The notes under the pieces were generated by a model. That model did not search any database. It was given only the letters and a program-made list of their open reading frames with translations, and had not been told where the DNA came from. Positions 1 through 64,000 of a DNA stretch of 64,000 nucleotides are shown piece by piece (the stretch's first letter is position 1; each line of letters starts with the position of its first letter). Source of the stretch: Nitrobacteraceae bacterium AZCC 2146. GTDB taxonomy: Bacteria > Pseudomonadota > Alphaproteobacteria > Rhizobiales > Xanthobacteraceae. The translations under genes were made by a program, and so were the position numbers. The stretch is from contig JBAGRP010000001.1 of the NCBI GenBank assembly GCA_036924855.1, forward strand, positions 6,064,001 to 6,128,000. Reading direction: 5' to 3'.

Positions 1-848
1 CCATACCCGGCACCGATCAGCGCATCGACGGCCTGCGACAAGTCCGCGTCCGGCATCACGACCATGTGGTTCTTTGCGCCGCCCAGGGCCTGTACCCGCT
101 TTCCAAATTGCGAACCCTGCTGATGGACATAATGGGCGATGGGCGTTGAGCCGACGAAGCTGACGGCCTGAACGTCCGGATGCTGAAGCAGCGCATCGAC
201 AGCTGTCTTGTCGCCCTGCACGACATTGAAGACGCCTTTGGGCAGTCCGGCCTCTGTCAGCAGTTCGGCCATCAGCAGGGACGGGGAGGGGTCGCGCTCG
301 CTCGGCTTCAGAATGAAGCAGTTACCGGCGGCGATCGCGACCGGGAACATCCAGCAGGGGACCATCACAGGAAAGTTGAACGGCGTGACGCCGGCCACGA
401 CGCCGAGCGGCTGGCGCATGGTCCAGTTGTCGAGGCCGGTGCTCACCTGATCGGTAAAATCGCCCTTGAGGAGTTGCGGGATCCCGCATGCGAATTCAAT
501 GATGTCGATGCCGCGTGCGACTTCGCCTTGCGCGTCGCTGAACACCTTGCCGTGCTCCGCCGTAATCATCGCGGCGAATGTGTCGGTGTGCTCGTTCATC
601 AGCTGCAGAAACTTGTTCATGACGCGGGCGCGCCGGATTGGCGGTGTATCAGCCCATGCGGGGAATGCGCGCTTGGCGCTTTTGACCGCGGCATCGACGT
701 CATTGACCGACCCAAGTGCGACGTGGCGCGCCACCCTGCCCAGAGCCGGGTTGAAGACCGGCTGGCGAACGGTGCCGGAGCTCGGCACCCGTTTTCCATC
801 GATGAAATGCGTGACGTCGTCGCTGGCGGTGAATGGCTGAACGGTCAT
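1..848 (-). CDS. mmsA: CoA-acylating methylmalonate-semialdehyde dehydrogenase, N-terminal part (cut by window edge)
   Basis: Oxidises (methyl)malonate semialdehyde to propionyl- or acetyl-CoA in valine, inositol or beta-alanine breakdown; cytoplasmic. About 282 N-terminal residues are visible. They read through THFIDGKRV, the Rossmann-fold segment [26 protein letters not shown] and [10 protein letters not shown], and end in [17 protein letters not shown], all characteristic of the MmsA branch of the aldehyde dehydrogenase superfamily. The catalytic Cys lies outside the window. An AGGAG sits 6 nt before the ATG at 848; a second ATG two codons upstream lies directly against it and is less likely. 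It diverges from the LysR gene at 954, which is the obvious candidate regulator. Confidence 0.93.
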
Positions 849-884
849 GTTCATCTCCTGAGGCTGGCCGGGATGTCCTCAGTA

Positions 885-945
885 ACGGTTTCGACCGTCC
901 CGCTATATGCCAATTTGTTGGACTTACTGTTCAAAATATCGAACA
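885..945. promoter_or_regulatory. Two dyads in the mmsA-LysR divergent promoter region
   Basis: Two inverted repeats lie between the divergent starts. One is ACGGT-TTCG-ACCGT at 885-898. The other is TGTTC-N8-GAACA at 928-945, ending 8 nt before the LysR ATG. The second has the T-N-A dyad form of LysR boxes and is placed for autorepression plus control of mmsA. Assignment is from position and symmetry only. Confidence 0.4.
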
Positions 946-953
946 ATAAAACC

Positions 954-1883
954 ATGAAAACGAAGAAGGTTGATGACCTCTGGTCGCATGTGCATTGGCT
1001 TGGCGTGCTTTCCGATATGGGAAGCTTCACCGCGGCTGCCGAGCGGCTCGGCGTAAGCAAGGCCGCGATGAGTCACCGTGTCAGCGAGCTGGAACAGGCC
1101 GCTGGCGTCCCGCTCGTACGGCGGACGACGCGAAGCATGCGCCTGACCGAAGCCGGCCAGCGTCTGGTGGATACCACGCGCTCGTCCTTCGCGGAGATCG
1201 AACGGAATTTCGCGTCGGTGAGGGATCTTGCTGGTGTGCCGCAAGGGCTGCTGCGCATCACCGCTCCGGTCGCATTGGGCCGGCAGCAGATCGTACCGCT
1301 GATCCCGGATTTCTTGCGCTTGTACCCTGGCATTCGCATCGAACTCGAACTGTCCGACCACTTAAGCTCGTTGGCGAGGGAGGGGTTCGACCTCGCGGTG
1401 CGGCACGTCGCCAGCGTTCCGGATACGCACGTTGCCTGGCGGCTGTGTCCGACAGATTCCCTGCTGGTGGCCAGTCGTAGCTATCTTCGCCGACGCGGGA
1501 CACCCACCGCGCCGGGTGATCTCGGCAGCCACGACTGTCTGCACTATTTGCGCGGCAGTGTCGTGCCGACGTGGACGCTTGCGCCAAAAAAAGGCAAGGG
1601 CGACCGCGTAACCCTGCAGATAGCGGGCAGCTTTGCGGCCAACAACAGCGAAGCGCTGCGCGAAGCCGCGCTGGGAGGACTCGGCATCGCTTTGGTGCCG
1701 GATTTCAGCGCGCAGAGCGACATCCGCACTGGCAAGCTGCAGATTGTGCTGCCGGAGTGGCGCGTGGCAGGCGCGTTCGGCGACCAGTTGTTTGCGATCC
1801 GGCCCTATGCGCCCCACGTGCCGCGCACCGTGCAGATGTTCGTCACGTTCCTGCGCAAAAGTCTCAGCAAAGGATTTCAGTGA
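954..1883 (+). CDS. LysR family transcriptional regulator
   Basis: Cytoplasmic DNA-binding regulator of 309 aa, the normal family length. An N-terminal winged HTH (about residues 10-70, with GSFTAAAERLGVSKAAMSHR and VSELEQAAGVPLVRRTTR) precedes a substrate-binding domain (about 95-300). The HTH and domain pattern resemble the CrgA/DsdC-like branch of LysR proteins. The open frame runs far upstream, but the ATG at 954 is where LysR homology begins and it follows an AT-rich promoter with a dyad. It diverges from mmsA, so it probably responds to a valine- or malonate-pathway intermediate; the effector is unknown. Confidence 0.9.
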   Translation: MKTKKVDDLWSHVHWLGVLSDMGSFTAAAERLGVSKAAMSHRVSELEQAAGVPLVRRTTRSMRLTEAGQRLVDTTRSSFAEIERNFASVRDLAGVPQGLLRITAPVALGRQQIVPLIPDFLRLYPGIRIELELSDHLSSLAREGFDLAVRHVASVPDTHVAWRLCPTDSLLVASRSYLRRRGTPTAPGDLGSHDCLHYLRGSVVPTWTLAPKKGKGDRVTLQIAGSFAANNSEALREAALGGLGIALVPDFSAQSDIRTGKLQIVLPEWRVAGAFGDQLFAIRPYAPHVPRTVQMFVTFLRKSLSKGFQ

Positions 1884-2715
1884 AGGACGGTCTGCGCGCC
1901 TGAAAGCGTCGGCGCGTCAGGCTGCGCGTGTTTTCGTGCCTTCGAACAGAAAATTGCCGACCGCTTCCAGAAAGGCCCTCAGGGGCCTGCAATTGAGGAA
2001 CGTGAGCGCAGCCCTTCAGGACGGTCAAGCGTGAGTTGGACAAGCTCGCGTTCAGCTCTTCCGACATTGGCGGCGGGGTGGCTTCGTCTTGATCGCCGAC
2101 CAGAACCAGCACGGGCACCGTGACCTTCGACAGTTCGGGGCGTAGATCGAGCTGCGCCAGCGACATGCAGGCCGCGTGAAAAACATCGACGTCAGTACGG
2201 AGAAAGGCGGCCTGGCGTTCGCGCATCAGGTCCGGGTGCGCGTCCTGGAATTCAGGCGCAAAGAGCCGTCGCATGGCGACCGGCGTGATCGCTTCGAGGC
2301 CCTTGGCGCGCGCAGCGGATGCCATGCCGCGAAAGGCATCGCGGCCCGGCTCCGAAAACGCAGCGCCGCAGTCCGCCAGAATCAACCGCTTGGCGATGCC
2401 GGGATGGCGGATCGCCATCTGTAGCGCGATGAAACCGCCATATCCGTTCCCGAGAACGATGACGTCCTGTCCGGCAGCCGCCTCGCTTACGAGCATAGCC
2501 ATGCGGTCAGCGACCCCGGCAAGGCCTCCTTCGACGGCGCGTGACGATCCGAAACCGGGCAATTCGGGAACAATGACGCGGAAGCTTGCAGCGAGGTTGG
2601 GGACGATGCGGTCGAAGCTTGTGCGGTCGGACAGCAGCGAATGGAAGAGAACCAGCGGCGGTCCCTCGCCGAGTATTTCGGCGTTGACGGTGCCGTCGGC
2701 AAAAATCTGGTTCAT
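1864..2715 (-). CDS. Alpha/beta hydrolase, probably frameshifted near its 3' end
   Basis: Alpha/beta-fold hydrolase, cytoplasmic. Visible family features are the oxyanion segment PPLVLFHSLLSD, the nucleophile-elbow region VIVLGNGYGGFIALQMA (here GNGYG, where the usual centre is Ser), VLVLVGDQDEATPP for the acid strand, and the distal His in CAHVPQ. As read, the last 40 or so residues are Arg/Ser-rich and unlike the family, and the frame runs into the LysR gene. Removing one C from CCC at 1976-1978 restores a normal tail (AFLEAVGNFLFEGTKTRAA) ending at 1917, giving about 265 aa. The ATG at 2715 follows GAGGA. Asn in place of the Ser nucleophile is notable. It may serve the neighbouring GntR-ALDH-MFS unit. 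Confidence 0.8.
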   Translation of the reverse strand: MNQIFADGTVNAEILGEGPPLVLFHSLLSDRTSFDRIVPNLAASFRVIVPELPGFGSSRAVEGGLAGVADRMAMLVSEAAAGQDVIVLGNGYGGFIALQMAIRHPGIAKRLILADCGAAFSEPGRDAFRGMASAARAKGLEAITPVAMRRLFAPEFQDAHPDLMRERQAAFLRTDVDVFHAACMSLAQLDLRPELSKVTVPVLVLVGDQDEATPPPMSEELNASLSNSRLTVLKGCAHVPQLQAPEGLSGSGRQFSVRRHENTRSLTRRRFQARRPSFTEILC

Positions 2716-2841
2716 CGAATCCTCGTTCGTTTCGGGCGCACAATCCAGTGATACGGAGATTTCTACCGAGTTCAAGCTTTTTTCGGATTGACCTGATATT
2801 TCACGTGTGCAAGAAATTGCTAGGAAATTCGAGGCTGATCC

Positions 2842-3477
2842 ATGCTTTTGCGCGATAATGTCTATGATTCACTGCGGGATGATATCCTGACATGTCGGTT
2901 GGCGCCGGGAGATGATATGCGGGAGCAAGAACTCGCCGAGCGTTATGCGGTCAGCCGTCAACCGGTTCGCGAAGCTTTGCTGCGGCTGGAGCGCGAGCAT
3001 CTGGTGACGGTTCAGCCGCGGCAGGGATACCGGGTCAATCCGATTTCGCTGGGGGACGCGCGCGACCTGCTGCGCTTTCGTCTTGCGCTAGAGCCGGCCT
3101 GCGTGGCCGAGGCGATCGAGCATGCTTCAGCTGAGGTTCTGTTGGCGCTCAACGAGTTCCGGTCGTTCTCCGGCAACCGCGAAGAGTTCATCGCCTACAA
3201 TCGCGCCTTCCATTCGGCGCTGGCCCATGCTTCCGGAAATCGGCGCATGGCCGTCGCCGCCTGCGATCTGATCGAGCAGGCCGATCGTCTGGTTCGCGTC
3301 AGCCTTGCGAACGTCAAGGGCCACGATCCCGCACAGCTCGTTGCCGAACATGCCGACCTGATCGATGCGATGCAGCGCCGCGACGGGCGCGGCGCCGGCC
3401 GGATCATCCGGGCTCACATCCAAAAAACCGAAAAGCGCGTCCTGCCTGCCTTGGCCAGGAACGCGGTCATTATCTAA
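2842..3477 (+). CDS. GntR family regulator, FCD (FadR/VanR) subfamily
   Basis: Cytoplasmic repressor or activator of 211 aa. The N-terminal winged helix (about residues 5-70: YDSLRDDILTCRLAPGD, RYAVSRQPVREALLRLE, GYRVNPIS) is followed by the all-helical FCD ligand domain, whose metal- or acid-binding positions are suggested by YNRAFHSALAHASGN and EHADLIDAMQRRD. FCD regulators commonly sense organic acids or aromatic intermediates. GAGG lies 8 nt before the ATG, and a short dyad GCAA-N4-TTGC at 2809-2820 sits in the promoter. It ends 11 nt before the aldehyde dehydrogenase gene, so it is probably co-transcribed with and controls that enzyme and the MFS permease. Confidence 0.93.
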   Translation: MLLRDNVYDSLRDDILTCRLAPGDDMREQELAERYAVSRQPVREALLRLEREHLVTVQPRQGYRVNPISLGDARDLLRFRLALEPACVAEAIEHASAEVLLALNEFRSFSGNREEFIAYNRAFHSALAHASGNRRMAVAACDLIEQADRLVRVSLANVKGHDPAQLVAEHADLIDAMQRRDGRGAGRIIRAHIQKTEKRVLPALARNAVII

Positions 3478-3488
3478 GGGAGGCCAGT

Positions 3489-5018
3489 ATGAACAGTCCC
3501 GCAACCCCCGCGGTTTCAGACGTTGAAACGCATGGTAATTTCGTCGATGGACGGCAGATCGAGGCTGGCGACGGAACGTTGCTCGACGTGCGCAATCCGG
3601 CAACCGGCGAGATCATCGCGCGGATCCCCAATTCGACTGCCGCAGACATTGATCGTGCGATGAAGAGCGCCCGCGCGGCGTTCGAGGGGCGTGAATGGGG
3701 CGGCATGGATATCCGCAGCCGTGCCCGCCTGGTGAACCGGCTGGCCGACGCGTTCCAGGCCAATCTCGATACGCTCTATCGCCTCGAGACATTGAACAAC
3801 GGTCGCCCCCTGAACGAGACCCGCGCCCAGCTCGGCAGGTTGCCGGATTTCTTCCGCTACTTTGCGGGTCTGGCGCTGGCACGCCGTGACTCCGTGATCC
3901 CGGTCGAAGGCGACTATCTGAACTACACCTTGCGCACGCCGATCGGCGTCGTCGCCAACTGCACGCCGTTCAATCATCCGCTGATGATCATGTGCAAGTC
4001 GCTCGCCGCCGTGCTGGCATCGGGCTGCACCACAGTCGTCAAGCCGTCGGAATATACCCCGCTGACCACGCTGAAGCTGGCGCAGATCTTCACCGAGGCC
4101 GGCCTGCCGCCCGGGGTGTTCAACGTCGTTCTCGGCCTCGGCCAGAGCGCCGGCAAGATGCTGGCCGAGCATCCCGATATCAACAAGCTGGTGCTGACCG
4201 GCGGCACCGAAGCCGGCCGCATCGCCGGCGGCGCTGCCGCAAAGGTGTTTGCGCATCAGACCATGGAGCTCGGCGGCAAGACGCCCGTGATGGTTTTCGA
4301 CGATTTCGACATCGATCAGGCCGTCAACTATGCCGCTTTCGGCGCCTTCATTGGCGCTGGACAAACCTGCGTCTGCGCCTCGCGGCACATCGTGCAGGCT
4401 ACGATCTACGACGAATTCGTCGAGAAGCTGAAGCGCAAGACCGAGTCCATCCGGATCGGTGATCCGTTCGATCCAGCGACCCAGCTTGGCCCGGTGATTT
4501 CGGCCAAACAGCGCGATCGCGTGCTGACCTATTCCCGATTTGGCCACGAGGATGGTGCGCGGCTCGTCACCGGCGGCGTCGCGGCCGATGTGCCCGGTCA
4601 TGAGGGTGGCTATTTCGTCAAGCCGACCGTGTTTGCGGATGTCCGCTCCGACATGCGGATCTTCCAGGAGGAAGTGTTTGGGCCGTTCACATCGGTGACG
4701 CCGTTCAAGGACGAGGCGGACGCCCTGCGGCTGGCCAACGACTCGCCGTTCGGCCTTGCCGCCGCGATCCGCACCTGCGACGTGGGACGCGCACACCGCG
4801 TGGCATCACGTGTCAGGGCTGGCATCGTCTGGGTCAACGACCATCACCGTCTCGATCCGGCATCGCCGTGGGGCGGCGTTGATGACAGCGGCATCGGCAG
4901 CGAATTCGGCACAGAAAGTTTCGACGATCACTTCAATACCAAGAGCGTGATGGTCGCGACCGCCGAAAAGGATTTTGACTGGTATCGGGACACGGCCGGT
5001 CAAAAACGATTGAACTAA
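3489..5018 (+). CDS. NAD(P)-dependent aldehyde dehydrogenase
   Basis: Oxidises an aldehyde to the carboxylate in the cytoplasm; 509 aa. It shows the NAD-binding segments TPFNHPLMI and VVKPSEYTPL, LVLTGGTEAGR, the general base E260 in MELGGKTP, and catalytic C294 in GQTCVCAS. The C-terminal FQEEVFGPF and IVWVNDHHRLDP blocks are also in place. Lying between a GntR regulator and an MFS carboxylate/aromatic transporter, it probably acts on a semialdehyde from an imported aromatic or hydroxy acid. Substrate cannot be set from sequence; hydroxymuconic- or betaine-type aldehydes are possible. AGGGAGG precedes the ATG. Confidence 0.93.
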   Translation: MNSPATPAVSDVETHGNFVDGRQIEAGDGTLLDVRNPATGEIIARIPNSTAADIDRAMKSARAAFEGREWGGMDIRSRARLVNRLADAFQANLDTLYRLETLNNGRPLNETRAQLGRLPDFFRYFAGLALARRDSVIPVEGDYLNYTLRTPIGVVANCTPFNHPLMIMCKSLAAVLASGCTTVVKPSEYTPLTTLKLAQIFTEAGLPPGVFNVVLGLGQSAGKMLAEHPDINKLVLTGGTEAGRIAGGAAAKVFAHQTMELGGKTPVMVFDDFDIDQAVNYAAFGAFIGAGQTCVCASRHIVQATIYDEFVEKLKRKTESIRIGDPFDPATQLGPVISAKQRDRVLTYSRFGHEDGARLVTGGVAADVPGHEGGYFVKPTVFADVRSDMRIFQEEVFGPFTSVTPFKDEADALRLANDSPFGLAAAIRTCDVGRAHRVASRVRAGIVWVNDHHRLDPASPWGGVDDSGIGSEFGTESFDDHFNTKSVMVATAEKDFDWYRDTAGQKRLN

Positions 5019-5098
5019 ACGCGAAGGCGGGCGGCTGCCAAAGGTCCATAGAGACGCAGCCGCACGAGCAATGACGACCAACAAAGGGGAGAACGCTT

Positions 5099-6466
5099 AT
5101 GCCAACTTCAGTAAACGCCGGAGGCCGCCTCGATCGGCTTCCGATCGGGCCATTTCACTACCGGATCATGCTGCTGATCGGCATTGGAATGTTTTTCGAC
5201 GGCTTTGATATCTACCTCGCTGGCACGGTGCTGGGCGTGACCTTGAAGACCGGATTCTCCACCCTCGGACAAAATGCGATCTTCATCTCGGCAACCTTCG
5301 TCGGCATGATGGTGGGCTCGTTCGGGACCGGCTTTCTCGGCGACCGCTTCGGCCGCCGCTTCACCTATCAGTTCAATCTGCTGCTGTTCGGCATTTCGTC
5401 GTTGGCGGCGGCGTTCGCACCCAACATGACCATTCTCATCGCCTGCCGCTTCGTGATGGGCATTGGCCTGGGCGCCGAGAATGTGGTGGGCTATTCCACC
5501 ATGACCGAATTCGTGCCGGCAAAATCGCGCGGCAAGTGGCTCGGCATGATGGCGGTATGCGTGGTCACCGGCCTTCCGGCCGCACTGCTGGTGGCGTCAT
5601 TCGTGGTCCCGATATTCGGCTGGCGCGCGATGTTCGTCATCGGTGGCGTCGGCGGACTGGTCGTCTGGTATCTGCGCAAGAATTTGCCGGAATCGCCGCG
5701 CTGGTTGGAAGCTGTCGGTCGCAAGGAAGAAGCTGAAGCGCTGATGCAAAGCATCGAGCGCGAAGCTGCACAGGGCCAGACATTGCCGGCGCCAGCGATT
5801 GCGCCCACCGTTGCTCCGTCCGGCGATCTTGCAACGCTGTTCACACAACCGTTGCTCTCGCGGATGATTGTTGGTTCGGTCTGCCTGATTACCATCAACA
5901 CGCTGTTGTACGGTTTCGTGACCTGGCTGCCGGTATTCTTCATCAAGCAGGGACTGAGCGTGGCAACGTCGTTCAGCTATGCGCTGCTGATGGCATTGGG
6001 CGCTCCAGTCGGCTCGGCCATCGGCGCCGTGACGGCGGATCGCTGGGGCCGCAAGCCGACCATCGTCGGTTCGTCGCTGACCGCCGTAGTTCTCGGGATC
6101 ATCTATCCGATGATCTCGGATCCGATCATGCTGCCGGCCGTTGGCTTCTTGTTGACGATCCCGATCTATATTCTGGTGGCGCTCCTGTTCGGCGTTTACA
6201 TTCCCGAACTGTTTCCGACCGAAGTACGGCTGCGTGCTTCAGGCATCGTCAACACTTTGGGGCGCGGCGCGACGATCGTAACGCCGTTCCTTGTCGTCAT
6301 TTTGTTCGAGGCCCGCGGCGTTGCCGGTGTGATGGCCCTGATGATCGGGCTTCTCGTTGTTCAGATTATCACCGTCGCAGCGCTGGGAATTGAAACACGC
6401 CACCGTCGGCTTGAAGAGCTGAAGGGCGAAGAAGCGGCGCTAGCGGCGCTAAAGCAGGTATCGTGA
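5099..6466 (+). CDS. MFS transporter, metabolite/aromatic acid:H+ symporter type
   Basis: Inner-membrane proton symporter of 455 aa with 12 predicted helices. FFDGFDIYLAG in helix 1, motif A GFLGDRFGRRFTYQ after helix 2, the helix-4 signature RFVMGIGLGAEN, PESPRWL before the central loop (about residues 195-255), and the repeated motif TADRWGRKPT in the second half place it with the sugar-porter and metabolite:H+ symporter families that carry aromatic and dicarboxylic acids. It follows the aldehyde dehydrogenase by 80 nt behind AAAGGGGAGAAC. The transcript probably ends at the hairpin at 6497-6532. Its substrate is presumably the precursor of the aldehyde oxidised by its neighbour. Confidence 0.9.
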   Translation: MPTSVNAGGRLDRLPIGPFHYRIMLLIGIGMFFDGFDIYLAGTVLGVTLKTGFSTLGQNAIFISATFVGMMVGSFGTGFLGDRFGRRFTYQFNLLLFGISSLAAAFAPNMTILIACRFVMGIGLGAENVVGYSTMTEFVPAKSRGKWLGMMAVCVVTGLPAALLVASFVVPIFGWRAMFVIGGVGGLVVWYLRKNLPESPRWLEAVGRKEEAEALMQSIEREAAQGQTLPAPAIAPTVAPSGDLATLFTQPLLSRMIVGSVCLITINTLLYGFVTWLPVFFIKQGLSVATSFSYALLMALGAPVGSAIGAVTADRWGRKPTIVGSSLTAVVLGIIYPMISDPIMLPAVGFLLTIPIYILVALLFGVYIPELFPTEVRLRASGIVNTLGRGATIVTPFLVVILFEARGVAGVMALMIGLLVVQIITVAALGIETRHRRLEELKGEEAALAALKQVS

Positions 6467-6496
6467 AATAAAGCTAGCAAGTGTTACCTTCGATTG

Positions 6497-6532
6497 CTCT
6501 GGATGGGCGGCCTCGACGTTGCCCATCCAGAG
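6497..6532. terminator. Bidirectional hairpin terminator between MFS and SDR genes
   Basis: A perfect 12-bp stem, CTCTGGATGGGC paired with GCCCATCCAGAG, has a 12-nt loop and lies between two convergent genes. No long T-tract follows on either strand, so termination strength is uncertain, but position and perfect pairing fit a shared terminator. Confidence 0.75.
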
Positions 6533-6581
6533 CCCGTTTGTGGCGGAAGCCGTGGTCATCGATCACGGCACCGGAGGCGCC

Positions 6582-7364
6582 TCACATCACGAGATGCGCG
6601 CCCGCATCCATCCTGACGATTTCGCCGGTCATATTGCTCGATTGCGGCGTTGCCAGAAAACAAACGACGCCTGCAATGTCTTCCGCGGTCGATGCGACTT
6701 TCAGCGCGACCTTTGCGATCGTCGCATCGCGCACTTTGGCCGCCGCCTCGGCACCTCGGCCCTTCGTGAACCATGGCGTGTCGATGTATCCCGGGCAGAC
6801 GGTGTTGACCCGTATCAGTGGCGCAAGGGCGCGGGCGAGGGACTTCGTCATCGTGTTGAGGGCGCCCTTGCTGGCCGCATAGGCGACCGACGAACCGCCG
6901 CCATGAAACGCCGAAGCAGAAGACGTATTGACCACCGCCGATGCGCGCCCGGATGCTTTCGCACCGGCCTCCAGCATGACTCTTGCCGCGCGAACCATCT
7001 GGTATGGTCCGATCGTGTTCACCGCAAAAATGTGCTGAAAATCCTCGAAAGACAGCCCGTCCATATCCCCATGGGCTACATGTTTGGTGGTGCCGGCGTT
7101 GTTGATCAGCGCGTCGAGCTGGCCCCACGGCGCGGCGGCGGCGACAATCCGCTTGCAATCCTCGTCGCGGGACACGTCACCCTGAACCACGACGACCTCG
7201 GCACCCGCGGCCCGGCACAGGTCGGCGGTCTGCTCGGCTTCTTTGTGGCTGGACGAATAGTTCACGACAATGCGCGCGCCGCCTTTGGCGAGACTGGCGG
7301 CCGTCGCCGCGCCGAGACCCGACGCCGACCCCGTGATGATCACACACATACCGTCTTTAGACAT
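6582..7364 (-). CDS. SDR family NAD(P)-dependent oxidoreductase
   Basis: Classical short-chain dehydrogenase/reductase of 260 aa, cytoplasmic. The nucleotide-binding motif TGSASGLGAAT is at residues 12-22, with LINNAG mid-protein. The catalytic Ser in NTSSASAF and YAASK (Tyr-x3-Lys) are present, and the C-terminal GEIVRMDAGAHLVM is of FabG type. It is the last gene of a leftward run (amidohydrolase, FAH-family hydrolase, deacetylase-like protein, SDR) with gaps of about 50-80 nt. It probably oxidises a hydroxy acid or alcohol intermediate of that pathway. Confidence 0.92.
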   Translation of the reverse strand: MSKDGMCVIITGSASGLGAATAASLAKGGARIVVNYSSSHKEAEQTADLCRAAGAEVVVVQGDVSRDEDCKRIVAAAAPWGQLDALINNAGTTKHVAHGDMDGLSFEDFQHIFAVNTIGPYQMVRAARVMLEAGAKASGRASAVVNTSSASAFHGGGSSVAYAASKGALNTMTKSLARALAPLIRVNTVCPGYIDTPWFTKGRGAEAAAKVRDATIAKVALKVASTAEDIAGVVCFLATPQSSNMTGEIVRMDAGAHLVM

Positions 7365-7415
7365 TGGGAATTCCCTCGTTTTTCATTTAGCGGATTGCGT
7401 TATGCCTGCCGGCGA

Positions 7416-8270
7416 TTACGTTCCGGCCTGGTTCAGCTTCGAGAACTGGTCTGCAAGCGTGCCGTGGTCGGTGAGCCAGGTCGTGGCCTGATGCTGCCTG
7501 GCGATGTTCAGCGACCTGGCGAATTCGATCGCGCCGAACGGTCGGCCGAACACATGGGCATGGACCGTCAGGTCGAGACAAAACGGCTTGCGAGGAATTG
7601 CCGCGCCATTTTCGAGAATGCGCTGCAAAATCCGTGTGAACGCTTCGGGCTCATTGCCGTAGCGGATGTAGAGCGGCATATCATTCACTTCCATCGTGAA
7701 TGGCACGGCCGTCAGCGGCCCGGACGGTGTCTGCATCCGATAGGGGAGGTCGGTATCGAACACGTCGCCATGCCACGCGAAACCTGCTTCGGCGAGCAAC
7801 TCGGACGTGCTCTGACTTGGCGTGCATCGCGGGCTGATCCAGCCGCGCGGCCGGGTGCCCGAAGCGGTCTGCAGCGCCGAAATGCAGCGCTGCAGATCGG
7901 CCTTTTCTTCAGCCTTGCTTTGATAGGCGGGAACGATGTTCTGTCCCCAACTATGCGCAGCGACCTCATGGCCGGTCGCAACGATCGCCTTCAACAGATC
8001 AGGATATTTCTCTGCGAGAATGCCGCTGACATAGAATACGGCTTTCACACCAGTCGCTTCCAGCGTGTCAAGCAGCCGCCATGCGCCGACCTGCGGGCCA
8101 TACGCCGCCCAGGATTGTCCTTGCAGATCGAGCACGCCGGCTTTCAGCGGATTGCCCATCGGCCCGATCCCGGGCGCGCTGTCGTCGGTCCAGCCTTCGA
8201 GCATGACGCTGACAGATAGAGCGATCTGCCGATCGTGTGGCCAGCCCGATGGTAGCTTCGATTCTTTCAT
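7416..8270 (-). CDS. Polysaccharide deacetylase (NodB-fold) family protein, PuuE-like
   Basis: A 284-aa protein of the carbohydrate esterase 4 fold. GHEVAAHSWGQN matches the metal-binding block H-(S/T)-x3-H, but the second His position does not hold His. WISPRCTPSQSTSELLAEAGF and the C-terminal HAHVFGRP fit the branch that includes PuuE-type allantoinases and cyclic amidases rather than sugar deacetylases. No signal peptide is seen, so it is probably cytoplasmic. Being in an operon with amidohydrolase, FAH hydrolase and SDR argues for hydrolysis of a small amide or lactone, not cell-wall work. The reaction is unknown. Confidence 0.85.
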   Translation of the reverse strand: MKESKLPSGWPHDRQIALSVSVMLEGWTDDSAPGIGPMGNPLKAGVLDLQGQSWAAYGPQVGAWRLLDTLEATGVKAVFYVSGILAEKYPDLLKAIVATGHEVAAHSWGQNIVPAYQSKAEEKADLQRCISALQTASGTRPRGWISPRCTPSQSTSELLAEAGFAWHGDVFDTDLPYRMQTPSGPLTAVPFTMEVNDMPLYIRYGNEPEAFTRILQRILENGAAIPRKPFCLDLTVHAHVFGRPFGAIEFARSLNIARQHQATTWLTDHGTLADQFSKLNQAGT

Positions 8271-8318
8271 GGAGATCTCTTAGAAGTTGGGAGTGCGCGA
8301 TGGCGAAACAGGAATGAA

Positions 8319-9242
8319 CTAGACCACCCGATTTTCCAGCGTGCCGATGCCCTCGATCTGGCACGTGACGACGTCGCCGATCTTGAGCAGGTTCGGCGGG
8401 TCCATCGCATAACCGACACCGGACGGCGTGCCGGTCGCGATGATATCGCCGGTTTCCAGCGTCAGCCCCTGCGACAATTCGCTGATGATGCGCGGGATCG
8501 AAAAAATCATGTGCTTCGTGTTCGATCGCTGCCGGACCTCGTTGTTGACGCGCAATTCGATGTTCAGCGACTGGGCGTCCGGGATGTCGGCACGAAGAAC
8601 AACCCAGGGGCCCATCGGACAAGTGCCGTCTAGCCCCTTGCCCTTGAACCATTGGTCATGACGCCGCTGCAGATCGCGTGCGGTGACATCGTTGAGGATG
8701 GTGTAGCCGAAGATATGGTCGAACGCCTTTTCCTCCGGAATGTCGCGCCCGCCACGTCCGATGATCAGCGCGAGTTCGATCTCATAGTCGAGCTTTTCGG
8801 TCAGGCCGGCGTGTCGTGGAATGGAAGCGCCATGGGCGATGACCGCGGTCGGCGGCTTGGTGAAGAACTGCGGATATTCCGGCAACTTGATTTCCGCGCC
8901 ACGCGCCCGGTATCCCTCGTTGACATGATCCACATAGTTGCGCCCGACGCAAAACACGTTCTTTAGCGGCCGCGGGATCGGTGCTAGGATGGTCACGTCG
9001 GAAATCTTGTACGTCGCGCCTGTGACACTGCCAGCCTGGGCAAGTTTGACCAGCTCCCTGGCTGTCTGAATGCCGGCTTCGCCAGCATTGATCAAGGATA
9101 TCAGGCTCTCGAACGCCGACGAAGATACCGCCGTCAGATGATCTGCGCCGGGGAGGGCGTGTTGCAGATCGAGGATTGTGTCGGTCCCGACCAGCGCGCC
9201 CAGTCGCGCGGATCCGTCCCGTTGGAATGTCACGAATTTCAT
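8319..9242 (-). CDS. Fumarylacetoacetate hydrolase (FAH) family protein
   Basis: A 307-aa member of the FAH/HpcE superfamily, which hydrolyses, decarboxylates or isomerises 2,4-dioxo acids with a Mg or Mn ion. The N-terminal lid domain (residues 1-80) is followed by CVGRNYVDHVNE. The metal ligands are seen in LDYEIELALIIGRG (two Glu) and NDVTARDLQ (Asp). FKGKGLDGTCPMGPWV and the end GDIIATGTPSGVG are standard. It lies within the leftward operon below the amidohydrolase and probably cleaves or hydrates a ring-fission product. Acylpyruvase or ureidoglycolate-lyase-like activity is possible. Confidence 0.92.
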   Translation of the reverse strand: MKFVTFQRDGSARLGALVGTDTILDLQHALPGADHLTAVSSSAFESLISLINAGEAGIQTARELVKLAQAGSVTGATYKISDVTILAPIPRPLKNVFCVGRNYVDHVNEGYRARGAEIKLPEYPQFFTKPPTAVIAHGASIPRHAGLTEKLDYEIELALIIGRGGRDIPEEKAFDHIFGYTILNDVTARDLQRRHDQWFKGKGLDGTCPMGPWVVLRADIPDAQSLNIELRVNNEVRQRSNTKHMIFSIPRIISELSQGLTLETGDIIATGTPSGVGYAMDPPNLLKIGDVVTCQIEGIGTLENRVV

Positions 9243-9322
9243 GATCGGTCTCTGTCAGATGTTGCGGGAGGTGGATTGCGTGTGGATGGTGGACGGCTGT
9301 TCGGCGCGACGTCAAGCGTCGC

Positions 9323-10411
9323 CTAGCTCTCCTTCATTCCGAGCATGCGGGCGGCGTTGCCGCCGAGGATTGCGGCTTTCTGCTGATCGTCCAGGCTATC
9401 GGTGGCGAAGACGTGATCGACAGGGTGATCCTCCCACGGTATCGGATGGTCGGTGCCCAGCATGATCTGGCTGGCGCCGACCTGGGCCACGAGGTGACGC
9501 AGCGCTTCCGGTGTGAACACCAGCGAATCGAAGTACAGCTGGTTGAGATATTCGGTGGGTTTTTTCTTCAGTTGGATGTCCGGATTGCAGTTTTGCGGCG
9601 ACACGAAACAGGCGTGGTCCGAGCGCGGCGCGTAGGAGCCGAGATAGCCGCCGCCATGCGCGGCGAGCACCTTCAGCTTGGGAAATTTGTCCAGCGTTCC
9701 TTCGAAGATCAGGTGCTGCAGCGCGATCGTGGTGTCGAGCGGATTGCCGATCGTATTGCCCAGCCAGCCATTGCCCTTGAATCGCGCTGCCAATTCCACC
9801 GTGCCCTGCGGATGGATGAAGAGCACCGCGCCAAGTTCTTCCGCCTTCGCCCACACCGGGTGAAACTTCGGATCGGAGAAATCCGTTCCCGCCACGTTGC
9901 CGCCGATCGCGGCGCCGCGCATTCCCTGCTTTTTCACGGCGTCCTCGAGTTGCTGAACGGCGAGATCGGGATATTGCAGCGAGAGCGACGCAAAGGCCGC
10001 GAAACGATCCGGTTTCGAGGCACAGAGCTCCGCGAGTTTCTCGTTCTGGATCTTGACGATCTGCGCGGCGAGGTCGCGTTCCTTGCGATACCAGAACGGG
10101 TTGATGGACAAAACCTCCATATCGATGCCCATCGCATCCATGGCCTTGAGGCGATTTTCCACGACGATGAAATGCTCGTGCTGTCCCTTCGTCGGGGGCA
10201 GGATGCGCGGCACGTCGTCGCCCATCAGGTCGAGCGCCTCGCGAATGATGCAATGGGCGTGCACGTCGATGGTCTTGATGCGCTTGCCCTTGACCATGAC
10301 CGGCAGGCGGCGGAAGTGCGGCTGCTGCGCGTGGGCCGCGTCGAGCATGCCGCAGCTGCAGAAGGCGAGGCCGGTCGCTGCGCCTTTGAGGAAATTCCGA
10401 CGTGTCGTCAT
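9323..10411 (-). CDS. Exported amidohydrolase-2 family protein (Tat signal)
   Basis: Metal-dependent TIM-barrel hydrolase or decarboxylase of the ACMSD / gamma-resorcylate-decarboxylase family, about 362 aa. The N-terminus TTRRNFLKGAATGLAF is a twin-arginine signal, so a folded cofactor-bearing enzyme probably goes to the periplasm. Metal-site motifs seen are DVHAHC (HxH), VLAAHGGGYLGS and MLGTDHPIPWEDHP (the catalytic Asp). The ATG at 10411, behind GGGAGAG, puts the Tat motif at the N-terminus; an upstream in-frame start would bury it. First gene of the leftward operon, diverging from tetR. It may act on an aromatic carboxylate before uptake. Confidence 0.9.
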   Translation of the reverse strand: MTTRRNFLKGAATGLAFCSCGMLDAAHAQQPHFRRLPVMVKGKRIKTIDVHAHCIIREALDLMGDDVPRILPPTKGQHEHFIVVENRLKAMDAMGIDMEVLSINPFWYRKERDLAAQIVKIQNEKLAELCASKPDRFAAFASLSLQYPDLAVQQLEDAVKKQGMRGAAIGGNVAGTDFSDPKFHPVWAKAEELGAVLFIHPQGTVELAARFKGNGWLGNTIGNPLDTTIALQHLIFEGTLDKFPKLKVLAAHGGGYLGSYAPRSDHACFVSPQNCNPDIQLKKKPTEYLNQLYFDSLVFTPEALRHLVAQVGASQIMLGTDHPIPWEDHPVDHVFATDSLDDQQKAAILGGNAARMLGMKES

Positions 10412-10575
10412 GTTGGTCGCTCTCCCTGTCATTGAGTCGACGGCGAACTGTGAGCAGCCGCCAGCCGCTTTTTTATTTGGTCGGTTCAACAAAACGTCGA
10501 TCGAACCAGCGCCATTTGCAGCCGAATGCCGTGCAAGCGAACCCGTTCACGTGATCGTTTGCGCCCAATCTGCTC

Positions 10576-10625
10576 TTGACACCATCCGAACGAACGACTT
10601 ATTGAAACGAACGTTTGTATTAGTC
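10576..10625. promoter_or_regulatory. -35 box and TetR-type operator between divergent operons
   Basis: TTGACA at 10576-10581 is followed, across the expected -10 zone, by a 30-bp imperfect palindrome at 10596-10625 (core AAACG-N2-CGTTT, outer arms GACT and AGTC, centre between 10610 and 10611). It lies 17 nt before the tetR start and 185 nt from the divergent amidohydrolase start, the usual place for a TetR autorepression operator. Confidence 0.65.
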
Positions 10626-10641
10626 AAGGGATACCGCGGCA

Positions 10642-11349
10642 TTGCTCAAGTCTTCAGCTCTGGAAACGTCGTTGGACGATGGCTCGGCGAGCAAGCCGTC
10701 AGCGCGGCAGCGCTTGATGGATGCGTCCGAGCAATTGTTTGCAGAGCACGGCTGGAATGCCGTGAGCATCCGCACCATTGTTGCCGCGGCCGGCGTCAAT
10801 CTCGCTGCGTTGCACTATCATTTCGGCTCCAAGGAGCAGTTGCTTTCCGAAATTTTCGCGGCGCGGGCAAAGCCGATCGCCCTGGAGCGCATACGGTTGC
10901 TGTCTGCGATCGACCTGGAAAACGATCCGTCGTTGGAGCAAATTCTGGAAGCCTTCCTGCGTCCGGCTCTGACGATCGGATCAGACGTTCGGTTTGGCGG
11001 GCGTGCCTTCGTCAAGCTTCGCGCCCGGTTGGCGACCGAACCCGAAGCGGTCAGCCGCAGAATCCTGGCCAATGCCTTCGACGAATCGAGCGGCGAGTTT
11101 CTGCACGCGCTTGCGCGGGCCTTGCCGGAGATTCCGCAAGCCGAGCTGGAATGGCGCTTCCATTTCATGCTGGGCACAATGTTCTACACGATGGCCGATG
11201 CCGGGCGCATTCAGTCGCTGACCAATGGGCGCTGCGACCCCGGCCGCGTCGAGGATGCGTTGGCGCACATCATTCCGTTTCTGGCTGCCGGTTTTCGATC
11301 CAAGCCGGAATTAAAATCAACAATAAAATCGAGGAGACGTCCCAAATGA
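10642..11349 (+). CDS. TetR/AcrR family transcriptional regulator
   Basis: A 235-aa regulator. The HTH (about residues 22-66) reads SARQRLMDASEQLFAEHGWN, SIRTIVAAAGVNLAALHYHF, GSKEQLL, a clear TetR DNA-binding domain of the CerR/RutR-like kind. The C-terminal part is a helical ligand domain. It starts with TTG; the first ATG, inside the HTH, would truncate the domain. Its stop overlaps the next gene's start (ATGA), so regulator and cyclase are translationally coupled. The palindrome just upstream suggests autoregulation and control of both divergent operons. Confidence 0.88.
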   Translation: MLKSSALETSLDDGSASKPSARQRLMDASEQLFAEHGWNAVSIRTIVAAAGVNLAALHYHFGSKEQLLSEIFAARAKPIALERIRLLSAIDLENDPSLEQILEAFLRPALTIGSDVRFGGRAFVKLRARLATEPEAVSRRILANAFDESSGEFLHALARALPEIPQAELEWRFHFMLGTMFYTMADAGRIQSLTNGRCDPGRVEDALAHIIPFLAAGFRSKPELKSTIKSRRRPK

Positions 11350-12329
11350 GTGATGCGTTACACGGCCCGGCGAAGGTTACGAAGAAAGACATCGAGGCCG
11401 CGGCCGAACGATTGAAGAACTGGGGCAAGTGGGGTCCGGACGATCATATCGGCACGATGAATTATACGCAGCCCGCCGATATCGTGCGCGCCGCTGGACT
11501 GGTGCGCAAAGGCCAGGTCATCTCGCTCGCGCTGAACTATGACAACAAGGGGCCGCAAGGCGGCAAGACCAAGTTTCCGCCGGTTGGACGCTTCAATCCG
11601 GTGCATACGATGCTGCGCACCGGCACCGACGCCTATTCGGGTGTGCTCGACAAACGCGGCATCCGCTCGGCTGACGATATCGTGCTGTTTCCGCTGCAGG
11701 CTGGCACGCATTGGGATGGGCTTGGCCACATCTTCTATGAAAACAACATGTGGAACGGCTATGACTGCCGCAACGTTTCATCGTTCGGCGCGGAGAAGGC
11801 CGGCATCGAACATGCCAAGGAAAAAATGGTTGGCCGTGGCGTGTTGCTGGATATCGCCAAGCACCAGGGCATGGACTGGCTTCCCGAAGGTTTCGCCATC
11901 ACCAATGATATCCTGGATGGTTGCGCCAAGGCACAGAACGTCGAGGTCGGCCGCGGCGATCACCTGCTGATCCGTACCGGCCAGATGGAAGAGAAGCTCG
12001 CCGCCGGCAACTGGGATGGCTATCCCGGCGGCGACGCACCGGGCCTCGCCTTCGAGACGCTGGACTGGCTGCAGGACAAGCAGGTCGCGGCAGTGGCGAC
12101 GGACACCTGGGGTGTCGAAGTGCGTCCGAACAATTGCGACGACGCCAACCAGCCCTGGCATTGGATCTGTATTCCGATCATGGGCCTGACGATGGGCGAG
12201 ATCTTTAAGCTCGACGAACTGGCAAAGGCTTGCCACGCCGACAAGGTCTACGACTTCATGTTCGTCGGCCCGGCGTTGCCGATTACGGGCGCCGTCGGAT
12301 CTCCGATCAATCCGGTCGCGATCCGCTAA
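11346..12329 (+). CDS. Cyclase family protein (kynurenine formamidase / isatin hydrolase-like)
   Basis: A 327-aa metal-dependent hydrolase of the cyclase family (PF04199), cytoplasmic. The metal site is seen in LQAGTHWDGLGH, matching the family pattern x-x-G-T-H-x-D-x-x-x-H. HLLIRTGQMEE and VAAVATDTWGVEVRP are the conserved core strands. The family opens amide or lactone rings (N-formylkynurenine, isatin) or cyclic diketones. The ATG overlaps the tetR stop and has GAGGAG about 10 nt upstream. A strong hairpin follows at 12345. In this operon it probably opens a ring to yield the carboxylate handled by the Tct transporter and dehydrogenase, though that is inference. Confidence 0.9.
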   Translation: MSDALHGPAKVTKKDIEAAAERLKNWGKWGPDDHIGTMNYTQPADIVRAAGLVRKGQVISLALNYDNKGPQGGKTKFPPVGRFNPVHTMLRTGTDAYSGVLDKRGIRSADDIVLFPLQAGTHWDGLGHIFYENNMWNGYDCRNVSSFGAEKAGIEHAKEKMVGRGVLLDIAKHQGMDWLPEGFAITNDILDGCAKAQNVEVGRGDHLLIRTGQMEEKLAAGNWDGYPGGDAPGLAFETLDWLQDKQVAAVATDTWGVEVRPNNCDDANQPWHWICIPIMGLTMGEIFKLDELAKACHADKVYDFMFVGPALPITGAVGSPINPVAIR

Positions 12330-12344
12330 AGATCTAAAAGAGAC

Positions 12345-12370
12345 CTCGCGACGACTTCGGTTGTCGCGAG
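12345..12370 (+). terminator. Hairpin with UUCG tetraloop between cyclase and tctC
   Basis: CTCGCGACGAC and GTTGTCGCGAG pair, with one G-U, around a C(UUCG)G tetraloop. It is followed by a short A-rich rather than T-rich run. It lies 15 nt after the cyclase stop inside an otherwise same-strand gene run, so it may be a partial terminator or mRNA-stabilising structure that separates enzyme from transporter expression. Confidence 0.6.
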
Positions 12371-12447
12371 ACGGCCAAAAATATTCGCGCAGACGAAGGC
12401 CTCAAGAATAACGCGGTGCAAGCAAGCACTGCCCAGGGAGAAATGCC

Positions 12448-13455
12448 ATGTTGAAGAAGAGCCCAGCTGTTCTGTCGCGCCGCGACATGTTGCGCGCAAC
12501 GGCTTTCACGCTCGGCGCCGCAGCTACGGGCCTCCGGCCGGAAAGCGCCGGCGCTGCGAGCTATCCCACCCGAGCCGTCAAGATCATCGTGCCATTCGCG
12601 CCGGCCGGCCCGACCGACATCATGGCACGCATCGTCAGCGCGCATCTCGGCGATGCCATCGGCGGTTCGGTGATTGTCGATAACCGGGCCGGAGCGGGCG
12701 GCAATATCGGGATTGGCGTTGCGTCCCACGCCGAGCCGGACGGTTACACGCTGCTGATCACGTCGAGCGCCTATGTCGTCAATCCCGGCCTCTACGCCAA
12801 AATTCCCTACGATCCCTACAAGGATTTTGCGCCGATCGCCGAACTCGGCACATCGCCGAATGTGATCCTGATCGACCCGAAGATGGGCATCAATTCGATC
12901 CCGGAACTGATTGCCCGCGCCAAGGCCGAACCCAATCTGCTGAACTACGCCAGTCCCGGTATCGGGACCACGCCGCATCTTTCTGGCGAGCTGTTGAAGA
13001 TCGTCAGCGGCATCCAGATGACGCATGTGCCGTTTCCCGGGGCCGGACCGGCGATCCAGGCCATTCTCAGCGGCACGGTGCAGGTCTGTTCGGCGGCGCT
13101 GCCGCCGGCGCATCCGCATATCGAGAGCGGCGCCTTGAAGGCATTGGCCGTCACCGGCGCGCATCGTTGGTTCGATCTGCCGGATGTGCCCACCATGGTC
13201 GATCTTGGCTACACGGATTTCATCGCCGACACATTTCAGGGATTCCTGGCCCCGGTCAAAACCCCGCCGGAGATCGTGCAGTTGCTGGCAACGAAGTCGA
13301 TCGAAATCCTGAAGGACCCCAAGATCGCGGATCAATTGCGCAGCAATGGTTTCGAGGTCCTCGCCAACGGTCCCGAGGGCATGCAGAAGCGCATCGTCGA
13401 TGAAGTGCCGAAGTGGCGCGATATCGTCGCAAAGGCCGGCATCAAACCCGTCTGA
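12448..13455 (+). CDS. Tripartite tricarboxylate transporter substrate-binding protein (Bug/TctC family)
   Basis: Periplasmic binding protein of 335 aa. The N-terminus SRRDMLRATAFTLGAA is Tat-like and runs to about residue 32. The mature protein opens with YPTRAVKIIVPFAPAGPTDI and shows VIVDNRAGAGGNIGIG and NYASPGIGTTPHLSGE, the standard Bug-family ligand loops. It captures a carboxylate and delivers it to a TctA-TctB permease. Here tctB and tctA follow after one enzyme gene, and a second binding protein (17777) belongs to the same run. GGGAG lies before the ATG. Confidence 0.95.
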   Translation: MLKKSPAVLSRRDMLRATAFTLGAAATGLRPESAGAASYPTRAVKIIVPFAPAGPTDIMARIVSAHLGDAIGGSVIVDNRAGAGGNIGIGVASHAEPDGYTLLITSSAYVVNPGLYAKIPYDPYKDFAPIAELGTSPNVILIDPKMGINSIPELIARAKAEPNLLNYASPGIGTTPHLSGELLKIVSGIQMTHVPFPGAGPAIQAILSGTVQVCSAALPPAHPHIESGALKALAVTGAHRWFDLPDVPTMVDLGYTDFIADTFQGFLAPVKTPPEIVQLLATKSIEILKDPKIADQLRSNGFEVLANGPEGMQKRIVDEVPKWRDIVAKAGIKPV

Positions 13456-13470
13456 TCGATCGGAATCAAC

Positions 13471-14637
13471 TTGCGTATCACCGGCATCTTCGAGAAGGCC
13501 GTTCCCGTCGCATCGACGATGCGGAACGCTGCGTTCGATTTCTCCGAAATGACCACGTCGGTTGTCGCCGTCGTGACCGATGTGATGCGTCACGGCAAGC
13601 CGATCGTGGGCTACGCTTTCAATTCCACCGGTCGCTACGCCTGCGGCGCGGCGATGCGGGCGCGTTTTGTGCCGCGAATTCTGTCGGCAGCACCAGAGGA
13701 ATTGGCGGACGATGCGGGTCTGATTGATCCCGAGAAGATTTTTCAGCGCATGATGCTGCGGGAAAAGCCGGGCGGCGACGCCGAGCGCTCTGTGCCGATC
13801 GGGACTATCGAAACAGCGGTCTGGGACGCGCTGGCGAAAATACTGGACCGTCCACTGTGGCATGTGCTCGCAGAGCGCTTTGGCGACGGCACGACGGCTG
13901 CGACGGTTCCCTGCTATGTCGGCGGTGGATGGTACAGGCCGGAAGGCGACCTGACGGCGTTGTCCGACGAGGTCAAACGCCATCTCGGGGCCGGATATAC
14001 CCACATCAAGATCAAGGTGGGCGGCGCGTCGATCAAGGATGATGTCGCGCGCATCGAGACCGCCATTGGCCTGATGGCCGGTGCCGACCATCTCGCTGTT
14101 GACGCCAACGCGGCATTGTCCAAGCCACGTATGCGAGACTATGCCATCGCGCTCACGCCCTATGGGCTGCGCTGGTTCGAAGAACCCTGCGCGCCGCTCG
14201 ACTACGGATCCTTCGCCGGATTGGCCGAGACATACCGGCCGCCGCTGGCCACCGGGGAAAACTTGTTCTGCCTGCAGGACGTCGAAAACCTGTTCAGCTT
14301 TGGCGGCTTTCGCCGAGATCGTGACATCCTTCAGGTCGATCCGCCGCAGGCTTACGGCGTCGGCGCCTATGCGCAAATTGTTGCGCGCGTTGAAGCGCTC
14401 GGCGGATCGCGAAAGCGGATCTTTCCCCATGGCGGCAACATGATGTCGTTCGCGCTCGTCGCCGGACTGGGGCTGGGCGGCTGTGAATCCTATCCCGGCG
14501 TCTTCGCTGCCTTCGGCGGTTTCGCCGACGGCATGGAGGTGCGCGACGGACACATTGCTTTGCCGGACCATCCGGGAATCGGATTCGAGGCGCAGCCTGC
14601 GCTGTATCAACTCATGCGGGAACTCGCTGATGCATAG
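13471..14637 (+). CDS. Enolase-superfamily enzyme (mandelate racemase / muconate lactonizing family)
   Basis: A 388-aa Mg-dependent enzyme that abstracts a proton alpha to a carboxylate. The N-terminal capping domain is followed by the barrel, with HIKIKVGG (KxK acid/base pair), metal ligands in LAVDANAAL (Asp), RWFEEPCAP (Glu) and LATGENLF (Glu), and a His in FPHGGNM. That set fits the mandelate-racemase subgroup of sugar-acid dehydratases and racemases. Translation starts at TTG 13471, 15 nt after tctC; no nearby ATG preserves the N-terminus. It may racemise or dehydrate the hydroxy acid brought in by the Tct system. Confidence 0.92.
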   Translation: MRITGIFEKAVPVASTMRNAAFDFSEMTTSVVAVVTDVMRHGKPIVGYAFNSTGRYACGAAMRARFVPRILSAAPEELADDAGLIDPEKIFQRMMLREKPGGDAERSVPIGTIETAVWDALAKILDRPLWHVLAERFGDGTTAATVPCYVGGGWYRPEGDLTALSDEVKRHLGAGYTHIKIKVGGASIKDDVARIETAIGLMAGADHLAVDANAALSKPRMRDYAIALTPYGLRWFEEPCAPLDYGSFAGLAETYRPPLATGENLFCLQDVENLFSFGGFRRDRDILQVDPPQAYGVGAYAQIVARVEALGGSRKRIFPHGGNMMSFALVAGLGLGGCESYPGVFAAFGGFADGMEVRDGHIALPDHPGIGFEAQPALYQLMRELADA

Positions 14638-14664
14638 CGAACGCACCATCATCTGGCGCCAATC

Positions 14665-15144
14665 ATGATCCCTGACAGCAAACGTGACTACTATGCCGGT
14701 GCACTGATCGCATTGATCGGTGCCGGTGCCGCCTATGAGGGCAGCAAATACGGCATTGGTTCCCTCGCGCAAATGGAGTCCGGGTTTTTTCCGGCCGTGC
14801 TCGGCGGCGGCATGATCTTGGTCGGTGCGGCGATCGCGGTGTCCGGTTCAGGCGCCGCCGGGCCGACGACGACCGGTCTCGAAGATCCGCATCATGCGAC
14901 GCCGTCGTCGATGGATTGGCGTGGCTGGGTCGCGATCATCGCCGGCGTCTGCCTGTTCATGCTGTTTTCCGAGTATCTCGGCCTTCTGCCGGCAATCTTC
15001 GCTTGCGTGTTTGTCTCGGCGATGGGCTCGCGAACGACGACAGTGAAGGAGGCGCTGGTGCTGGCCGCTTGCGTCACCGTGTTCGGTATCGCGCTGTTTG
15101 CCTATGGGCTGAAGATTCAAATTCCGATTCTGCGGGGAATGTAA
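14665..15144 (+). CDS. tctB: Tripartite tricarboxylate transporter small membrane subunit (TctB)
   Basis: A 159-aa integral inner-membrane protein with about four hydrophobic helices: YYAGALIALIGAGAAYEG, FFPAVLGGGMILVGAAIAV, WVAIIAGVCLFMLFSEYLG and the last pair near residues 125-155. This is the standard size and layout of TctB. It partners TctA, whose gene begins one base after its stop, and uses the periplasmic Bug proteins at 12448 and 17777. The start at 14665 lies 27 nt after the enolase-family gene. Confidence 0.9.
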   Translation: MIPDSKRDYYAGALIALIGAGAAYEGSKYGIGSLAQMESGFFPAVLGGGMILVGAAIAVSGSGAAGPTTTGLEDPHHATPSSMDWRGWVAIIAGVCLFMLFSEYLGLLPAIFACVFVSAMGSRTTTVKEALVLAACVTVFGIALFAYGLKIQIPILRGM

Positions 15145-15145
15145 G

Positions 15146-16672
15146 ATGGTCACAACCGGTTTTGTCGACCTCATGCATGGCTTCAGCATTGCGCTTGAAC
15201 CACATAATCTCATGTGGTGCTTTCTTGGTGTGTTGATCGGCAATCTCGTCGGCGTCTTGCCCGGAATGGGCGTGCTGTCGACGATTTCGATCCTGCTGCC
15301 TCTGACCTTTGCGATGAAGCCTGTCGCGGCGCTCTTGATGCTGTCGGGCATCTACTATGGCGCGCAATATGGTGGCGCGATCTGCTCGATCCTGCTCAAC
15401 CTGCCATGCCACCCGCCGCACGCGGTCACATGCCTCGATGGTTTTCCGATGACCAAGCAGGGCCGCGGCGGCGTCGCGCTCGGCATCACCATGCTGGCCG
15501 CGATTTTCGGCGCCGCCTTCGGCATTTTGCAGATGGTCTTCATGGCGCCGTTCATCGCGAGGATCGCCTTTCAGTTCGGTCCCACCGAGATCTGTTCGCT
15601 GATGCTGCTCGGGCTTCTGGCGGGATCGACGCTGGCGAAGGGATCGCCGCTCAAAGGCGTCGCGATGACGCTGCTCGGCATTCTCCTGAGCCTGATCGGC
15701 ACCGACGTGAACACTGGCAGCGAGCGTTTTACGTTCGGGCTGATCGATCTCGCCGACGGTATCGAACTCGTTGCGGTCTCGCTCGGTCTGTTCGGAATCG
15801 CCGAGTTCCTGAAGAGCGTCAACAACACCGTGCCGATCAATGCAACCTATACCAAGCTGGGCTTTCGCGATCTGCGACCGTCTGGCGCGGACGTGAAACG
15901 GGCGGCATTTCCCATCGTCCGGGGGACGCTGATCGGCTCGCTGTGCTCGCTGATCCCCGGCACCGGTCCGACCATCGCGTCGTTCGTGGCCTATGCTGCC
16001 GAGAAGAAAGTGTCGAAGACGCCGGAACGTTTTGGGCATGGTGCGGTCGAGGGTGTTGCCAGTCCAGAGGCATCAACGCATTCCGCCGTGCAGGGCGACT
16101 TCATTCCGACGATGAGCCTGGGGATCCCCGGCGACGCCGTGATGGCGTTGCTGATGGGCGCCTTGATGATCCAGGGCATCACGCCGGGACCTCGCCTGAT
16201 TGTCGAGCATCCCGACATCTTCTGGGGACTGATCGCCAGCTTCTGGATCGGCAACATCATCCTGGTGTTTCTGAACGTGCCGATGATCGGCGTCTGGGTG
16301 AAGCTGCTGACCGCACCCTATCGCTATCTCTACCCTACCGCATTGTTCTTCGTTTGCATCGGCGTCTATGCCGCGCGCAATGACATGTTCGACGTCGGCT
16401 CGACGCTGATCTGCGGAATGTTCGGTTATCTTCTGATTCAGCTCCGCTTCGAGCCCGCTCCGATCCTGCTTGGCTTTGTCCTTGGACCGCGGCTAGAGGA
16501 AAACTTCCGCCGTTCGCTGCTGATCTCCCGCGGCAGCTTGCGGATCTTCATCGATCATCCGATCAGCGCGACATTCCTGGCGTTGTCGCTGTTTCTGATC
16601 CTGGCACAGGTCTATGCCCGCATCCGCAAGTTCAGACCGCCGACGGCAATTCCTTCTGCTGCTTTCGATTGA
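15146..16672 (+). CDS. tctA: Tripartite tricarboxylate transporter large permease (TctA)
   Basis: Main membrane channel of the cation-driven tripartite carboxylate transporter; 508 aa with about 11-12 helices. Signature segments are LVGVLPGMGVLSTISILLPL, YYGAQYGGAICSILLNLP (the conserved glycine-rich motif), SLIPGTGPTIASFVAYAAEK and FIPTMSLGIPGDAVMALLMG. It works with TctB immediately upstream and with the soluble TctC-type proteins. No gene for an ATPase is nearby, as expected for this secondary transporter. Confidence 0.95.
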   Translation: MVTTGFVDLMHGFSIALEPHNLMWCFLGVLIGNLVGVLPGMGVLSTISILLPLTFAMKPVAALLMLSGIYYGAQYGGAICSILLNLPCHPPHAVTCLDGFPMTKQGRGGVALGITMLAAIFGAAFGILQMVFMAPFIARIAFQFGPTEICSLMLLGLLAGSTLAKGSPLKGVAMTLLGILLSLIGTDVNTGSERFTFGLIDLADGIELVAVSLGLFGIAEFLKSVNNTVPINATYTKLGFRDLRPSGADVKRAAFPIVRGTLIGSLCSLIPGTGPTIASFVAYAAEKKVSKTPERFGHGAVEGVASPEASTHSAVQGDFIPTMSLGIPGDAVMALLMGALMIQGITPGPRLIVEHPDIFWGLIASFWIGNIILVFLNVPMIGVWVKLLTAPYRYLYPTALFFVCIGVYAARNDMFDVGSTLICGMFGYLLIQLRFEPAPILLGFVLGPRLEENFRRSLLISRGSLRIFIDHPISATFLALSLFLILAQVYARIRKFRPPTAIPSAAFD

Positions 16673-16697
16673 AACAATTCTGGACTGGAGCGGCACT

Positions 16698-17765
16698 GTG
16701 CAAGCTGAGCTGAACGTATCATTTGATCGCCTGACGGCCTTTATCCGCGAGGCCCTGACCGTATTGGGCTTGCCCGCCGCGGATGCGAAGACCGTGGCAA
16801 CGCTGATGGCCCAGGCGGATCTGCAGGGATCCGATGGACACGGCGTAACCCGGCTGCCGCAATATGCCCGCCGTATCAAGGCCGGCGGCTTCAATGTGTC
16901 ACCGAATATCAGAGTCGTACGCGACCATCCGGGTACAGCCTTGATTGATGGCGACAATGGCATGGGCCATCTCGTGATGAAGCGAGCGGCGGAGATCGCC
17001 ATTGAAAAGGCCCGCATCACCGGGATTGCGTGGGTCAGTTCGCAATTCAGCAATCACGCCGGGCCGGCATCGCTCTATGCGAGCATGCCCCTGGCCCACG
17101 ACATGATCGGTCTGTATTTCGCCGTCGGTAATGCCAATCATCTGCCGCCCTGGGGTGGACTCGACATGTTGCTGTCGACCAATCCAATCGCCGCAGCGAT
17201 ACCGGCCGGGCGCGAGCAAGCCATTGTGCTCGATATGGCGACGACGGTTGCGGCCTATGGCAAGGTCAAGACCAAGGCGTTGCGCGGCGAGACCATGCCG
17301 GAAGGCTGGATGATCGATCGCGAAGGCAAGCCGCTCACCGATCCCAAGCGTGCCGAGGAGGGCATGCTATTGCCGCTCGGCGGCATGGAAGCCGGCTACA
17401 AGGGATATGGACTTGCCTTGATCATCGGCCTGCTGGCGGGAACGTTGGGCGGTGCCGCGATGGGAAAGGACGTCATCGATTTCAATCATGACGACGGCAG
17501 CGTCACCAATACCGGTCAGGCCATCGCTGCGATCAATATCGCGGCCTTCGGCGAGGTCGATGTTTTCAAGTCGAGCGTCGACCGACTGATCGGCGATCTG
17601 CGTGGCAGCGCACGGATACCCGGCGTTGACCGTATTCATGTTCCCGGCGAACGCAGCCACGAAATACGCAAGCGCCGGTCCAGCGTTGGAATCCCGATCG
17701 CCCCGGCGCTGCGGCAGGGGCTCGACAAGCTCGCCGGCGAACTTGGAATTGCGAAACTCATTTAG
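16698..17765 (+). CDS. Ldh family oxidoreductase (malate/L-sulfolactate/ureidoglycolate dehydrogenase type)
   Basis: NAD(P)-dependent 2-hydroxyacid dehydrogenase of the Ldh_2 family, 355 aa from a GTG at 16698 with GGAG 7 nt before it. Family landmarks are DLQGSDGHGVTRLPQYARR, DGDNGMGHLVMKRA, FSNHAGPASLYASM, PIAAAIPAG and MEAGYKGYGLALIIGLLAG. It oxidises hydroxy acids such as malate, sulfolactate or ureidoglycolate to keto acids. Between tctA and a tctC-like gene, it probably oxidises the imported hydroxy acid, perhaps after racemisation by the enolase-superfamily protein. Confidence 0.92.
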   Translation: MQAELNVSFDRLTAFIREALTVLGLPAADAKTVATLMAQADLQGSDGHGVTRLPQYARRIKAGGFNVSPNIRVVRDHPGTALIDGDNGMGHLVMKRAAEIAIEKARITGIAWVSSQFSNHAGPASLYASMPLAHDMIGLYFAVGNANHLPPWGGLDMLLSTNPIAAAIPAGREQAIVLDMATTVAAYGKVKTKALRGETMPEGWMIDREGKPLTDPKRAEEGMLLPLGGMEAGYKGYGLALIIGLLAGTLGGAAMGKDVIDFNHDDGSVTNTGQAIAAINIAAFGEVDVFKSSVDRLIGDLRGSARIPGVDRIHVPGERSHEIRKRRSSVGIPIAPALRQGLDKLAGELGIAKLI

Positions 17766-17776
17766 GAGATACCAGC

Positions 17777-18748
17777 ATGCATTTTCGTCGCTCGTCAGTC
17801 TCTGCGCTCGCAGTTTGTCTCTTTGCCCATTCGGCCTTTGCGCAGGCAACCTATCCCGACCGGCCGATCCGGATGATCATTCCGCTAGCGGCGGCAAGCG
17901 CGGTAGATGTTGCGGCGCGTATCGTCACGCAGAAGATGTCGCAAAACATGGGCCAGCAGTTCGTCATCATGAATCAGCCGGGCGCGGCTGGCGTCATCGG
18001 GGCCGAGCAGGTGGCAAGGGCGACGCCGGACGGCTACACGATCGGGGGCTTCAACGACAGCATCATGACCATGGTGCCTGCCTTGCAGCCCAAATTGCGT
18101 TGGGATGTGTTGAAGGATTTCGAGCCGATCTCACTGGTCGCGACTGTCGAGTGGGGATTGATCACCCACGAGCGATCCGGATTCAAGACCGCGGCCGACC
18201 TGATTGCTGCCGCAAAAGCCTCGCCGGGCAAAATCGATTATGGTTCGGGCGGCGTGGGGAGCCCGCAGCATCTGGCGATGGCGATGTTCGCATCCGGCGC
18301 CGGCATCTCGCTGACCCATGTGCCCTACAAGGGCGCAACCCAGGCCGCGACCGATGTTGCCGCGGGTCAGATCCCGGTCGCCTTCCAGGGTCTTGGAACG
18401 GTGACGGCACTGGTGCGGGGCGACCAGGTCAAGCTGATTGGCGTCACGACCCAGGCCCGCCTGGCGCAATTTCCCGATGTGCCCACAGTATCCGAATCCG
18501 GCCTTCCCGGATTTCTGTTCAATTCGTGGTTCGCCATCGTGGCTCCGGCCGGCACTCCAAAGGACATCGTGACAAGGCTCAATCAGGAAGTGCTCAAGGC
18601 ACTTGCTGATCCGGAGACGCGCCGAAAGCTCGATGAGCAGGGACTTGCGATCAGGGGCAGTTCGCCTGAGGAGCTGCGTGTGCTGACACGCGATCAGCTC
18701 GCCAGATACGGCAAGCTGATTGAGGAGATGGGTATCGCGGCCAAATGA
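17777..18748 (+). CDS. Second tripartite tricarboxylate transporter binding protein (Bug/TctC family)
   Basis: Periplasmic binding protein of 323 aa with a Sec signal ending near SAFAQA (residue 21). The mature start TYPDRPIRMIIPLAAASAVD aligns with the first Bug protein, but the usual PGG-type loop is replaced by AAASAVD. It also shows FVIMNQPGAAGVIGAEQVA and IDYGSGGVGSPQHLAM. It is the last gene of the rightward operon. Two divergent binding proteins serving one TctAB pair suggest two ligands, for example two stereoisomers. Confidence 0.94.
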   Translation: MHFRRSSVSALAVCLFAHSAFAQATYPDRPIRMIIPLAAASAVDVAARIVTQKMSQNMGQQFVIMNQPGAAGVIGAEQVARATPDGYTIGGFNDSIMTMVPALQPKLRWDVLKDFEPISLVATVEWGLITHERSGFKTAADLIAAAKASPGKIDYGSGGVGSPQHLAMAMFASGAGISLTHVPYKGATQAATDVAAGQIPVAFQGLGTVTALVRGDQVKLIGVTTQARLAQFPDVPTVSESGLPGFLFNSWFAIVAPAGTPKDIVTRLNQEVLKALADPETRRKLDEQGLAIRGSSPEELRVLTRDQLARYGKLIEEMGIAAK

Positions 18749-18780
18749 AACAGCAGGTTTCACACCCGCAGAACAGGGCG

Positions 18781-19185
18781 TTAGGTTCGCTCCGAGTCGA
18801 CCGAGCGCGTCTCGCCAGTCGCCACGATCGTGCGCGTCGCATCTATCGATGCGTAGGTCCAGAAGATCCGCATTCTTTCGGTCTTCGATGCGTTGATGAA
18901 CCGGTGGGGAACGTTGGCTGGGACCCACGTCGTGTCTGTTGCGTTCATGCGATGCTGGGTGCCGTCGAGTTCAGCGATCGCTTCGCCTTCCAGCACCATG
19001 ACGCTCTCTTCGCAATTATGCGTGTGCAGCGGAATCGCCGCGCCGGGACCGAATTCGGTGATGCCGTTGAGAAGGCTGGTCGACCCAATGCCGCGAGTCA
19101 CCAGCGGCGTCGTGCGGGCGCCGCCGCCGCGCTCGTGCGGCGTGATCTCGCTGGGGCGCATGATGCGGCCGTGCGGCTGACTCAT
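18781..19185 (-). CDS. Cupin domain-containing protein
   Basis: Small single-domain cupin, about 134 aa. The two cupin motifs are visible: IPLHTHNCEESVMVLEGEAI (metal-binding HxH and E) and WVPANVPHRFINAS (His). Such proteins bind Fe, Mn or Zn and act as dioxygenases, isomerases or sensors; no specific reaction can be assigned. The ATG at 19185 has AGGGAGA upstream; an earlier in-frame ATG lacks one. It is convergent with the tctC-like gene, 32 nt away, and diverges from the LVIVD gene. Confidence 0.88.
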   Translation of the reverse strand: MSQPHGRIMRPSEITPHERGGGARTTPLVTRGIGSTSLLNGITEFGPGAAIPLHTHNCEESVMVLEGEAIAELDGTQHRMNATDTTWVPANVPHRFINASKTERMRIFWTYASIDATRTIVATGETRSVDSERT

Positions 19186-19320
19186 CGTGTATCTCCCTGT
19201 CATTTTCTGCATGAAGCGGAGCGCTTCGCTCCTGATGCGCACAAACTATCCTGCGTGAGCCTGATGTCCAGAAAATTGCACTGAAGGCATGCGCCTTACT
19301 GACAAAATAGGAGTGAAGAA

Positions 19321-20769
19321 ATGATCATCGATCGTCTTAAGCTCGCTTCCTGCATCTGGATCGCTTTCGGCGCGTGGTCCCCGGGCGCCAACGCGCAACA
19401 ACAGGTGATCGGCGCGCCGCCAGAGGCATCGAACATGCAACTGGTGGGCATGAACGATCTGCAGGCGCGAAGTGGCTATCAGCCGACGATCCATCATCAA
19501 GGCGATCGCTGGATCGCCTACATCGGACATCATGGTGGCACCGATGAGGTGCCCGATCCGGTCAATCCGCAGACCGGAAAGGCCGAGCCGAACGGCACCT
19601 CCATCGTCGACGTCACCGATCCCGCGCAGCCGAAATATCTTCGCCATATTCCCGGACAGGAAGGCAAATACGAAAGCGGCGGCGCGCAGATGGTTCGCGT
19701 CTGCGACGGCAAGACGCTGCCGAAGGGCGATCGTTCGGCAGTTTATATGCTTCGTACATTCGGCAGCGAGGCGCACGAAATCTGGAACGTCGCAGATCCC
19801 GCAAATCCTGTCCTGGTGACGCGCATCGGCGGGCTGAAGGACACGCACAAGAGCTGGTGGGAATGCGACACCGGCATTGCCTTCCTGGTGTCGGGCGCAC
19901 CGGACTGGCGCACACGGCGGATGACACAGGTCTACGATCTCAGCGATCCCGCGCATCCCGTGAAGATCCGCGACTTCGGTCTTCCCGGCCAGGAGCCTGG
20001 CGCCACTGGCGTCGTGCCTACCGAAGTTCATGGGCCGATCTCCACCGGACCGGATGGCAATCGGATCTATTTCGGCTATGGCACCAACAAAGGTGGTTTC
20101 CTGCAGATCGTCGATCGCGACAAACTGATCAATGGACCCAAGGAACCGACACCGGACAATCTGCGTTTTCCAGAGATCGCGAGAATGCCGATGTCCGCCT
20201 TCAACGGCGCCCACACCACGTTTCCGATGAAGCAGATGCCGATCGCGGAGTTTGCCAAGGACAAGGACGGCAAGACGCGCGACATCGTGATGATCGTCGA
20301 TGAGGCTATCCTGAACGAATGTGGTGAGCCCCGACAGATGGTGTGGTTCGCCGATGTCACGGTCGAGAATCGTCCGATGATGATTTCGAGCTATACGGTT
20401 TCGGAAGCGAGCGGTTCGTTCTGCGACCGGGGCGGGCGCTTCGGCTCGCATTCGTCCAATGAAAGCATGGCGCCGGTCTTCTATAAGAAGATGGCCTTCA
20501 TCGCGTTCTTCAATGCCGGCGTCAGGGCGCTGGATATTCGCGACCCCTATCATCCCAAGGAGGTAGGCTACTTCATCCCATCGATCACCGCTGCGACCGA
20601 CAAGCGCTGCGTGACCATCGATGGCAAGGATCGGTGCAGGGTCGCGATCCAGACCAACAATGTGGAGACCGACGAGCGCGGCTACATCTACATCGCCGAT
20701 CGCGCCAACACCGGATTGCATATTCTGGAAATGACGGGGGCGGCGCGCAGCGTTGCCGGTCTGCGCTGA
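19321..20769 (+). CDS. Secreted LVIVD-repeat beta-propeller protein
   Basis: A 482-aa exported protein with a Sec signal ending near GANAQQQ (residue 25). It carries degenerate LVIVD repeats, each with a hydrophobic beta strand followed by D-P-x-x-P: TSIVDVTDPAQPKYLRHIPG, HEIWNVADPANPVLVTRI, TQVYDLSDPAHPVKIRDFGL and VRALDIRDPYHPKEVGYF. The likely fold is a periplasmic or surface propeller. At least eight Cys residues suggest disulfides. No catalytic motif is recognised. The next gene starts 1 nt after its stop, implying a two-gene unit. Confidence 0.85.
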   Translation: MIIDRLKLASCIWIAFGAWSPGANAQQQVIGAPPEASNMQLVGMNDLQARSGYQPTIHHQGDRWIAYIGHHGGTDEVPDPVNPQTGKAEPNGTSIVDVTDPAQPKYLRHIPGQEGKYESGGAQMVRVCDGKTLPKGDRSAVYMLRTFGSEAHEIWNVADPANPVLVTRIGGLKDTHKSWWECDTGIAFLVSGAPDWRTRRMTQVYDLSDPAHPVKIRDFGLPGQEPGATGVVPTEVHGPISTGPDGNRIYFGYGTNKGGFLQIVDRDKLINGPKEPTPDNLRFPEIARMPMSAFNGAHTTFPMKQMPIAEFAKDKDGKTRDIVMIVDEAILNECGEPRQMVWFADVTVENRPMMISSYTVSEASGSFCDRGGRFGSHSSNESMAPVFYKKMAFIAFFNAGVRALDIRDPYHPKEVGYFIPSITAATDKRCVTIDGKDRCRVAIQTNNVETDERGYIYIADRANTGLHILEMTGAARSVAGLR

Positions 20770-20770
20770 T

Positions 20771-21331
20771 ATGCGCCCGCGTGGCTGGACGACGGCGCGG
20801 AAGCAACTGATGGGCGCGACAGTGGCCGGCGTCATCCTATCCGGCTTTGCGGCCTATGTCGGCGCCTCGGCTCGCGCCAAAGGGTGGCAGGAGATTGCCT
20901 GGCCGTTTCCGCGCGACGGATGGCCGCCGGGACGGGCGTATCGCTGCCCGGCCAGCTTCTGTGGCGGCGAGATGGAGCTGTACGTCCGGCCGAAGATCGG
21001 GTTTTGCAATTGCGCCTCCGGCGTTGCCGATGATGAAGAAGTCGATCGCGTTGCCGATATCGATCTGATCAGCGAGCGCTTCCGCCCTTTGCAGCCGGGA
21101 CAGGCGGTGCGGATTGCCGACATGCCCGGACGAATGAGAAGCTATGAGCTCCAGATGTCCGATCTCTCGCAGCGACAGGCGGTGGGTATAGCGGTCTCAC
21201 GACGTTGCGACCTGATGGTTGTGGTTGCTCAGGGCAAGGCCGCGCCGGACGCTCTTCAGCGTACGGCGCTCGATTTTCTTTCCTCGAGCAGCACGACCAG
21301 ATGGATGAAATCCGCCATGCACGACGGATAG
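20771..21331 (+). CDS. Conserved hypothetical membrane-anchored protein
   Basis: A 186-aa protein with one N-terminal helix (about residues 12-34, LMGATVAGVILSGFAAYVGA) and a periplasmic domain. That domain has a Cys-rich patch (RCPASFCGGEMELYVRPKIG, FCNCASGVADDEEVDRVAD) and a later Cys in RRCDLMVVVAQGKA. The pattern recalls uncharacterised bradyrhizobial proteins of similar size; I cannot name a domain. It starts 1 nt after the LVIVD gene's stop, so the two are probably translated together and may act together in the envelope. A TTG six codons earlier is an alternative start. Confidence 0.7.
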   Translation: MRPRGWTTARKQLMGATVAGVILSGFAAYVGASARAKGWQEIAWPFPRDGWPPGRAYRCPASFCGGEMELYVRPKIGFCNCASGVADDEEVDRVADIDLISERFRPLQPGQAVRIADMPGRMRSYELQMSDLSQRQAVGIAVSRRCDLMVVVAQGKAAPDALQRTALDFLSSSSTTRWMKSAMHDG

Positions 21332-21355
21332 TTTTGTTCCATCGCTTCTGCGCGG

Positions 21356-21627
21356 TTGTTGTTGGTGACTAACCTGCCGGTTCCGACACCATTCGGCATA
21401 ATCTTCTCGGCGAATATCACCCCTGATTCCGGACCGGCATCGGCCGATGGTAGGTGGCTGTATTTCGCCGGCCATGCGCTCAGGCGTCAACCGTGCCAGA
21501 CAGCATCTCTGCCCGACCTTCCATGTGACCATTTCACCAGTTTGTCCGATGGCGATGACCGGGGCGCTGCATGCGTTTCTGGTGACGCGGCAATCGGTTC
21601 GCACTGTCCCCCGATGCCTCCGGAGTG
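21356..21627 (+). pseudogene. Decayed C-terminal fragment of a dehydrogenase-type cytochrome c
   Basis: No single frame is open, but consecutive pieces match the C-terminal half of the cytochrome c subunits of alcohol/aldehyde dehydrogenases. TPFGIIFSANITPD is in one frame, AMRSGVNRARQHLCPTF in a second, CDHFTSLSD back in the first, and ALHAFLVTRQSVRTVP in the second again. The family reads roughly PFGT-YSTNITPD, AMREGV, PAFPYDHFT and ALYAFLMTR in that order. At least three frameshifts are needed and no CxxCH is present, so this is a ruin. It sits just left of a direct repeat at 21643. Confidence 0.6.
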
Positions 21628-21642
21628 ACGTGAAACCGGCGG

Positions 21643-21663
21643 AAATTAAATAAAATTAAATAG
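21643..21663 (+). repeat. AT-rich 21-bp direct repeat, left copy
   Basis: A 21-bp AT-only stretch ending in G, built from AAATTAAAT units. It matches the copy at 25472-25492 at 20 of 21 positions in the same orientation. Further AT-rich sequence continues to about 21690. It lies upstream of the DsrE-like gene, so it may also work as an UP-element or promoter spacer. Confidence 0.6.
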
Positions 21664-21719
21664 TTATTATTTAATTAAAACAAGTATAATCGAGCCGCAC
21701 CAGAGTTTGGAGGAGCATC

Positions 21720-22196
21720 ATGATGCGCAGCCTTTTTCGTCTGTTGGCGTTCACGGCCCTGATATCGATGTCGCTTATCCCGGGGAGTTTTGCGGGCAAT
21801 GCGAAAGCGACGAAAGATATCGCAAAGATGCACCGCGTTGCCATTCAGGTCGATCAAAATGATCCGACTGTCATGAACCTTGCGCTGAACAACGCGACGA
21901 ACGTTCTCGAATATTACCGGACAAAAGGCGAGCCCGTAGAGGTCAATATCGTGACCTATGGCCCAGGCCTTCACATGTTGCGGGATACCTCGCCGGTCCA
22001 GGACCGGATCAAGCAATTCAAAGACCTCGCGCTTCCCGGCAAGATTCAGTTTTCGGCGTGCAACAATACCAAACAGGCCATGGAGAAACGAGAGGGCCAG
22101 TCAGTCGCTATCCTGCCGGAGGCAAGCCTCGTTCCGTCGGGTGTCGTCACGTTGATGGAGCTGCAGGAAAAGGGCTGGAGCTATGTTCGGCCGTAA
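21720..22196 (+). CDS. Exported DsrE family protein
   Basis: A 158-aa protein with a Sec signal (LFRLLAFTALISMSLIPGSFAG, residues 4-25), then a DsrE/YchN-like domain: HRVAIQVDQNDPTVMNLALN, EVNIVTYGPGLHML and IQFSACNNTKQAM. One conserved Cys (FSACNNT) is at the position used for sulfur relay in cytoplasmic relatives. Periplasmic DsrE-like proteins of this type are common in alphaproteobacteria and remain poorly understood; several occur near sulfur or thiol metabolism genes. GGAGGA lies before ATGATG; either ATG could be used. No operon partner is on this strand. Confidence 0.85.
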   Translation: MMRSLFRLLAFTALISMSLIPGSFAGNAKATKDIAKMHRVAIQVDQNDPTVMNLALNNATNVLEYYRTKGEPVEVNIVTYGPGLHMLRDTSPVQDRIKQFKDLALPGKIQFSACNNTKQAMEKREGQSVAILPEASLVPSGVVTLMELQEKGWSYVRP

Positions 22197-22338
22197 CAGA
22201 CGTTGAGCGATCGGCAGCGTAATCTGCAAAAGCGGAAACCGCCCTTTCAGAATGATCATTGCTCGAACGAAAGAGTAGAGTGCGATTGCAATTCGATCTG
22301 AAACGATCGCGCTGCAGCGCCATTGCCATCCACCGGCT

Positions 22339-22989
22339 CTAGCGTCTCGCTGGCGCCATTCCGTCTGCTGCCGGCGTCCATTTGCAGGCAGCTGCGATCT
22401 TTTGTCGGATAGCATCCAGCCCTGTGAGTTGAAATGACGCTTCGTGCGCCGGACCCTGCCAATCGGACACGCTGACGATAATTCGTCCTCCATCGGGCAG
22501 CGACCGCAGAAATCGGACTGCGTCGTCCTTGAAATGGGCGCTCCGTCCGTCCGCGGACGCAATCCATTGCGTCCTGACCGCGGGTTGGTCGTTGACCCTG
22601 AAATCGACCTGTAGTTCGTTGGCTCGCGAGGCGCGCCACGATCCTTCCGTGCTGACCAGCAGGTCGGTGCGCTGACCTCGACAGCGGATGACGAAGGTCG
22701 CAGGTGCATCTTTCGCGACCGTTTGGGACGAAGTCGTCGCGGTGATTATGGGGCTGTAATCCACAGGCGACGTTGTTTCGCTCACGATCCAGCTTCGCGC
22801 CGTTGGCTCCGCGGAATTTTGATTATTTCTATCGGGCAATTCGCGCGATAATTTTTCCAGACATGCGGGTTGCAGCGCGCGCTCCAGCTGGAAACAGGAT
22901 TTCAACCGTGAGATAGCGTCACTCGCCGGCTGAGAACAGACCGCCTGGCTAGCAATCGAAAGCGCCATGGCAATAGGCCAGCCTCGCAC
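22339..22989 (-). CDS. VasI/TagO-like secreted protein (type VI secretion-associated family)
   Basis: A 216-aa protein with an N-terminal signal (IAMALSIASQAVCSQP). The C-terminal two-thirds follow the VasI/EvfG layout known from T6SS clusters: FVIRCRGQRTDLLVSTEG, VDFRVNDQPAVRTQWIASAD, FLRSLPDGGRIIVSVSDW, ASFQLTGLDAIRQKIAAACK then W. A Cys pair lies in the N-terminal region (CFQLERALQPACLEKL). No other T6SS gene is nearby, so a secretion role is doubtful. The GTG at 22989 shares one base with the stop of the TAXI-type gene (TAGTG); an ATG seven codons in is an alternative. Confidence 0.72.
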   Translation of the reverse strand: MRGWPIAMALSIASQAVCSQPASDAISRLKSCFQLERALQPACLEKLSRELPDRNNQNSAEPTARSWIVSETTSPVDYSPIITATTSSQTVAKDAPATFVIRCRGQRTDLLVSTEGSWRASRANELQVDFRVNDQPAVRTQWIASADGRSAHFKDDAVRFLRSLPDGGRIIVSVSDWQGPAHEASFQLTGLDAIRQKIAAACKWTPAADGMAPARR

Positions 22990-24020
22990 TACTGAGCCTC
23001 GTTCCGTTTCGCGACACCCGACCGATCAATCCACTCCTGGGCCGCTCGGAAACGCTCCAGGCCTGGCACTTTCGCGCTCAGATTGACGTCCTTCCATTTT
23101 GCGTCGAATCCTGGCACCTGCAGTTTATCCACCCGGCTGAAAAGATCATCGACAAAGCGCGCTACGCGCCGATATCGATCCGAGCCGGCGCGCCAGTTGT
23201 AGGCTGAGAGGATCGTGGGCACAGCAATCGTGGCTATCCGCTCTCCCTGGGCGACGAGGTTTGGATAATCGGTGAAGTCAAAAGATGATGGAAGGTAGTA
23301 GTCCTCGAACTTCGAGCTATACTCGACGGGCAGAAGCTTGAACCCGGCTTCCCATCGGCCTTTCAGGAAAGCATCGACCGGCTTCGATGTTACGAAAACG
23401 ACGCCGGCAACTTCTCCGCGCCTCATTTGCTCCAGAGCCGCAGGATGCGGAATGAACATTTTTTCCACCTCGATACCGAGGCGGCTGAAAATTAGGGGGC
23501 CGGAATAGGCGGCCGCAGTCCCTTGCGTATTGAAGTTGACCTTCTTGCCCACCAGGTCCTGGAGCGATCTAATTTCCGGACGAACGAAAATGTGCAGTTC
23601 GGAAGGAAACAGGCTTATTATATATGTAATACGCTGCTGAATTTGCGGCACCTGGGATTTATATTCCTCAAGCGAGTCGCTATTGATGATCGCAGCATCT
23701 ATACCCTTGAGATACAGGAGATCGTTGACGTTTTCGGTGGGACCACGGGTTACGATCGGGAGAACATGCATAACACCGCCGTCATTCACGACCCGGGCGA
23801 TGTCGGTAGCAAGCCGGATGGGCGCACCTTCGAGAAGACCACCCGCTAAACCTATTGTCCAGGCATTGAGCCGCTCTTTGATCTGCGCCTCGCTTGGGAT
23901 ACCTGCTGGAGGCTGCGAGATCTGCGTTCGACGAGATTGAGCGTTGCCTAAGCTAAAACACGCAAATGAAATGATCGCAACCATCGCAAGTCTTGCTGTG
24001 AACGTCATTGGAATATCCAT
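22989..24020 (-). CDS. TAXI family (TRAP-type) solute-binding protein
   Basis: Periplasmic binding protein of about 343 aa. A Sec signal (LAMVAIISFACFSLGNAQ) is followed by the TAXI fold: TIGLAGGLLEGAPIRLATDI, GVMHVLPIVTRGPTENVNDL, DLVGKKVNFNTQGTAAAYSG and a C-terminal tail with FVDDLFSRVDKLQ. TAXI proteins usually feed a fused DctQM membrane protein, but none is encoded nearby. With the VasI-like gene overlapping its stop and a coiled-coil membrane gene 113 nt upstream, it may be a sensor rather than a transporter. Starts at 24044, 24020 or 24008 are all possible. Confidence 0.85.
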   Translation of the reverse strand: MDIPMTFTARLAMVAIISFACFSLGNAQSRRTQISQPPAGIPSEAQIKERLNAWTIGLAGGLLEGAPIRLATDIARVVNDGGVMHVLPIVTRGPTENVNDLLYLKGIDAAIINSDSLEEYKSQVPQIQQRITYIISLFPSELHIFVRPEIRSLQDLVGKKVNFNTQGTAAAYSGPLIFSRLGIEVEKMFIPHPAALEQMRRGEVAGVVFVTSKPVDAFLKGRWEAGFKLLPVEYSSKFEDYYLPSSFDFTDYPNLVAQGERIATIAVPTILSAYNWRAGSDRYRRVARFVDDLFSRVDKLQVPGFDAKWKDVNLSAKVPGLERFRAAQEWIDRSGVAKRNEAQ

Positions 24021-24133
24021 TTTTCTCAATTCATAAAATGACATCGGCGCCGGACGCCTGCCCGGTCATACTCACGCTTAAAAGCGTCAGCGGGCCGTTC
24101 GGGGTTTTCGAAGCGATCTCGCAAGCAGCTCTC

Positions 24134-25417
24134 CTATCTGGTGCGCTTTTCCCCTCCTACACGCGTGTCGATGATCGCATCCGATTGCAACGCCTCCATC
24201 CGTTCCCGCGCCTTCTCGATGCCGGCCGTTGCGGCCAGTTCATAAAACTGGCGTGCCATTTGGGCGTCCCCGCGGACGCCATATGCCTGCAATGAGCGAA
24301 GTATTTGCCAGTCATAGGTTTCGGCGATCAAAAAGGCAGCGCGCGCGCTCCCTTTTTCAAAGGCGTGTTCGAGCAAAAGCCGCGCGCCAGCAAAATCAGA
24401 TTGCTTGATCAGGGCTTCGGCGCGGGCGACAAGCTTTGCTTCATCTGCGGAGGATATAGCATTCGGCGGTTGGGGTGAGCCATGTTGGGGGCGGTCTAGC
24501 CGCGCGAGCCGTCCCGAAGCGCCGGCTGTTGCATCGTCTGGCGTTACGTCGGAAGAGGTCTGCGCTCCTGCCGCTATGTTACTCGCGCTTTGCGGGCTCG
24601 TCGTTGAGCCTGTGGGCTCAGGCGCAGCGTTCGGCCCCTCTGCGTAGGAAGGCTTACTGGCCAACGCAATAATCTCTCGCGCAGACATAAGTTCGCGCGC
24701 GAGCGCATCTGCCCGTTTTTCACTTTCGTCGAGGGACTGCTTCAATTCTCTCTGCCTGGCATCGGCAGTGCGCTTGGCCTCCAGTGCCTGTGCGGCATTT
24801 TCACGCTCGCGCGCAGCAGCGAGATTGCGGGCCGCGGCATCATTCTCGTGAGCGGACGCAAGCTCGCGGGCGAGCGCTTCCGCCCTTGCCTCACTCTCCT
24901 CGGCCCGCTTCAAGTCCCTCTGTTTGTCATCCGCAATTCGCTTGCTGTCCAATGCCTCCATTAGCGCGATGGTTTTGGGCTCGCGAGCGGCAGTGAGCAT
25001 GCCGATATTGGCATACGCTCGATCGCGTTCTTGAGAGAATGCCCGTTCCAGCTCGGCCGCCGAATTATCAGAGCTCAAATCTTTGGATCCGATCCAAAAG
25101 CCAAATCCGCCGATGCAGAGAACTGTGGCCGCGAGAGTCAGAAGCAAACGAGTAAGAGGTCGTTTCTGTGTTTGTTCTGCTTCGTCGTCCGGGAGGGGAA
25201 AAGCAAGAAACGGCAAACGTTCACGGTCGGTTGCGTCAGCAACGTCACCGTAGACCCGTGTCCAGTGTGTTGGAGAAATTCGGACGGGTGTGCCGTCGAG
25301 TTGAACCCACCTTCTGGCCTCCTCGGCCCAGCGGCCCACCTCCCACGAACAGCTGTCCTGCAGGACAATGAAATCCCCATTTTTAGGGGCGATTTCAATT
25401 TGCTTCGCGAGTTCCAC
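24134..25417 (-). CDS. Single-pass membrane protein with coiled coil and C-terminal Sel1/TPR-like region
   Basis: A 427-aa protein of unknown function. A cytoplasmic N-terminal part (about residues 1-88) precedes one membrane helix (LLLTLAATVLCIGGFGFWIG, about 90-109). A long Ala/Glu/Arg coiled coil follows (about 118-255), with internal near-repeats such as LARELASAHEN and LARELMSAREI. Then come a Pro/Ser/Thr-rich linker and a helical-repeat tail (SDFAGARLLLEHAFEKGSAR, AQMARQFYELAATAGIEKAR) like Sel1/TPR units. It is first in the leftward unit with the TAXI- and VasI-like genes, suggesting an envelope complex. The segment is AT-richer than its surroundings. Confidence 0.75.
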   Translation of the reverse strand: MELAKQIEIAPKNGDFIVLQDSCSWEVGRWAEEARRWVQLDGTPVRISPTHWTRVYGDVADATDRERLPFLAFPLPDDEAEQTQKRPLTRLLLTLAATVLCIGGFGFWIGSKDLSSDNSAAELERAFSQERDRAYANIGMLTAAREPKTIALMEALDSKRIADDKQRDLKRAEESEARAEALARELASAHENDAAARNLAAARERENAAQALEAKRTADARQRELKQSLDESEKRADALARELMSAREIIALASKPSYAEGPNAAPEPTGSTTSPQSASNIAAGAQTSSDVTPDDATAGASGRLARLDRPQHGSPQPPNAISSADEAKLVARAEALIKQSDFAGARLLLEHAFEKGSARAAFLIAETYDWQILRSLQAYGVRGDAQMARQFYELAATAGIEKARERMEALQSDAIIDTRVGGEKRTR

Positions 25418-25471
25418 AGCTAGCCTCGCTTGGTTAAAGGCGATGCTATCCCAAATTAAATTTCCGTCGAC

Positions 25472-25492
25472 AAATTAAATTAAATTAAATAG
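25472..25492 (+). repeat. AT-rich 21-bp direct repeat, right copy
   Basis: Same sequence as 21643-21663 with one T-for-A difference, in direct orientation, 55 nt upstream of the start of the leftward three-gene unit. Together the copies bracket about 3.8 kb. They could be coincidental AT-rich promoter spacers or the scars of an insertion. Confidence 0.6.
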
Positions 25493-25736
25493 ATTGTTAA
25501 GTGGTATTATGGCTTGCCGCGTCAATAACCGGCTCAGTCGCCCCGCGAAATGCTGGCGAATACCTTCAGCATACATGCGGCGAGTCTCAGATGCTGTGCG
25601 TGCATGGCTCTACCCCTGGTGCAGGCGGTGGAAACATAAGCGTTCTTTCGGAGAGCGATGCAGGTAACGCTCCCTGCCAACCCGCGGTCGCCGCTGCAAT
25701 GCGATGGGGCCCACTATGTTGGGCAACCTGTTCTAT

Positions 25737-26145
25737 CTCCCAGCGGTCTCGGCTGCGCGAAGTTCGGCGAAGGCAATTTGTGCGATGGCATCCTGATCCG
25801 CCTCCACATCGGCGACGAAGTTCGTGAGACGCCGAGACAGTCGGCCATCGAAGCAAAGGATGGCCGCAGGCCATCCGCCAGTTCGGCCTGCGCCGCCAGC
25901 AAGAAGGCGAGGTACCCGGCATCGCGGGCGAGGAACATCATGATCGGCAGGTGCCGCATGAAGGCGAGCGCCTGCGGTAGCGCGTAAAACGCGACCTTCC
26001 TTATCGCGAGATGCACGTGTGGGTCCTGCCGGAGCACCCAGTCATGGCCCCGGCCCGGATAGAGATCATGCAGGAAGCGTTGGTAGACGACGAGGTGATC
26101 GCGATCATGCGCAAACGCAAGCTTCGCGATCAGTACAGGGTGTAA
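25737..26145 (-). pseudogene. Probable remnant of an unidentified leftward gene within the 800-bp gap
   Basis: The gap 25418-26220 holds no convincing intact gene. On the minus strand a protein-like frame runs from about 26145 (LIAKLAFAHDRDHLVVYQRF, then HDLYPGRGHDWVLRQDPHVH, then LALPQALAFMRHLP-like helical sequence). Around 25870 it seems to change frame into RLSRRLTNFVADVEADQDAI and AQIAFAELRAAETAGR, ending at a stop near 25737. A short MTLADYTLY start in a third frame near 26134 would imply another frameshift. I do not recognise the family. Sequence 25500-25736 shows nothing I can support. Confidence 0.35.
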
Positions 26146-26220
26146 TCCGCGAGTGTCATTTCGACATCCGCCATGTGCGCACGTCGGCCAACCGTACGAT
26201 GTACATTGAAAGCCCCGGCT

Positions 26221-27189
26221 CTATTGTGAGGCCGCGACAACCTGATCGACTTCCAACAGCGCATCGAGCAATTTCCGGCCGGATGTATTCGCCTGCATTA
26301 TCGGGTCGGCCTTGAAGGTCGATTTGAGGAAGCTCGATACCGCCCGAATCCGCGGCACAAACTGCAGGTCGGTGTGGACGTTGATCCAGAGCTCGCGCGC
26401 CGTCGACATCCTGTCGTGCAGCACTGGCACGAGGTCGTCGCGGCCGTCCACGGCGAAGCTTGGCAGCAGCACGAGACCGAGGCCGCCAGCCGCCGCATTC
26501 ATCTGCGCGATCATGCTGTTGGAATGGAAGCTGACGTTGGGGGTCTTGATGATATCGTCGAGCCAGCGCACGGAATCCAGCTGAATGAGATCGTCGATGT
26601 AGGTGACGAATGCATGCCGCTCGAGATCCGACGCGCTGTCGGGCATCCCTTTCTGATCGAGATAGGTTTGCGAGCCGTACAATCCGAGTTGGAAGCAGCC
26701 GAGCCGTTCCGAAACCATGCCCTGGCCGGTCGGCTGGAAAAAGCTCAGGAAGAGGTCGGCTTCGCGCCGGTTAACCGACACGGTCTGCGGCGAGGTCAGG
26801 AGTTCGATGGTCAGGTTCGGATGCTGCTGACGCAGCCGGGAAAAGCGCGACGCCAGATAGAGCGAGGCAATGCCTTCCATGGTGGCAAGCCGCACGCGGC
26901 CGGCCATCCGGCTGCCGCCGCATTGCACGTCCTCGCGCATGGCGATGACCGCGCTCTCGATCCGTTCGGCGTGACAGAGCAGGCGATCGCCGGCCTCGTT
27001 GACCCGCAATCCTGACGGCAGACGTTCGAACAGCGCAATCCCGAGTGTGCTCTCGAGGTGCGCAATTCGGCGGCTGATGGTGGATTGATCCACCCGCAGC
27101 CGTTTGGCCGCGCTGCCGAGGCTTCCGCCGCGGGCCGCGTGAAGGAATACCTTGAGATCGTCCCAATCGAGCGAGTTGAAGTCCTGCAT
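26221..27189 (-). CDS. LysR family transcriptional regulator, divergent from nitrilase
   Basis: A 322-aa regulator. The HTH (about residues 8-68) reads WDDLKVFLHAARGGSLGSAA, KRLRVDQSTISRRIAHLEST, then LGIALFERLPSGLRV. The effector domain has QMNAAAGGLGLVLLPSFAVD near residue 235. It starts 140 nt from the divergent nitrilase gene, with two dyads between them, so it probably controls the nitrilase-Liv operon. The inducer is likely the nitrile or its acid product. Confidence 0.9.
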   Translation of the reverse strand: MQDFNSLDWDDLKVFLHAARGGSLGSAAKRLRVDQSTISRRIAHLESTLGIALFERLPSGLRVNEAGDRLLCHAERIESAVIAMREDVQCGGSRMAGRVRLATMEGIASLYLASRFSRLRQQHPNLTIELLTSPQTVSVNRREADLFLSFFQPTGQGMVSERLGCFQLGLYGSQTYLDQKGMPDSASDLERHAFVTYIDDLIQLDSVRWLDDIIKTPNVSFHSNSMIAQMNAAAGGLGLVLLPSFAVDGRDDLVPVLHDRMSTARELWINVHTDLQFVPRIRAVSSFLKSTFKADPIMQANTSGRKLLDALLEVDQVVAASQ

Positions 27190-27245
27190 GAGCTTCTAAA
27201 CAGCAAGAGCTGTGCCAACCCCGCTTCCGGTGAGGCGGATTGTCG

Positions 27246-27299
27246 CCGGCTGCAAGCCGGGTTGCAGGATTGCCTATACCCATAGCGATCCGAAGCAAC
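27246..27299. promoter_or_regulatory. Tandem dyads in the LysR-nitrilase divergent region
   Basis: A CCGGC-N5-GCCGG hairpin (27246-27260) abuts a longer imperfect dyad at 27261-27299 (arms GTTGC/GCAAC, GGAT/ATCC, GC/GC, TAT/ATA around ACCC). The long dyad ends 31 nt before the nitrilase ATG. It is a reasonable LysR-binding candidate; the assignment rests on symmetry and position. Confidence 0.45.
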
Positions 27300-27329
27300 T
27301 TAGCCTGTCCGTAACAGAAGGACAGATCC

Positions 27330-28379
27330 ATGCTTCCCCGCTTCAAGGCCGCCGCGGTCCACGCCGCGCCGGTATTTCTCGACAAGGCTGCGACCACGAA
27401 AAAGGCGATCTCGCTCATCCGCGAGGCAGCGGCTGCGGGGGCCGCACTCGTCGCATTCCCCGAAACCTTCATCCCGGCCTTTCCGGTCTGGGCCGCGCTG
27501 TGGGCGCCGATCGACAATCACGACCTGTTTGTCCGGATGGCGGATCAATCGGTGCCGGTCGACGGACCCGAGGTGAAGGCGATCCGGGACGAGGCGCGTT
27601 CGCTGGGAATCGTGGTGTCGATCGGCGTCAGCGAGAAGTCGCCGGTCAGCGTCGGCGGGATCTGGAACAGCAATCTCTTGATCGGCGAGGATGGCGAGAT
27701 CCTCAACCACCATCGTAAATTGGTGCCGACCTTCTACGAGAAGCTGATCTGGAGCGCAGGCGACGGTGCGGGCCTGCGCGTCATCGACACGAAGCTTGGC
27801 AAGATCGGGCAACTGATCTGCGGCGAGAACACCAACCCGCTGGCGCGCTATGCGCTGATGGCGCAGGGCGAACAGTTTCATATTTCAAGCTGGCCACCGG
27901 TGTGGCCGACCCGCCGTCCGGCCGACGGCGTCGGCTATCACATCGCCGCGGCAACCCGGATTCGGGCGAGCGCACATTGCTTCGAAGCCAAGGTATTCGG
28001 TCTGGTCACCGCCGGCGTGCTCGACAAGGCGGCGCGCGACATGCTGGTGGCGCGTGATCCGTCGGCAGCCGGTGTGCTCGATGCCACGCCACGCGCCGCG
28101 TCGTTCTTTATCGATCCCACCGGCGAGCAGATAGGTGAGTCGCTCTGCGAGGACGAAGGCATCCTCTATGCCGACATCGACCTCAATCTGTGCGTCGAGC
28201 CCAAACAGTTTCACGATGTCGTCGGCTACTACAACCGCTTCGATATTTTCGACCTCAACGTCAATCGTCGCAGGCTCCATCCTGCGTCGTTTACGAACGA
28301 TGCAGCGCTGTCTGTCATTCCGGATGCTGTCGAGGCGGACGAGGGACGTTCGCACACGATGACACGCATCGGCTTCTGA
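27330..28379 (+). CDS. Nitrilase (carbon-nitrogen hydrolase)
   Basis: Hydrolyses a nitrile to carboxylic acid and ammonia; cytoplasmic, 349 aa, the usual size of bacterial nitrilases. The catalytic triad is E45 (AFPETFIPAFPVW), K130 (HHRKLVPTFYEK) and C164 (LICGENTNPLARYALMAQGE). C-G-E-N and the downstream HISSWPPVWPTR mark true nitrilases rather than amidases. FYEKLIW after the Lys is also typical. AGAAGGA precedes the ATG. The Liv-type transporter genes follow 78 nt downstream on the same strand, and a divergent LysR gene is upstream. The substrate, perhaps a plant or aryl nitrile, is unknown. Confidence 0.95.
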   Translation: MLPRFKAAAVHAAPVFLDKAATTKKAISLIREAAAAGAALVAFPETFIPAFPVWAALWAPIDNHDLFVRMADQSVPVDGPEVKAIRDEARSLGIVVSIGVSEKSPVSVGGIWNSNLLIGEDGEILNHHRKLVPTFYEKLIWSAGDGAGLRVIDTKLGKIGQLICGENTNPLARYALMAQGEQFHISSWPPVWPTRRPADGVGYHIAAATRIRASAHCFEAKVFGLVTAGVLDKAARDMLVARDPSAAGVLDATPRAASFFIDPTGEQIGESLCEDEGILYADIDLNLCVEPKQFHDVVGYYNRFDIFDLNVNRRRLHPASFTNDAALSVIPDAVEADEGRSHTMTRIGF

Positions 28380-28457
28380 TCGTATTTCGCCGGGGCCTTG
28401 CCCCAACCGCAGCTCACCGGCCAATATCGGCGGTGATCGAACAAAAAGGGGTGTGTC

Positions 28458-29774
28458 ATGCAGTTTGACCGTCGGCAGCTTTTGCTCGGGGGAGTCGGCG
28501 CCACAGCCGGTCTCATGCTTCCAGGTGTTGGCGCGGCGCAGTCGCCGGCCAGCATCGGCACGTTCCCGGACGGCGTCTCCGCGGATTCGGTGTTCGTCGG
28601 CCTGACCATTCCGCTGACCGGCGTGTTCTCCGGCGACGGCGGCGATCTCAAGCTCGGCTATGAACTGGCGATCGCGCAGATCAATGCCGGTGGCGACATC
28701 GCGCAGAAGTGGGGCCTGAAGGGCAAGGGCGTGCTCGGCCGCCAGATCCGCTACAAGGTCTCGGACACCGAGGGCAAGCCGAACCTCGACGTGCAGAGCG
28801 CCACCCAGTTCATCCAGCGCGACAAGGCGATCATGGTGGCGGGCTCGGTCAGTAGCGCCAGCGCTATCGCTCTGGAAGAGCTCGGCTCCCGCGAAAAGGT
28901 GCTCTACATGGTCGGCATCGCCGGCTCCAACGACATCACCGGCAAGAATTGCCAGCGCTATGGTTTCCGTTCGCAGCAGAACGCCTATATGGCCGCCAAG
29001 GCGCTCGCGCCGGTTGTTGCCAAGGCGCTGGGCAAGAACATCAAGGCCGCCTTCCTGGTGCCGGATTACACCTACGGCCACACCGTCTATGACAGCTTCG
29101 CCAAGTTCTCGACAGAGCAGGGTTGGAAGCAGGTCGCCAAGGAAGTCGTGCCACTCGGTACCACCGATTACTCCTCGGCTTTGCTGAATATCGCCAACAG
29201 CGGCGCTGACGTATTCGTCAATATCGCCTTTGGTGGCGACGCTGTCGCCTCCACCAAGCAGGCCGAACAATTCGGCGTGCTGAAGCGCATGAAGCTCGTG
29301 GTCCCCAACCTGTCCTCGTTCCAGGACAAGGAACTCGGCGCCGAACTGATGCAGGGCGTCTATGGCAGCTGCGATTTCTGGTGGGGCGTGCAGGACACGT
29401 ACCCGCTTGCCAAGACTTTCGTCGAAAGCTTCGTCGCGCAGAACAAATACTATCCGCGCTGGGGCGCTCATATCGGCTACATGCAGACCTACCTCTGGGC
29501 GATGTCGGTGGAGCGCGCCGGCACGTTCAATCCGGTCGATGTGATCAAGACCATGGAAGCGTCCAAGGCGCAGCCTTACGACACCACGATCGGCAAGGTC
29601 TATTTCCGCGCTGAGGACCACCAGATGGTGCGGCCGATTCCGATCCTGCGCGGCAAGGCGCCCTCGGCGATGAAGCACAAGGAAGACTTCTACGACATCG
29701 TCGAGATCGCTGATGGCGAGAGTGTGATGAACGCGCCCGACTTCTTCGGCTGCAAGCTCGGCCCCTACACCTAA
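28458..29774 (+). CDS. ABC transporter substrate-binding protein, Liv/amide-urea type
   Basis: Periplasmic binding protein of 438 aa. The N-terminus FDRRQLLLGGVGATAGLMLPG is a twin-arginine-like signal running to about residue 28. The mature region opens VFVGLTIPLTGVFSGDGGD and shows KYKVSDTEGKPNL, MVAGSVSSASAIALEE and FLVPDYTYGHTVYDSF, typical of type I periplasmic-binding proteins of the Liv and amide/urea families. It supplies the permeases LivH (29783) and LivM-G (30655). Encoded directly after nitrilase, its ligand is probably the nitrile or the amide or acid formed from it. Confidence 0.93.
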   Translation: MQFDRRQLLLGGVGATAGLMLPGVGAAQSPASIGTFPDGVSADSVFVGLTIPLTGVFSGDGGDLKLGYELAIAQINAGGDIAQKWGLKGKGVLGRQIRYKVSDTEGKPNLDVQSATQFIQRDKAIMVAGSVSSASAIALEELGSREKVLYMVGIAGSNDITGKNCQRYGFRSQQNAYMAAKALAPVVAKALGKNIKAAFLVPDYTYGHTVYDSFAKFSTEQGWKQVAKEVVPLGTTDYSSALLNIANSGADVFVNIAFGGDAVASTKQAEQFGVLKRMKLVVPNLSSFQDKELGAELMQGVYGSCDFWWGVQDTYPLAKTFVESFVAQNKYYPRWGAHIGYMQTYLWAMSVERAGTFNPVDVIKTMEASKAQPYDTTIGKVYFRAEDHQMVRPIPILRGKAPSAMKHKEDFYDIVEIADGESVMNAPDFFGCKLGPYT

Positions 29775-29782
29775 GGATCGTC

Positions 29783-30658
29783 ATGCCAAGCTGGCCAGTT
29801 CTCATTTCGCAGGCCTTCAACGGTTTGGCCCTCGGCACGCTGCTGGCGCTCGTCAGCAGCGGGCTGACGATCATTCTGGGCACGCTGGGCGTCCTCAATT
29901 TCGCCCACGGCGCGCTGTTCGCCGTGGGCGCCTACGCCGCCTTCGTCGTTCTGCAATACACCTCGTCCTTCGTGCTGGCGCTGGTCGTCGGCTGCGCCTT
30001 CATGCTGGTGCTGGGCTTCTTGCTTGAACGCATCATCATCCGCTTCTTCTATGACCGGCCCCATGAGGATCAGATCCTCGTCACCTACGGCATCGGCATC
30101 GTGCTGGTGGAATGCATCCGCTCGGGATTTGGCGGCAACGCCCAGCGCGTGCCGGTGCCGTCCTGGGGGCAGGGCGCCACCCAGTTGGGTTTCCTGATCT
30201 ACCCGACCTATCGCCTGCAGCTGATCGCCATCATCGCCGGGCTGCTGCTCAGCCTGTATGTCGTGCTCTATCGAACCTCGATGGGCCTCGTGGTCCGTGC
30301 CGGAATCGAAAACCCCGGCATGGTCGGCATCCTTGGCATCAACGTGCGGCGCGCCTTCCTGCTAGTGTTCGCGATCGGTGTGGTCGCCGTCGGCCTGGCC
30401 GGCATGCTGTATGCGCCAGTCGTTGCGGTGACACCGGATATGGGCGCTAACTTCATGGCGCAGTCCTTTGTCGTGATCGTGCTTGGCGGTCTCGGTTCAT
30501 TCCCCGGCGCGGTGATCGGCGGGCTCATCGCCGGCGAGATCATCAGCCTGACCAGCGCCTTCAACTCCTCTTATTCCGAAGTGATGCTCTACGCGCTGAT
30601 GGCGCTGCTTCTGGTCCTGCGCCCGCAGGGTCTGTTCGGCTCGGAAGGCCGGGTATGA
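29783..30658 (+). CDS. Branched-chain-type ABC transporter permease (LivH family)
   Basis: A 291-aa inner-membrane permease with about eight helices. LivH marks are NGLALGTLLALVSSGLTIIL and GVLNFAHGALFAVGAY, the EAA-like loop AGIENPGMVGILGINVRRAF, and FVVIVLGGLGSFPGAVIGGL near the C-terminus. Its stop overlaps the next gene's ATG (ATGA), so it is coupled to the LivM-LivG fusion. It forms the translocation pore with that fusion's N-terminal half. Confidence 0.94.
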   Translation: MPSWPVLISQAFNGLALGTLLALVSSGLTIILGTLGVLNFAHGALFAVGAYAAFVVLQYTSSFVLALVVGCAFMLVLGFLLERIIIRFFYDRPHEDQILVTYGIGIVLVECIRSGFGGNAQRVPVPSWGQGATQLGFLIYPTYRLQLIAIIAGLLLSLYVVLYRTSMGLVVRAGIENPGMVGILGINVRRAFLLVFAIGVVAVGLAGMLYAPVVAVTPDMGANFMAQSFVVIVLGGLGSFPGAVIGGLIAGEIISLTSAFNSSYSEVMLYALMALLLVLRPQGLFGSEGRV

Positions 30659-32535
30659 AGACCGGTCGATCGGGCGGAGTGCGGGCTTGGCTTCCCGAAT
30701 TCGCTGTCTTTCTCACGCTAATCGCAGCCCCCGTCGTACTGCCGCATCTCGGCTTTTCCACCGACATGCTGACGCGGGTACTGAACTGGGGCCTGATTGG
30801 CCTCGGTTTCGATATCCTGTTCGGGCTGACCGGCCTGCTGTCGTTCGGACAGGCGGCATTCTATGGCGTCGGCGGTTTCGTGACCGCCTACCTGCTGGTC
30901 TCGGGTGCACTGTGCAGCGTGTGGCTGGCGCTTCTCGCAGGCACGGCCGCTGCGGGTGTGTTCGGACTGCTGGTCGGCTGGCTCGCCGTGCGCCGGATCG
31001 GCATCTATTTTACGATGATCACTTTGGCCTTCGGCCAGATGGCCTATTTCATCGAGAACTCGCCGCTGTCGAACTACACCGGCGGTGAGAACGGCATCCC
31101 CGGCGTGCCGGTGCCCGTGCTCGGCTTCGGCGAGCACGCCATCCGTATCAGCGCGGGCCTGCCGATGTATGTGCTGTTCGCCGTGATTTTCTTCACCGGC
31201 TACGTGCTGGCGCGTCGCATCGTCGGTTCGCCGGTGGGCGCGATATTGCTGGCGATCAAGGAGAACACCGGCCGGGTCGCGATGCTCGGCCACAATGTAC
31301 CGGCTTACAAGCTCACCGCCTTCGTCATCGCCGCGCTCTATGCCGGGCTGGCCGGCGGTCTGCTCGGTTCGTTTCAAAGCTACATGCCGCCGGACGCGTT
31401 CTCGCTGGAGACATCCGGCCAGCTTGTGGTGCAGACCATCGTGGGCGGCGCCGGAACGCTGATCGGACCATTGGTTGGCGCCGCCGTCTGGCTGTGGCTG
31501 CGCGATAATCTGCAGCTGATCCCCGGCTTGGCGACGCTGTGGAAGCTGGTGCTTGGCATCGCCTTCATCATGCTGGTCATCGGGCTGCGTCGCGGCATCT
31601 GCGGCGAGATTGCGCATTGGTGGAATGAGCGGCGCAATCTCGCGGCCTTGCGCGCGGCGGAGGTCAGGACTGAAGCGATCGAGGCGCACAACGTCGATGC
31701 CGCGACCGCACCGGTGGCCAAGGTCACGGACGTCACGCTGCCTTTGCCCGAACCTGCGACCGGCGATAGCGAGATCGCACTCGAAGCGCGTTCGTTGGCG
31801 CGCCACTACGGTGGCCTCAAAGCCGTCGATGGCGTTTCCTTCAAGGTGCGGCGCGGCTCGATCCATGCCGTGATTGGCCCCAACGGCGCCGGCAAGAGCA
31901 CGTTGTTCAAAATGCTGCTCGACGAGGTCAGCCCGTCCTCTGGTGAGGTGCTGCTGTTCGGCGAGAAGGTGACCGGCGCCGGCGTCAGCCACGCGGCGCA
32001 ACTTGGCATCGCCAAGAGCAACCAGCTCAACCAGCTGTTTCCGAATTTGTCGGTGCGCAAAAATCTGCGCATCGCCGCCCTCGCGCGTCGCCGTGGGCTG
32101 TTGCGGTTCGATCTGCTGCGTTCGGCGGACAGTCTGCAAGAGGTGGAGCAACAGATCGACGCGATCCTGGCGCTGCTCAACCTTGTGGAGCGCGCCGACA
32201 CGCCGGCGCATATTCTGGCCTATGGCGAAAAGCGGCGGCTCGAAATAGGCATGGCGCTCGCGACCAGCCCGAACGTGTTGCTGCTCGACGAACCGCTCGC
32301 CGGCATGAGTCCTGCGGAACGCGTAGCCACCTGCGCCTTCATTCGGGATATCGCGCGGTCGCGCACCGTCGTGATCGTCGAGCACGATCTCGACGCCATC
32401 TTCGGATTGGCCGAGCGCATCACCGTGCTGTACGAGGGCCGACTGCTGGCGGACGGGGCGCCAGACGAGATCCGCGGTAACCAGGCGGTTCAGGACGCCT
32501 ATCTTGGAGGGCTGCACGAACATGAGCCTGCTTGA
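30655..32535 (+). CDS. Fused ABC permease-ATPase (LivM-LivG)
   Basis: A 626-aa natural fusion. Residues about 1-320 are a LivM permease (LIGLGFDILFGLTGLLSFGQ, AVRRIGIYFTMITLAFGQMA, LKVP-type loop replaced by AIKENTGRVAMLGHNVPAYK, TIVGGAGTLIGPLVGAAVW). A hydrophilic linker (about 325-375) joins it to a LivG ATPase with Walker A GPNGAGKST at about 408-416, signature-region LAYGEKRRLEIGMALA, Walker B NVLLLDEPLAG and switch VIVEHDLDAI. Membrane and nucleotide domains are thus made 1:1. The reading frame is uninterrupted, so this is not an assembly artefact of two genes. It pairs with LivH and the separate LivF. Confidence 0.93.
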   Translation: MKTGRSGGVRAWLPEFAVFLTLIAAPVVLPHLGFSTDMLTRVLNWGLIGLGFDILFGLTGLLSFGQAAFYGVGGFVTAYLLVSGALCSVWLALLAGTAAAGVFGLLVGWLAVRRIGIYFTMITLAFGQMAYFIENSPLSNYTGGENGIPGVPVPVLGFGEHAIRISAGLPMYVLFAVIFFTGYVLARRIVGSPVGAILLAIKENTGRVAMLGHNVPAYKLTAFVIAALYAGLAGGLLGSFQSYMPPDAFSLETSGQLVVQTIVGGAGTLIGPLVGAAVWLWLRDNLQLIPGLATLWKLVLGIAFIMLVIGLRRGICGEIAHWWNERRNLAALRAAEVRTEAIEAHNVDAATAPVAKVTDVTLPLPEPATGDSEIALEARSLARHYGGLKAVDGVSFKVRRGSIHAVIGPNGAGKSTLFKMLLDEVSPSSGEVLLFGEKVTGAGVSHAAQLGIAKSNQLNQLFPNLSVRKNLRIAALARRRGLLRFDLLRSADSLQEVEQQIDAILALLNLVERADTPAHILAYGEKRRLEIGMALATSPNVLLLDEPLAGMSPAERVATCAFIRDIARSRTVVIVEHDLDAIFGLAERITVLYEGRLLADGAPDEIRGNQAVQDAYLGGLHEHEPA

Positions 32536-33226
32536 AGTCGATCGCATCAACACGCTGTATGGCGATTCCCACGTCTTGTTCGACCTCTCGATCCGGGTCG
32601 AGCAAGGCGAAGTGGTGGCGCTGCTCGGCCGCAACGGCGCAGGCAAGACCACCACGCTGCGCTCGATCATGGGCGTGCTGGCGCCGAAGACCGGCGCCAT
32701 CCGGCTCGATGGCAAGCCGATCGGCGGTCTGCCGCCGTCCGCCATCGCCGGCATGGGCGTGCAACTGGTTCCCGAGGAGCGCGCCATCTTCGGCGGCCTG
32801 ACGGTCGAGGAGAATCTCCGCATTGCTGCGCTGACCGCACCGAACGCCTGGTCCTTCGAGCGCATCTACGAGGTGTTTCCGCGGCTCAAGGAACGGCGCA
32901 AATCGGCGGGGCGCACGCTGTCCGGCGGCGAGCAGCAGATGCTGGCGATTGCGCGCGCGCTGATCCGCGACGCTCGCATCATTCTGCTCGACGAGCCGTT
33001 CGAAGGCCTCGCCCCACTGATCGTGCGCGATCTCGTCGTGGTTGCCCGGAATCTCGCCGCAGAAGGCCGAACCATGATCGTGGTCGAGCAGAACGTTGCG
33101 GCGGCGCTGAGCTTCGCCAACCGCGTTTACGGCCTCAACAACGGCCACGTCGTATTTGAAGGCACTCCGGCCGATCTGAATGCCAGTCCGAACCTGATGC
33201 GAGATTTTCTCGGCATCGCTTCGTGA
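32522..33226 (+). CDS. Branched-chain-type ABC transporter ATP-binding protein (LivF)
   Basis: A 234-aa ATPase. Walker A GRNGAGKTT, Q-loop region VQLVPEERAIFGGLTVEENL, signature LSGGEQQMLAIARAL, Walker B ARIILLDEPFEGLAP and the H-loop-equivalent VVEQNVAAALSFA are all seen. The last carries Gln rather than His, as usual in LivF. The ATG at 32522 overlaps the fusion gene by 14 nt and has GGAGGG 10 nt upstream. Last gene of the nitrilase-Liv operon; the 174 nt that follow before the convergent Gfo/Idh gene hold nothing I can support. Confidence 0.93.
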   Translation: MSLLEVDRINTLYGDSHVLFDLSIRVEQGEVVALLGRNGAGKTTTLRSIMGVLAPKTGAIRLDGKPIGGLPPSAIAGMGVQLVPEERAIFGGLTVEENLRIAALTAPNAWSFERIYEVFPRLKERRKSAGRTLSGGEQQMLAIARALIRDARIILLDEPFEGLAPLIVRDLVVVARNLAAEGRTMIVVEQNVAAALSFANRVYGLNNGHVVFEGTPADLNASPNLMRDFLGIAS

Positions 33227-33400
33227 ATTTCGGCCGCTGCCAGAGGAAGCGCGCGATACGACTTACGCTGGCAGGTACACGCGTGAACTGCTCGCGGCGA
33301 CGCCCGGGCAGGGTCCTCGTTCCGAGCGTGCACTCTAGCTGGGTCTTTCCAGCTGCTGCGTGCCGCGGCACCATAAGTGCCCGGACAGGCCGAAGTCCGG

Positions 33401-34411
33401 TCATGCGCGGGTGGCTGCATCTGCCAACAGAGCTTCGATCAGCCGCTGGACCTGAAGCGCAGATCGCACATTGTTGGAAGGCTCCCGTCGCTGATCGACG
33501 GCGTCCAGCATCTCGGTGATGACCGCCCGATGAGGGCCATGGTCGAAGGCCATCGGATCGGCACCGCCGCCGCCAGATTGCGATGTGCCAACAATCTCGG
33601 TGGTTCCGTCGCCCCGATTGACAGTGAGTTGCAGCGTTTCCAGAAATGCCGAACCTCGCGTGCCTGCAATCTCGATCCGCTCAGGGTAACCCGGCCGCGC
33701 TACGCTCGTTGCGTCGAGCACACCGATGGCGCCGCCATGGAAGCGGATCGCTGCGGCCGTAACATCCTCGGTATCGATCGCCCGAAGGGGAGAGGTCGAA
33801 GCGAAGCCGACGACCTCCTTGTGAGGGCCCATCAGGTGTAACAGCAAGTCGAGCGTATGAATTGCTTGGGTCAGAAGGACGCCGCCGCCGTCGCGCGCCT
33901 TCATTCCGCGCCCTGGCTGCCTGAAGTAGGCATCGTCGCGCCACCAGCGGATCGAAGCGCTTGCCGATAGAATCTGACCAAGGTCTCCATTGTCGATAAT
34001 GGCTTTGAGGTGAAGCGCTGCGGGACGAAAGCGATGCTGCAGGCAGATTGCGCACCGAACGCCTGCGGCTTCTGCAGCGGCAGCCAGCGCTTCGCCGCGG
34101 TTGACGGAAATCTCGACCGGTTTCTCGACCAGCATATGTTTTCGCGCTGCGGCAGCAGCTTCCACGATCGGGAGATGTGTTCCCGGGGGCGTCAGGATCA
34201 GAACAAGGTCGAGGCCCGGTCTTGCCAGCAGATCCTCTTGCCGGTCGAAAACCGGTGCGTCCCATTGGCGGGAGAACGCCAGCCTTCGCTCCTGCGACGG
34301 GGAAAATCCGCCGACGATCCGGACGCGGCCTTCGGCTTCCAGTTCACGCAGGGACAGGATGTGTGGCTTCAACGCCATTCCCAATCCGATCAATCCAACA
34401 CCAATAGGCAT
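33401..34411 (-). CDS. Gfo/Idh/MocA family oxidoreductase
   Basis: NAD(P)-dependent dehydrogenase of 336 aa, cytoplasmic. The N-terminal Rossmann fold has GVGLIGLGMALKPHILSLRE (residues 3-22), then LVLILTPPGTHLPIVEAA and MLVEKPVEISVNRGEALA with the E-K-P motif. The C-terminal alpha/beta domain has GRGMKARDGGGVLLTQAIHT (the H-containing active-site helix). The family oxidises sugars, inositols or aldehydes. The ATG at 34411 follows GGAGGAACGG; the open frame extends further but without family homology. It diverges from the MarR-HpaB operon, so the MarR protein may control it too. Confidence 0.92.
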   Translation of the reverse strand: MPIGVGLIGLGMALKPHILSLRELEAEGRVRIVGGFSPSQERRLAFSRQWDAPVFDRQEDLLARPGLDLVLILTPPGTHLPIVEAAAAARKHMLVEKPVEISVNRGEALAAAAEAAGVRCAICLQHRFRPAALHLKAIIDNGDLGQILSASASIRWWRDDAYFRQPGRGMKARDGGGVLLTQAIHTLDLLLHLMGPHKEVVGFASTSPLRAIDTEDVTAAAIRFHGGAIGVLDATSVARPGYPERIEIAGTRGSAFLETLQLTVNRGDGTTEIVGTSQSGGGGADPMAFDHGPHRAVITEMLDAVDQRREPSNNVRSALQVQRLIEALLADAATRA

Positions 34412-34713
34412 CCGTTCCTCCCGATGACGGTGGTCCGTTCGATCTTGTGTGTCGGATCGATTGTCGGCCGCCGCTTTTTTGTGGAAACCGATTGATAGCT
34501 GAAGACGTCGCAGGAGCAAGCATGCGGCATGGCGACGCGGACTCGGCGACTTGAAATTTAAGCCAATATACGAAGCTTTTCGACCTCTTCCGAGCGCTTG
34601 GTCGAATTGTGCATGCCTGGGAAGTGCCATGGCAACAACGCCAGCGCCGGGCGTAAAAGATTGACAGAAACGCATAGGTCTTTGTTTCTTGTTGCGCAAA
34701 AGTTGAGCGGTGC

Positions 34714-34759
34714 TTGCCTAAACTAATGCCTTTACGATATAGTAAAGTAACTTAACTAT
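34714..34759 (+). promoter_or_regulatory. Sigma-70-like promoter overlapped by a MarR-type palindrome
   Basis: TTGCCT (34714-34719), an 18-nt spacer and TATAGT (34738-34743) form a plausible promoter. The -10 lies inside a 21-bp near-perfect palindrome (34739-34759; arms ATAGTNAAGT and ACTTNACTAT, one symmetric mismatch pair). A second repeat TTTAC-N5-GTAAA (34731-34745) interlocks with it. A repressor bound here would block transcription of the MarR gene that starts 5 nt later. The remaining 34412-34713 shows nothing else clear. Confidence 0.65.
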
Positions 34760-34764
34760 AAGGC

Positions 34765-35382
34765 ATGACCAAGCGACACCCAAATGTGGCCTCTGACCCC
34801 TCGCTGCGGACGGTTTCGTCCGAGGCGTTGCTGATCGATGGGTCCGACGCGGCGTTTCGGCGGATGATCCATACACTGATGGCGGTAGGCAATTCGGTAG
34901 ACGTCATGCGAGCCGGTTTTGCGCAGGTCATTGGGATTAGCGCGCCCCAGCACGAGCTTCTGATGCTGATTTATCGCGTCAACGACGGAAACGGCATCGG
35001 CGTGGGTGAGCTGGCGACCCTCGTGAAGCTGACCAGCGCCTTTGTTGCCACCGAAACGAAGAAGCTGAGCGCCGCGGGATTGATCGAGAAAGTCTCCGAT
35101 ACGGTCGACCGCCGGCGCGTCACTCTTCGGGTCACCGCTCTCGGTCTGAAGCGGCTTGCGTTCCTGTCGGCCACTCAGCGTCGGGTCAACGACGTGTTGT
35201 TCGAATGTTTCGATGCCAAGGCCTTTCAAAAATTCTCCCACTACCTTGAGCAGGTCCTGCCATGTAGCGAGCGTGCGGCGGAGCTTGTGACAAAGATCGC
35301 GCGCGAGCTCAAGCAATCGCGGGCGAGAACGCCTCGGCAGACGAGGCCAACCGCGGCATCCATCGGAGAAATCAAATGTTGA
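34765..35382 (+). CDS. MarR family transcriptional regulator
   Basis: A 205-aa regulator with a winged HTH at about residues 55-130: GISAPQHELLMLIYRV, GVGELATLVKLTSAFVATET, KKLSAAGLIEKVSDTVDRRR and VTLRVTALG. The wing D-x-R-R is typical of MarR. An N-terminal extension of about 30 residues and a C-terminal helical arm would build the dimer. The first ATG leaves almost no leader after the predicted -10, so a later start is possible. Its 3' end overlaps the HpaB-like gene by 7 nt. It probably represses this operon and releases it on binding the aromatic or heterocyclic substrate. Confidence 0.9.
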   Translation: MTKRHPNVASDPSLRTVSSEALLIDGSDAAFRRMIHTLMAVGNSVDVMRAGFAQVIGISAPQHELLMLIYRVNDGNGIGVGELATLVKLTSAFVATETKKLSAAGLIEKVSDTVDRRRVTLRVTALGLKRLAFLSATQRRVNDVLFECFDAKAFQKFSHYLEQVLPCSERAAELVTKIARELKQSRARTPRQTRPTAASIGEIKC

Positions 35383-36851
35383 AGACGGGTGCCGAACATT
35401 TCGCGTCGCTTCGCGACGGCCGTGTCGTCTATATCGGCAGCGAGCGGGTCGATGACGTTACCACGCATCCGGCATTTCGCAACGGCGCACAGTCGATCGC
35501 CGCGATCTACGATGCGAAGGCCGCGCCGGAAAATCGTGACTTGCTTACCTACGAGAATGGCGGCAAGCGCTACAGCGGCTATTTTCTCCAGGCACGCAGC
35601 CGCGCGGATCTCGAATTCCGGTACAACGTTCATCGCGCGATCGCGAACCTGTCCTACGGCATGTTCGGGCGCTCGCCGGATCATGTCTCCAGTTTCGTCA
35701 CCGGCATGAGTCTGAAGCCGGAGGTGTTCGGGAAATACGCCGATAACCTGCTCGCTTATTACGACCACCTGCGCGAGAACGACATCTACGCCGTCTATGC
35801 GGTGGTGCCGCCGCAGGCCGCGCGCAACCCGGATTTCTACGAGAAGAACAACCTGCCAATTCCGACGCTGCAGGTGGTGCGCGAGGACGAGGATGGTGTG
35901 GTGATTTCCGGCATGAAGATGCTGGCCACCGGCGCCGTCTATGCCAACGAAATATGGATCGGCAATCTGATTCCGCTGGCGCCGGGCCAGTCCAAGCAAT
36001 CGATTACCTGCGCAGTGCCCTGCAACGCCAAGGGGTTGTCGCTGTGGTCGCGCAAGCCATTCGAGCGCGACACCACCTCGGACTTCGAGAACCCGCTGGC
36101 GCACCGCTTCGATGAAACCGACAGCATGCTGCTGTGCGACGAGGTCAAGGTGCCCTGGGATAGGGTGTTCGTTCACAACGATGCGACGCTGGCGCGGCAG
36201 ATCTACATCCAGACCGCTGGCCATACCTATGGCAATCATCAGTCCAACGTTCGCTTCCACGCCAAGATGCAGTTGATCTTGGGCGTTGCCAGCCGGATCA
36301 CGCAGGCTTCCGGCGCGGACCAGATTCCGGCGGTGCGCGAGCTGCTCGGTAAGCTCGCGGCTTGGGAAGCGGCGCTCGGCGGCATCATCATGGGGCAGAT
36401 TCAGGCAGCCGAGGAATGGCCATCGGAGGGGTATTATTGCTTCAACCGTCGCTTCGTTTACGCCGCGCTGAACTGGTGCACCGAAAATTATTCGACCGTC
36501 ATCGATCAACTCAGGGAATTGTCGGGCGGCAGCGTGTTCCAGATGCCGGCGGATATCTCGGTGATGAACGATCCGGTCTTGAAGGACAGGTTTCTCGAAT
36601 ATTGGGCCTCGCCACAATTGCCCGCCGTCGATCGCATGAAGCTCTACAAGTTGGTCTGGGATCTGGTCGGTTCGGAATTTGCCGGCCGGCATCAGCAATA
36701 CGAAAAATTCTACGCCGGCGCGTCGTTCATCATCCGCAACTACAACTACACCCACGCAGATTGGGACGCCTATCATGACGTCGTCGATGGTCTGCTGAAC
36801 AGCTACGGCGTTCCAGGCGAAGGTGCAGCAATGCTGGCGGTCTCATCATGA
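35376..36851 (+). CDS. HpaB-family FADH2-dependent aromatic monooxygenase
   Basis: A 491-aa member of the 4-hydroxyphenylacetate 3-monooxygenase oxygenase family, which uses reduced flavin from a separate reductase to hydroxylate phenols or pyrroles in the cytoplasm. Family features are the N-terminal HpaB-N domain (YSGYFLQARSRADLEFRYNV), then YAVVPPQAARNPDF, MKMLATGAVYANEIWIGNL, FDETDSMLLCDEVKVPWDRV, AGHTYGNHQSNVRFHAKMQL and ELSGGSVFQMPADISVMND. No flavin reductase (HpaC) gene is visible in the window. Neighbouring amidase and isomerase homologues point to an N-containing ring as substrate rather than hydroxyphenylacetate. Confidence 0.92.
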   Translation: MLKTGAEHFASLRDGRVVYIGSERVDDVTTHPAFRNGAQSIAAIYDAKAAPENRDLLTYENGGKRYSGYFLQARSRADLEFRYNVHRAIANLSYGMFGRSPDHVSSFVTGMSLKPEVFGKYADNLLAYYDHLRENDIYAVYAVVPPQAARNPDFYEKNNLPIPTLQVVREDEDGVVISGMKMLATGAVYANEIWIGNLIPLAPGQSKQSITCAVPCNAKGLSLWSRKPFERDTTSDFENPLAHRFDETDSMLLCDEVKVPWDRVFVHNDATLARQIYIQTAGHTYGNHQSNVRFHAKMQLILGVASRITQASGADQIPAVRELLGKLAAWEAALGGIIMGQIQAAEEWPSEGYYCFNRRFVYAALNWCTENYSTVIDQLRELSGGSVFQMPADISVMNDPVLKDRFLEYWASPQLPAVDRMKLYKLVWDLVGSEFAGRHQQYEKFYAGASFIIRNYNYTHADWDAYHDVVDGLLNSYGVPGEGAAMLAVSS

Positions 36852-37504
36852 CCGAAACACCAGCCAAGCACGACGACGCTGTCTACCGGCAGCAGGGCTT
36901 TGGTGCGTCGTCTGGCGTTGGACAGCGGCCGGCACTGCTGATCGTGGATTTCGTCGAAAGCTTTGCGGACCCAAAGATGTTCGGCGGCGGCAATATCCCG
37001 GAAGCCATTGCTGCGACAGCTCGGCTGCTGGCCTTTGCACGCAGCCGGCAGTGGCCGGTCGCGATGACGCGTATCGTCTTTGCCGACGACGGCGCGGACG
37101 CCAACATCTTTACGCGCAAGGTGCCGGGCCTGCTGGCGCTCACGGAGGCCAACCCAAAGGGAGCCATTGTTCCCGAGCTGACGCCGATTGCCGGCGAGCT
37201 GGTGCTGCGCAAGCGGCTGCCGTCGGCATTTGCCGGAACGGATCTTACGGCGTGGCTGGCAGGCCGCGGCGTCGATACGGTGATCGTGACAGGCGCCACC
37301 ACATCGGGTTGCGTGCGTGCCAGCGTTGTCGATGCCATGGGCAATGGCTTTGTCACCGTGGTGGCGCGGGATTGCGTGGGTGATCGTGCGCTGGCGCCGC
37401 ACGAAGCCAATCTGTTCGACATGCAGCAGAAATATGCGGACCTGATGACGTCGGACGAGATCGTCGCGGCGTTTTCGGCGCGGTCCGCACAGGAAAAGGA
37501 GTGA
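36848..37504 (+). CDS. Isochorismatase-family hydrolase, maleamate amidohydrolase (NicF)-like
   Basis: A 218-aa cysteine hydrolase whose sequence follows NicF and N-carbamoylsarcosine amidase closely: YRQQGFG near the N-terminus, VDFVESFADPKMFGGGNIPE, TRIVFADDGADANIF, KVPGLLALTEANPKGAIVPE, RLPSAFAGTDLTAWLAGRGV and GATTSGCVRASVVDAMG. The triad is D34, K122 and C155. NicF turns maleamate into maleate and ammonia in the nicotinate pathway. It starts with an ATGA overlap on the HpaB-like gene and is followed by a maleate-isomerase-family gene, the order expected for release of ammonia and then isomerisation. Substrate identity is inferred. Confidence 0.9.
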   Translation: MTETPAKHDDAVYRQQGFGASSGVGQRPALLIVDFVESFADPKMFGGGNIPEAIAATARLLAFARSRQWPVAMTRIVFADDGADANIFTRKVPGLLALTEANPKGAIVPELTPIAGELVLRKRLPSAFAGTDLTAWLAGRGVDTVIVTGATTSGCVRASVVDAMGNGFVTVVARDCVGDRALAPHEANLFDMQQKYADLMTSDEIVAAFSARSAQEKE

Positions 37505-37510
37505 TTGGCC

Positions 37511-38260
37511 ATGTTGGACTCCCTCGGCTTTCGCCTCAAACTCGGCATCATCGCGCCCTCGACCAACACTTCGGTCCAGCCGGAGATGGAGGGCATGCGT
37601 CCCTACGGCGTGACCAATCATTTCGGCCGTCTCTACATTCCCGATGATCCCATCAAGAACGACGACGACTTCAACCGGCTGATGATCAACATCCGCGCCA
37701 CCATGGAAGATGCCGCGCGCAGCGTCATGACCTGCCAGCCGCAGCGGCTGGTGCTGGGGATGTCGTCCGAGACGTTCTGGGATGGTCTCGACGGCAGCGA
37801 ACGCCTCGCCGCGCGGATGCGCGAGATCGCTGGCGGCGCGGCGGTGACCATGGGATCGGATGCAGTGCGCGCAGCGCTCGCCAAATATCCCGGCGTCCGC
37901 CGCATCGCGGTGATCACACCCTATATGCCGGTCGGCGACGAGCAGGTCCGGCGCTTCTTCACCGATTGCGGCTTCGAGATCGTCGCGCTGAAAGGTCTGA
38001 AATGCGGGAGCCCCGTCGAGATCGCTTATGTGAGCGAGAAACAACTGCGCGATGCCATCAGCGAGATTAACGACGCTTCCGTCGATGCCATCGTACAGGT
38101 AGGCACGAATCTTGCGATGGCCCGGCTGGCGGGGGTCGCGGAATTCTGGCTCGACAAGCCGGTGATCGCCATCAACACCGCGATCTATTGGCATGCATTG
38201 CGCGAAAGCGGCATCCAGGATCGCGTCACCGGCTTCGGCTCACTGCTGCTCGACCACTAG
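37511..38260 (+). CDS. Maleate isomerase / arylmalonate decarboxylase-family protein lacking both usual Cys
   Basis: A 249-aa protein of the Asp/Glu racemase superfamily. It shows RLKLGIIAPSTNTSVQPEME, LVLGMSSETFWDG, VRRIAVITPYMPVGDEQVRR and IVQVGTNLAMARLAGV. In maleate isomerases, Cys stands at the places occupied here by the MSS and VGT segments, so neither catalytic Cys is present. This may be a different reaction (decarboxylase, lyase) or a binding role. The ATG at 37511 has AAGGAG 9 nt upstream; a TTG two codons earlier overlaps the previous stop and is less likely. Follows the NicF-like gene with no gap to speak of. Confidence 0.85.
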   Translation: MLDSLGFRLKLGIIAPSTNTSVQPEMEGMRPYGVTNHFGRLYIPDDPIKNDDDFNRLMINIRATMEDAARSVMTCQPQRLVLGMSSETFWDGLDGSERLAARMREIAGGAAVTMGSDAVRAALAKYPGVRRIAVITPYMPVGDEQVRRFFTDCGFEIVALKGLKCGSPVEIAYVSEKQLRDAISEINDASVDAIVQVGTNLAMARLAGVAEFWLDKPVIAINTAIYWHALRESGIQDRVTGFGSLLLDH

Positions 38261-38313
38261 CGTATGACAGGTTCAGGACATCTCAAGATGATTGCCCAGA
38301 TGGAAAATTCATT

Positions 38314-39186
38314 ATGATCGCCCAGCAGGTCATCAACGGCCTGATGCTCGGCGGCATCTATGTGCTAATCGCCGTGGCGTTCACGCTGGCGATCGGCGTT
38401 CTGAATTTCCTCAACTTCTCTATTCCCGGCACCTTCATGGTCGGCGGCATGGTGTCGTGGGCAATGATCAGGGTCGGCTGGCACTGGACCATTGCGTTCG
38501 GCGCGGCATTGTTCTGCGCGGCCTTTGTCGGATTACTGGTCTATTGGCTGACCTATCGGCCCAGCAAGAACAGCGATCCCGAAGTGCCGCTGGTCAGTTC
38601 GCTGGGCTTCCTCGTTCTGCTTGAGAATATCGCGATTATCTATCTCGGATCGGACCAGCAATCGTTCCCGCAGATCATCGCCGATTTCAACATGCGGATT
38701 GGACCGGTGGTGATCGGCGGCGCGCAACTGATCAGCCTGGTGGTTTCGCTCGGCGTCGTGTTCGGCCTCTCGATCTTCCTGAAGAGGAGTAATGCCGGCC
38801 GGCGGATTCGCGCCATCGCCGAGAACCGCGATACCGCGGCGCTGCTCGGCGTCAATGTCGGGGCGCTGGTGCCGCAGCTGTTCGTGTTCAACGCGCTGTT
38901 CACGGCGCTGGGCGGCATCCTGTTCGCGGTCAGCTATCTGCAGGTGTCGCCTTTCATGGGCGAGAACCTCGGCTTCAAGGGCGTCAGCGCCATGATCATC
39001 GGCGGCATGGGCAGCATCTGGGGCGCGATCATCGGTGGATTGCTGATCGGCCTCGTCGAGGTGCTGTCGATCCAGTCGCTCGGATCGGATTTCGTCAACA
39101 TCTGTGTCTACGGCCTTCTGCTCCTGCTGTTGATCGTGCGGCCGGAGGGATTGCTCGGCAAGCCGGCGGCCAGGGACAAGCTGTGA
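38314..39186 (+). CDS. Branched-chain-type ABC transporter permease (LivH family)
   Basis: A 290-aa inner-membrane permease with about eight helices. Marks are NGLMLGGIYVLIAVAFTLAI, GVLNFLNFSIPGTFMVGGM, the cytoplasmic loop RRIRAIAENRDTAALLGVNV and MIIGGMGSIWGAIIGGLLIG. The ATG at 38314 overlaps the stop of a ten-codon frame (38288-38317) whose first four codons repeat M-I-A-Q, so translation may be coupled to that leader. It is the first transporter gene of the MarR-HpaB operon; livM follows with TGATG overlap. Confidence 0.93.
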   Translation: MIAQQVINGLMLGGIYVLIAVAFTLAIGVLNFLNFSIPGTFMVGGMVSWAMIRVGWHWTIAFGAALFCAAFVGLLVYWLTYRPSKNSDPEVPLVSSLGFLVLLENIAIIYLGSDQQSFPQIIADFNMRIGPVVIGGAQLISLVVSLGVVFGLSIFLKRSNAGRRIRAIAENRDTAALLGVNVGALVPQLFVFNALFTALGGILFAVSYLQVSPFMGENLGFKGVSAMIIGGMGSIWGAIIGGLLIGLVEVLSIQSLGSDFVNICVYGLLLLLLIVRPEGLLGKPAARDKL

Positions 39187-40034
39187 TGACCGGCTACAGT
39201 CTCGGCATTCTTGTCCTGTTGTCGTTCAACGTCATCGCCGCCTATGCGGTCTATCTGCCGCTGGCGGCGGGACAGCTCAATCTCGGCATTGCCGGATTCA
39301 TGGTGGTTGGCGCCTACACGGCCTCGTTCCTGACCAACGAATTCGGCTGGCCGGTCGCTGGTGCCGTTGCCAGCGGTGGCGCGGTGGCTGCCGCGGTCGC
39401 ACTACTGGTGGCCATTCCGATTCTGCGCACCCATGGTATCTACCTGGCGCTGGCGACCTTCGCGCTCGGGCAGGTGATCGCGGCGATCTTCCTCAATCTC
39501 GAAGTGGTTGGCGGGGCGTCCGGCTATCCCGTCACGGCGCATATCGAAGCCATCGCGGTAATCGGCACGGCGATCGGCGTGGTGGCGTTCATGGCGTTGC
39601 TCTCGACCACGCGGTTCGCGCTCTATCTTACTGCGGTGAAAAGCGATCCGCTGGTATCGGACCTGATGGGCATCAACATCCGCTTCATCAAGGTCGCGGC
39701 GTTCACGCTCGGCGCCGCCGTCGCCGGGATCGGCGGTGGGCTTTACGCGCATCACTTCAATTATATCGAAGCGCAGTATTTCAGCGTCATGCTGAGCACC
39801 TATACGGTGCTCTATGTGCTGCTAGGCGGCACGCAGACAGTGTGGGGACCGCTGGTCGGCGCGCTGATCTTTACGCTGATGCCGGAGCTGCTGCGATCCA
39901 GCGCGCAATGGCGTTACGCGCTGTTCGCGGTCTTCATCATCCTGTTCATGGCCGTGCGTCCGCAGGGCCTGCTCACCACCGGATTTGGCAGTTACCTCCG
40001 AAAGCTGGTCTTGCGTCAGGATGTGGCGCGATGA
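39186..40034 (+). CDS. Branched-chain-type ABC transporter permease (LivM family)
   Basis: A 282-aa permease with about eight to nine helices: LSFNVIAAYAVYLPLAAGQL, NLGIAGFMVVGAYTASFLTN, RTHGIYLALATFALGQVIAA, the loop VKSDPLVSDLMGINIRFIKV and VLLGGTQTVWGPLVGALIFT. The start is ATG at 39186 sharing its A with the livH stop; a GTG one codon earlier is possible. It is a stand-alone LivM, unlike the fused version in the nitrilase operon. Its stop overlaps the livG start (ATGA). Confidence 0.93.
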   Translation: MTGYSLGILVLLSFNVIAAYAVYLPLAAGQLNLGIAGFMVVGAYTASFLTNEFGWPVAGAVASGGAVAAAVALLVAIPILRTHGIYLALATFALGQVIAAIFLNLEVVGGASGYPVTAHIEAIAVIGTAIGVVAFMALLSTTRFALYLTAVKSDPLVSDLMGINIRFIKVAAFTLGAAVAGIGGGLYAHHFNYIEAQYFSVMLSTYTVLYVLLGGTQTVWGPLVGALIFTLMPELLRSSAQWRYALFAVFIILFMAVRPQGLLTTGFGSYLRKLVLRQDVAR

Positions 40035-40801
40035 ATGCATCAACTCCGTTTCTGTCGGTGCAGGGCCTCACCAAATCATTTGATGGCCTCAGTGTCATCC
40101 GCGATCTGTCGTTCAGTGTGATTAAAGGAGCATCGACGGCGCTGATCGGGCCGAACGGCGCGGGAAAGACTACCGTCTTCAACCTGATCAGCGGCGTCTA
40201 CGATGTCAGCGGCGGCACCATCGCGCTCGATGGCGTCGATGTCACCGAAATGCCGTCGCGCCGGCGGATACAGGCCGGCATCGCGCGCAGTTTCCAGAAC
40301 ATCCGGCTGATGTCGCATCTCACGGTGCTCGACAATCTGCTGGTCGGCCAGCACGTGCGCGCCTCAGGCCTTGCGGACCTGCTGCAGCCGTTTCGCCTCA
40401 TTCCGAATCACCGCTGGATCCGCGGCGCGATGAAGGAACTGGAAGAGTGCGGCCTGCAGAAATATGCCCATGAACGGATCAGCGCGCTGCCCTATGGCAT
40501 TCGCAAGCGCATCGATCTGGTGCGCGCCACGCTCGCCTCGTCCTCGCTGCTGATGCTGGACGAGCCGGCGGCCGGTCTGAACGCCACCGAGACCGCCGAG
40601 TTGAAACAGCATCTCGATCTGTTGAAGTCGCGCGGCGTGACGCTCCTGGTGATCGAGCACGACATGCATTTCGTCAGCTCGATCTGCGGCCATGTCGTCG
40701 TGCTGAATTTCGGTGAGAAAATCGCCGAAGGGACCTTCGCGGAAGTGCAGACCGACGTAAACGTTCGCGAAGCCTATCTGGGCACGGAGGAAGCCGCATG
40801 A
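40031..40801 (+). CDS. Branched-chain-type ABC transporter ATP-binding protein (LivG)
   Basis: A 256-aa ATPase. Walker A GPNGAGKTT, Q-loop region GIARSFQNIRLMSHLTVLDN, signature region ISALPYGIRKRIDLVRATLA, Walker B SSLLMLDEPAAGLNATE and the His switch LLVIEHDMHFV are seen. The signature is the diverged LivG form (PYGIRK in place of LSGGQ). It is coupled to its neighbours on both sides by 4-nt overlaps (ATGA at 40031 and at 40798). Works with LivF on the cytoplasmic face of LivH-LivM. Confidence 0.94.
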   Translation: MNASTPFLSVQGLTKSFDGLSVIRDLSFSVIKGASTALIGPNGAGKTTVFNLISGVYDVSGGTIALDGVDVTEMPSRRRIQAGIARSFQNIRLMSHLTVLDNLLVGQHVRASGLADLLQPFRLIPNHRWIRGAMKELEECGLQKYAHERISALPYGIRKRIDLVRATLASSSLLMLDEPAAGLNATETAELKQHLDLLKSRGVTLLVIEHDMHFVSSICGHVVVLNFGEKIAEGTFAEVQTDVNVREAYLGTEEAA

Positions 40802-41538
40802 GCGCTCCCTTGCTTGAAGTGGCCAATCTGTCGGTCTCCTACGGCCGGGTTGCCGCGCTGCGTGACGTCACCGTCCGGGTCGAAGAGGGCCAGGTTGTCG
40901 CCGTGCTTGGCGCCAATGGCGCCGGCAAGAGCACGTTGCTGCTTACCGTGCTCGGCGCTGTGAAGCCGTCGGGGGGCGACATCTATTTCGACGGCGAGCC
41001 GGTGACCCAACAGCCCATGCATCGCCGCGTCGGTGGCGGCATCGTGCTGGTGCCGGAAGGACGCCAGATCCTGATCTCGATGACGATCGAGGAAAATCTG
41101 CTGATCGGCGCGCATTTGCGCAAGGATACCAAGGTGGTTCGGCGCGAGATCGAGGCGATCTACGATCGCTTTCCAAATCTGGCAAATCGCAAGGATCATC
41201 TCGCTTCTTGCCTGTCCGGCGGCGAGCAGCAAATGCTGGCGGTCGGCCGGGCGATGCTGGCGCGGCCGAAACTGATGATGATGGACGAGCCATCGCTCGG
41301 CCTGTCGCCGCTGTTCATCAGCCGGCTGTTCGATCTGATCAAGGAATTCAACCGCGATGGCCTGACCATTTTGCTGATCGAACAGAACACCGGCAAGGCG
41401 CTGTCGGTGGCGCATCACGCGGTGGTGCTCGAACTCGGTCGTGTGGTGCTGGACGGCGAACCCGCAAAACTCGCACAGGATCCGCGGCTGCAGGAAGCCT
41501 ACCTGGGCGGAGCAACCCCGGAAAAACTGTCCGGATGA
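40798..41538 (+). CDS. Branched-chain-type ABC transporter ATP-binding protein (LivF)
   Basis: A 246-aa ATPase. Walker A GANGAGKST, VLVPEGRQILISMTIEENLL, signature LSGGEQQMLAVGRAMLARPK, Walker B LMMMDEPSLGLSP and switch LLIEQNTGKALSVAHHA (Gln for His, usual in LivF). The ATGA overlap with livG ensures coupling. The binding-protein gene follows 42 nt later behind a GAAGGAAAG ribosome-binding site, allowing higher expression of the periplasmic component. Confidence 0.94.
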   Translation: MSAPLLEVANLSVSYGRVAALRDVTVRVEEGQVVAVLGANGAGKSTLLLTVLGAVKPSGGDIYFDGEPVTQQPMHRRVGGGIVLVPEGRQILISMTIEENLLIGAHLRKDTKVVRREIEAIYDRFPNLANRKDHLASCLSGGEQQMLAVGRAMLARPKLMMMDEPSLGLSPLFISRLFDLIKEFNRDGLTILLIEQNTGKALSVAHHAVVLELGRVVLDGEPAKLAQDPRLQEAYLGGATPEKLSG

Positions 41539-41580
41539 ATCCCCATCCAATGTCATCTCCAACCGAAGGAAAGAGCGACC

Positions 41581-42750
41581 ATGAATCATAAAGTCTTGAT
41601 TGCCGCGGCAGCCCTGATGCTGGGCACCACCGCCCACGTTCACGCCGAAGATCTCGTCATCGGCTTCACCATGGCCAAGACCGGTCCGTTCGTCAGCCTT
41701 GCCAGCACCAATGAAATCGCCGTCGACATGGCGGTCGATGAGATCAATGCGGCGGGTGGCGTCAACGGCTCCAAGCTCAAGGTCGTGAAGTTCGACAGCG
41801 CCGGCGATCCGAAGCAGTCGGTTCTGGCGGTGCAGCAGTTCGCCCAGGACAACGGTGCGCTCGCGGTGGTCGGCCCGTTCAGCTCCAGCGAAGCGCGCGT
41901 CGCATTCGCCACAGGCGAACGCCTCGGCATCGTGCAGATGTCGATGTCGTCCTCCGCGCCCGGCATCGCCGCGCCGTTCAAATATGCTTTCCGCAATACG
42001 GTCGACGAAGGCCTTGTTATCGGTACCGTTCTCAAGGCGATGATCGCCAAGAAGCTGCCGGCGGAATCGGCTGCGATCGCCTACGCTACCGACGATGCCG
42101 TGTCGAAATCGGTGGGCACCGCCGTGCTGCCGGTGCTGTTCACCGAACAGAAGATCCCGGTCAAGGGCTCCGTCGATTTCCAGTACAAGGCGTTCGATTT
42201 GTCGCCGCAGGTGTCGCAATTGGCACAGATGAAGGCCGACGTGATCGGCTTTGGCGCGCCGCCGGAGGCGATGATCAATCTCGCCAGGGAAATGAAGCGC
42301 CAGGGTGTCACCGGCCGGCTGATTGCCGGCACCACTGTCGCCGATCCTGATCTGCCCGCGCGCTTCGGCGATGCCGGCGAAGGCACGCTGATCGGGACGT
42401 CGTTCTACGACGACCTCAACGACGCGACCCGCAAGTTCGTAAAGGGCTTCTCCGAGCGCGCGACGAAGGCGGGTATCAGCCGCAAGGTGCCGAACCAGAG
42501 CGACGCGTCGTCCTATGACATCGTCTACATGTATGCCGAAGCCATGAAGAAGGGCAACGTAACAGGCAACCCCGCCAAGGTCGCTGACGAGCGTAGCGCA
42601 ATCCGCGATCAGCTTCGCGCTCAAAAGGACTTTCCGACGGTCGAAGGCAAGATCACCTTTGGAGAAAATGGCGACTCCATCAAGCCGATCTACGTGATCG
42701 AAGCCCGGGGTGGCCGCTGGAATCTGTTCGACGCCGGCGCGGCTAAATAA
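41581..42750 (+). CDS. ABC transporter substrate-binding protein (Liv type)
   Basis: Periplasmic binding protein of 389 aa. A Sec signal (VLIAAAALMLGTTAHVHA, to about residue 22) precedes the type I fold: LVIGFTMAKTGPFVSLASTN, VDEINAAGGVNGSKLKVVKF, VVGPFSSSEARVAFATGERL and DASSYDIVYMYAEAMKKGN. It is the ligand-capturing part of the MarR-operon transporter. From the enzymes in the operon I infer an aromatic or N-heterocyclic acid or amide as ligand. A strong hairpin follows its stop. Confidence 0.93.
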   Translation: MNHKVLIAAAALMLGTTAHVHAEDLVIGFTMAKTGPFVSLASTNEIAVDMAVDEINAAGGVNGSKLKVVKFDSAGDPKQSVLAVQQFAQDNGALAVVGPFSSSEARVAFATGERLGIVQMSMSSSAPGIAAPFKYAFRNTVDEGLVIGTVLKAMIAKKLPAESAAIAYATDDAVSKSVGTAVLPVLFTEQKIPVKGSVDFQYKAFDLSPQVSQLAQMKADVIGFGAPPEAMINLAREMKRQGVTGRLIAGTTVADPDLPARFGDAGEGTLIGTSFYDDLNDATRKFVKGFSERATKAGISRKVPNQSDASSYDIVYMYAEAMKKGNVTGNPAKVADERSAIRDQLRAQKDFPTVEGKITFGENGDSIKPIYVIEARGGRWNLFDAGAAK

Positions 42751-42768
42751 CGTTCTCATCGCCAACCG

Positions 42769-42810
42769 AGACGAGAATCCCTTGGGCTTCTCGTCTTATC
42801 TCCGGAGATA
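42769..42810 (+). terminator. Hairpin after livK, followed by a palindrome holding the next ribosome-binding site
   Basis: AGACGAGAA pairs perfectly with TTCTCGTCT across a 10-nt loop (42769-42796), a terminator-like stem without a clear T-run. Directly after it, the perfect 14-bp palindrome TATCTCCGGAGATA (42797-42810) contains the GGAG of the DUF1330 gene 3 nt before its ATG. Termination of the transporter transcript and possible masking of translation are both suggested. Confidence 0.6.
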
Positions 42811-42813
42811 TCG

Positions 42814-43116
42814 ATGTCTAGAGAACCCAAGGGATATGTGATTGCGCGGGTGACGGTGTCCGACCCCGAGGCCTATGCGGCCTATGCCAAGGCCGCCGGT
42901 GACGCCCAAAAGAAATATGGCGCAAAAGTTCTCGTGCGCGGCGGCGCCCATGTGGCGCTGGAAGGCGCCGCCCGGCCGCGCAATGTGGTGCTCGAATTTG
43001 AATCGCTGGCCCAGGCGCAGGCCTATTATCACTCTGCCGAATACCAGGCCGCCAAGATGAAGCGCGAAGGCGTGGCAACGGCCGAGATCGTCGCCGTGCA
43101 GGGTGTGGAAGGCTGA
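42814..43116 (+). CDS. DUF1330 domain-containing protein
   Basis: A 100-aa cytoplasmic protein of the dimeric alpha/beta-barrel (ferredoxin-like) DUF1330 family. Family marks are GYVIARVTVSDPEAYAAYAK, AKVLVRGGAHVALEG and RPRNVVLEFESLAQAQAYYH, then SAEYQAAKMKREGVA. Members are often found with catabolic genes and may bind or tautomerise small acids; none of the residues here proves catalysis. Its GGAG lies in a perfect palindrome. The SDR gene starts 7 nt after its stop. Confidence 0.9.
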   Translation: MSREPKGYVIARVTVSDPEAYAAYAKAAGDAQKKYGAKVLVRGGAHVALEGAARPRNVVLEFESLAQAQAYYHSAEYQAAKMKREGVATAEIVAVQGVEG

Positions 43117-43123
43117 ACTGAAA

Positions 43124-43879
43124 ATGAAGTCGAGCGGTCTCAGGGACAAGGTGGCGATCGTCACTGGTGGCTCGCAGGGCATCGGGTTTGAATATGCCAG
43201 GGGTCTGCTTGCTGCGGGCGCCAGGGTGGTGATTGCCGATGTGGTGCCGCCGGCGCCCGCTGCTGCGGAGTCCTTCGCCGATTGGGCCTATGTCGAAACC
43301 GATGTATCCGATCAGCGCGCCACGCTGCGCATGGCGGCGTTCGCCATCGACAAGTTCGGACGTATCGATGTGCTGGTCAACAATGCCGGCCTGTTCTCCA
43401 GCCTGGCCATGAAGCCTTGCGCCGATATCGCCATGGACGAATGGGACCGGGTGATGGCCGTCAATGTGCGCGGCACCTTTGGCTGCGTGCAGGCGGTGCT
43501 GCCCCACATGCGCAACAACGGTTACGGCAAGATCGTCAACATCGCCTCCGGCACCGTCTTCAAGGGCTCGCCGATGCTGCTGCATTACGTGACGTCGAAG
43601 GGCGCCATCATTGCCATGACCCGCAGCCTGGCGCGCGAGCTCGGCGAATTCGGCATTCGCGTCAATACGCTGGCACCGGGCTTGATCATGACCGAGAACG
43701 TCGCAGCCAATGCCGACTGGAACGGCACTGTGGCGAACGCGACCGTTGCGACCCGCTCCATCAAGCGCGAGGCCGAGGTCAAGGACCTGGTCGGCAGCCT
43801 GCTGTATCTGTGCTCGGAACAGAGCGACTTCGTCACCGGCCAGTGCATCGTGGTCGATGGCGGATCGGTGATGCACTAG
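43124..43879 (+). CDS. SDR family oxidoreductase
   Basis: Classical short-chain dehydrogenase of 251 aa. VAIVTGGSQGIGFEYARGLL holds the TGxxxGxG motif; VLVNNAG, the catalytic Ser in NIASGTVFKGSP, HYVTSK (Tyr-x3-Lys), APGLIMTENVA and the C-terminal TGQCIVVDGGSVMH follow. It reads as a FabG-like NAD(P) enzyme. Last gene of the rightward MarR-HpaB run, probably oxidising or reducing an intermediate after ring cleavage. The start at 43124 fits the family N-terminus; upstream codons do not. Confidence 0.92.
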   Translation: MKSSGLRDKVAIVTGGSQGIGFEYARGLLAAGARVVIADVVPPAPAAAESFADWAYVETDVSDQRATLRMAAFAIDKFGRIDVLVNNAGLFSSLAMKPCADIAMDEWDRVMAVNVRGTFGCVQAVLPHMRNNGYGKIVNIASGTVFKGSPMLLHYVTSKGAIIAMTRSLARELGEFGIRVNTLAPGLIMTENVAANADWNGTVANATVATRSIKREAEVKDLVGSLLYLCSEQSDFVTGQCIVVDGGSVMH

Positions 43880-44138
43880 CCGCGCGTTTAACGCCGCCGA
43901 GTCGTCGGTAGGGCAATCGGCCTTTCGCCATGACAGCCAGCAAGCCGGAATGCGGACGCGTACGCAGCGCTGGCAGCCGGTTCTCGCCAAGCGATTGCTT
44001 AGCTAAATTGCATACAACAAAATTTATGAGCCTAAATTTTTGCCATGTTTTTTCTGCTAGTTTTTAAATCGTCGCACTTTCAAAAATAAAATCCAATAAT
44101 AACAATACGATATAATTTTAAGCTCAATTTCTGGGCGT

Positions 44139-44153
44139 TGGCACGATGCTTGC
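44139..44153 (+). promoter_or_regulatory. Sigma-54 (RpoN) -24/-12 promoter of the BMP-biuretase operon
   Basis: TGGCACG-N4-TTGC, with GG at 44140-44141 and GC at 44152-44153 exactly 10 nt apart, matches the RpoN consensus. It lies 79 nt before the first ATG. The 350-bp gap upstream is AT-rich from about 44020 to 44130, useful for bending, and TTGCATACAA at 44008-44017 resembles a regulator half-site. No clear NtrC dyad was recognised. RpoN control usually signals nitrogen regulation. Confidence 0.8.
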
Positions 44154-44231
44154 GACATGTTGTCCGGGCTCCGCCGGACCGGCGCAGCCGCGCAAATAGC
44201 GGCGGTTCGTCCGCCAAAAGGGAGCACACCA

Positions 44232-45341
44232 ATGGACTTCGATAAAATTTCGCGGCGCTGCCTGCTGCAGGGGAGCGCCGCACTGACGCTGGGCTCGGTG
44301 CTTGGCGTTCGGTCCGCAGCCGCCGCCGACACCACCATCGGCTTCATCTATGTCGGCTCACGCGACGACTACGGCTACAACCAGGCCCACGCCCAGGGCG
44401 CGGCTGCGTTGAAGAAGATACCCGGCCTCAAGGTGATCGAGGAAGAGAAGGTTCCGGAGACCGACGCGGTCGAAAAGACCATGGAGTCGATGATCAATCT
44501 CGACGGCGCGTCGCTGCTGTTTCCGACGTCGTTCGGTTACTACAATCCGCACATGATCAAGCTGGCGAACAAGTTTCCGAAGCTGCGCTTCGAACATTGC
44601 GGCGGGTTGTGGAGCGAGAAGGACCCGAAAAACGCCGGCAGCTATTTTGGTTATATCGACGAGGCGCAATACATTTCCGGCATCGTGGCGGGCTACACGT
44701 CGAAGACCGGCAAGCTCGGCTTCGTCGCCGCCAAGCCGATCCCGCAGGTGCTGCGCAACATCAACGCGTTCACGCTCGGCGCTAAACTCGCCAATCCGAA
44801 GGCCACCACGCAGGTGATCTTCACCGGTGACTGGTCGATGCCGGTCAAGGAAGCCGAAGCCACCAACAGCCTGATAGACCAGGGCGTGGACGTGCTGACC
44901 TGCCACGTCGATGGTCCGAAGACCATGGTGGAGAATGCCGCGCGTCGCGGCGCGATGGTGTGCGGCTATCACGTCAACCAGTCGCCGCTGGCGCCGAAGG
45001 CCTATCTCACCGGCGCGGAATGGAACTGGGAAGCGCTGTATCCGAAATTCGTGAAGATGATCGCCGCCGGCGAAGCCATCCCGAATTTCTATCGCGGCGG
45101 TCTCAAGGAAGAGATCGTCAAGTGCTCGCCCTATGGCGAAGCGGTCTCCGCCGAAGCCCGCAAGCATGCCGACGACATCAAGGCGCAGCTGACCGCCGGC
45201 ACCTACACCATCTTCAAGGGGCCTTTGATGGACAACAAGGGCAAGCAGGTGATCGCCGCCGGTACCGATCGGGGCCAGAAGGATCCTGAGCTTGAGAAGA
45301 TGGACTACCTGATCGAGGGCGTGATCGGAGCTACTTCGTGA
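44232..45341 (+). CDS. BMP family ABC transporter substrate-binding protein
   Basis: Periplasmic binding protein of about 369 aa in the basic-membrane-protein (Med/PnrA-like) family. The N-terminus ISRRCLLQGSAALTLGSVLG is twin-arginine-like with a cut near AAAADTT. The mature protein starts TTIGFIYVGSRDDYGYNQAH and has LLFPTSFGYYNPHMIKLANK, FGYIDEAQYISGIVAGYTSK and VDVLTCHVDGPKTMVENAAR. Family members bind nucleosides, purines or small ureides. GGAG lies 7 nt before the ATG. First gene behind the RpoN promoter and coupled to the first permease by a GTGA overlap. Confidence 0.93.
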   Translation: MDFDKISRRCLLQGSAALTLGSVLGVRSAAAADTTIGFIYVGSRDDYGYNQAHAQGAAALKKIPGLKVIEEEKVPETDAVEKTMESMINLDGASLLFPTSFGYYNPHMIKLANKFPKLRFEHCGGLWSEKDPKNAGSYFGYIDEAQYISGIVAGYTSKTGKLGFVAAKPIPQVLRNINAFTLGAKLANPKATTQVIFTGDWSMPVKEAEATNSLIDQGVDVLTCHVDGPKTMVENAARRGAMVCGYHVNQSPLAPKAYLTGAEWNWEALYPKFVKMIAAGEAIPNFYRGGLKEEIVKCSPYGEAVSAEARKHADDIKAQLTAGTYTIFKGPLMDNKGKQVIAAGTDRGQKDPELEKMDYLIEGVIGATS

Positions 45342-46444
45342 CAGCTGGCGTTGGCGATTCCCTGGCTATGGACTCAACACAAGCGGCGAGACCGGGGTTT
45401 CGCCAACGCTATGGCGGGACGATCGAATATATTGTCATTCCTGCGGGGGCGCTGATCGGCGCCCTCGCCATGTTCGGTGTGTTCGTCGCCTTGTTCGGCA
45501 AGAACCCGCTCGATCTCTATTGGTACATGTACCAGGGCGCGTTCGGCACATGGTTCTCGTGGCAGAATACGCTGACCAAGGCCGCGCCGTTGATTCTGAC
45601 CGCGCTGTGCACGGCGCTGCCGGCGCAATTGGGCATGGTGATCATCGGCGGTGAAGGCGCGCTATTGATCGGCGCGCTGTCGGCGACTTCAGCGGCGCTG
45701 CTGCTACAATCCGCGCCGCCGCTCGTCGTGCAACTGGCGATGGTGCTGGCCGGCGTCGCCGGCGGTGGGCTGTGGATCATGCTCGCAGGCGGCTTGCGGC
45801 ACTATCGTGGCGTCAACGAAACCATCGCCAGCCTGTTGCTGGTCTATATCGCGCTCGCGATCCTGAACCACCTCGTCGAAGGCGTGATGCGCGATCCCGC
45901 CAGCCTCAACAAACCCTCCAGCCGCGAGATCGGCGCCGTCAACATGATCGGCTCGATTCCCGGCACCGATGTGCATTGGGGCTTCGTGTTCGGCGTCATC
46001 GCCGCGATCGCGTCCTATGTGCTGATCTATCACACGGTGTTCGGCTTTGCTGCCCGCGTTGCCGGCGGCAATGTGCGTGCCGCAAAAATCGTCGGCCTCG
46101 GCGTCGGCAAATTGATCATGATCACCTGTTTTCTCGCCGGTGGTGCCGCTGGCCTCGCCGGGATGGTTGAAGTCGCCGCGGTGCAGGGCCGCACCAACGC
46201 CAATCTCGCCGCCGGCTACGGTTTTACGGGAATCCTCGTGGCATTTCTGGCGCGGCATAATCCGCTGGCGATTATTCCGGTGGCGATCCTGCTCGGCGGC
46301 ATTAGCGCCTCAGGCGGGCTCTTGCAGCGCCGACTCGGACTGCCCGATGCCTCGGTGTTGGTGCTGCAGGGCATGATCTTCGTCGCGGTGCTGGCCAGCG
46401 ACGCGCTGTACGGCCGGATCGGCTTCCTGAAAGGAAAATCCTGA
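45338..46444 (+). CDS. ABC transporter permease, BMP/nucleoside (RbsC-related) type
   Basis: A 368-aa inner-membrane permease with about nine helices, including YIVIPAGALIGALAMFGVFV, ILTALCTALPAQLGMVIIGG (the E-G-A loop follows as EGALLIGAL) and GFTGILVAFLARHNPLAIIP. Size and the GGEG block match the YufP-type permease of BMP transporters. The start is GTG at 45338 overlapping the binding protein's stop, with GGAG 7 nt ahead; ATG at 45368 is an alternative. It pairs with the permease at 46446. Confidence 0.92.
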   Translation: MTAGVGDSLAMDSTQAARPGFRQRYGGTIEYIVIPAGALIGALAMFGVFVALFGKNPLDLYWYMYQGAFGTWFSWQNTLTKAAPLILTALCTALPAQLGMVIIGGEGALLIGALSATSAALLLQSAPPLVVQLAMVLAGVAGGGLWIMLAGGLRHYRGVNETIASLLLVYIALAILNHLVEGVMRDPASLNKPSSREIGAVNMIGSIPGTDVHWGFVFGVIAAIASYVLIYHTVFGFAARVAGGNVRAAKIVGLGVGKLIMITCFLAGGAAGLAGMVEVAAVQGRTNANLAAGYGFTGILVAFLARHNPLAIIPVAILLGGISASGGLLQRRLGLPDASVLVLQGMIFVAVLASDALYGRIGFLKGKS

Positions 46445-46445
46445 C

Positions 46446-47372
46446 ATGGCGGATGGCAACATCGGGCTCTGGACGGTCCCGCTCGCGGTGTTTGGCGGCG
46501 CGATCCGCATCAGCACGCCATTTCTGTTCGTCAGCCTTGGCGAATGCATCACCGAGCGCTCCGGCCGGATCAATCTCGGCCTCGAAGGCACGCTGGTGAT
46601 GGGAGCCATGAGCGCCTACGGCATTTCCTATCTTTCCGACTCGCCTTGGCTCGGCGTGCTCGCCGCGGGCATCACCGGTGCGCTGTTCGGTGCACTGCAC
46701 GCCGGCATTTGCTCGCTCCCACGCGTGAACGACATTGCCGTTGGCATCGCGCTGATGTTGTTCGGCACCGGGCTCGCGTTCTATCTCGGCAAGCCGCTGA
46801 TCGAGCCGACGGCCGCGCGATTGCCCGCGATCGATTTCGGCTGGTGGAGCGACGTCCCGCAGGTGCGTTCGGCGCTGCGGATCAACGTGCTGTTCCTGAT
46901 CGGCGTGGTGCTGGCGCCGATCCTGTTCTGGGCCTTCAAGACGACGCGCTGGGGACTGCTGATCCGTACCGCCGGCGAGAGCGCCGACGCGGCGCGTGCG
47001 ATGGGCTACTCAGTCAACATCATTCGGCTGCGCGCCACCATGTGCGGCGGCTTCCTCGCTGGGGTCGGCGGCTCGTTCCTGTCGCTGTTCTATCCCGGCA
47101 GCTGGAATGAAGGTCTCTCCAGCGGCCAGGGTGTCACCGCCGTGGCGCTGGTGATCTTCGCGCGCTGGGACCCCATGCTGTGTCTGTGGGCATCGCTGGC
47201 GTTTGGCGGCGCTGCGGCTTTGGGACCGGCGCTGCAATCGGTCGGCGTCACCTCGGGCTATCACCTGTTCAACGCGGCACCTTACATTCTCACGCTGGTG
47301 ATCATGATCATCACCTGTTCACCGAAGCGCACTTTGACCGGCGCGCCTGCCGAATTGTCGATCACCCGCTAA
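46446..47372 (+). CDS. ABC transporter permease, BMP/nucleoside type (second subunit)
   Basis: A 308-aa permease with about eight helices. [20 protein letters not shown] followed by [10 protein letters not shown] is the hallmark of the YufQ-type partner. [20 protein letters not shown] is the cytoplasmic coupling loop and [20 protein letters not shown] is the late conserved block. It starts 1 nt after the first permease ends. The biuretase-like gene follows 17 nt downstream, before the ATPase gene, so an enzyme sits inside the transporter operon. Confidence 0.93.
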
Positions 47373-47389
47373 GCAAGCGAGACATTGAT

Positions 47390-48073
47390 ATGGCCGAACG
47401 CTATTTGAGATCCGAACCCTATGCCTGGCCCTACAACGGCGATCTGCGGCCGGAGAACACGGCGCTGGTCATCATCGACATGCAGACCGATTTCTGCGGC
47501 GTCGGCGGCTATGTCGATAAGATGGGCTATGACCTGTCGCTGACGCGGGCGCCGATCGAACCGATCAAGCGGCTGCTCAGCGTGATGCGCGCGCAGGGCT
47601 TTCACATCATCCACACCCGCGAGGGCCATCGGCCCGATCTTACCGACCTCCCTGCCAACAAGCGCTGGCGCTCGCGCCAGATCGGCGCCGGCATTGGCGA
47701 TCCGGGCCCCTGCGGTCGTGTGCTGGTGCGGGGCGAAGCCGGATGGGAAATTATTGATGAGCTTGCCCCGCTGCCCGGCGAGCCCATTATCGACAAGCCC
47801 GGCAAGGGCTCGTTCTGCGCCACCGACCTGGAACTGATGCTGCGGCTGCGCGGCATCGAGAACCTCGTGCTGACCGGCATCACCACCGACGTCTGCGTCC
47901 ACACCACCATGCGCGAGGCCAATGATCGCGGCTTCGAATGCGTACTGATCGAGGACTGCTGTGCCGCCACCGACAAGAGCAATCACGACCACGCATTGAA
48001 GATGGTCAAGATGCAGGGCGGCGTGTTCGGCGCGGTGGCGACCTCGGCGGCGTTGATCGGAGTGCTGTCATGA
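47390..48073 (+). CDS. biuH: Biuret amidohydrolase (BiuH)-like isochorismatase-family enzyme
   Basis: A 227-aa cysteine hydrolase, cytoplasmic. It follows the Rhizobium biuret hydrolase pattern nearly throughout: [95 protein letters not shown] and [20 protein letters not shown]. The triad D30, K136 and C169 corresponds to D36, K142 and C175 of the Rhizobium enzyme as I recall it. The reaction would be biuret to allophanate plus ammonia. Its stop overlaps the ATPase start (ATGA). An ureidoacrylate- or other ureide-hydrolase role remains possible. No allophanate hydrolase gene lies in the window. Confidence 0.85.
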
Positions 48074-49602
48074 TCATCGGCGAACCGGCACGCGCGACCG
48101 GACCGTTTGGTGTCGATGCCCTCGCCATGACGATGCGGTTCGGCGAATTCCTCGCGCTCGACAATGTTGAATTGAAAGTCCGGCCCGGCTCGTTCCATGC
48201 GCTGCTCGGCGAAAACGGCGCCGGCAAGAGCACGCTCGTCAAGTGCATCATGGGTTACTACCACCAGACCGAAGGCCAGGTGCTGGTTGGCGACCGCGAG
48301 CAGGCGATCGCCAATCCAAAGGATGCCCACGCGCTCGGCCTCGGCATGGTCTACCAGCATTTTACCCTGGTGCCGGCGATGACCGTGGCGGAAAACCTCG
48401 TTCTCGCGCGCGATGACGTGCCTGCGATCGTCGACTGGAAGAAAGAGACAAAAGAACTCGAGGCGTTTCTGGCCGACATGCCGTTTAAGGTGCCGCTGCA
48501 CGCGCGCGTTTCCGACATTTCCGCCGGCGAGCGGCAAAAATGCGAGATTCTCAAGCAACTCTATCTGAAACGCCGCTTTCTGATCCTCGACGAGCCCACT
48601 TCGGTGCTGACGCCCGGCGAGGCGGACGAGGTGCTCGGCATGCTGCGCGCCATGGTAGTCGATGGCGATCTCACCATCCTGATGATCACGCACAAGTTTC
48701 GCGAGGTGATGGTGTTCGCCGACGAGGTGACAATTTTACGACGCGGCAAGCTCGCGGGCGCCGGCAAGGTCGCCGATCTCACTCCGGACAGCATGGCCCG
48801 CATGATGATCGGCGCCGAGGAACTGACTGTTCAGCCGGCTCGATCAGGCGAGGTCGGCGCGACAAAACTCGAACTCGACAAGCTCAGCGCGCTGGACGAT
48901 GCCGGCGTCGTTGCCGTGCATGATGTCTCGCTAGCTGTACGAGCCGGCGAGATCGTCGGCATCGCCGGCGTCTCCGGCAACGGCCAGCGGCAATTGGTGG
49001 AAATGCTGGCCGGGCAGCGCGAAGCCGCCAGCGGCGAGATTCGCATCGCCGGCGACGCCTACCATGCGACCCGCGACGAGATGCGGCGCCACAAGATGTC
49101 GCTGTTGCCGGAGGAGCCGCTAAAGAATGCCTGCGTCAGCAATATGAGCGTCGCCGACAACATCGCGTTTCGCGAATTCGACCGCGCGCCGTTTTCCAAA
49201 GGCGGCTGGTGGCTGAACCGCGCCGCGTTCCGCAAGGACGCCGAACGGAAGATCGGGCTCTACAAGATCAAGACCCGCACGCCGGATACGCCGATTTCTG
49301 CGCTGTCGGGCGGCAACGTGCAACGCGCGGTGCTGGCCCGCGAACTCGGCGGCGATGTCGAGGTGCTGATCGCCGCCAATCCCTGCTTCGGGCTCGACTT
49401 TGCGGCGGTGGCGCAGATTCACGCCGAGATCATGGCCGCACGTAACCGCGGCGCCGCGGTGCTGCTGGTCAGCGAAGACCTCGATGAACTCCTTGAACTC
49501 TCAGACCGTCTCGTCGTCATGTTCCATGGCCAGTTCGTTTATGAGGCCCGCGGCAGCGAAGCGAATCTCACCGAAATCGGCCGCCACATGGCGGGACATT
49601 AA
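48070..49602 (+). CDS. ABC transporter ATP-binding protein, two-domain (BMP/sugar type)
   Basis: A 510-aa protein with two ATPase domains. Domain 1 (about 10-250) has Walker [30 protein letters not shown], signature [20 protein letters not shown] and Walker [14 protein letters not shown]. Domain 2 (about 265-505) has the degenerate Walker [17 protein letters not shown] (GVSGNGQRQ), signature [15 protein letters not shown] and a weak Walker [15 protein letters not shown]. That pattern of one full and one degenerate site is usual in RbsA/YufO-type proteins. It energises the two BMP permeases. Last gene of the RpoN-driven operon. Confidence 0.93.
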
Positions 49603-49828
49603 CCGGGAATAATATTGAGCGAGCTGGTTGTCCGGCTCGATGCCTGCCTGCGATGATATCACTTCTATTTCAAGGTCCTTGAATCAGCGCGAAGACGTCG
49701 AAATGGATGTCCGGTTGCCGACATTTTTTGCGGGGCATTCCATCGGGTTGCCATTGTCCGATCTTTTCCATGATATGGTTTCACCGTTCGGCCGCGTCGC
49801 GCGTTGCGATGATCACAGTGGAAATTCA

Positions 49829-50692
49829 ATGCCTGTTCGTGCGAGGATCTGTTGCGCTGCGATCCTGACGCTGGCGCTAGCGCCAGTGTATGGTCAAGCG
49901 GGCGAGATCGATACCGAGCACCTGTTCGGCTTCATGATTGGATCCGATGTCGGCAATGTCGGCGAGCGCGAATTCCAGAGCCAGACCACCGGGCGATTCT
50001 CCAAAAGCGGCGGGAGCTACCGTGCCCTGACGCAGGAACTCGAGCTGGAGTTCGTGCCGGCTAAAGACTTTCGCGTCGAGCTGGGCAGCAGCTTTGCTAC
50101 TCACGATATCAGCGGCGTTGCCGGCTTCGGGGATCGCCGCCAGCTCGGCTGGCAAGGCCTCTCGATCGATCTGCGCTACAGGTTTCTCGATCGCGATCAT
50201 GCGCCGTTCGGTTTGACGTTCGCCGTGGAAACCAATGCGAACCGCATCGAACAGGGCAGGGGCTTGCCTGCGCGCTCCTACGGCACCGAAATCACATTGG
50301 CCTTCGATCGCGAGTTGATACCGGACTACCTCGTTGCGGCGGTCAACCTGTTGTATCAGCCGGAATGGACGCGGCTGGTGGGAACAGACTCCGTGGAGCG
50401 GGAAGCGACGGTCGGCGTGGCGGCGGCGCTGATGGCGCAAATCCGGCCGGGCCTCTATCTCGGCGGCGAGGCGCGCTATCTGCGGAACTATGAGGGCATC
50501 GGCCTGCAGGAGTTTGCCGGCGACGCGCTGTTTGTGGGACCTACGGCCTATCTCCAGCTTTCCGAGCGATCACGGCTGACCGCCGCCTGGAGCATGCAGG
50601 CGTGGGGCCATGTGGGGGGATCGGCTGGCGCGCTCAATCTTGTCGGTTTCGAACGCCATCAGGCCCGGCTGATCTACGGCATCAACTTCTGA
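49829..50692 (+). CDS. Outer-membrane beta-barrel-like exported protein
   Basis: A 287-aa protein with a Sec signal (VRARICCAAILTLALAPVYG, cut near GQAGE). The mature part is a series of alternating amphipathic strands ending in an aromatic, such as LGWQGLSIDLRYRFL, YGTEITLAFDREL and ARLIYGINF with a terminal Phe, a mark of outer-membrane barrels. It reads as a small transporter-less barrel of unknown role. The open frame extends to 49628, but the signal peptide fixes the start at 49829. The 226 nt upstream show no clear promoter. Confidence 0.7.
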   Translation: MPVRARICCAAILTLALAPVYGQAGEIDTEHLFGFMIGSDVGNVGEREFQSQTTGRFSKSGGSYRALTQELELEFVPAKDFRVELGSSFATHDISGVAGFGDRRQLGWQGLSIDLRYRFLDRDHAPFGLTFAVETNANRIEQGRGLPARSYGTEITLAFDRELIPDYLVAAVNLLYQPEWTRLVGTDSVEREATVGVAAALMAQIRPGLYLGGEARYLRNYEGIGLQEFAGDALFVGPTAYLQLSERSRLTAAWSMQAWGHVGGSAGALNLVGFERHQARLIYGINF

Positions 50693-50814
50693 GCCGGTAT
50701 TTATATGCCCGGTGGTATCCGGCGCCGCGAGCTCTTGCGCTATCCTGAAACTTCGCCGCTGCGCATCCGTTTCTGGCTATGCTATCCTGTCATCCGAGCA
50801 AGAGGATCCGAGGC

Positions 50815-51051
50815 ATGAGCCCTATCGAGTTGATTGTGACGGTCTGCGCCGTGCTGTCGCCGACCACCTGCGAGGAGACCCATCTGGTTTTTTCGTCGTC
50901 CGTATCGTTGCAGCAATGCACCATGGGCGCCCAGCCCTACATCGCCCAATGGGTCGGCGAACATCCGAAGTGGCAGGCCGTGCGGTGGCGTTGCGAATAC
51001 CCGCACACCAACGACAAGGCCGATGCAGCCGGCATGACGAAGGCTGGTTAG
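50815..51051 (+). CDS. Small conserved hypothetical protein
   Basis: A 78-aa protein beginning SPIELIVTVCAVLSPTTCEE, hydrophobic at the N-terminus, with five Cys residues and the pattern QCTMGAQPYIAQW, then W-x-V-x-x-W-R-C-E. It looks like a small exported Cys-bonded protein found in bradyrhizobia; no function is recognised. GAGG precedes the ATG. Convergent with the next gene, 16 nt apart. Confidence 0.65.
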   Translation: MSPIELIVTVCAVLSPTTCEETHLVFSSSVSLQQCTMGAQPYIAQWVGEHPKWQAVRWRCEYPHTNDKADAAGMTKAG

Positions 51052-51067
51052 CTTCGCCGGAGAGGCA

Positions 51068-51412
51068 CTACTTGGTGCAGTCCTTCAGATCCTTGTCGGC
51101 GATTGAAAACACCGCGCCGGCCTTGATCTCGATATCGCGAACCACGCACGTCCTTGCGTCTCGATACCCGACCTTGGCGTCGTAGCGCCCGGGTGCGATG
51201 TCTGTGATGCGCAGGCGCTCGTCGTGATCGACTTCCTTGTCCTTGTCGTTCAGGGTCTGGTTGGGTCCCCAGCTGTTCTGTCCCGCCGCTGACAGCTGAA
51301 AACTGGAAATCGTTTCGGTGGTCAGGTTCCAAAGCCGGATGCCTTTGCCTTGTGCCGCTAACGGGCTGGAACCGGCAGAGAGGAGGGCGGCCGTGAGGAT
51401 GAGGATGCGCAC
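51068..51412 (-). CDS. Small exported hypothetical protein
   Basis: A 114-aa protein with a Sec signal (ILILTAALLSAGSSPLAAQG, cut near residue 21). The mature part is beta-rich: IRLWNLTTETISSFQLSAAG, YDAKVGYRDARTCVVRDIEI and a second Cys near the C-terminus (LKDCTK), so one disulfide is likely. It recalls small secreted proteins seen beside xoxF clusters in bradyrhizobia. No enzyme motif. Confidence 0.7.
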   Translation of the reverse strand: MRILILTAALLSAGSSPLAAQGKGIRLWNLTTETISSFQLSAAGQNSWGPNQTLNDKDKEVDHDERLRITDIAPGRYDAKVGYRDARTCVVRDIEIKAGAVFSIADKDLKDCTK

Positions 51413-51584
51413 GGCCGGTGTCTCCCCTGAGGAATGGCATTTGAATTGCTATCACGATGGTCGCTGACGGTGCCAGCGATGCGTATACTGCGTTGCAGCA
51501 AGTGCCGCCGCTTTTCTCCCTTGCAATTTCTTGTAGAATGCGAGCAGCCCGACAGGCATCGGCGGGAACAACGAGGGGACGCTT

Positions 51585-51935
51585 GTGAAATCACGACAGC
51601 TTTTGTTGTCCCTGCTTGTGTTGACTTGCGCCCCCGCCACGCACGCGCGCGCGGCCGATTTCAACGACTACCCGACCGCGGTTCGTTCCGACTATGTGTT
51701 CGGCTGCATGAAGGCCAATGGCGAGACCCGGCAATCGCTCGATCAATGCTCCTGCTCGGTCGATGTGGTGGCGTCGCTGTTGCCCTATGACCGCTACGTC
51801 ACCGCCGAGACGGTGCTGAGCATGGCGCAGGTGCAAGGTAATCTCGGCGGCCAGTTCCGGACTTCCGAACAAGCCACGAGCGCGCTCAACGACCTTCGCC
51901 GGGCTCAGGCGGAAGCCGAGGTGCGGTGCTTCTGA
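51585..51935 (+). CDS. Small exported protein linked to the xox region
   Basis: A 116-aa protein from a GTG start with GAGGGG upstream. The Sec signal is LLLSLLVLTCAPATHARAAD. The mature part has four Cys (FGCMKANGE, QCSCSVDVVA, RCF at the end), a spacing that suggests two disulfides. Its context, convergent with the SoxYZ-like gene and near xoxF, suggests an accessory role in periplasmic methanol oxidation, but this is inference. Confidence 0.68.
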   Translation: MKSRQLLLSLLVLTCAPATHARAADFNDYPTAVRSDYVFGCMKANGETRQSLDQCSCSVDVVASLLPYDRYVTAETVLSMAQVQGNLGGQFRTSEQATSALNDLRRAQAEAEVRCF

Positions 51936-51953
51936 GACCGCTGCCGCCGGCGT

Positions 51954-52781
51954 TTACATTCCCGACGTTTCAGCCTTCCATTCGCCCTGGAAAATGTGGC
52001 CTTCGGTGTCCTTGGCCTCAACGCGGAACCGCTTGGCGCCCTGCGGCACATAGGTGAAGCGGATGTTCGGGTCTTCTGAAATCGAAATTCCTCCTTCCAT
52101 GGCCAGCACCAAGCTGTCGTCCTGCCATACCCGCAGCTCGTTGACGAAAAACGGCGGCACGTAGAGATGGGTGATCTGGTCCATCTGCAGGCCCGAATTA
52201 TTTGGGTGGCCGATCATGACCTGCGCCTCGCGAGTTCCACTGGACGGGCTGTCGCCGCCCTTCGCAAACTGGCGAAACCGGATCTGGCCGAGCTTGCCCT
52301 TGGCCTCCTCTGCGTTCTTCGCTGCTGGCGCGGAACAGCCGCCGGAGGCCTTGACGTAGATCTTGGTCATATAGAGCTGGCCGTCGCTCAGTTCGGCGAC
52401 GGCATGCACGTCCGTGTAGTTGTTAACCCGTACGCGGGTGGAAATTTCCGAGACGGCTGAGTTTGGGCCGAGTTCGAAGCGGCCGGCCATCGGCGCCGGG
52501 TTCTGGTCGATCACCAGCGTAATCGCGCGGACGCGGCGGCTGTCGCCAGGTGGAAGCGTGGTCCGCAACGTCACAGGGACAATGGCGGCATCCTCGGCGC
52601 GGGTCGGCATCTCGATGGCAATGATGCCGGCGCCGTCCTGCATCGGGCGGTTGTTAAAAATGTCCTGAACCAGTCCGGGCCAGGGATCATACGGCTCCGG
52701 GGCCGCGGCTGAGGCGAGCTGCAAGCCAGCGGGAATCGCGATGGCGAGGGCTGCGACTCGAAGAAGATTAAAAGCGAGCAT
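51954..52781 (-). CDS. Quinoprotein dehydrogenase-associated SoxYZ-like carrier
   Basis: A 275-aa periplasmic protein with a Sec signal (LLRVAALAIAIPAGLQLASA). A SoxY-like domain (about residues 30-155) ends in ASGGCSAPAA, the Gly-Gly-Cys arm to which SoxY attaches sulfur. A SoxZ-like domain (about 160-275; MIGHPNNSGLQMDQITHLYV, PNIRFTYVPQGAKRFRVEAK) follows. The fusion is a recognised companion of PQQ methanol/ethanol dehydrogenases; its cargo is unknown. The ATG at 52781 has AGGAG 10 nt upstream. It is downstream of the metallohydrolase gene on the same strand, an expected partner. Confidence 0.9.
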   Translation of the reverse strand: MLAFNLLRVAALAIAIPAGLQLASAAAPEPYDPWPGLVQDIFNNRPMQDGAGIIAIEMPTRAEDAAIVPVTLRTTLPPGDSRRVRAITLVIDQNPAPMAGRFELGPNSAVSEISTRVRVNNYTDVHAVAELSDGQLYMTKIYVKASGGCSAPAAKNAEEAKGKLGQIRFRQFAKGGDSPSSGTREAQVMIGHPNNSGLQMDQITHLYVPPFFVNELRVWQDDSLVLAMEGGISISEDPNIRFTYVPQGAKRFRVEAKDTEGHIFQGEWKAETSGM

Positions 52782-52839
52782 AGCTGCGATCTCCTGAACG
52801 ACCGAAGCAACAAGTTGAAAGCTTATCCGAGCGCGATTG

Positions 52840-53769
52840 CTATTCCCATTCAATTTCTGAATATGCTGCAGTAGCGTTGCGCGCGTTGTAGTCGTCGAAC
52901 AGTTTCCATCGCGGCTTTTCCGACTGTCCGGCGCTGTCGGCGGCAACCTTGAGCGTAGCCCCACGCGCGATTAGCGCGCGGACGTCCGTTGCCATCGTCT
53001 GCAGATAGCGTCGCTGGTCGGCCAGTGCGCCGGGCCATGCGGCGATCGGTCCATGACCGGGAATCACCGTTTGCGCGGGGAGTGCCGCCAACTGGTCAAG
53101 GATGCCGAGCCAGCCGCGAATGCTGCCGTCGATGACTGGAATGTGCCCTGTAAATACCAGGTCGCCACCGAACAGCGTGCCGGTCGTCGTGTCCAGTACC
53201 GTCAGATCGCTGTCGCTATGGGCCGTCTGCCATGCCCTCAGCGCCAGCGTCCTGCCGCCGAGATCGAGCGTCGTCTCGCCATCGACCAGCAGCGTCGGTT
53301 CGATAATTCTTACGTCCGCGATCAGCTCGTCCCCAAGCGGGCGGCGGAACGCATCGAGATAGAACGGCCCACGCGTCGCCAGCGCCTGCGGCAAATTCTT
53401 GTGACCGACGAAAATCGTCGCGTCGCCCATGAATGCTGCATTGCCGAAGATATGATCGGGATGCCCGTGTGTATTGATGACATAGCGGATCGGCTTGTCG
53501 GTGCGATTCCGTATCGCAGCCAGCAGGCGCCGACCTTCGCGCACGCTGCCGCCGGTGTCGATCACCGCCACCGCATCGTTGCCGACGATGAACCCGATAT
53601 TGGCGATGCCGCCTTCATTGTTGCGGGTCATCAACGCCGTCACGCCGAGATGAACGAAGACTCCAGGCGCAATTTCGCGGAACGATAGGGGTGGTTCGCT
53701 TTGCTGCGCCTGCACAGTAGCGGCAGCGAAAGCCATTGAAATCGTAGCTGCGATCAATCGTCGGATCAT
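52840..53769 (-). CDS. Quinoprotein relay system zinc metallohydrolase (metallo-beta-lactamase fold)
   Basis: A 309-aa exported protein with a Sec signal ([18 protein letters not shown]). Zn ligands are seen in INTHGHPDH (H101, H103, D105, H106), in [11 protein letters not shown] and in VIPGHGPIA. The fold and context match the SoxH-related hydrolases that accompany SoxYZ-like carriers in PQQ dehydrogenase clusters, perhaps releasing a carrier-bound product. The ATG at 53769 suits the signal peptide; a TTG nine codons upstream is possible. It diverges from xoxF. Confidence 0.9.
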
Positions 53770-54132
53770 GCGTAAGTATCCGTGACGTATTTCCAAGATC
53801 TCTGTCTAACTCCAATTTTACGGCGGCGCGAAAAAAATAAATTGCGGTTTTCATCAACTCATTTCAGTCACATGATTTGTGTTGCGTGCTCCGGTTGGCG
53901 GGACTAGCATTTCGTTGCTTTCGACTTCAACTGGCCTTCGGTTCGTTGGGATGGCCGAGGTCCTTCGGAAGCTACGGTAAACATAAAGAGACGACAAAGT
54001 TTTTCGTCGCGGAGCTATGACACGCTGTCGGAAGCATATCCCGCTCTAAGTGTCGGTGCTGGGCGCCTGCGTCTTGAGCCCATTACAGTGCCTGTGATCG
54101 ACTAACAAAATAAAACCGTGGGAGGATTCGAC
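53770..54132. promoter_or_regulatory. xoxF / metallohydrolase divergent intergenic region
   Basis: This 363-bp gap separates divergent methanol-oxidation genes and must hold both promoters. An A-rich stretch (53817-53845) is nearest the metallohydrolase. A dyad GACGA-N9-TCGTC lies at 53990-54008. I cannot assign -35/-10 elements with confidence. GGGAGGA directly precedes the xoxF start. Confidence 0.4.
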
Positions 54133-55938
54133 ATGCACAAGGTGCTATTCGCGACCGGTCTTGGCGCTATAGCGGCCTTCGCCGCAGGCGGGGCTAATGC
54201 CAATGACGAACTGATCAAGATGCAGCAGAACCCGAAGGATTGGGTGATGCCGGCCGGCAACTACGCCAACCAGCGCTATTCCGAACTCAAGCAGATCACC
54301 GCGGCCAATGCCGGCAAGCTGCAGGTGGCCTGGACCTTCTCCACCGGCGTGCTGCGTGGCCATGAAGGCGGGCCGCTGGTGATCGGCAACACGATGTATG
54401 TCCACACCCCGTTCCCCAACATCGTCTATGCCCTCGATCTGGCGAACGAGAACAAGATCGTCTGGAAGTACGAGCCGAAGCAGGATCCGAACGTCATTCC
54501 GGTGATGTGCTGCGACACGGTGAATCGCGGCGTGTCCTATGCGGATGGCAAGATCTTCCTGCATCAGGCCGACACCACGCTGGTTGCGCTCGATGCGAAG
54601 ACCGGCAAGGTGGAATGGTCGGTGAAGAACGGCGATCCCGGCAAGGGCGCCACCGGCACCTCGGCGCCGCTGGTGGTGAAGGACAAGGTGCTGGTCGGAA
54701 TCTCCGGCGGCGAATTCGGCGTGCAGTGCCACGTCACGGCCTATGATCTCAAGACCGGCAAGCAGGTGTGGCGGGCGTTCTCGGAAGGTCCGGACGATCA
54801 GATCATGGTCGATCCCGTCAAGACGACGGAACTGGGCAAGCCGGTCGGCAAGGATTCCAGCATCAAGACCTGGCAGGGCGATCAATGGAAGATCGGCGGC
54901 GGCTGCACATGGGGCTGGCTGTCCTACGATCCCGCTCTGAACATGGTGTATTACGGATCGGGCAATCCCTCGACCTGGAATCCGAAGCAGCGGCCGGGCG
55001 ACAACAAGTGGTCGATGACCATCTTCGCGCGCAACCCGGACACCGGCATGGCCAGCTGGGTCTACCAGATGACGCCGCATGACGAATGGGACTATGACGG
55101 CGTCAACGAGATGATCCTCAGCGATCAGGAGATGGGCGGTCAGGCCCGCAAGCTGCTGACGCACTTCGATCGTAACGGGCTCGGCTACACGCTGGACCGC
55201 GTCACCGGCGAACTGCTGGTGGCCGACAAGTACGATCCGAAGGTCAACTGGACCTCCGGCGTCGACATGAACAAGAGCTCGCCGACGTACGGCCGCCCCA
55301 AGGTGGTTTCGCAATACTCCACCGAAAGCGGCGGCGAGGACCACAACAGCAAGGGCATCTGCCCGGCCGCGCTCGGCACCAAGGACGAGCAGCCGGCGGC
55401 GTATTCGCCGGAGACCCAGCTGTTCTACGTCCCGACCAACCACGTCTGCATGGACTACGAGCCGTTCAAGGTGAGCTACACCGCGGGCCAGCCCTATGTC
55501 GGGGCCACGCTGTCGATGTATCCGCCTCCCGGCGAATCCCACATGGGCAATTTCATTGCCTGGGATAACAAGACCGGCAAGATCGTCTGGTCGAACAAGG
55601 AGCAGTTCTCGGTGTGGTCCGGCGCCCTCGCGACGGCCGGCGGCGTCGTGTTCTACGGGACGCTGGAAGGCTACCTCAAGGCGGTCGATGCCAAGACGGG
55701 CAAGGAACTCTACAAGTTCAAGACCCCGTCCGGCATCATCGGCAACGTCACCACCTACGAGCAGGGCGGCAGGCAGTATGTCGCCGTGCTGTCCGGTGTC
55801 GGCGGCTGGGCAGGAATCGGCCTCGCGGCCGGCCTGACCGATCCGACCGCGGGCCTCGGGGCGGTGGGCGGCTATGCGGCGCTGACCAACTACACCGCGC
55901 TCGGCGGAGCGCTGACGGTGTTTGCGCTGCCGCAATGA
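54133..55938 (+). CDS. xoxF: Lanthanide-dependent methanol dehydrogenase XoxF
   Basis: PQQ-dependent periplasmic methanol dehydrogenase of 601 aa, an eight-bladed propeller. The Sec signal ends near GGANAND (residue 22). Lanthanide type is shown by D320-Y321-D322 in [10 protein letters not shown]; calcium-type MxaF has Ala at the third position. Vicinal C126-C127 ([11 protein letters not shown]) forms the PQQ-stacking disulfide. Other blocks are [40 protein letters not shown] and [20 protein letters not shown]. The ATG at 54133 has GGGAGGA 7 nt before it. Electrons go to the cytochrome c encoded next. No mxaFI genes are in the window. Confidence 0.97.
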
Positions 55939-56034
55939 CGCGAACGGCGATCGTTCCGGCGCGTGGAGACATCCACGTGCCGGACTTTCGTGCCGCGTCT
56001 CCGCCCCGACCTGAAACATCTCAAGGACAATCTC

Positions 56035-56553
56035 GTGCGTAGCATTTGGTGTGTGGTGGCTGCGATCGCCGTGGTGGCGTTCGGAGGACTGGCTTTCGCT
56101 GATGGACCTGCAGATCCCGCCGCGGTGAAGAACGAGGACGGAAAATATCTCGACAAGGAGGGCAATCCGACCTTCAAGGTGGCGGCTGACGGCACCGTCG
56201 ACTGGTACGCCTATTCCGGCTATCGCCGCTATCATTCGGAGTGCCACGTCTGTCATGGCCCCGACGGCGAGGGCTCGAGCTACGCGCCGGCGCTGAAAGA
56301 GTCCGCGAAGACGATGAGCTATGGCGAGTTCATCGAAGTCGTCGCCAGCGGCCGCAAGAACGTCAATGCGTCGCATAGCAACGTGATGCCGGCGTTCGGC
56401 GATAATCCGAACGTCGCCTGCTACATCGACGACCTCTATGTCTATCTGCGCGCCCGTTCCGTGGGCGCCATCGGCCGGGTACGCCCGGGCAAGCACGAAG
56501 ACAAGCCCCCCGCCGCCCAGCAGGCCGAGGATTCCTGCATGGGCAAGAAGTGA
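56035..56553 (+). CDS. xoxG: Methanol-metabolism c-type cytochrome (XoxG-like)
   Basis: A periplasmic cytochrome c of 172 aa that should accept electrons from XoxF. A Sec signal (IWCVVAAIAVVAFGGLAFA) precedes a single haem site, C70-H-V-C73-H74, with a likely axial Met in NVMPAFGDNPN. Two further Cys residues (NVACYIDDLY, DSCMGKK) match the methanol-metabolism-related four-Cys group. It starts at GTG 56035 with AAGGA 8 nt ahead, 96 nt after xoxF. Confidence 0.92.
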   Translation: MRSIWCVVAAIAVVAFGGLAFADGPADPAAVKNEDGKYLDKEGNPTFKVAADGTVDWYAYSGYRRYHSECHVCHGPDGEGSSYAPALKESAKTMSYGEFIEVVASGRKNVNASHSNVMPAFGDNPNVACYIDDLYVYLRARSVGAIGRVRPGKHEDKPPAAQQAEDSCMGKK

Positions 56554-56635
56554 CCGTCCGGAGTAGAGTAATAGGTATCGGCGAGCATTTCCTTTGCGTT
56601 GTGCTTGCGCCGGTGACGACAAGGAGAAGACGGCT

Positions 56636-57514
56636 ATGACAAATGCCGCGCGGAATCGGTGGCCGATCGCCATCTTTTGCATTGTTTGGGCAACATTGCT
56701 CAATGGCGAGGCGGCTTGGGCGCAGATGGCGGAAGGTACAGACCTGTCGATCGAACTGGTCGATCCACAGGTGCTGCGGGTCTGCGCCGACCCGCGCAAT
56801 CTGCCGCTCTCCGATGAGAAGGGCGAGGGATACGAGAACAAGCTCGCCGAGTTGCTAGCGTCAAAGCTGCAGAAGCGGCTGGCCTATACGTATTTTCCGC
56901 AGGCGACTGGTTTCTTCCGCATGACGCTCGGCGCGCATCGCTGCGATGTTGTGATGGGCTATCCGCAGGGCGATGACCTGGTCCAGGGCACCAATCCCTA
57001 TTACCGCACCGCCTATGCGCTGGTGACCAAGGCCGGCAGCGGTCTCGATGATGTCGCCACTCTCGGGGATCCGCGCCTCAAGGACAAGCACATCGGCATC
57101 GTCGCGGCGACGCCGCCCGCCACTAACATGGCGGCTAATGGTCTGATGGGGAATGCCAAGCCTTATCCGCTGATGATCGACACCCGAATCGATTCTTCGG
57201 CGGAGGCGATGATCAAGGACGTGACAACGGGCGTGATCGACGCCGGCGTACTGTGGGGACCGATGGCCGGCTACTATGCGAAGCAGGCGAATCCGCCGCT
57301 CCATATCACGCCGCTTGTCAAGGAAACGAGTGGCCCGCGCCTGGCCTATCGAATCGGCATGGGCGTCCGCGCCGCCGACCAGAACTGGAAGCGGCTGCTA
57401 AATCGCTTCATTCAGGAGAACCAGGCGGAGATCAACAGGATACTGCTGGACTTCGGCGTTCCCCTGCTCGACGAAAACGACAGGCCGATCGTCGCGCAGG
57501 CGCCGACGAAATAG
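56636..57514 (+). CDS. xoxJ: Quinoprotein dehydrogenase-associated substrate-binding-like protein (XoxJ)
   Basis: A 292-aa periplasmic protein resembling type II solute-binding proteins. After the signal (IAIFCIVWATLLNGEAAWAQ) come VLRVCADPRNLPLSDEKGEG, YENKLAELLASKLQKRLAYT, TLGAHRCDVVMGYPQGDDLV and a C-terminal lobe with AGVLWGPMAGYYAKQ. XoxJ is conserved beside xoxF and xoxG and is thought to assist dehydrogenase activation or PQQ/metal loading rather than transport. AAGGAG precedes the ATG. The CXXCW gene starts 5 nt after its stop. Confidence 0.93.
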   Translation: MTNAARNRWPIAIFCIVWATLLNGEAAWAQMAEGTDLSIELVDPQVLRVCADPRNLPLSDEKGEGYENKLAELLASKLQKRLAYTYFPQATGFFRMTLGAHRCDVVMGYPQGDDLVQGTNPYYRTAYALVTKAGSGLDDVATLGDPRLKDKHIGIVAATPPATNMAANGLMGNAKPYPLMIDTRIDSSAEAMIKDVTTGVIDAGVLWGPMAGYYAKQANPPLHITPLVKETSGPRLAYRIGMGVRAADQNWKRLLNRFIQENQAEINRILLDFGVPLLDENDRPIVAQAPTK

Positions 57515-57519
57515 CCATA

Positions 57520-58077
57520 ATGCGGGGCCTTGCGCGCATCGTTCTTTGTATGGCGTTGCTACTCACCGGATATGCCCACGCGCGGGAACAGGCGCCGGAA
57601 CCGGACAGCTATCGTACCGACAATTATCGTGCGCCGGTGCCAGCGACGCTAAAAGGCGCGCGCGTGCTAAACACTGCGGAGGCGGAAGCGCTGTGGCGGG
57701 CTGGCGCGGCTGCGTTCATCGACGTACTACCGCATCCGCCGAAACCGCCAAACCTGCCGCCCGGTACGGTTTGGCGCGAGGCTCCGCGGTCCAACATTTC
57801 GGGCAGCCTCTGGCTACCCGATACAGGTTATGGCGAACTCGCCGCGATCACCGAAGATTATCTGAAGCGCGGGCTCGCGCGCGCCACCGGTGGTGACAGC
57901 GCGAAGCAGCTGGTGTTCTATTGCCAGGCCAATTGCTGGATGTCGTGGAATGCGGCCAGGCGCGCGCTCACCTATGGTTACGTCAATGTCGCCTGGTACC
58001 CGGAAGGCACTGATGGCTGGCGGAAGGCCGATCTGCCGATGGTGGATGCGCACGCCGAGCCGAGGGCGGGAGACTAG
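57520..58077 (+). CDS. PQQ-dependent catabolism-associated CXXCW-motif protein (rhodanese-like)
   Basis: A 185-aa exported protein with a Sec signal (ARIVLCMALLLTGYAHA). A rhodanese-like domain ends in LVFYCQANCWMSWNAARRAL, carrying the paired Cys C135 and C139 followed by Trp, then YVNVAWYPEGTDGW. Families with this name occur only with PQQ alcohol dehydrogenases and may handle a sulfur or redox step; the chemistry is unknown. Last gene of the xoxF-G-J run, convergent with the gene at 58105. Confidence 0.92.
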   Translation: MRGLARIVLCMALLLTGYAHAREQAPEPDSYRTDNYRAPVPATLKGARVLNTAEAEALWRAGAAAFIDVLPHPPKPPNLPPGTVWREAPRSNISGSLWLPDTGYGELAAITEDYLKRGLARATGGDSAKQLVFYCQANCWMSWNAARRALTYGYVNVAWYPEGTDGWRKADLPMVDAHAEPRAGD

Positions 58078-58104
58078 CTGATCGCTGTTGTCCGGCCTTG
58101 CGCG

Positions 58105-58719
58105 TTATTCGATGCCCTGCTGGATCATCCGCCCCAGCGCGAACAGCCGCTGGTCGATGGCAACCGGGACCTCGCAGACGAATTTGATCACGCGCCGGCG
58201 GTCCTCGAAAATCCGGGTTTGCCAGAGCAACTGATTGCCGAGCTGTTCGATCTTGAGTGCGTCCGGTGTCACTTGGTCTTGCAGCGCATGCATGGCCAAC
58301 GTCTCGGCACGGATTGAGTCCGCCGCCTCGCGCTGTTTGCGGGTGACCCGCTCCAGCCCGTTCATGACCGAGGATCGCTGCGCGTTGAGCGTATCGAACA
58401 GCCCGGCAAACAGCAGCTTGCCGCGCTCGTGTTTCTCGGGCGTTGCGCCTGACAGAAATTCCGCGATCGTCTTCTCGGCTTCCTCGAGCGGCGTGCGCCG
58501 CGCGGCCAGCCGGGATACCAGCGCATTGACCGTCGCGTCGTCCTTCCACTTGTTCGCGACGTCGTCGAGTGGCGGGCCGGCCCAGACCGCGGCCAGCGAA
58601 ACCTCGGGTACCTTGGCCTGCGCACAGGGCCAGTCGGGATAGCGCGGATCGGCCGCGCGACCGACATCGACCGATCCCGCCATCGCCATCAGCACCGCGA
58701 TCATCCCGCGCCATCTCAT
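58105..58719 (-). CDS. Exported hypothetical protein of the PQQ-linked ABC operon
   Basis: A 204-aa protein with a Sec signal (MIAVLMAMAGSVDVGRAAD). The mature part starts RYPDWPCAQAKVPEVSLAAV W with GPPLDD, then turns strongly helical and charged (LVSRLAARRTPLEEAEKTIA, VTRKQREAADSIRAETLAMH). Two Cys (WPCAQ and KFVCEVP) could pair. Similar proteins follow PQQ-linked ABC genes in other bradyrhizobia as far as I recall; function unknown. The ATG overlaps the permease stop (ATGA). Confidence 0.75.
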   Translation of the reverse strand: MRWRGMIAVLMAMAGSVDVGRAADPRYPDWPCAQAKVPEVSLAAVWAGPPLDDVANKWKDDATVNALVSRLAARRTPLEEAEKTIAEFLSGATPEKHERGKLLFAGLFDTLNAQRSSVMNGLERVTRKQREAADSIRAETLAMHALQDQVTPDALKIEQLGNQLLWQTRIFEDRRRVIKFVCEVPVAIDQRLFALGRMIQQGIE

Positions 58720-59562
58720 GTTTCGCCTCCTGCCGGGCCGCGCCGGCCGATACCGCGCGACGGATCATAAGCAATTGCCGCAGCGATCATGAAAACCACG
58801 GCACATCCGCCGACTACCGCCAGCGATAGCCAGTTGATCCGGCCATACAGCGCGAAGCGGATCAATTCCACCGCATGGGTAAATGGATTGAGCTGGCAGA
58901 GATAGGCCAGCACCGGGCTTCCCTCCTGCACCCGCCACAGCGGATAAAGCGCGGAAGATGCAAAGAACATCGGGAAGATCACGAAATTCATCACGCCGGC
59001 GAAATTCTCGAGCTGCCGGATGCCCGACGAGATCAGCATGCCCAGCGCGCCGAGCATCAGCCCGGACAGCAGCAACGCCGGCAGCACCGTGAGATAGCCG
59101 ATATGCGGCGGCTCGATATCCCAGAACCACGCCACCAGCAGGAACGCGTAGACCTGCAGCACGGAAACCGCGGTGCCGGCCAGCAGCTTGCAGAACAGCA
59201 GGTACCAGCGTGGCAGCGGGCTTACCAGCAAGGTGCGCATGTTGCCCATCTCGCGGTCATAGACCATCGAGAGCGACGACTGCATGCCGTTGAACAGCTG
59301 GATCATCGCTATCAATCCGGGCGTGATGTAGACCTCGTACAGAATGTAGGTCTCGTATGGCGGGATGATGGAAATCCCCAGCACCTGGCGAAAGCCAGCG
59401 GCGAAGATGAAGAGCCACACCAGCGGCCGCACCAGTGCCGAAATGAAGCGTTCGCGCTGGTGCAGGAAGCGCAGGCCTTTCGCGCCAGACGATGCCGTTC
59501 ATGCACACGGCATACTGCGTGAACGAAAATCCTGATCGCTGCTTGATCGCGTCGATCGTCAT
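58716..59562 (-). pseudogene. ABC-2 type transporter permease, frameshifted near its N-terminus
   Basis: The natural start at 59562 (MTIDAIKQRSGFSFTQYAV, then CMNGIVWRE) overlaps the ATPase stop as ATGA, but about 27 codons in the frame turns to nonsense. Dropping one T from TTT at 59478-59480 joins it to GLRFLHQRERFISALVRPL and to the open frame from 59432. The remainder encodes six helices of an ABC-2 exporter permease (LVWLFIFAAGFRQVLG, MVYDREMGNMRTLLVSPLPR, MNFVIFPMFFASSALYPLWR). The corrected length is 281 aa. It may be a sequencing error or a true mutation; if real, a 238-aa protein lacking the N-terminal segment could still be made. Confidence 0.85.
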
Positions 59563-60374
59563 GGCACCAGACCCGAAATATCTGCGGCGGTGCCGGTGAG
59601 CCGCATGAAAGCGGCGTGAAGGTCGCGCGCGCCGCTTTGCGCGAGAATGTGCGGAAGCTGGCCGTGCGCGAGCACGCGGCCCTGATGCAGCACCACGAGA
59701 TCGTCACCTTCGGTGATCTCATCGAACAGATGCGTGGCAAACAGCACGCCGATGCCTTGCTCGCTGACTAGCCGGCGGACATGGTCGAGCATGTCGGCGC
59801 GTGCCTTGACGTCGAGGCCGACGGTGGGCTCGTCCAGTAGCAGCAGGCGCGGGCGATGCAGAAGCGCACGCGCGATTTCGAGCCGCCGCATCTGGCCGCC
59901 GGAAAGGTCGCGCACCTTGCTGGCGCTGCGATCGGAGAGTCCGATCTGCGTCAGCACCTGTTTGGCGCGGACCCGCGCTTCGCGGCGGCCGATGCCATGC
60001 AGCGCGGCGTGATAAAGCAGGTTTTGCATGACCGAAAGATCGAGATCGAGCGTGCGCGGCTGGAACACGACGCCGAGCACCCGTAACGCCTCGCCGGGTT
60101 CGCGTCCGATATCGTGGCCAAAGATGCAGATGCTGCCGCTTTGCACGCCGAATAACCGGGTGATCAGCGAGAACAGCGTGCTCTTGCCGGCGCCATTCAG
60201 GCCCAGCAGCGCGGTGAATGTTCCCGGCGCGACAGCGAAGCTGACATCGTCGAGTGCGAGGCGCGATCCGTAGGAATGACTGACGCCCTTGATCGACAAA
60301 GCGGCGACCTCGGCCGCCTCGCTGATGAAGTCCCGCGGGGGAAGATCGGTACTGGGTGTCTGCGTCTTCATCAT
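59559..60374 (-). CDS. PQQ-linked ABC transporter ATP-binding protein
   Basis: A 271-aa ATPase. Walker A GLNGAGKST, Q-loop region LGVVFQPRTLDLDLSVMQNL, signature LSGGQMRRLEIARALLHRPR, Walker B LLLLDEPTVGLDVK and the His switch LFATHLFDEI are seen. It works with the ABC-2 permease encoded next, in a cluster typical of PQQ-dependent alcohol catabolism; cargo unknown, possibly a cofactor or a toxic intermediate. ATGATG at 60374/60371 overlaps the stop of the propeller gene; 60374 gives the ATGA junction. Confidence 0.92.
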   Translation of the reverse strand: MMKTQTPSTDLPPRDFISEAAEVAALSIKGVSHSYGSRLALDDVSFAVAPGTFTALLGLNGAGKSTLFSLITRLFGVQSGSICIFGHDIGREPGEALRVLGVVFQPRTLDLDLSVMQNLLYHAALHGIGRREARVRAKQVLTQIGLSDRSASKVRDLSGGQMRRLEIARALLHRPRLLLLDEPTVGLDVKARADMLDHVRRLVSEQGIGVLFATHLFDEITEGDDLVVLHQGRVLAHGQLPHILAQSGARDLHAAFMRLTGTAADISGLVP

Positions 60375-61357
60375 TGCGGCGCCATCGCAATACCCCAAGG
60401 CAACTCGCCTACCTGGATGGTCTTGATCACCTTGAGCGCGGCGACGTCGATGACGGAGACGTCGTTCGAGACACCGTTGGTCGCCAGCAGATATTTTTCG
60501 TCGGGCGTGAAGGCCATGTGCCAGACGCGCTGCCCGACCAGCAGATATTTTATGACCTGATGGCTGGTGGCATCGACCACGGCAATGCGGTTGGCGGGCC
60601 CTAATGCAATGAAGGCGGTCTTGCCGTCCTTGGTCATGCTGATACCGACCGGCTGGATTGCCTCGCGCCTCAGGCCGGGAATCGCGAAACTGATTTTTCC
60701 GGTGGCCTTGCGCTCTGTGGGATCGATGATGGTGATCGTACCGCCAATCTCCGCCGACACCCAGAGTTCGGAATTGTCGCGCTTGAACTCGGCGAAGCGC
60801 GGCCGGCCATCGACCAGCACGTTCGCCACGATTTGGCGCGTGGCGGTGTCGATGAAGTGCGCCATGTTGGTGGTCTCGGACGTGTTGATCAGGATCTTGC
60901 CGTCCGGGCTGATCGCCATGCCTTCGGGCTCGACACCCACCTGCACCTCGCCGAGCCGTGCGCGCCGGGCGATATCAATGATGGTGACGGTGTTGTCGTT
61001 CTCGTTGGCGACGTAGAGAATTTTTCCGGCAGCGTCCTGCACGAATAGTTCCGGGTCCGGGCCGGAGGGCAGGGTGTCGATAATCTGCTGTGTGGCGACG
61101 TCGATGATCTGGATGGTGTCGTCATCGCCGACCGCGACCAGCACCGATTTTCCGTCTTTGGTGAATTCGATGCCGCGCGGTCGCTGGCCCACCTTGATGG
61201 TTTTGGTCACCGTCCAGCTCTCGGTGTCGATCACCGAAACCGTATTGCTTTTCTCGTTCGAGACATAGGCAACATAGGCGCTGGCCGGCGCGGCGAACGC
61301 CAGCCAGATGGTCATTGCAAAAAACAGACGTCGCCACATGCCCGATATCTCCATCAT
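60371..61357 (-). CDS. PQQ-dependent catabolism-associated YVTN beta-propeller protein
   Basis: A 328-aa exported protein. A Sec signal (LFFAMTIWLAFAAPASAYV) is followed by seven YVTN-type repeats, for example AYVSNEKSNTVSVIDTESW, VLVAVGDDDTIQIIDVATQ, LYVANENDNTVTIIDIARR and LLATNGVSNDVSVIDVAAL. The family is confined to PQQ alcohol-oxidation clusters and may bind PQQ or a dehydrogenase. The ATG at 61357 overlaps the preceding stop. It lies between the periplasmic binding-protein gene and the ATPase gene of the same operon. Confidence 0.92.
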   Translation of the reverse strand: MMEISGMWRRLFFAMTIWLAFAAPASAYVAYVSNEKSNTVSVIDTESWTVTKTIKVGQRPRGIEFTKDGKSVLVAVGDDDTIQIIDVATQQIIDTLPSGPDPELFVQDAAGKILYVANENDNTVTIIDIARRARLGEVQVGVEPEGMAISPDGKILINTSETTNMAHFIDTATRQIVANVLVDGRPRFAEFKRDNSELWVSAEIGGTITIIDPTERKATGKISFAIPGLRREAIQPVGISMTKDGKTAFIALGPANRIAVVDATSHQVIKYLLVGQRVWHMAFTPDEKYLLATNGVSNDVSVIDVAALKVIKTIQVGELPWGIAMAPQ

Positions 61358-62532
61358 CGCAACTTGCATTTAGTTTCGGGCCGATCGACGCCGAGCGTGT
61401 CGAGCTCAGAGACTTGGTGCAGAAAGCCCTCCTGCGGCGATACCGACACCACCATGCGTCCGTCGGCCAGCAGGATCGGTTGGCGCAGCTGAAGATTCCA
61501 GTCGCGCAAGGTAAGCCGCTGTCCTTTGAAGGCGGCGATCGAAAAATCAGGGCTCTTGAGAAAATCGGTGATCGCCTTCGGATCGCCGGACCCGGTGCGT
61601 GCCGCGGCTTCGCCGATCATGCGCGTGGCGGTCCACGCCTGCATGTCACGCGCGGTCATCCGCCGCGCATTGAGCTTCACGAAGCGGTTCTGCAATTGCA
61701 CTGCGCCCCATTGATCATGCGCGGCGTCCCAACTGGTTGGCACCAGGCCCGCGGAGCCGGCGATCGGCCGAGGATCCCAGGTGCGGTACGGCAGATAGGA
61801 GGCAAACACCTCGCTCTCGTCTGCTGCGACCAGGACGTCATAGGCCGGCGCCTGCTGGGTGAAAACCGGCATCTGCCGCTGGATCAGGGTGACGCCGCTA
61901 TCGGTGCGTCGTGCGCCGCCGGTATCCTCGAACACGCGCTCCTGTACGATCTTGGCGCCGAAGCGCGTCGCCGCGCGGCGCAGTGCGTCGGCATAGAGTT
62001 TGTCTTCGGGGTGTGAGCCCGAAACCAGCAGCCAGCGCTTCCATTGCTTCCACACCAGATACTGCGCCAGCGCATCGGCCAGCATCGAACGCGTCGGCGC
62101 GATGTGGATCACATTGCCGCGGCAGTCCTCCTCACGCAGCCGGTCGTCGATCGCGCCGGCATTCAGCAGCAGCGTGCTGCGGTCGCGAACGGCATCGGCG
62201 GCCTTCAGCAGAGCATCCGCGGAAAGATCGGCGATGATGAGGCCGACGTTGCGGCCGGCAAGAGCAAGCGCCGCCGCGCCAGCGTCTTCGCCGTCCTTCA
62301 GCCGGACATCGTCAAGCGCAAAGCGCTGGTCTAGAAAACGGCCGGTGGTGTTGTTGTCCTCGATGGCGAGGCGGGCACCGGCAATGCCGTCGTTTTCCGC
62401 GGGTTGTTCGACGAGCGAGAGGCTCGGCCGGATGCCGGCGTGGCCGAGATAGCCGATCCTGATCTCGGCTGGATCGGCGAGCGCAGCCGAACTCAGCACG
62501 CAACACGCAATTGCCCAAAAAAGCCGGGCCAA
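61354..62532 (-). CDS. PQQ-associated ABC transporter substrate-binding protein
   Basis: A 392-aa periplasmic protein of the type I binding fold, with a Sec signal (LFWAIACCVLSSAALADP). The body has EIRIGYLGHAGIRPSLSLVE, VGLIIADLSADALLKAADAV, LLLNAGAIDDRLREEDCRGN and YLVWKQWKRWLLVSGSHPED. It resembles Liv-type proteins but belongs to a branch found with PQQ dehydrogenases. Start TTG 62532 has GGGAGG about 7 nt before it. First gene of the leftward five-gene operon. Confidence 0.9.
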   Translation of the reverse strand: MARLFWAIACCVLSSAALADPAEIRIGYLGHAGIRPSLSLVEQPAENDGIAGARLAIEDNNTTGRFLDQRFALDDVRLKDGEDAGAAALALAGRNVGLIIADLSADALLKAADAVRDRSTLLLNAGAIDDRLREEDCRGNVIHIAPTRSMLADALAQYLVWKQWKRWLLVSGSHPEDKLYADALRRAATRFGAKIVQERVFEDTGGARRTDSGVTLIQRQMPVFTQQAPAYDVLVAADESEVFASYLPYRTWDPRPIAGSAGLVPTSWDAAHDQWGAVQLQNRFVKLNARRMTARDMQAWTATRMIGEAAARTGSGDPKAITDFLKSPDFSIAAFKGQRLTLRDWNLQLRQPILLADGRMVVSVSPQEGFLHQVSELDTLGVDRPETKCKLR

Positions 62533-62667
62533 AGGACGCCTCCCATCCGAGTCCCCTTCGACAGCAATTGCCGATCAGGAGACTTCCTGCTTGAAACATG
62601 GCTGATCCGTCATAAGTTGCAACGAACATTTTGGTGGGGGCGGTTCCGGTACCTTCAGGGAGCGATC

Positions 62668-63177
62668 ATGCGCACGATCCTATCTGCCATGGTGTTAATG
62701 CTGGCACTTTCGTCCGTGGCGCGCGCCGAAGCGCAAAAGGCCGCGGTGTTCGATTTCGAACTGGCTGACACCAGCCTGGAGGGCGAAAGGAACGGGTCCC
62801 AGGCGGCCGAACAGGCACGGCTGCTCAGCGTTAGCGATCAGTTGCGCAAGGGCTTGGCGGATTCCGGAAAATTCGATCTTGTCGATATCGGGCCGGTCCG
62901 TGTGGAAGCGCATAACAGCAATCTGCAGGCTTGTGGCGGCTGCGACGTGCAATTCGCGCAAAAGCTCGGTGCTGACCTCGCCATCACCGGCGTGGTGCAC
63001 AAGGTCTCAACGCTGATTCTCAACATGACCATTTTCGTCCGCAGCGCGCGGACCGGACATCTGATCACCGCTGCGAACGCGGATTTTCGTGGCAATACCG
63101 ACGAATCCTGGGCGCGCACCACAAGCTTCCTGCTGCGCAACCGGCTGCTCGCACCAAACTATGGCGTGCCGCAATAG
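62668..63177 (+). CDS. DUF2380 (DUF3280)-type exported protein
   Basis: A 169-aa protein with a Sec signal (ILSAMVLMLALSSVARAEA). The mature part reads KAAVFDFELADTSLEGERNG, VSDQLRKGLADSGKFDLVDI, CGGCDVQFAQKLGADLAITG and VHKVSTLILNMTIFVRSART, in line with the DUF2380 family, structurally like TolB N-terminal or CsgG-type domains. It is a regular member of alphaproteobacterial xox clusters. GGGAG precedes the ATG. Its stop lies only 4 nt from the end of the convergent fghA gene. Confidence 0.88.
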   Translation: MRTILSAMVLMLALSSVARAEAQKAAVFDFELADTSLEGERNGSQAAEQARLLSVSDQLRKGLADSGKFDLVDIGPVRVEAHNSNLQACGGCDVQFAQKLGADLAITGVVHKVSTLILNMTIFVRSARTGHLITAANADFRGNTDESWARTTSFLLRNRLLAPNYGVPQ

Positions 63178-63181
63178 GACG

Positions 63182-64000
63182 TCAGGCTTTCAAGCGTGCC
63201 GCGTGCCAGCGCAGATGATCTTCCATGAAGGTCGAGATGAAGTAGTAGCTATGGTCGTAGCCGCTCTGGCGACGCAGCGTCAGCGCAATGCCGGTTTTGG
63301 CGCAGACGGCTTCGAGCAATTCCGGCCGTAGCTGTTCGGTCAGGAACGGATCGGCATCGCCGACATCGACCAGCAATTCGGGGAAACGCGCGCCATCCTC
63401 GATCAGCGCCACGGCGTCGTGCCGGCGCCAGGTCTTGCGGTCGGCGCCCAGGTAGCCGCCGAGTGCCTTGATGCCCCACGGCACCTGCGAGGGGGCGACG
63501 ATCGGTGAAAATGCGCTGGCTGCGCGATAGCGATCGGAATGCCGCAGCGCGATGGTCAATGCGCCGTGGCCACCCATGGAATGTCCGAGGATCGATTGCC
63601 GCGCCATATCGGCTGGAAAATGTTCGGCGACAACGGATGGCAGTTCTTCGGTGATGTAGCTCCACATCCTATAGTTCTTGGCGAACGGCGGTTGCGTCGC
63701 ATCGACATAGAAGCCGGCACCGAGTCCGAAATCATAGGCATTGGCGGGATCGCCGGGCACGCCGGGGCCGCGCGGGCTGGTGTCGGGTGCGACGAAGATT
63801 AGGCCGAGTTCGGCGCAGGCGCGGCGGAACTCGCCTTTCTCGGTGACGTTGGCGTGAGTGCAGGTGAGGCCGGACAGGTACCAGACCACGGGAAAAGTGG
63901 TGGGGCGAACCTGTGGCGGAACAAAGACCGAAAAAGTCATGTCAGTTCCGGTTTCCCGGCTGGCATGTTTGTAGACACCCTGCGTGCCCCCATGCGATCG
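63182..64000 (-). CDS. fghA: S-formylglutathione hydrolase (N-terminus beyond window edge)
   Basis: Cleaves S-formylglutathione to formate and glutathione, the second step of glutathione-dependent formaldehyde oxidation; cytoplasmic esterase D family. 272 residues are visible and the frame stays open to the edge (HGGTQGVYKHASRETGTDMT), so only a few N-terminal residues are missing and the ATG at 63940 is internal. The nucleophile Ser is in LGHSMGGHGAL, the acid Asp in VDVGDADPFL, and the His in SGYDHSYYF. It links XoxF-made formaldehyde to formate. Confidence 0.95.
   Translation of the reverse strand, partial: RSHGGTQGVYKHASRETGTDMTFSVFVPPQVRPTTFPVVWYLSGLTCTHANVTEKGEFRRACAELGLIFVAPDTSPRGPGVPGDPANAYDFGLGAGFYVDATQPPFAKNYRMWSYITEELPSVVAEHFPADMARQSILGHSMGGHGALTIALRHSDRYRAASAFSPIVAPSQVPWGIKALGGYLGADRKTWRRHDAVALIEDGARFPELLVDVGDADPFLTEQLRPELLEAVCAKTGIALTLRRQSGYDHSYYFISTFMEDHLRWHAARLKA

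Follow-up and report, generated by a model that had tools for sequence, protein, structure and literature searches.

Several described systems share individual features with the gene cluster analyzed here. The nic pathway of nicotinate breakdown contains NicF and NicE, and NicX and NicD belong to the usual composition of nic clusters. In the 2-hydroxypyridine and lower nicotine pathway, DHPH, PKC/HpoH and NIT/HpoI account for hydroxylation, ring opening and amide hydrolysis, respectively. HpaB/HpaC enzymes are two-component monooxygenases, and the HpaB group (group D) includes pyrrole-2-carboxylate monooxygenase, as listed in the accessible table of PMC6165268. Lastly, the igi cluster directs the formation of the blue pigment indigoidine.

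The present locus lies in a 64,000-nucleotide stretch of DNA from Nitrobacteraceae bacterium AZCC 2146 (the window, numbered from its first nucleotide). It resembles the nic system in having a NicF-like amidase beside a protein of the maleate isomerase fold, the 2-hydroxypyridine pathway in the functions its products may serve, HpaB/HpaC in the HpaB_N and HpaB domains of its oxygenase, and the igi cluster in that the IgiC of Leisingera falls in the same clade as the window protein. It differs from nic in that an HpaB-type gene heads the operon, both catalytic cysteines of the isomerase fold are lost, and no ring-cleaving dioxygenase (NicX) or deformylase (NicD) domain was detected in the ten operon genes scanned with Pfam, an absence that the original prediction, made from the letters alone, had noted. 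Its protein families also differ from those of the 2-hydroxypyridine pathway, none of whose enzymes was found in the operon; the same ten genes contain no PF01494 or nitrilase domain, as would mark pAO1/PY11-type enzymes. Nor do they contain an NRPS domain (igiD-type neighbor), and in contrast to igi the setting appears catabolic, with an importer and an oxygenase. Searches of an open-access library listed no matching description of such an operon, in agreement with the proposal of an undescribed route, for which we infer candidate substrates below.

Organization of the locus

All named genes are open frames without internal stops on the + strand (34765-43879). A MarR family regulator (34765-35382; Pfam MarR_2/MarR above cut-off) is followed by the HpaB-type flavin-dependent oxygenase (35376-36851; HpaB_N and HpaB), the NicF-like amidase of isochorismatase fold (36848-37504; Isochorismatase), and an IgiC-like protein of the maleate isomerase/arylmalonate decarboxylase fold (37505-38260; Amdase), the start of which is either TTG 37505 or ATG 37511. 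Next come the permeases LivH (38314-39186; BPD_transp_2, with LivH as the best NCBIfam model, below cut-off) and LivM (39183-40034; BPD_transp_2), the ATPases LivG (40031-40801) and LivF (40798-41538; ABC_tran, with LivF as the best NCBIfam model, below cut-off), and the substrate-binding protein LivK (41581-42750; Peripla_BP_6). Two accessory genes follow, encoding a DUF1330 protein (42814-43116; DUF1330) and an SDR oxidoreductase (43124-43879; adh_short). The Pfam scan covered ten of these eleven genes, and LivG was assigned by its position, open frame and homologues (about 89-97%) in Liv blocks. The frames and domains thus bear out the predicted gene set with an HpaB-family gene at its head, although the run from MarR to LivK comprises nine genes rather than the eight originally counted. 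The gaps within this run are -7, -4, 0, +53, -4, -4, -4 and +42 bp, i.e., the overlaps and short spacings that had been described; LivK and DUF1330 are separated by +63 bp, and DUF1330 and SDR by +7 bp if the latter starts at ATG 43124.

Overlapping inverted repeats resembling an operator (34730-34760) separate a -10-like hexamer from the MarR start codon, with arms at 34730-34738/34739-34747 (89%) and 34738-34748/34750-34760 (91%). The motif CTTTAC-N6-GTAAAG occurs once in the window and in none of 100 shuffles. It is to be noted that five promoter-like sites were found, among them that at 34714-34743, as against 3.1 (sd 1.9) in shuffled sequence, so that this site is weak evidence; promoters and terminators showed no clear excess over shuffled sequence. 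Overall, the genes probably constitute one regulated unit, as predicted, presumably co-transcribed and repressed by MarR.

Conservation and genomic context

The order MarR-HpaB-NicF-isomerase-LivH-LivM recurs in a MAG with the title Tardiphaga sp. RYN_499 (94-97%), a fragmented assembly (77% complete) in which LivF (97%) and LivK (95%) are found on a separate contig, and the operator-like palindrome is identical there. A neighborhood search located the order HpaB-NicF-isomerase in two further loci (L096 and L100) among the 80 examined. Since the order is repeated in all three, the grouping goes beyond chance, and the expectation that it would be conserved elsewhere was upheld. The DUF1330 and SDR genes do follow livK in the window as stated, but are not kept next to it in RYN_499 or in two other Tardiphaga genomes, G006 and G014. 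In RYN_499 the match at the livK end runs directly into DNA matching the window from 48974 onward, and in G006 and G014 the Liv-block match stops at livK. A BMP operon (44157-49602) was considered as part of the unit and rejected: G006 carries its match away from the Liv block, and in G014 the two are on different contigs.

The Liv (HAAT) set is complete, with two permeases, two ATPases (LivG by position and homology) and one binding protein, and the nearest solved relatives of LivK are distant (4obb, E 4e-19). The same Liv genes (86-94%) occur in G006 and G014 beside another HpaB-type or flavin-reductase set. Thus, a full Liv transporter is indeed present, but by sequence comparison it is doubtful that it is dedicated to this pathway, as had been claimed.

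The HpaB-type protein scored below both NCBIfam equivalogs, HpaB-1 (270.6 bits, cut-off 480.2) and HpaB-2 (238.2 bits, cut-off 885.2). Its His103 and Tyr141 align with Tyr104 and His142 (Thermus numbering), residues that we take to have a role in the 4-hydroxyphenylacetate 3-monooxygenase HpaB; the pair is therefore swapped. A plain 4-hydroxyphenylacetate hydroxylase is not favored in view of these scores and this swap. The His/Tyr pair does not single out the window operon, however, because it is common in the subfamily examined (76 of 86 rows). In contrast to HpaB/HpaC, the reductase gene is not adjacent: PF01613 (flavin reductase) has eight matches in the genome and none in the window. Among the 80 HpaB loci, the partners were a cupin in 42, an IgiC-like gene in 12 and a NicF-like gene in three. 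HpaB kin with a MarR neighbor and cupin-like, UbiD or DUF2848 partners occur in the same genome (L048) and in G006 (L234), the latter with the same Liv block; the window has the NicF-like and IgiC-like genes instead.

These data bear on the possibility that there is no single pathway, i.e., that rearrangement joined an HpaB-importer module for aromatic acids to a NicF/IgiC-like unit unrelated to it. The usual cupin association of the HpaB kin is consistent with this, as is the location of the Liv block beside another set's MarR gene in G006 and G014, where the pair is absent. Consistent as well is the mosaic nature of the region, with similarity to RYN_499 beginning near 34692 and ending at livK. 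Nonetheless, the 12 loci combining HpaB with an IgiC-like gene are spread over more than one branch (single clade rejected, p-AU 4.5e-8), and other hydroxylases, as well as Liv genes, are likewise found with the pair, which makes such a joining by rearrangement unlikely.

The NicF-like amidase and the IgiC-like protein

The amidase matches the Bordetella chain 3ot4/3uao (E 1.7e-75) with 127 of 200 aligned residues identical (63.5%), and its D34, K122 and C155 triad is in register. This chain, named 'putative isochorismatase' in the structure listing, is one that we take to be NicF. Judged by sequence, the amidase is indeed NicF-like, as predicted, and may be active on maleamate. Riboflavin breakdown was rejected as a maleamate source, the accessible text of PMC12746152 describing no HpaB or isochorismatase in it.

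The fourth gene product shares with 2xed the fold of the Asp/Glu racemase superfamily, chains of which were its strongest matches in structure searches; the lower Foldseek rows were binding proteins with poor TM-scores. It is far below the NCBIfam equivalog cut-offs, including that for arylmalonate decarboxylase (59.9 bits, cut-off 225), the Cys188 equivalent of which is Gly, so that it does not qualify as that enzyme. The two catalytic Cys positions of maleate isomerases are occupied by Met86 and Gly200. At each site, all 52 readable window-like rows are non-Cys, and paralogues within the same loci keep both Cys (9/9). Hence, the claimed family membership stands as to the fold, but the isomerase role does not. 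A nicotinate-type ending, in which maleamate is converted to maleate by the NicF-like enzyme and then to fumarate by the fourth gene product acting as an isomerase, would suit the shared fold, the NicF-like neighbor and the jgi name 'maleate isomerase' borne by homologues among the matches listed, but it is highly improbable given the replaced cysteines and the low equivalog scores. A maleate isomerase may be encoded elsewhere in the genome, because one of two further, distant Amdase-family genes has a Cys-type second site.

The cysteine-less clade includes the Leisingera IgiC (48%, no Cys at either site), albeit on a long branch in a quick tree; another relative, P0079 (75%), carries the igiC name as a source label alone. 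IgiC-like proteins are, on these comparisons, a poorly understood family shared with blue-pigment gene clusters.

Proposed pathway

The NicF and IgiC-like genes are adjacent throughout a clade of eight rows (two being one contig), in which the oxygenase is not constant, being an HpaB or a Rieske-type enzyme where one is seen at all. Outside this clade, L158 has the order hydroxylase-NicF-IgiC-like, the hydroxylase being a PF01494 protein nearest PnpA and HspB. HpaB (14 of 51 loci) and the PF01494 hydroxylase (12 of 51) were never found together. Cyclic amides fit the partners seen elsewhere: 11 of the 51 loci have a PuuE (allantoinase)-like protein, and L172 has a gene annotated rutA. In the 34 loci found by the IgiC-like protein, HpaB occurred in only two, both on contigs also retrieved by the HpaB scan, and at least 13 had few or none of the counted partners.

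Tight packing, conserved order, the NicF identity and triad, the fixed pair with its varying oxygenase, the cyclic-amide partners, and the presence of a pyrrole-2-carboxylate monooxygenase in the HpaB group together argue for a single operon under MarR control that takes up and degrades a small N-heterocycle or cyclic imide, a reading in which our confidence is evenly balanced. Counted against it are the rarity of HpaB and the sparse partners in the loci found by the IgiC-like protein, the different partners of most HpaB kin, the other settings of the Liv block, one pair (L154) with no oxygenase recognized within 20 kb, and the absence of flavin reductase and imidase genes from the operon. LivKHMGF would import the compound, and the HpaB-type oxygenase, using reduced flavin from one of the cell's flavin reductases, would hydroxylate the ring to a lactam or imide. 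Ring opening would yield a cis-unsaturated monoamide, which the NicF-like enzyme would hydrolyze, releasing ammonia and leaving a small diacid. The IgiC-like protein may bind a cyclic imide or cis-diacid in the maleate-isomerase pocket; the loss of both cysteines bars it from the thiol mechanism, and its step would most likely be ring opening, hydration or tautomerization. A four-carbon route, from pyrrole or pyrrole-2-carboxylate through maleimide and maleamate to maleate, is the simplest chemistry requiring neither NicX nor NicD, and is put forward as a doubtful but reasonable candidate.

In a five-carbon alternative, modeled on the 2-hydroxypyridine and lower nicotine pathways, HpaB would produce a trihydroxypyridine-like compound, the IgiC-like protein would open its ring to 2-oxoglutaramate, and the NicF-like enzyme would release 2-oxoglutarate and ammonia. 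This is unlikely, as the 63.5% identity points to maleamate-type amides, and known 2-oxoglutaramate amidases are a different enzyme, of the nitrilase family. Favoring it are the resemblance of a partner hydroxylase elsewhere to the hydroxypyridine enzyme HspB, and the placement of the indigoidine-cluster IgiC in the cysteine-less clade. Indigoidine shares a diazadiphenoquinone core with nicotine blue. The accessible portion of PMC6214936 assigns this core to nicotine blue, and also describes a hydroxylase, a proposed ring opener (PKC/HpoH) and a 2-oxoglutaramate amidase (NIT/HpoI) in pAO1 and PY11, a precedent for this route; 2-oxoglutaramate is mostly a lactam, according to the available part of PMC5485471. 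The 4-hydroxypyridine kpi pathway was rejected, since its PF01494 hydroxylase and amidohydrolase-family dioxygenase as ring opener, as given in the accessible text of PMC7356986, are unlike the window set. Routes involving isonicotinate/citrazinate or maleimide were also looked for in the literature, with no usable match.

Implications

We tentatively propose that IgiC-like proteins are an undescribed, cysteine-less enzyme class on the maleate-isomerase fold that opens, hydrates or tautomerizes cyclic imides and hydroxypyridine-type lactams, in N-heterocycle breakdown as well as indigoidine formation; their catabolic partners would be a NicF-like amidase and an oxygenase, flavin or Rieske, that can be exchanged. 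If this is true, the window operon would represent a modular N-heterocycle pathway in its HpaB version, and a testable enzyme family would supplant the misleading 'maleate isomerase' annotation. It would also connect igiC, a pigment gene whose role is unclear, with catabolic operons, the partners in which hint at the chemistry. The fixed amidase and IgiC-like protein with a changing oxygenase would then offer a handle for mining genomes for unknown N-heterocycle degraders.

Operon layout, borders and nearest relatives

Nine tightly packed genes on the forward strand (34765-42750) encode MarR, an HpaB-type oxygenase, a NicF-like amidase, an IgiC-like protein, LivH, LivM, LivG, LivF and LivK, where the original prediction had counted eight; a DUF1330 and an SDR gene follow downstream. 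All but LivG were scanned, and a Pfam family was assigned to 10 of the 11 genes. Because the junctions are overlaps of 4 or 7 bp or gaps of at most 53 bp, MarR to LivK are likely to be carried on one transcript, as predicted from this packing. The window comes from one contig of 7.64 Mb.

Of the named relatives of this locus, the closest is the metagenome-assembled Tardiphaga sp. RYN_499, in which a 5.6 kb contig carries MarR, HpaB, NicF-like, IgiC-like, LivH and LivM collinear with the window at 94-97%, bearing out the expectation that the gene order would recur in another genome; its LivF (97%) and LivK (95%) lie on a separate contig. Since this assembly is fragmented and 77% complete, absence of a gene from it is weak evidence. 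Among 18 genomes of the genus, the window's own included, HpaB exceeded 90% only in that genome and RYN_499, while 12 had matches of only about 38-45% and four had none at E 1e-50.

Two overlapping inverted repeats (34730-34760) lie immediately 5' of the MarR start. The palindrome CTTTAC-N6-GTAAAG, which RYN_499 has in identical form, was present a single time in the window, and 100 shuffles gave no occurrence. A promoter-like site at 34714-34743 counts as weak evidence, being one of five such sites against 3.1 expected. On the left, similarity to RYN_499 starts abruptly near 34692, and a second RYN_499 contig (L237) breaks off within that promoter block; on the right, similarity stops at livK. 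The end of L237 holds a second copy of the palindrome (3269-3286), a hint that the left border was duplicated or moved.

In two other Tardiphaga genomes, G006 and G014, a Liv block of 86-94% identity adjoins a MarR gene, followed in G006 by HpaB (39%), a cupin-like protein and a DUF2848 protein, and in G014 by a flavin reductase and then the contig end. Judged from the borders and these settings, the Liv importer is a movable module and the DUF1330 and SDR genes are not core to the operon. The G006 livK (L234, 9587-10755) appears as two overlapping frames, not one.

Several other genes of the window may be recorded. At 27330-33226, a nitrilase-like gene (by eye) precedes a second Liv-type operon (binding protein, permease, permease-ATPase fusion, ATPase). 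A Bmp/PnrA-type transporter operon at 44157-49602, with its own isochorismatase-family gene (47390-48073), is matched at 85% by DNA at another place in G006 and G014. At 54118-57514 lies a PQQ-dehydrogenase-like gene, XoxF-like by eye, and downstream of it are cytochrome-like and binding-protein-like genes.

The oxygenase and the amidase

The oxygenase has both HpaB domains, scoring 270.6 against an HpaB-1 cut-off of 480.2. In alignment, its His103 and Tyr141 fall at Tyr104 and His142 of Thermus HpaB, which are substrate contacts. Of 86 HpaB rows, 76 have the swapped pair, among them 13 of the 15 with an IgiC-like neighbour; by alignment it is therefore a mark of an HpaB subfamily and not of this operon. 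Tandem hpaB genes were seen in two loci (L083, 4993-7994; L104, 8459-11446), the first copy having His/His, not His/Tyr, at the swapped substrate-site positions. A gene for a small cupin-like protein, with Cupin_7 just under cut-off, stands with HpaB in 42 of 80 loci. The window lacks a flavin reductase gene: the eight PF01613 matches of the genome all lie outside it, one of them beside a paralogous hpaB at 4.68 Mb. Another HpaB relative (L036, 7372-12029) lies next to a 3-hydroxyanthranilate-dioxygenase-like gene (by eye).

The amidase shares 127 identities in 200 aligned residues with 3ot4/3uao, the Bordetella structure of the maleamate amidohydrolase NicF, with the Asp, Lys, Cys triad in register. 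With its NCBIfam scores far under cut-off, the maleamate label depends on this identity; many homologues bear the jgi name 'maleamate amidohydrolase'.

Within one clade the IgiC-like gene keeps its amidase while the oxygenase varies

A quick-method tree of the IgiC-like protein placed the window in an eight-row clade (SH-aLRT 99; two rows identical) with L031, L154, L155, L156, L100, L096 and L204. Every member has a NicF-like gene immediately upstream, in the same orientation. HpaB is the oxygenase of the window, L031, L096/L204 and L100, and a Rieske-type gene takes its place in L155; in L154 and on the short contig L156 no oxygenase was identified. Outside the clade, L158 has the order hydroxylase, NicF, IgiC-like, the hydroxylase being a PF01494 enzyme with PnpA (4e-67) and HspB (2.7e-47) as best solved relatives.

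Across 51 loci, many of them chosen via HpaB, HpaB was near in 14 and a PF01494 enzyme in 12, with no overlap; NicF-like was counted in 22, PuuE-like in 11 and LivH in 10. With the IgiC-like protein itself as the query, 34 loci (14 of the order search, plus 20 hand-picked from the class search) gave NicF-like 16, PF01494 10, PuuE-like 10, LivH 6 and HpaB 2, several showing none of these partners; the HpaB scan recovered both HpaB contigs as well. The 15 rows with an IgiC-like neighbour are not monophyletic in the HpaB tree (p-AU 4.5e-8), in which a few rows are long-branched and a neighbour may go unseen on a short contig. At E 1e-60, genomes with the IgiC-like protein numbered 14 of 397 in the order sample, 42 of 385 in the class sample and 4 of 398 in the phylum sample, each count including the window's own. 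That genome also carries another cysteine-less IgiC-like gene (51%; L164, G000:C1:7606000-7625900), whose neighbourhood includes a Bmp-type transporter, isochorismatase-like genes and one that looks by eye like a molybdenum hydroxylase gene.

Proposed chemistry

No description of this gene set was found in the open-access literature searched, subscription papers being beyond its scope. Thiol-based maleate isomerisation by the IgiC-like protein is excluded on its residues. In a C4 route, a pyrrole would be hydroxylated to maleimide, the ring opened and the amide hydrolysed; since pyrrole and maleamate alike contain four carbons and one nitrogen, neither the dioxygenase NicX nor the deformylase NicD would be needed. 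According to a review table (PMC6165268), a pyrrole-2-carboxylate monooxygenase belongs to the HpaB group (group D). Alternatively, in a C5 route, a hydroxypyridine ring would be opened to 2-oxoglutaramate, for which pAO1 and PY11 offer a functional precedent (PMC6214936). Both routes are putative: the identity to NicF favours the C4 route, the link to IgiC the C5 route.
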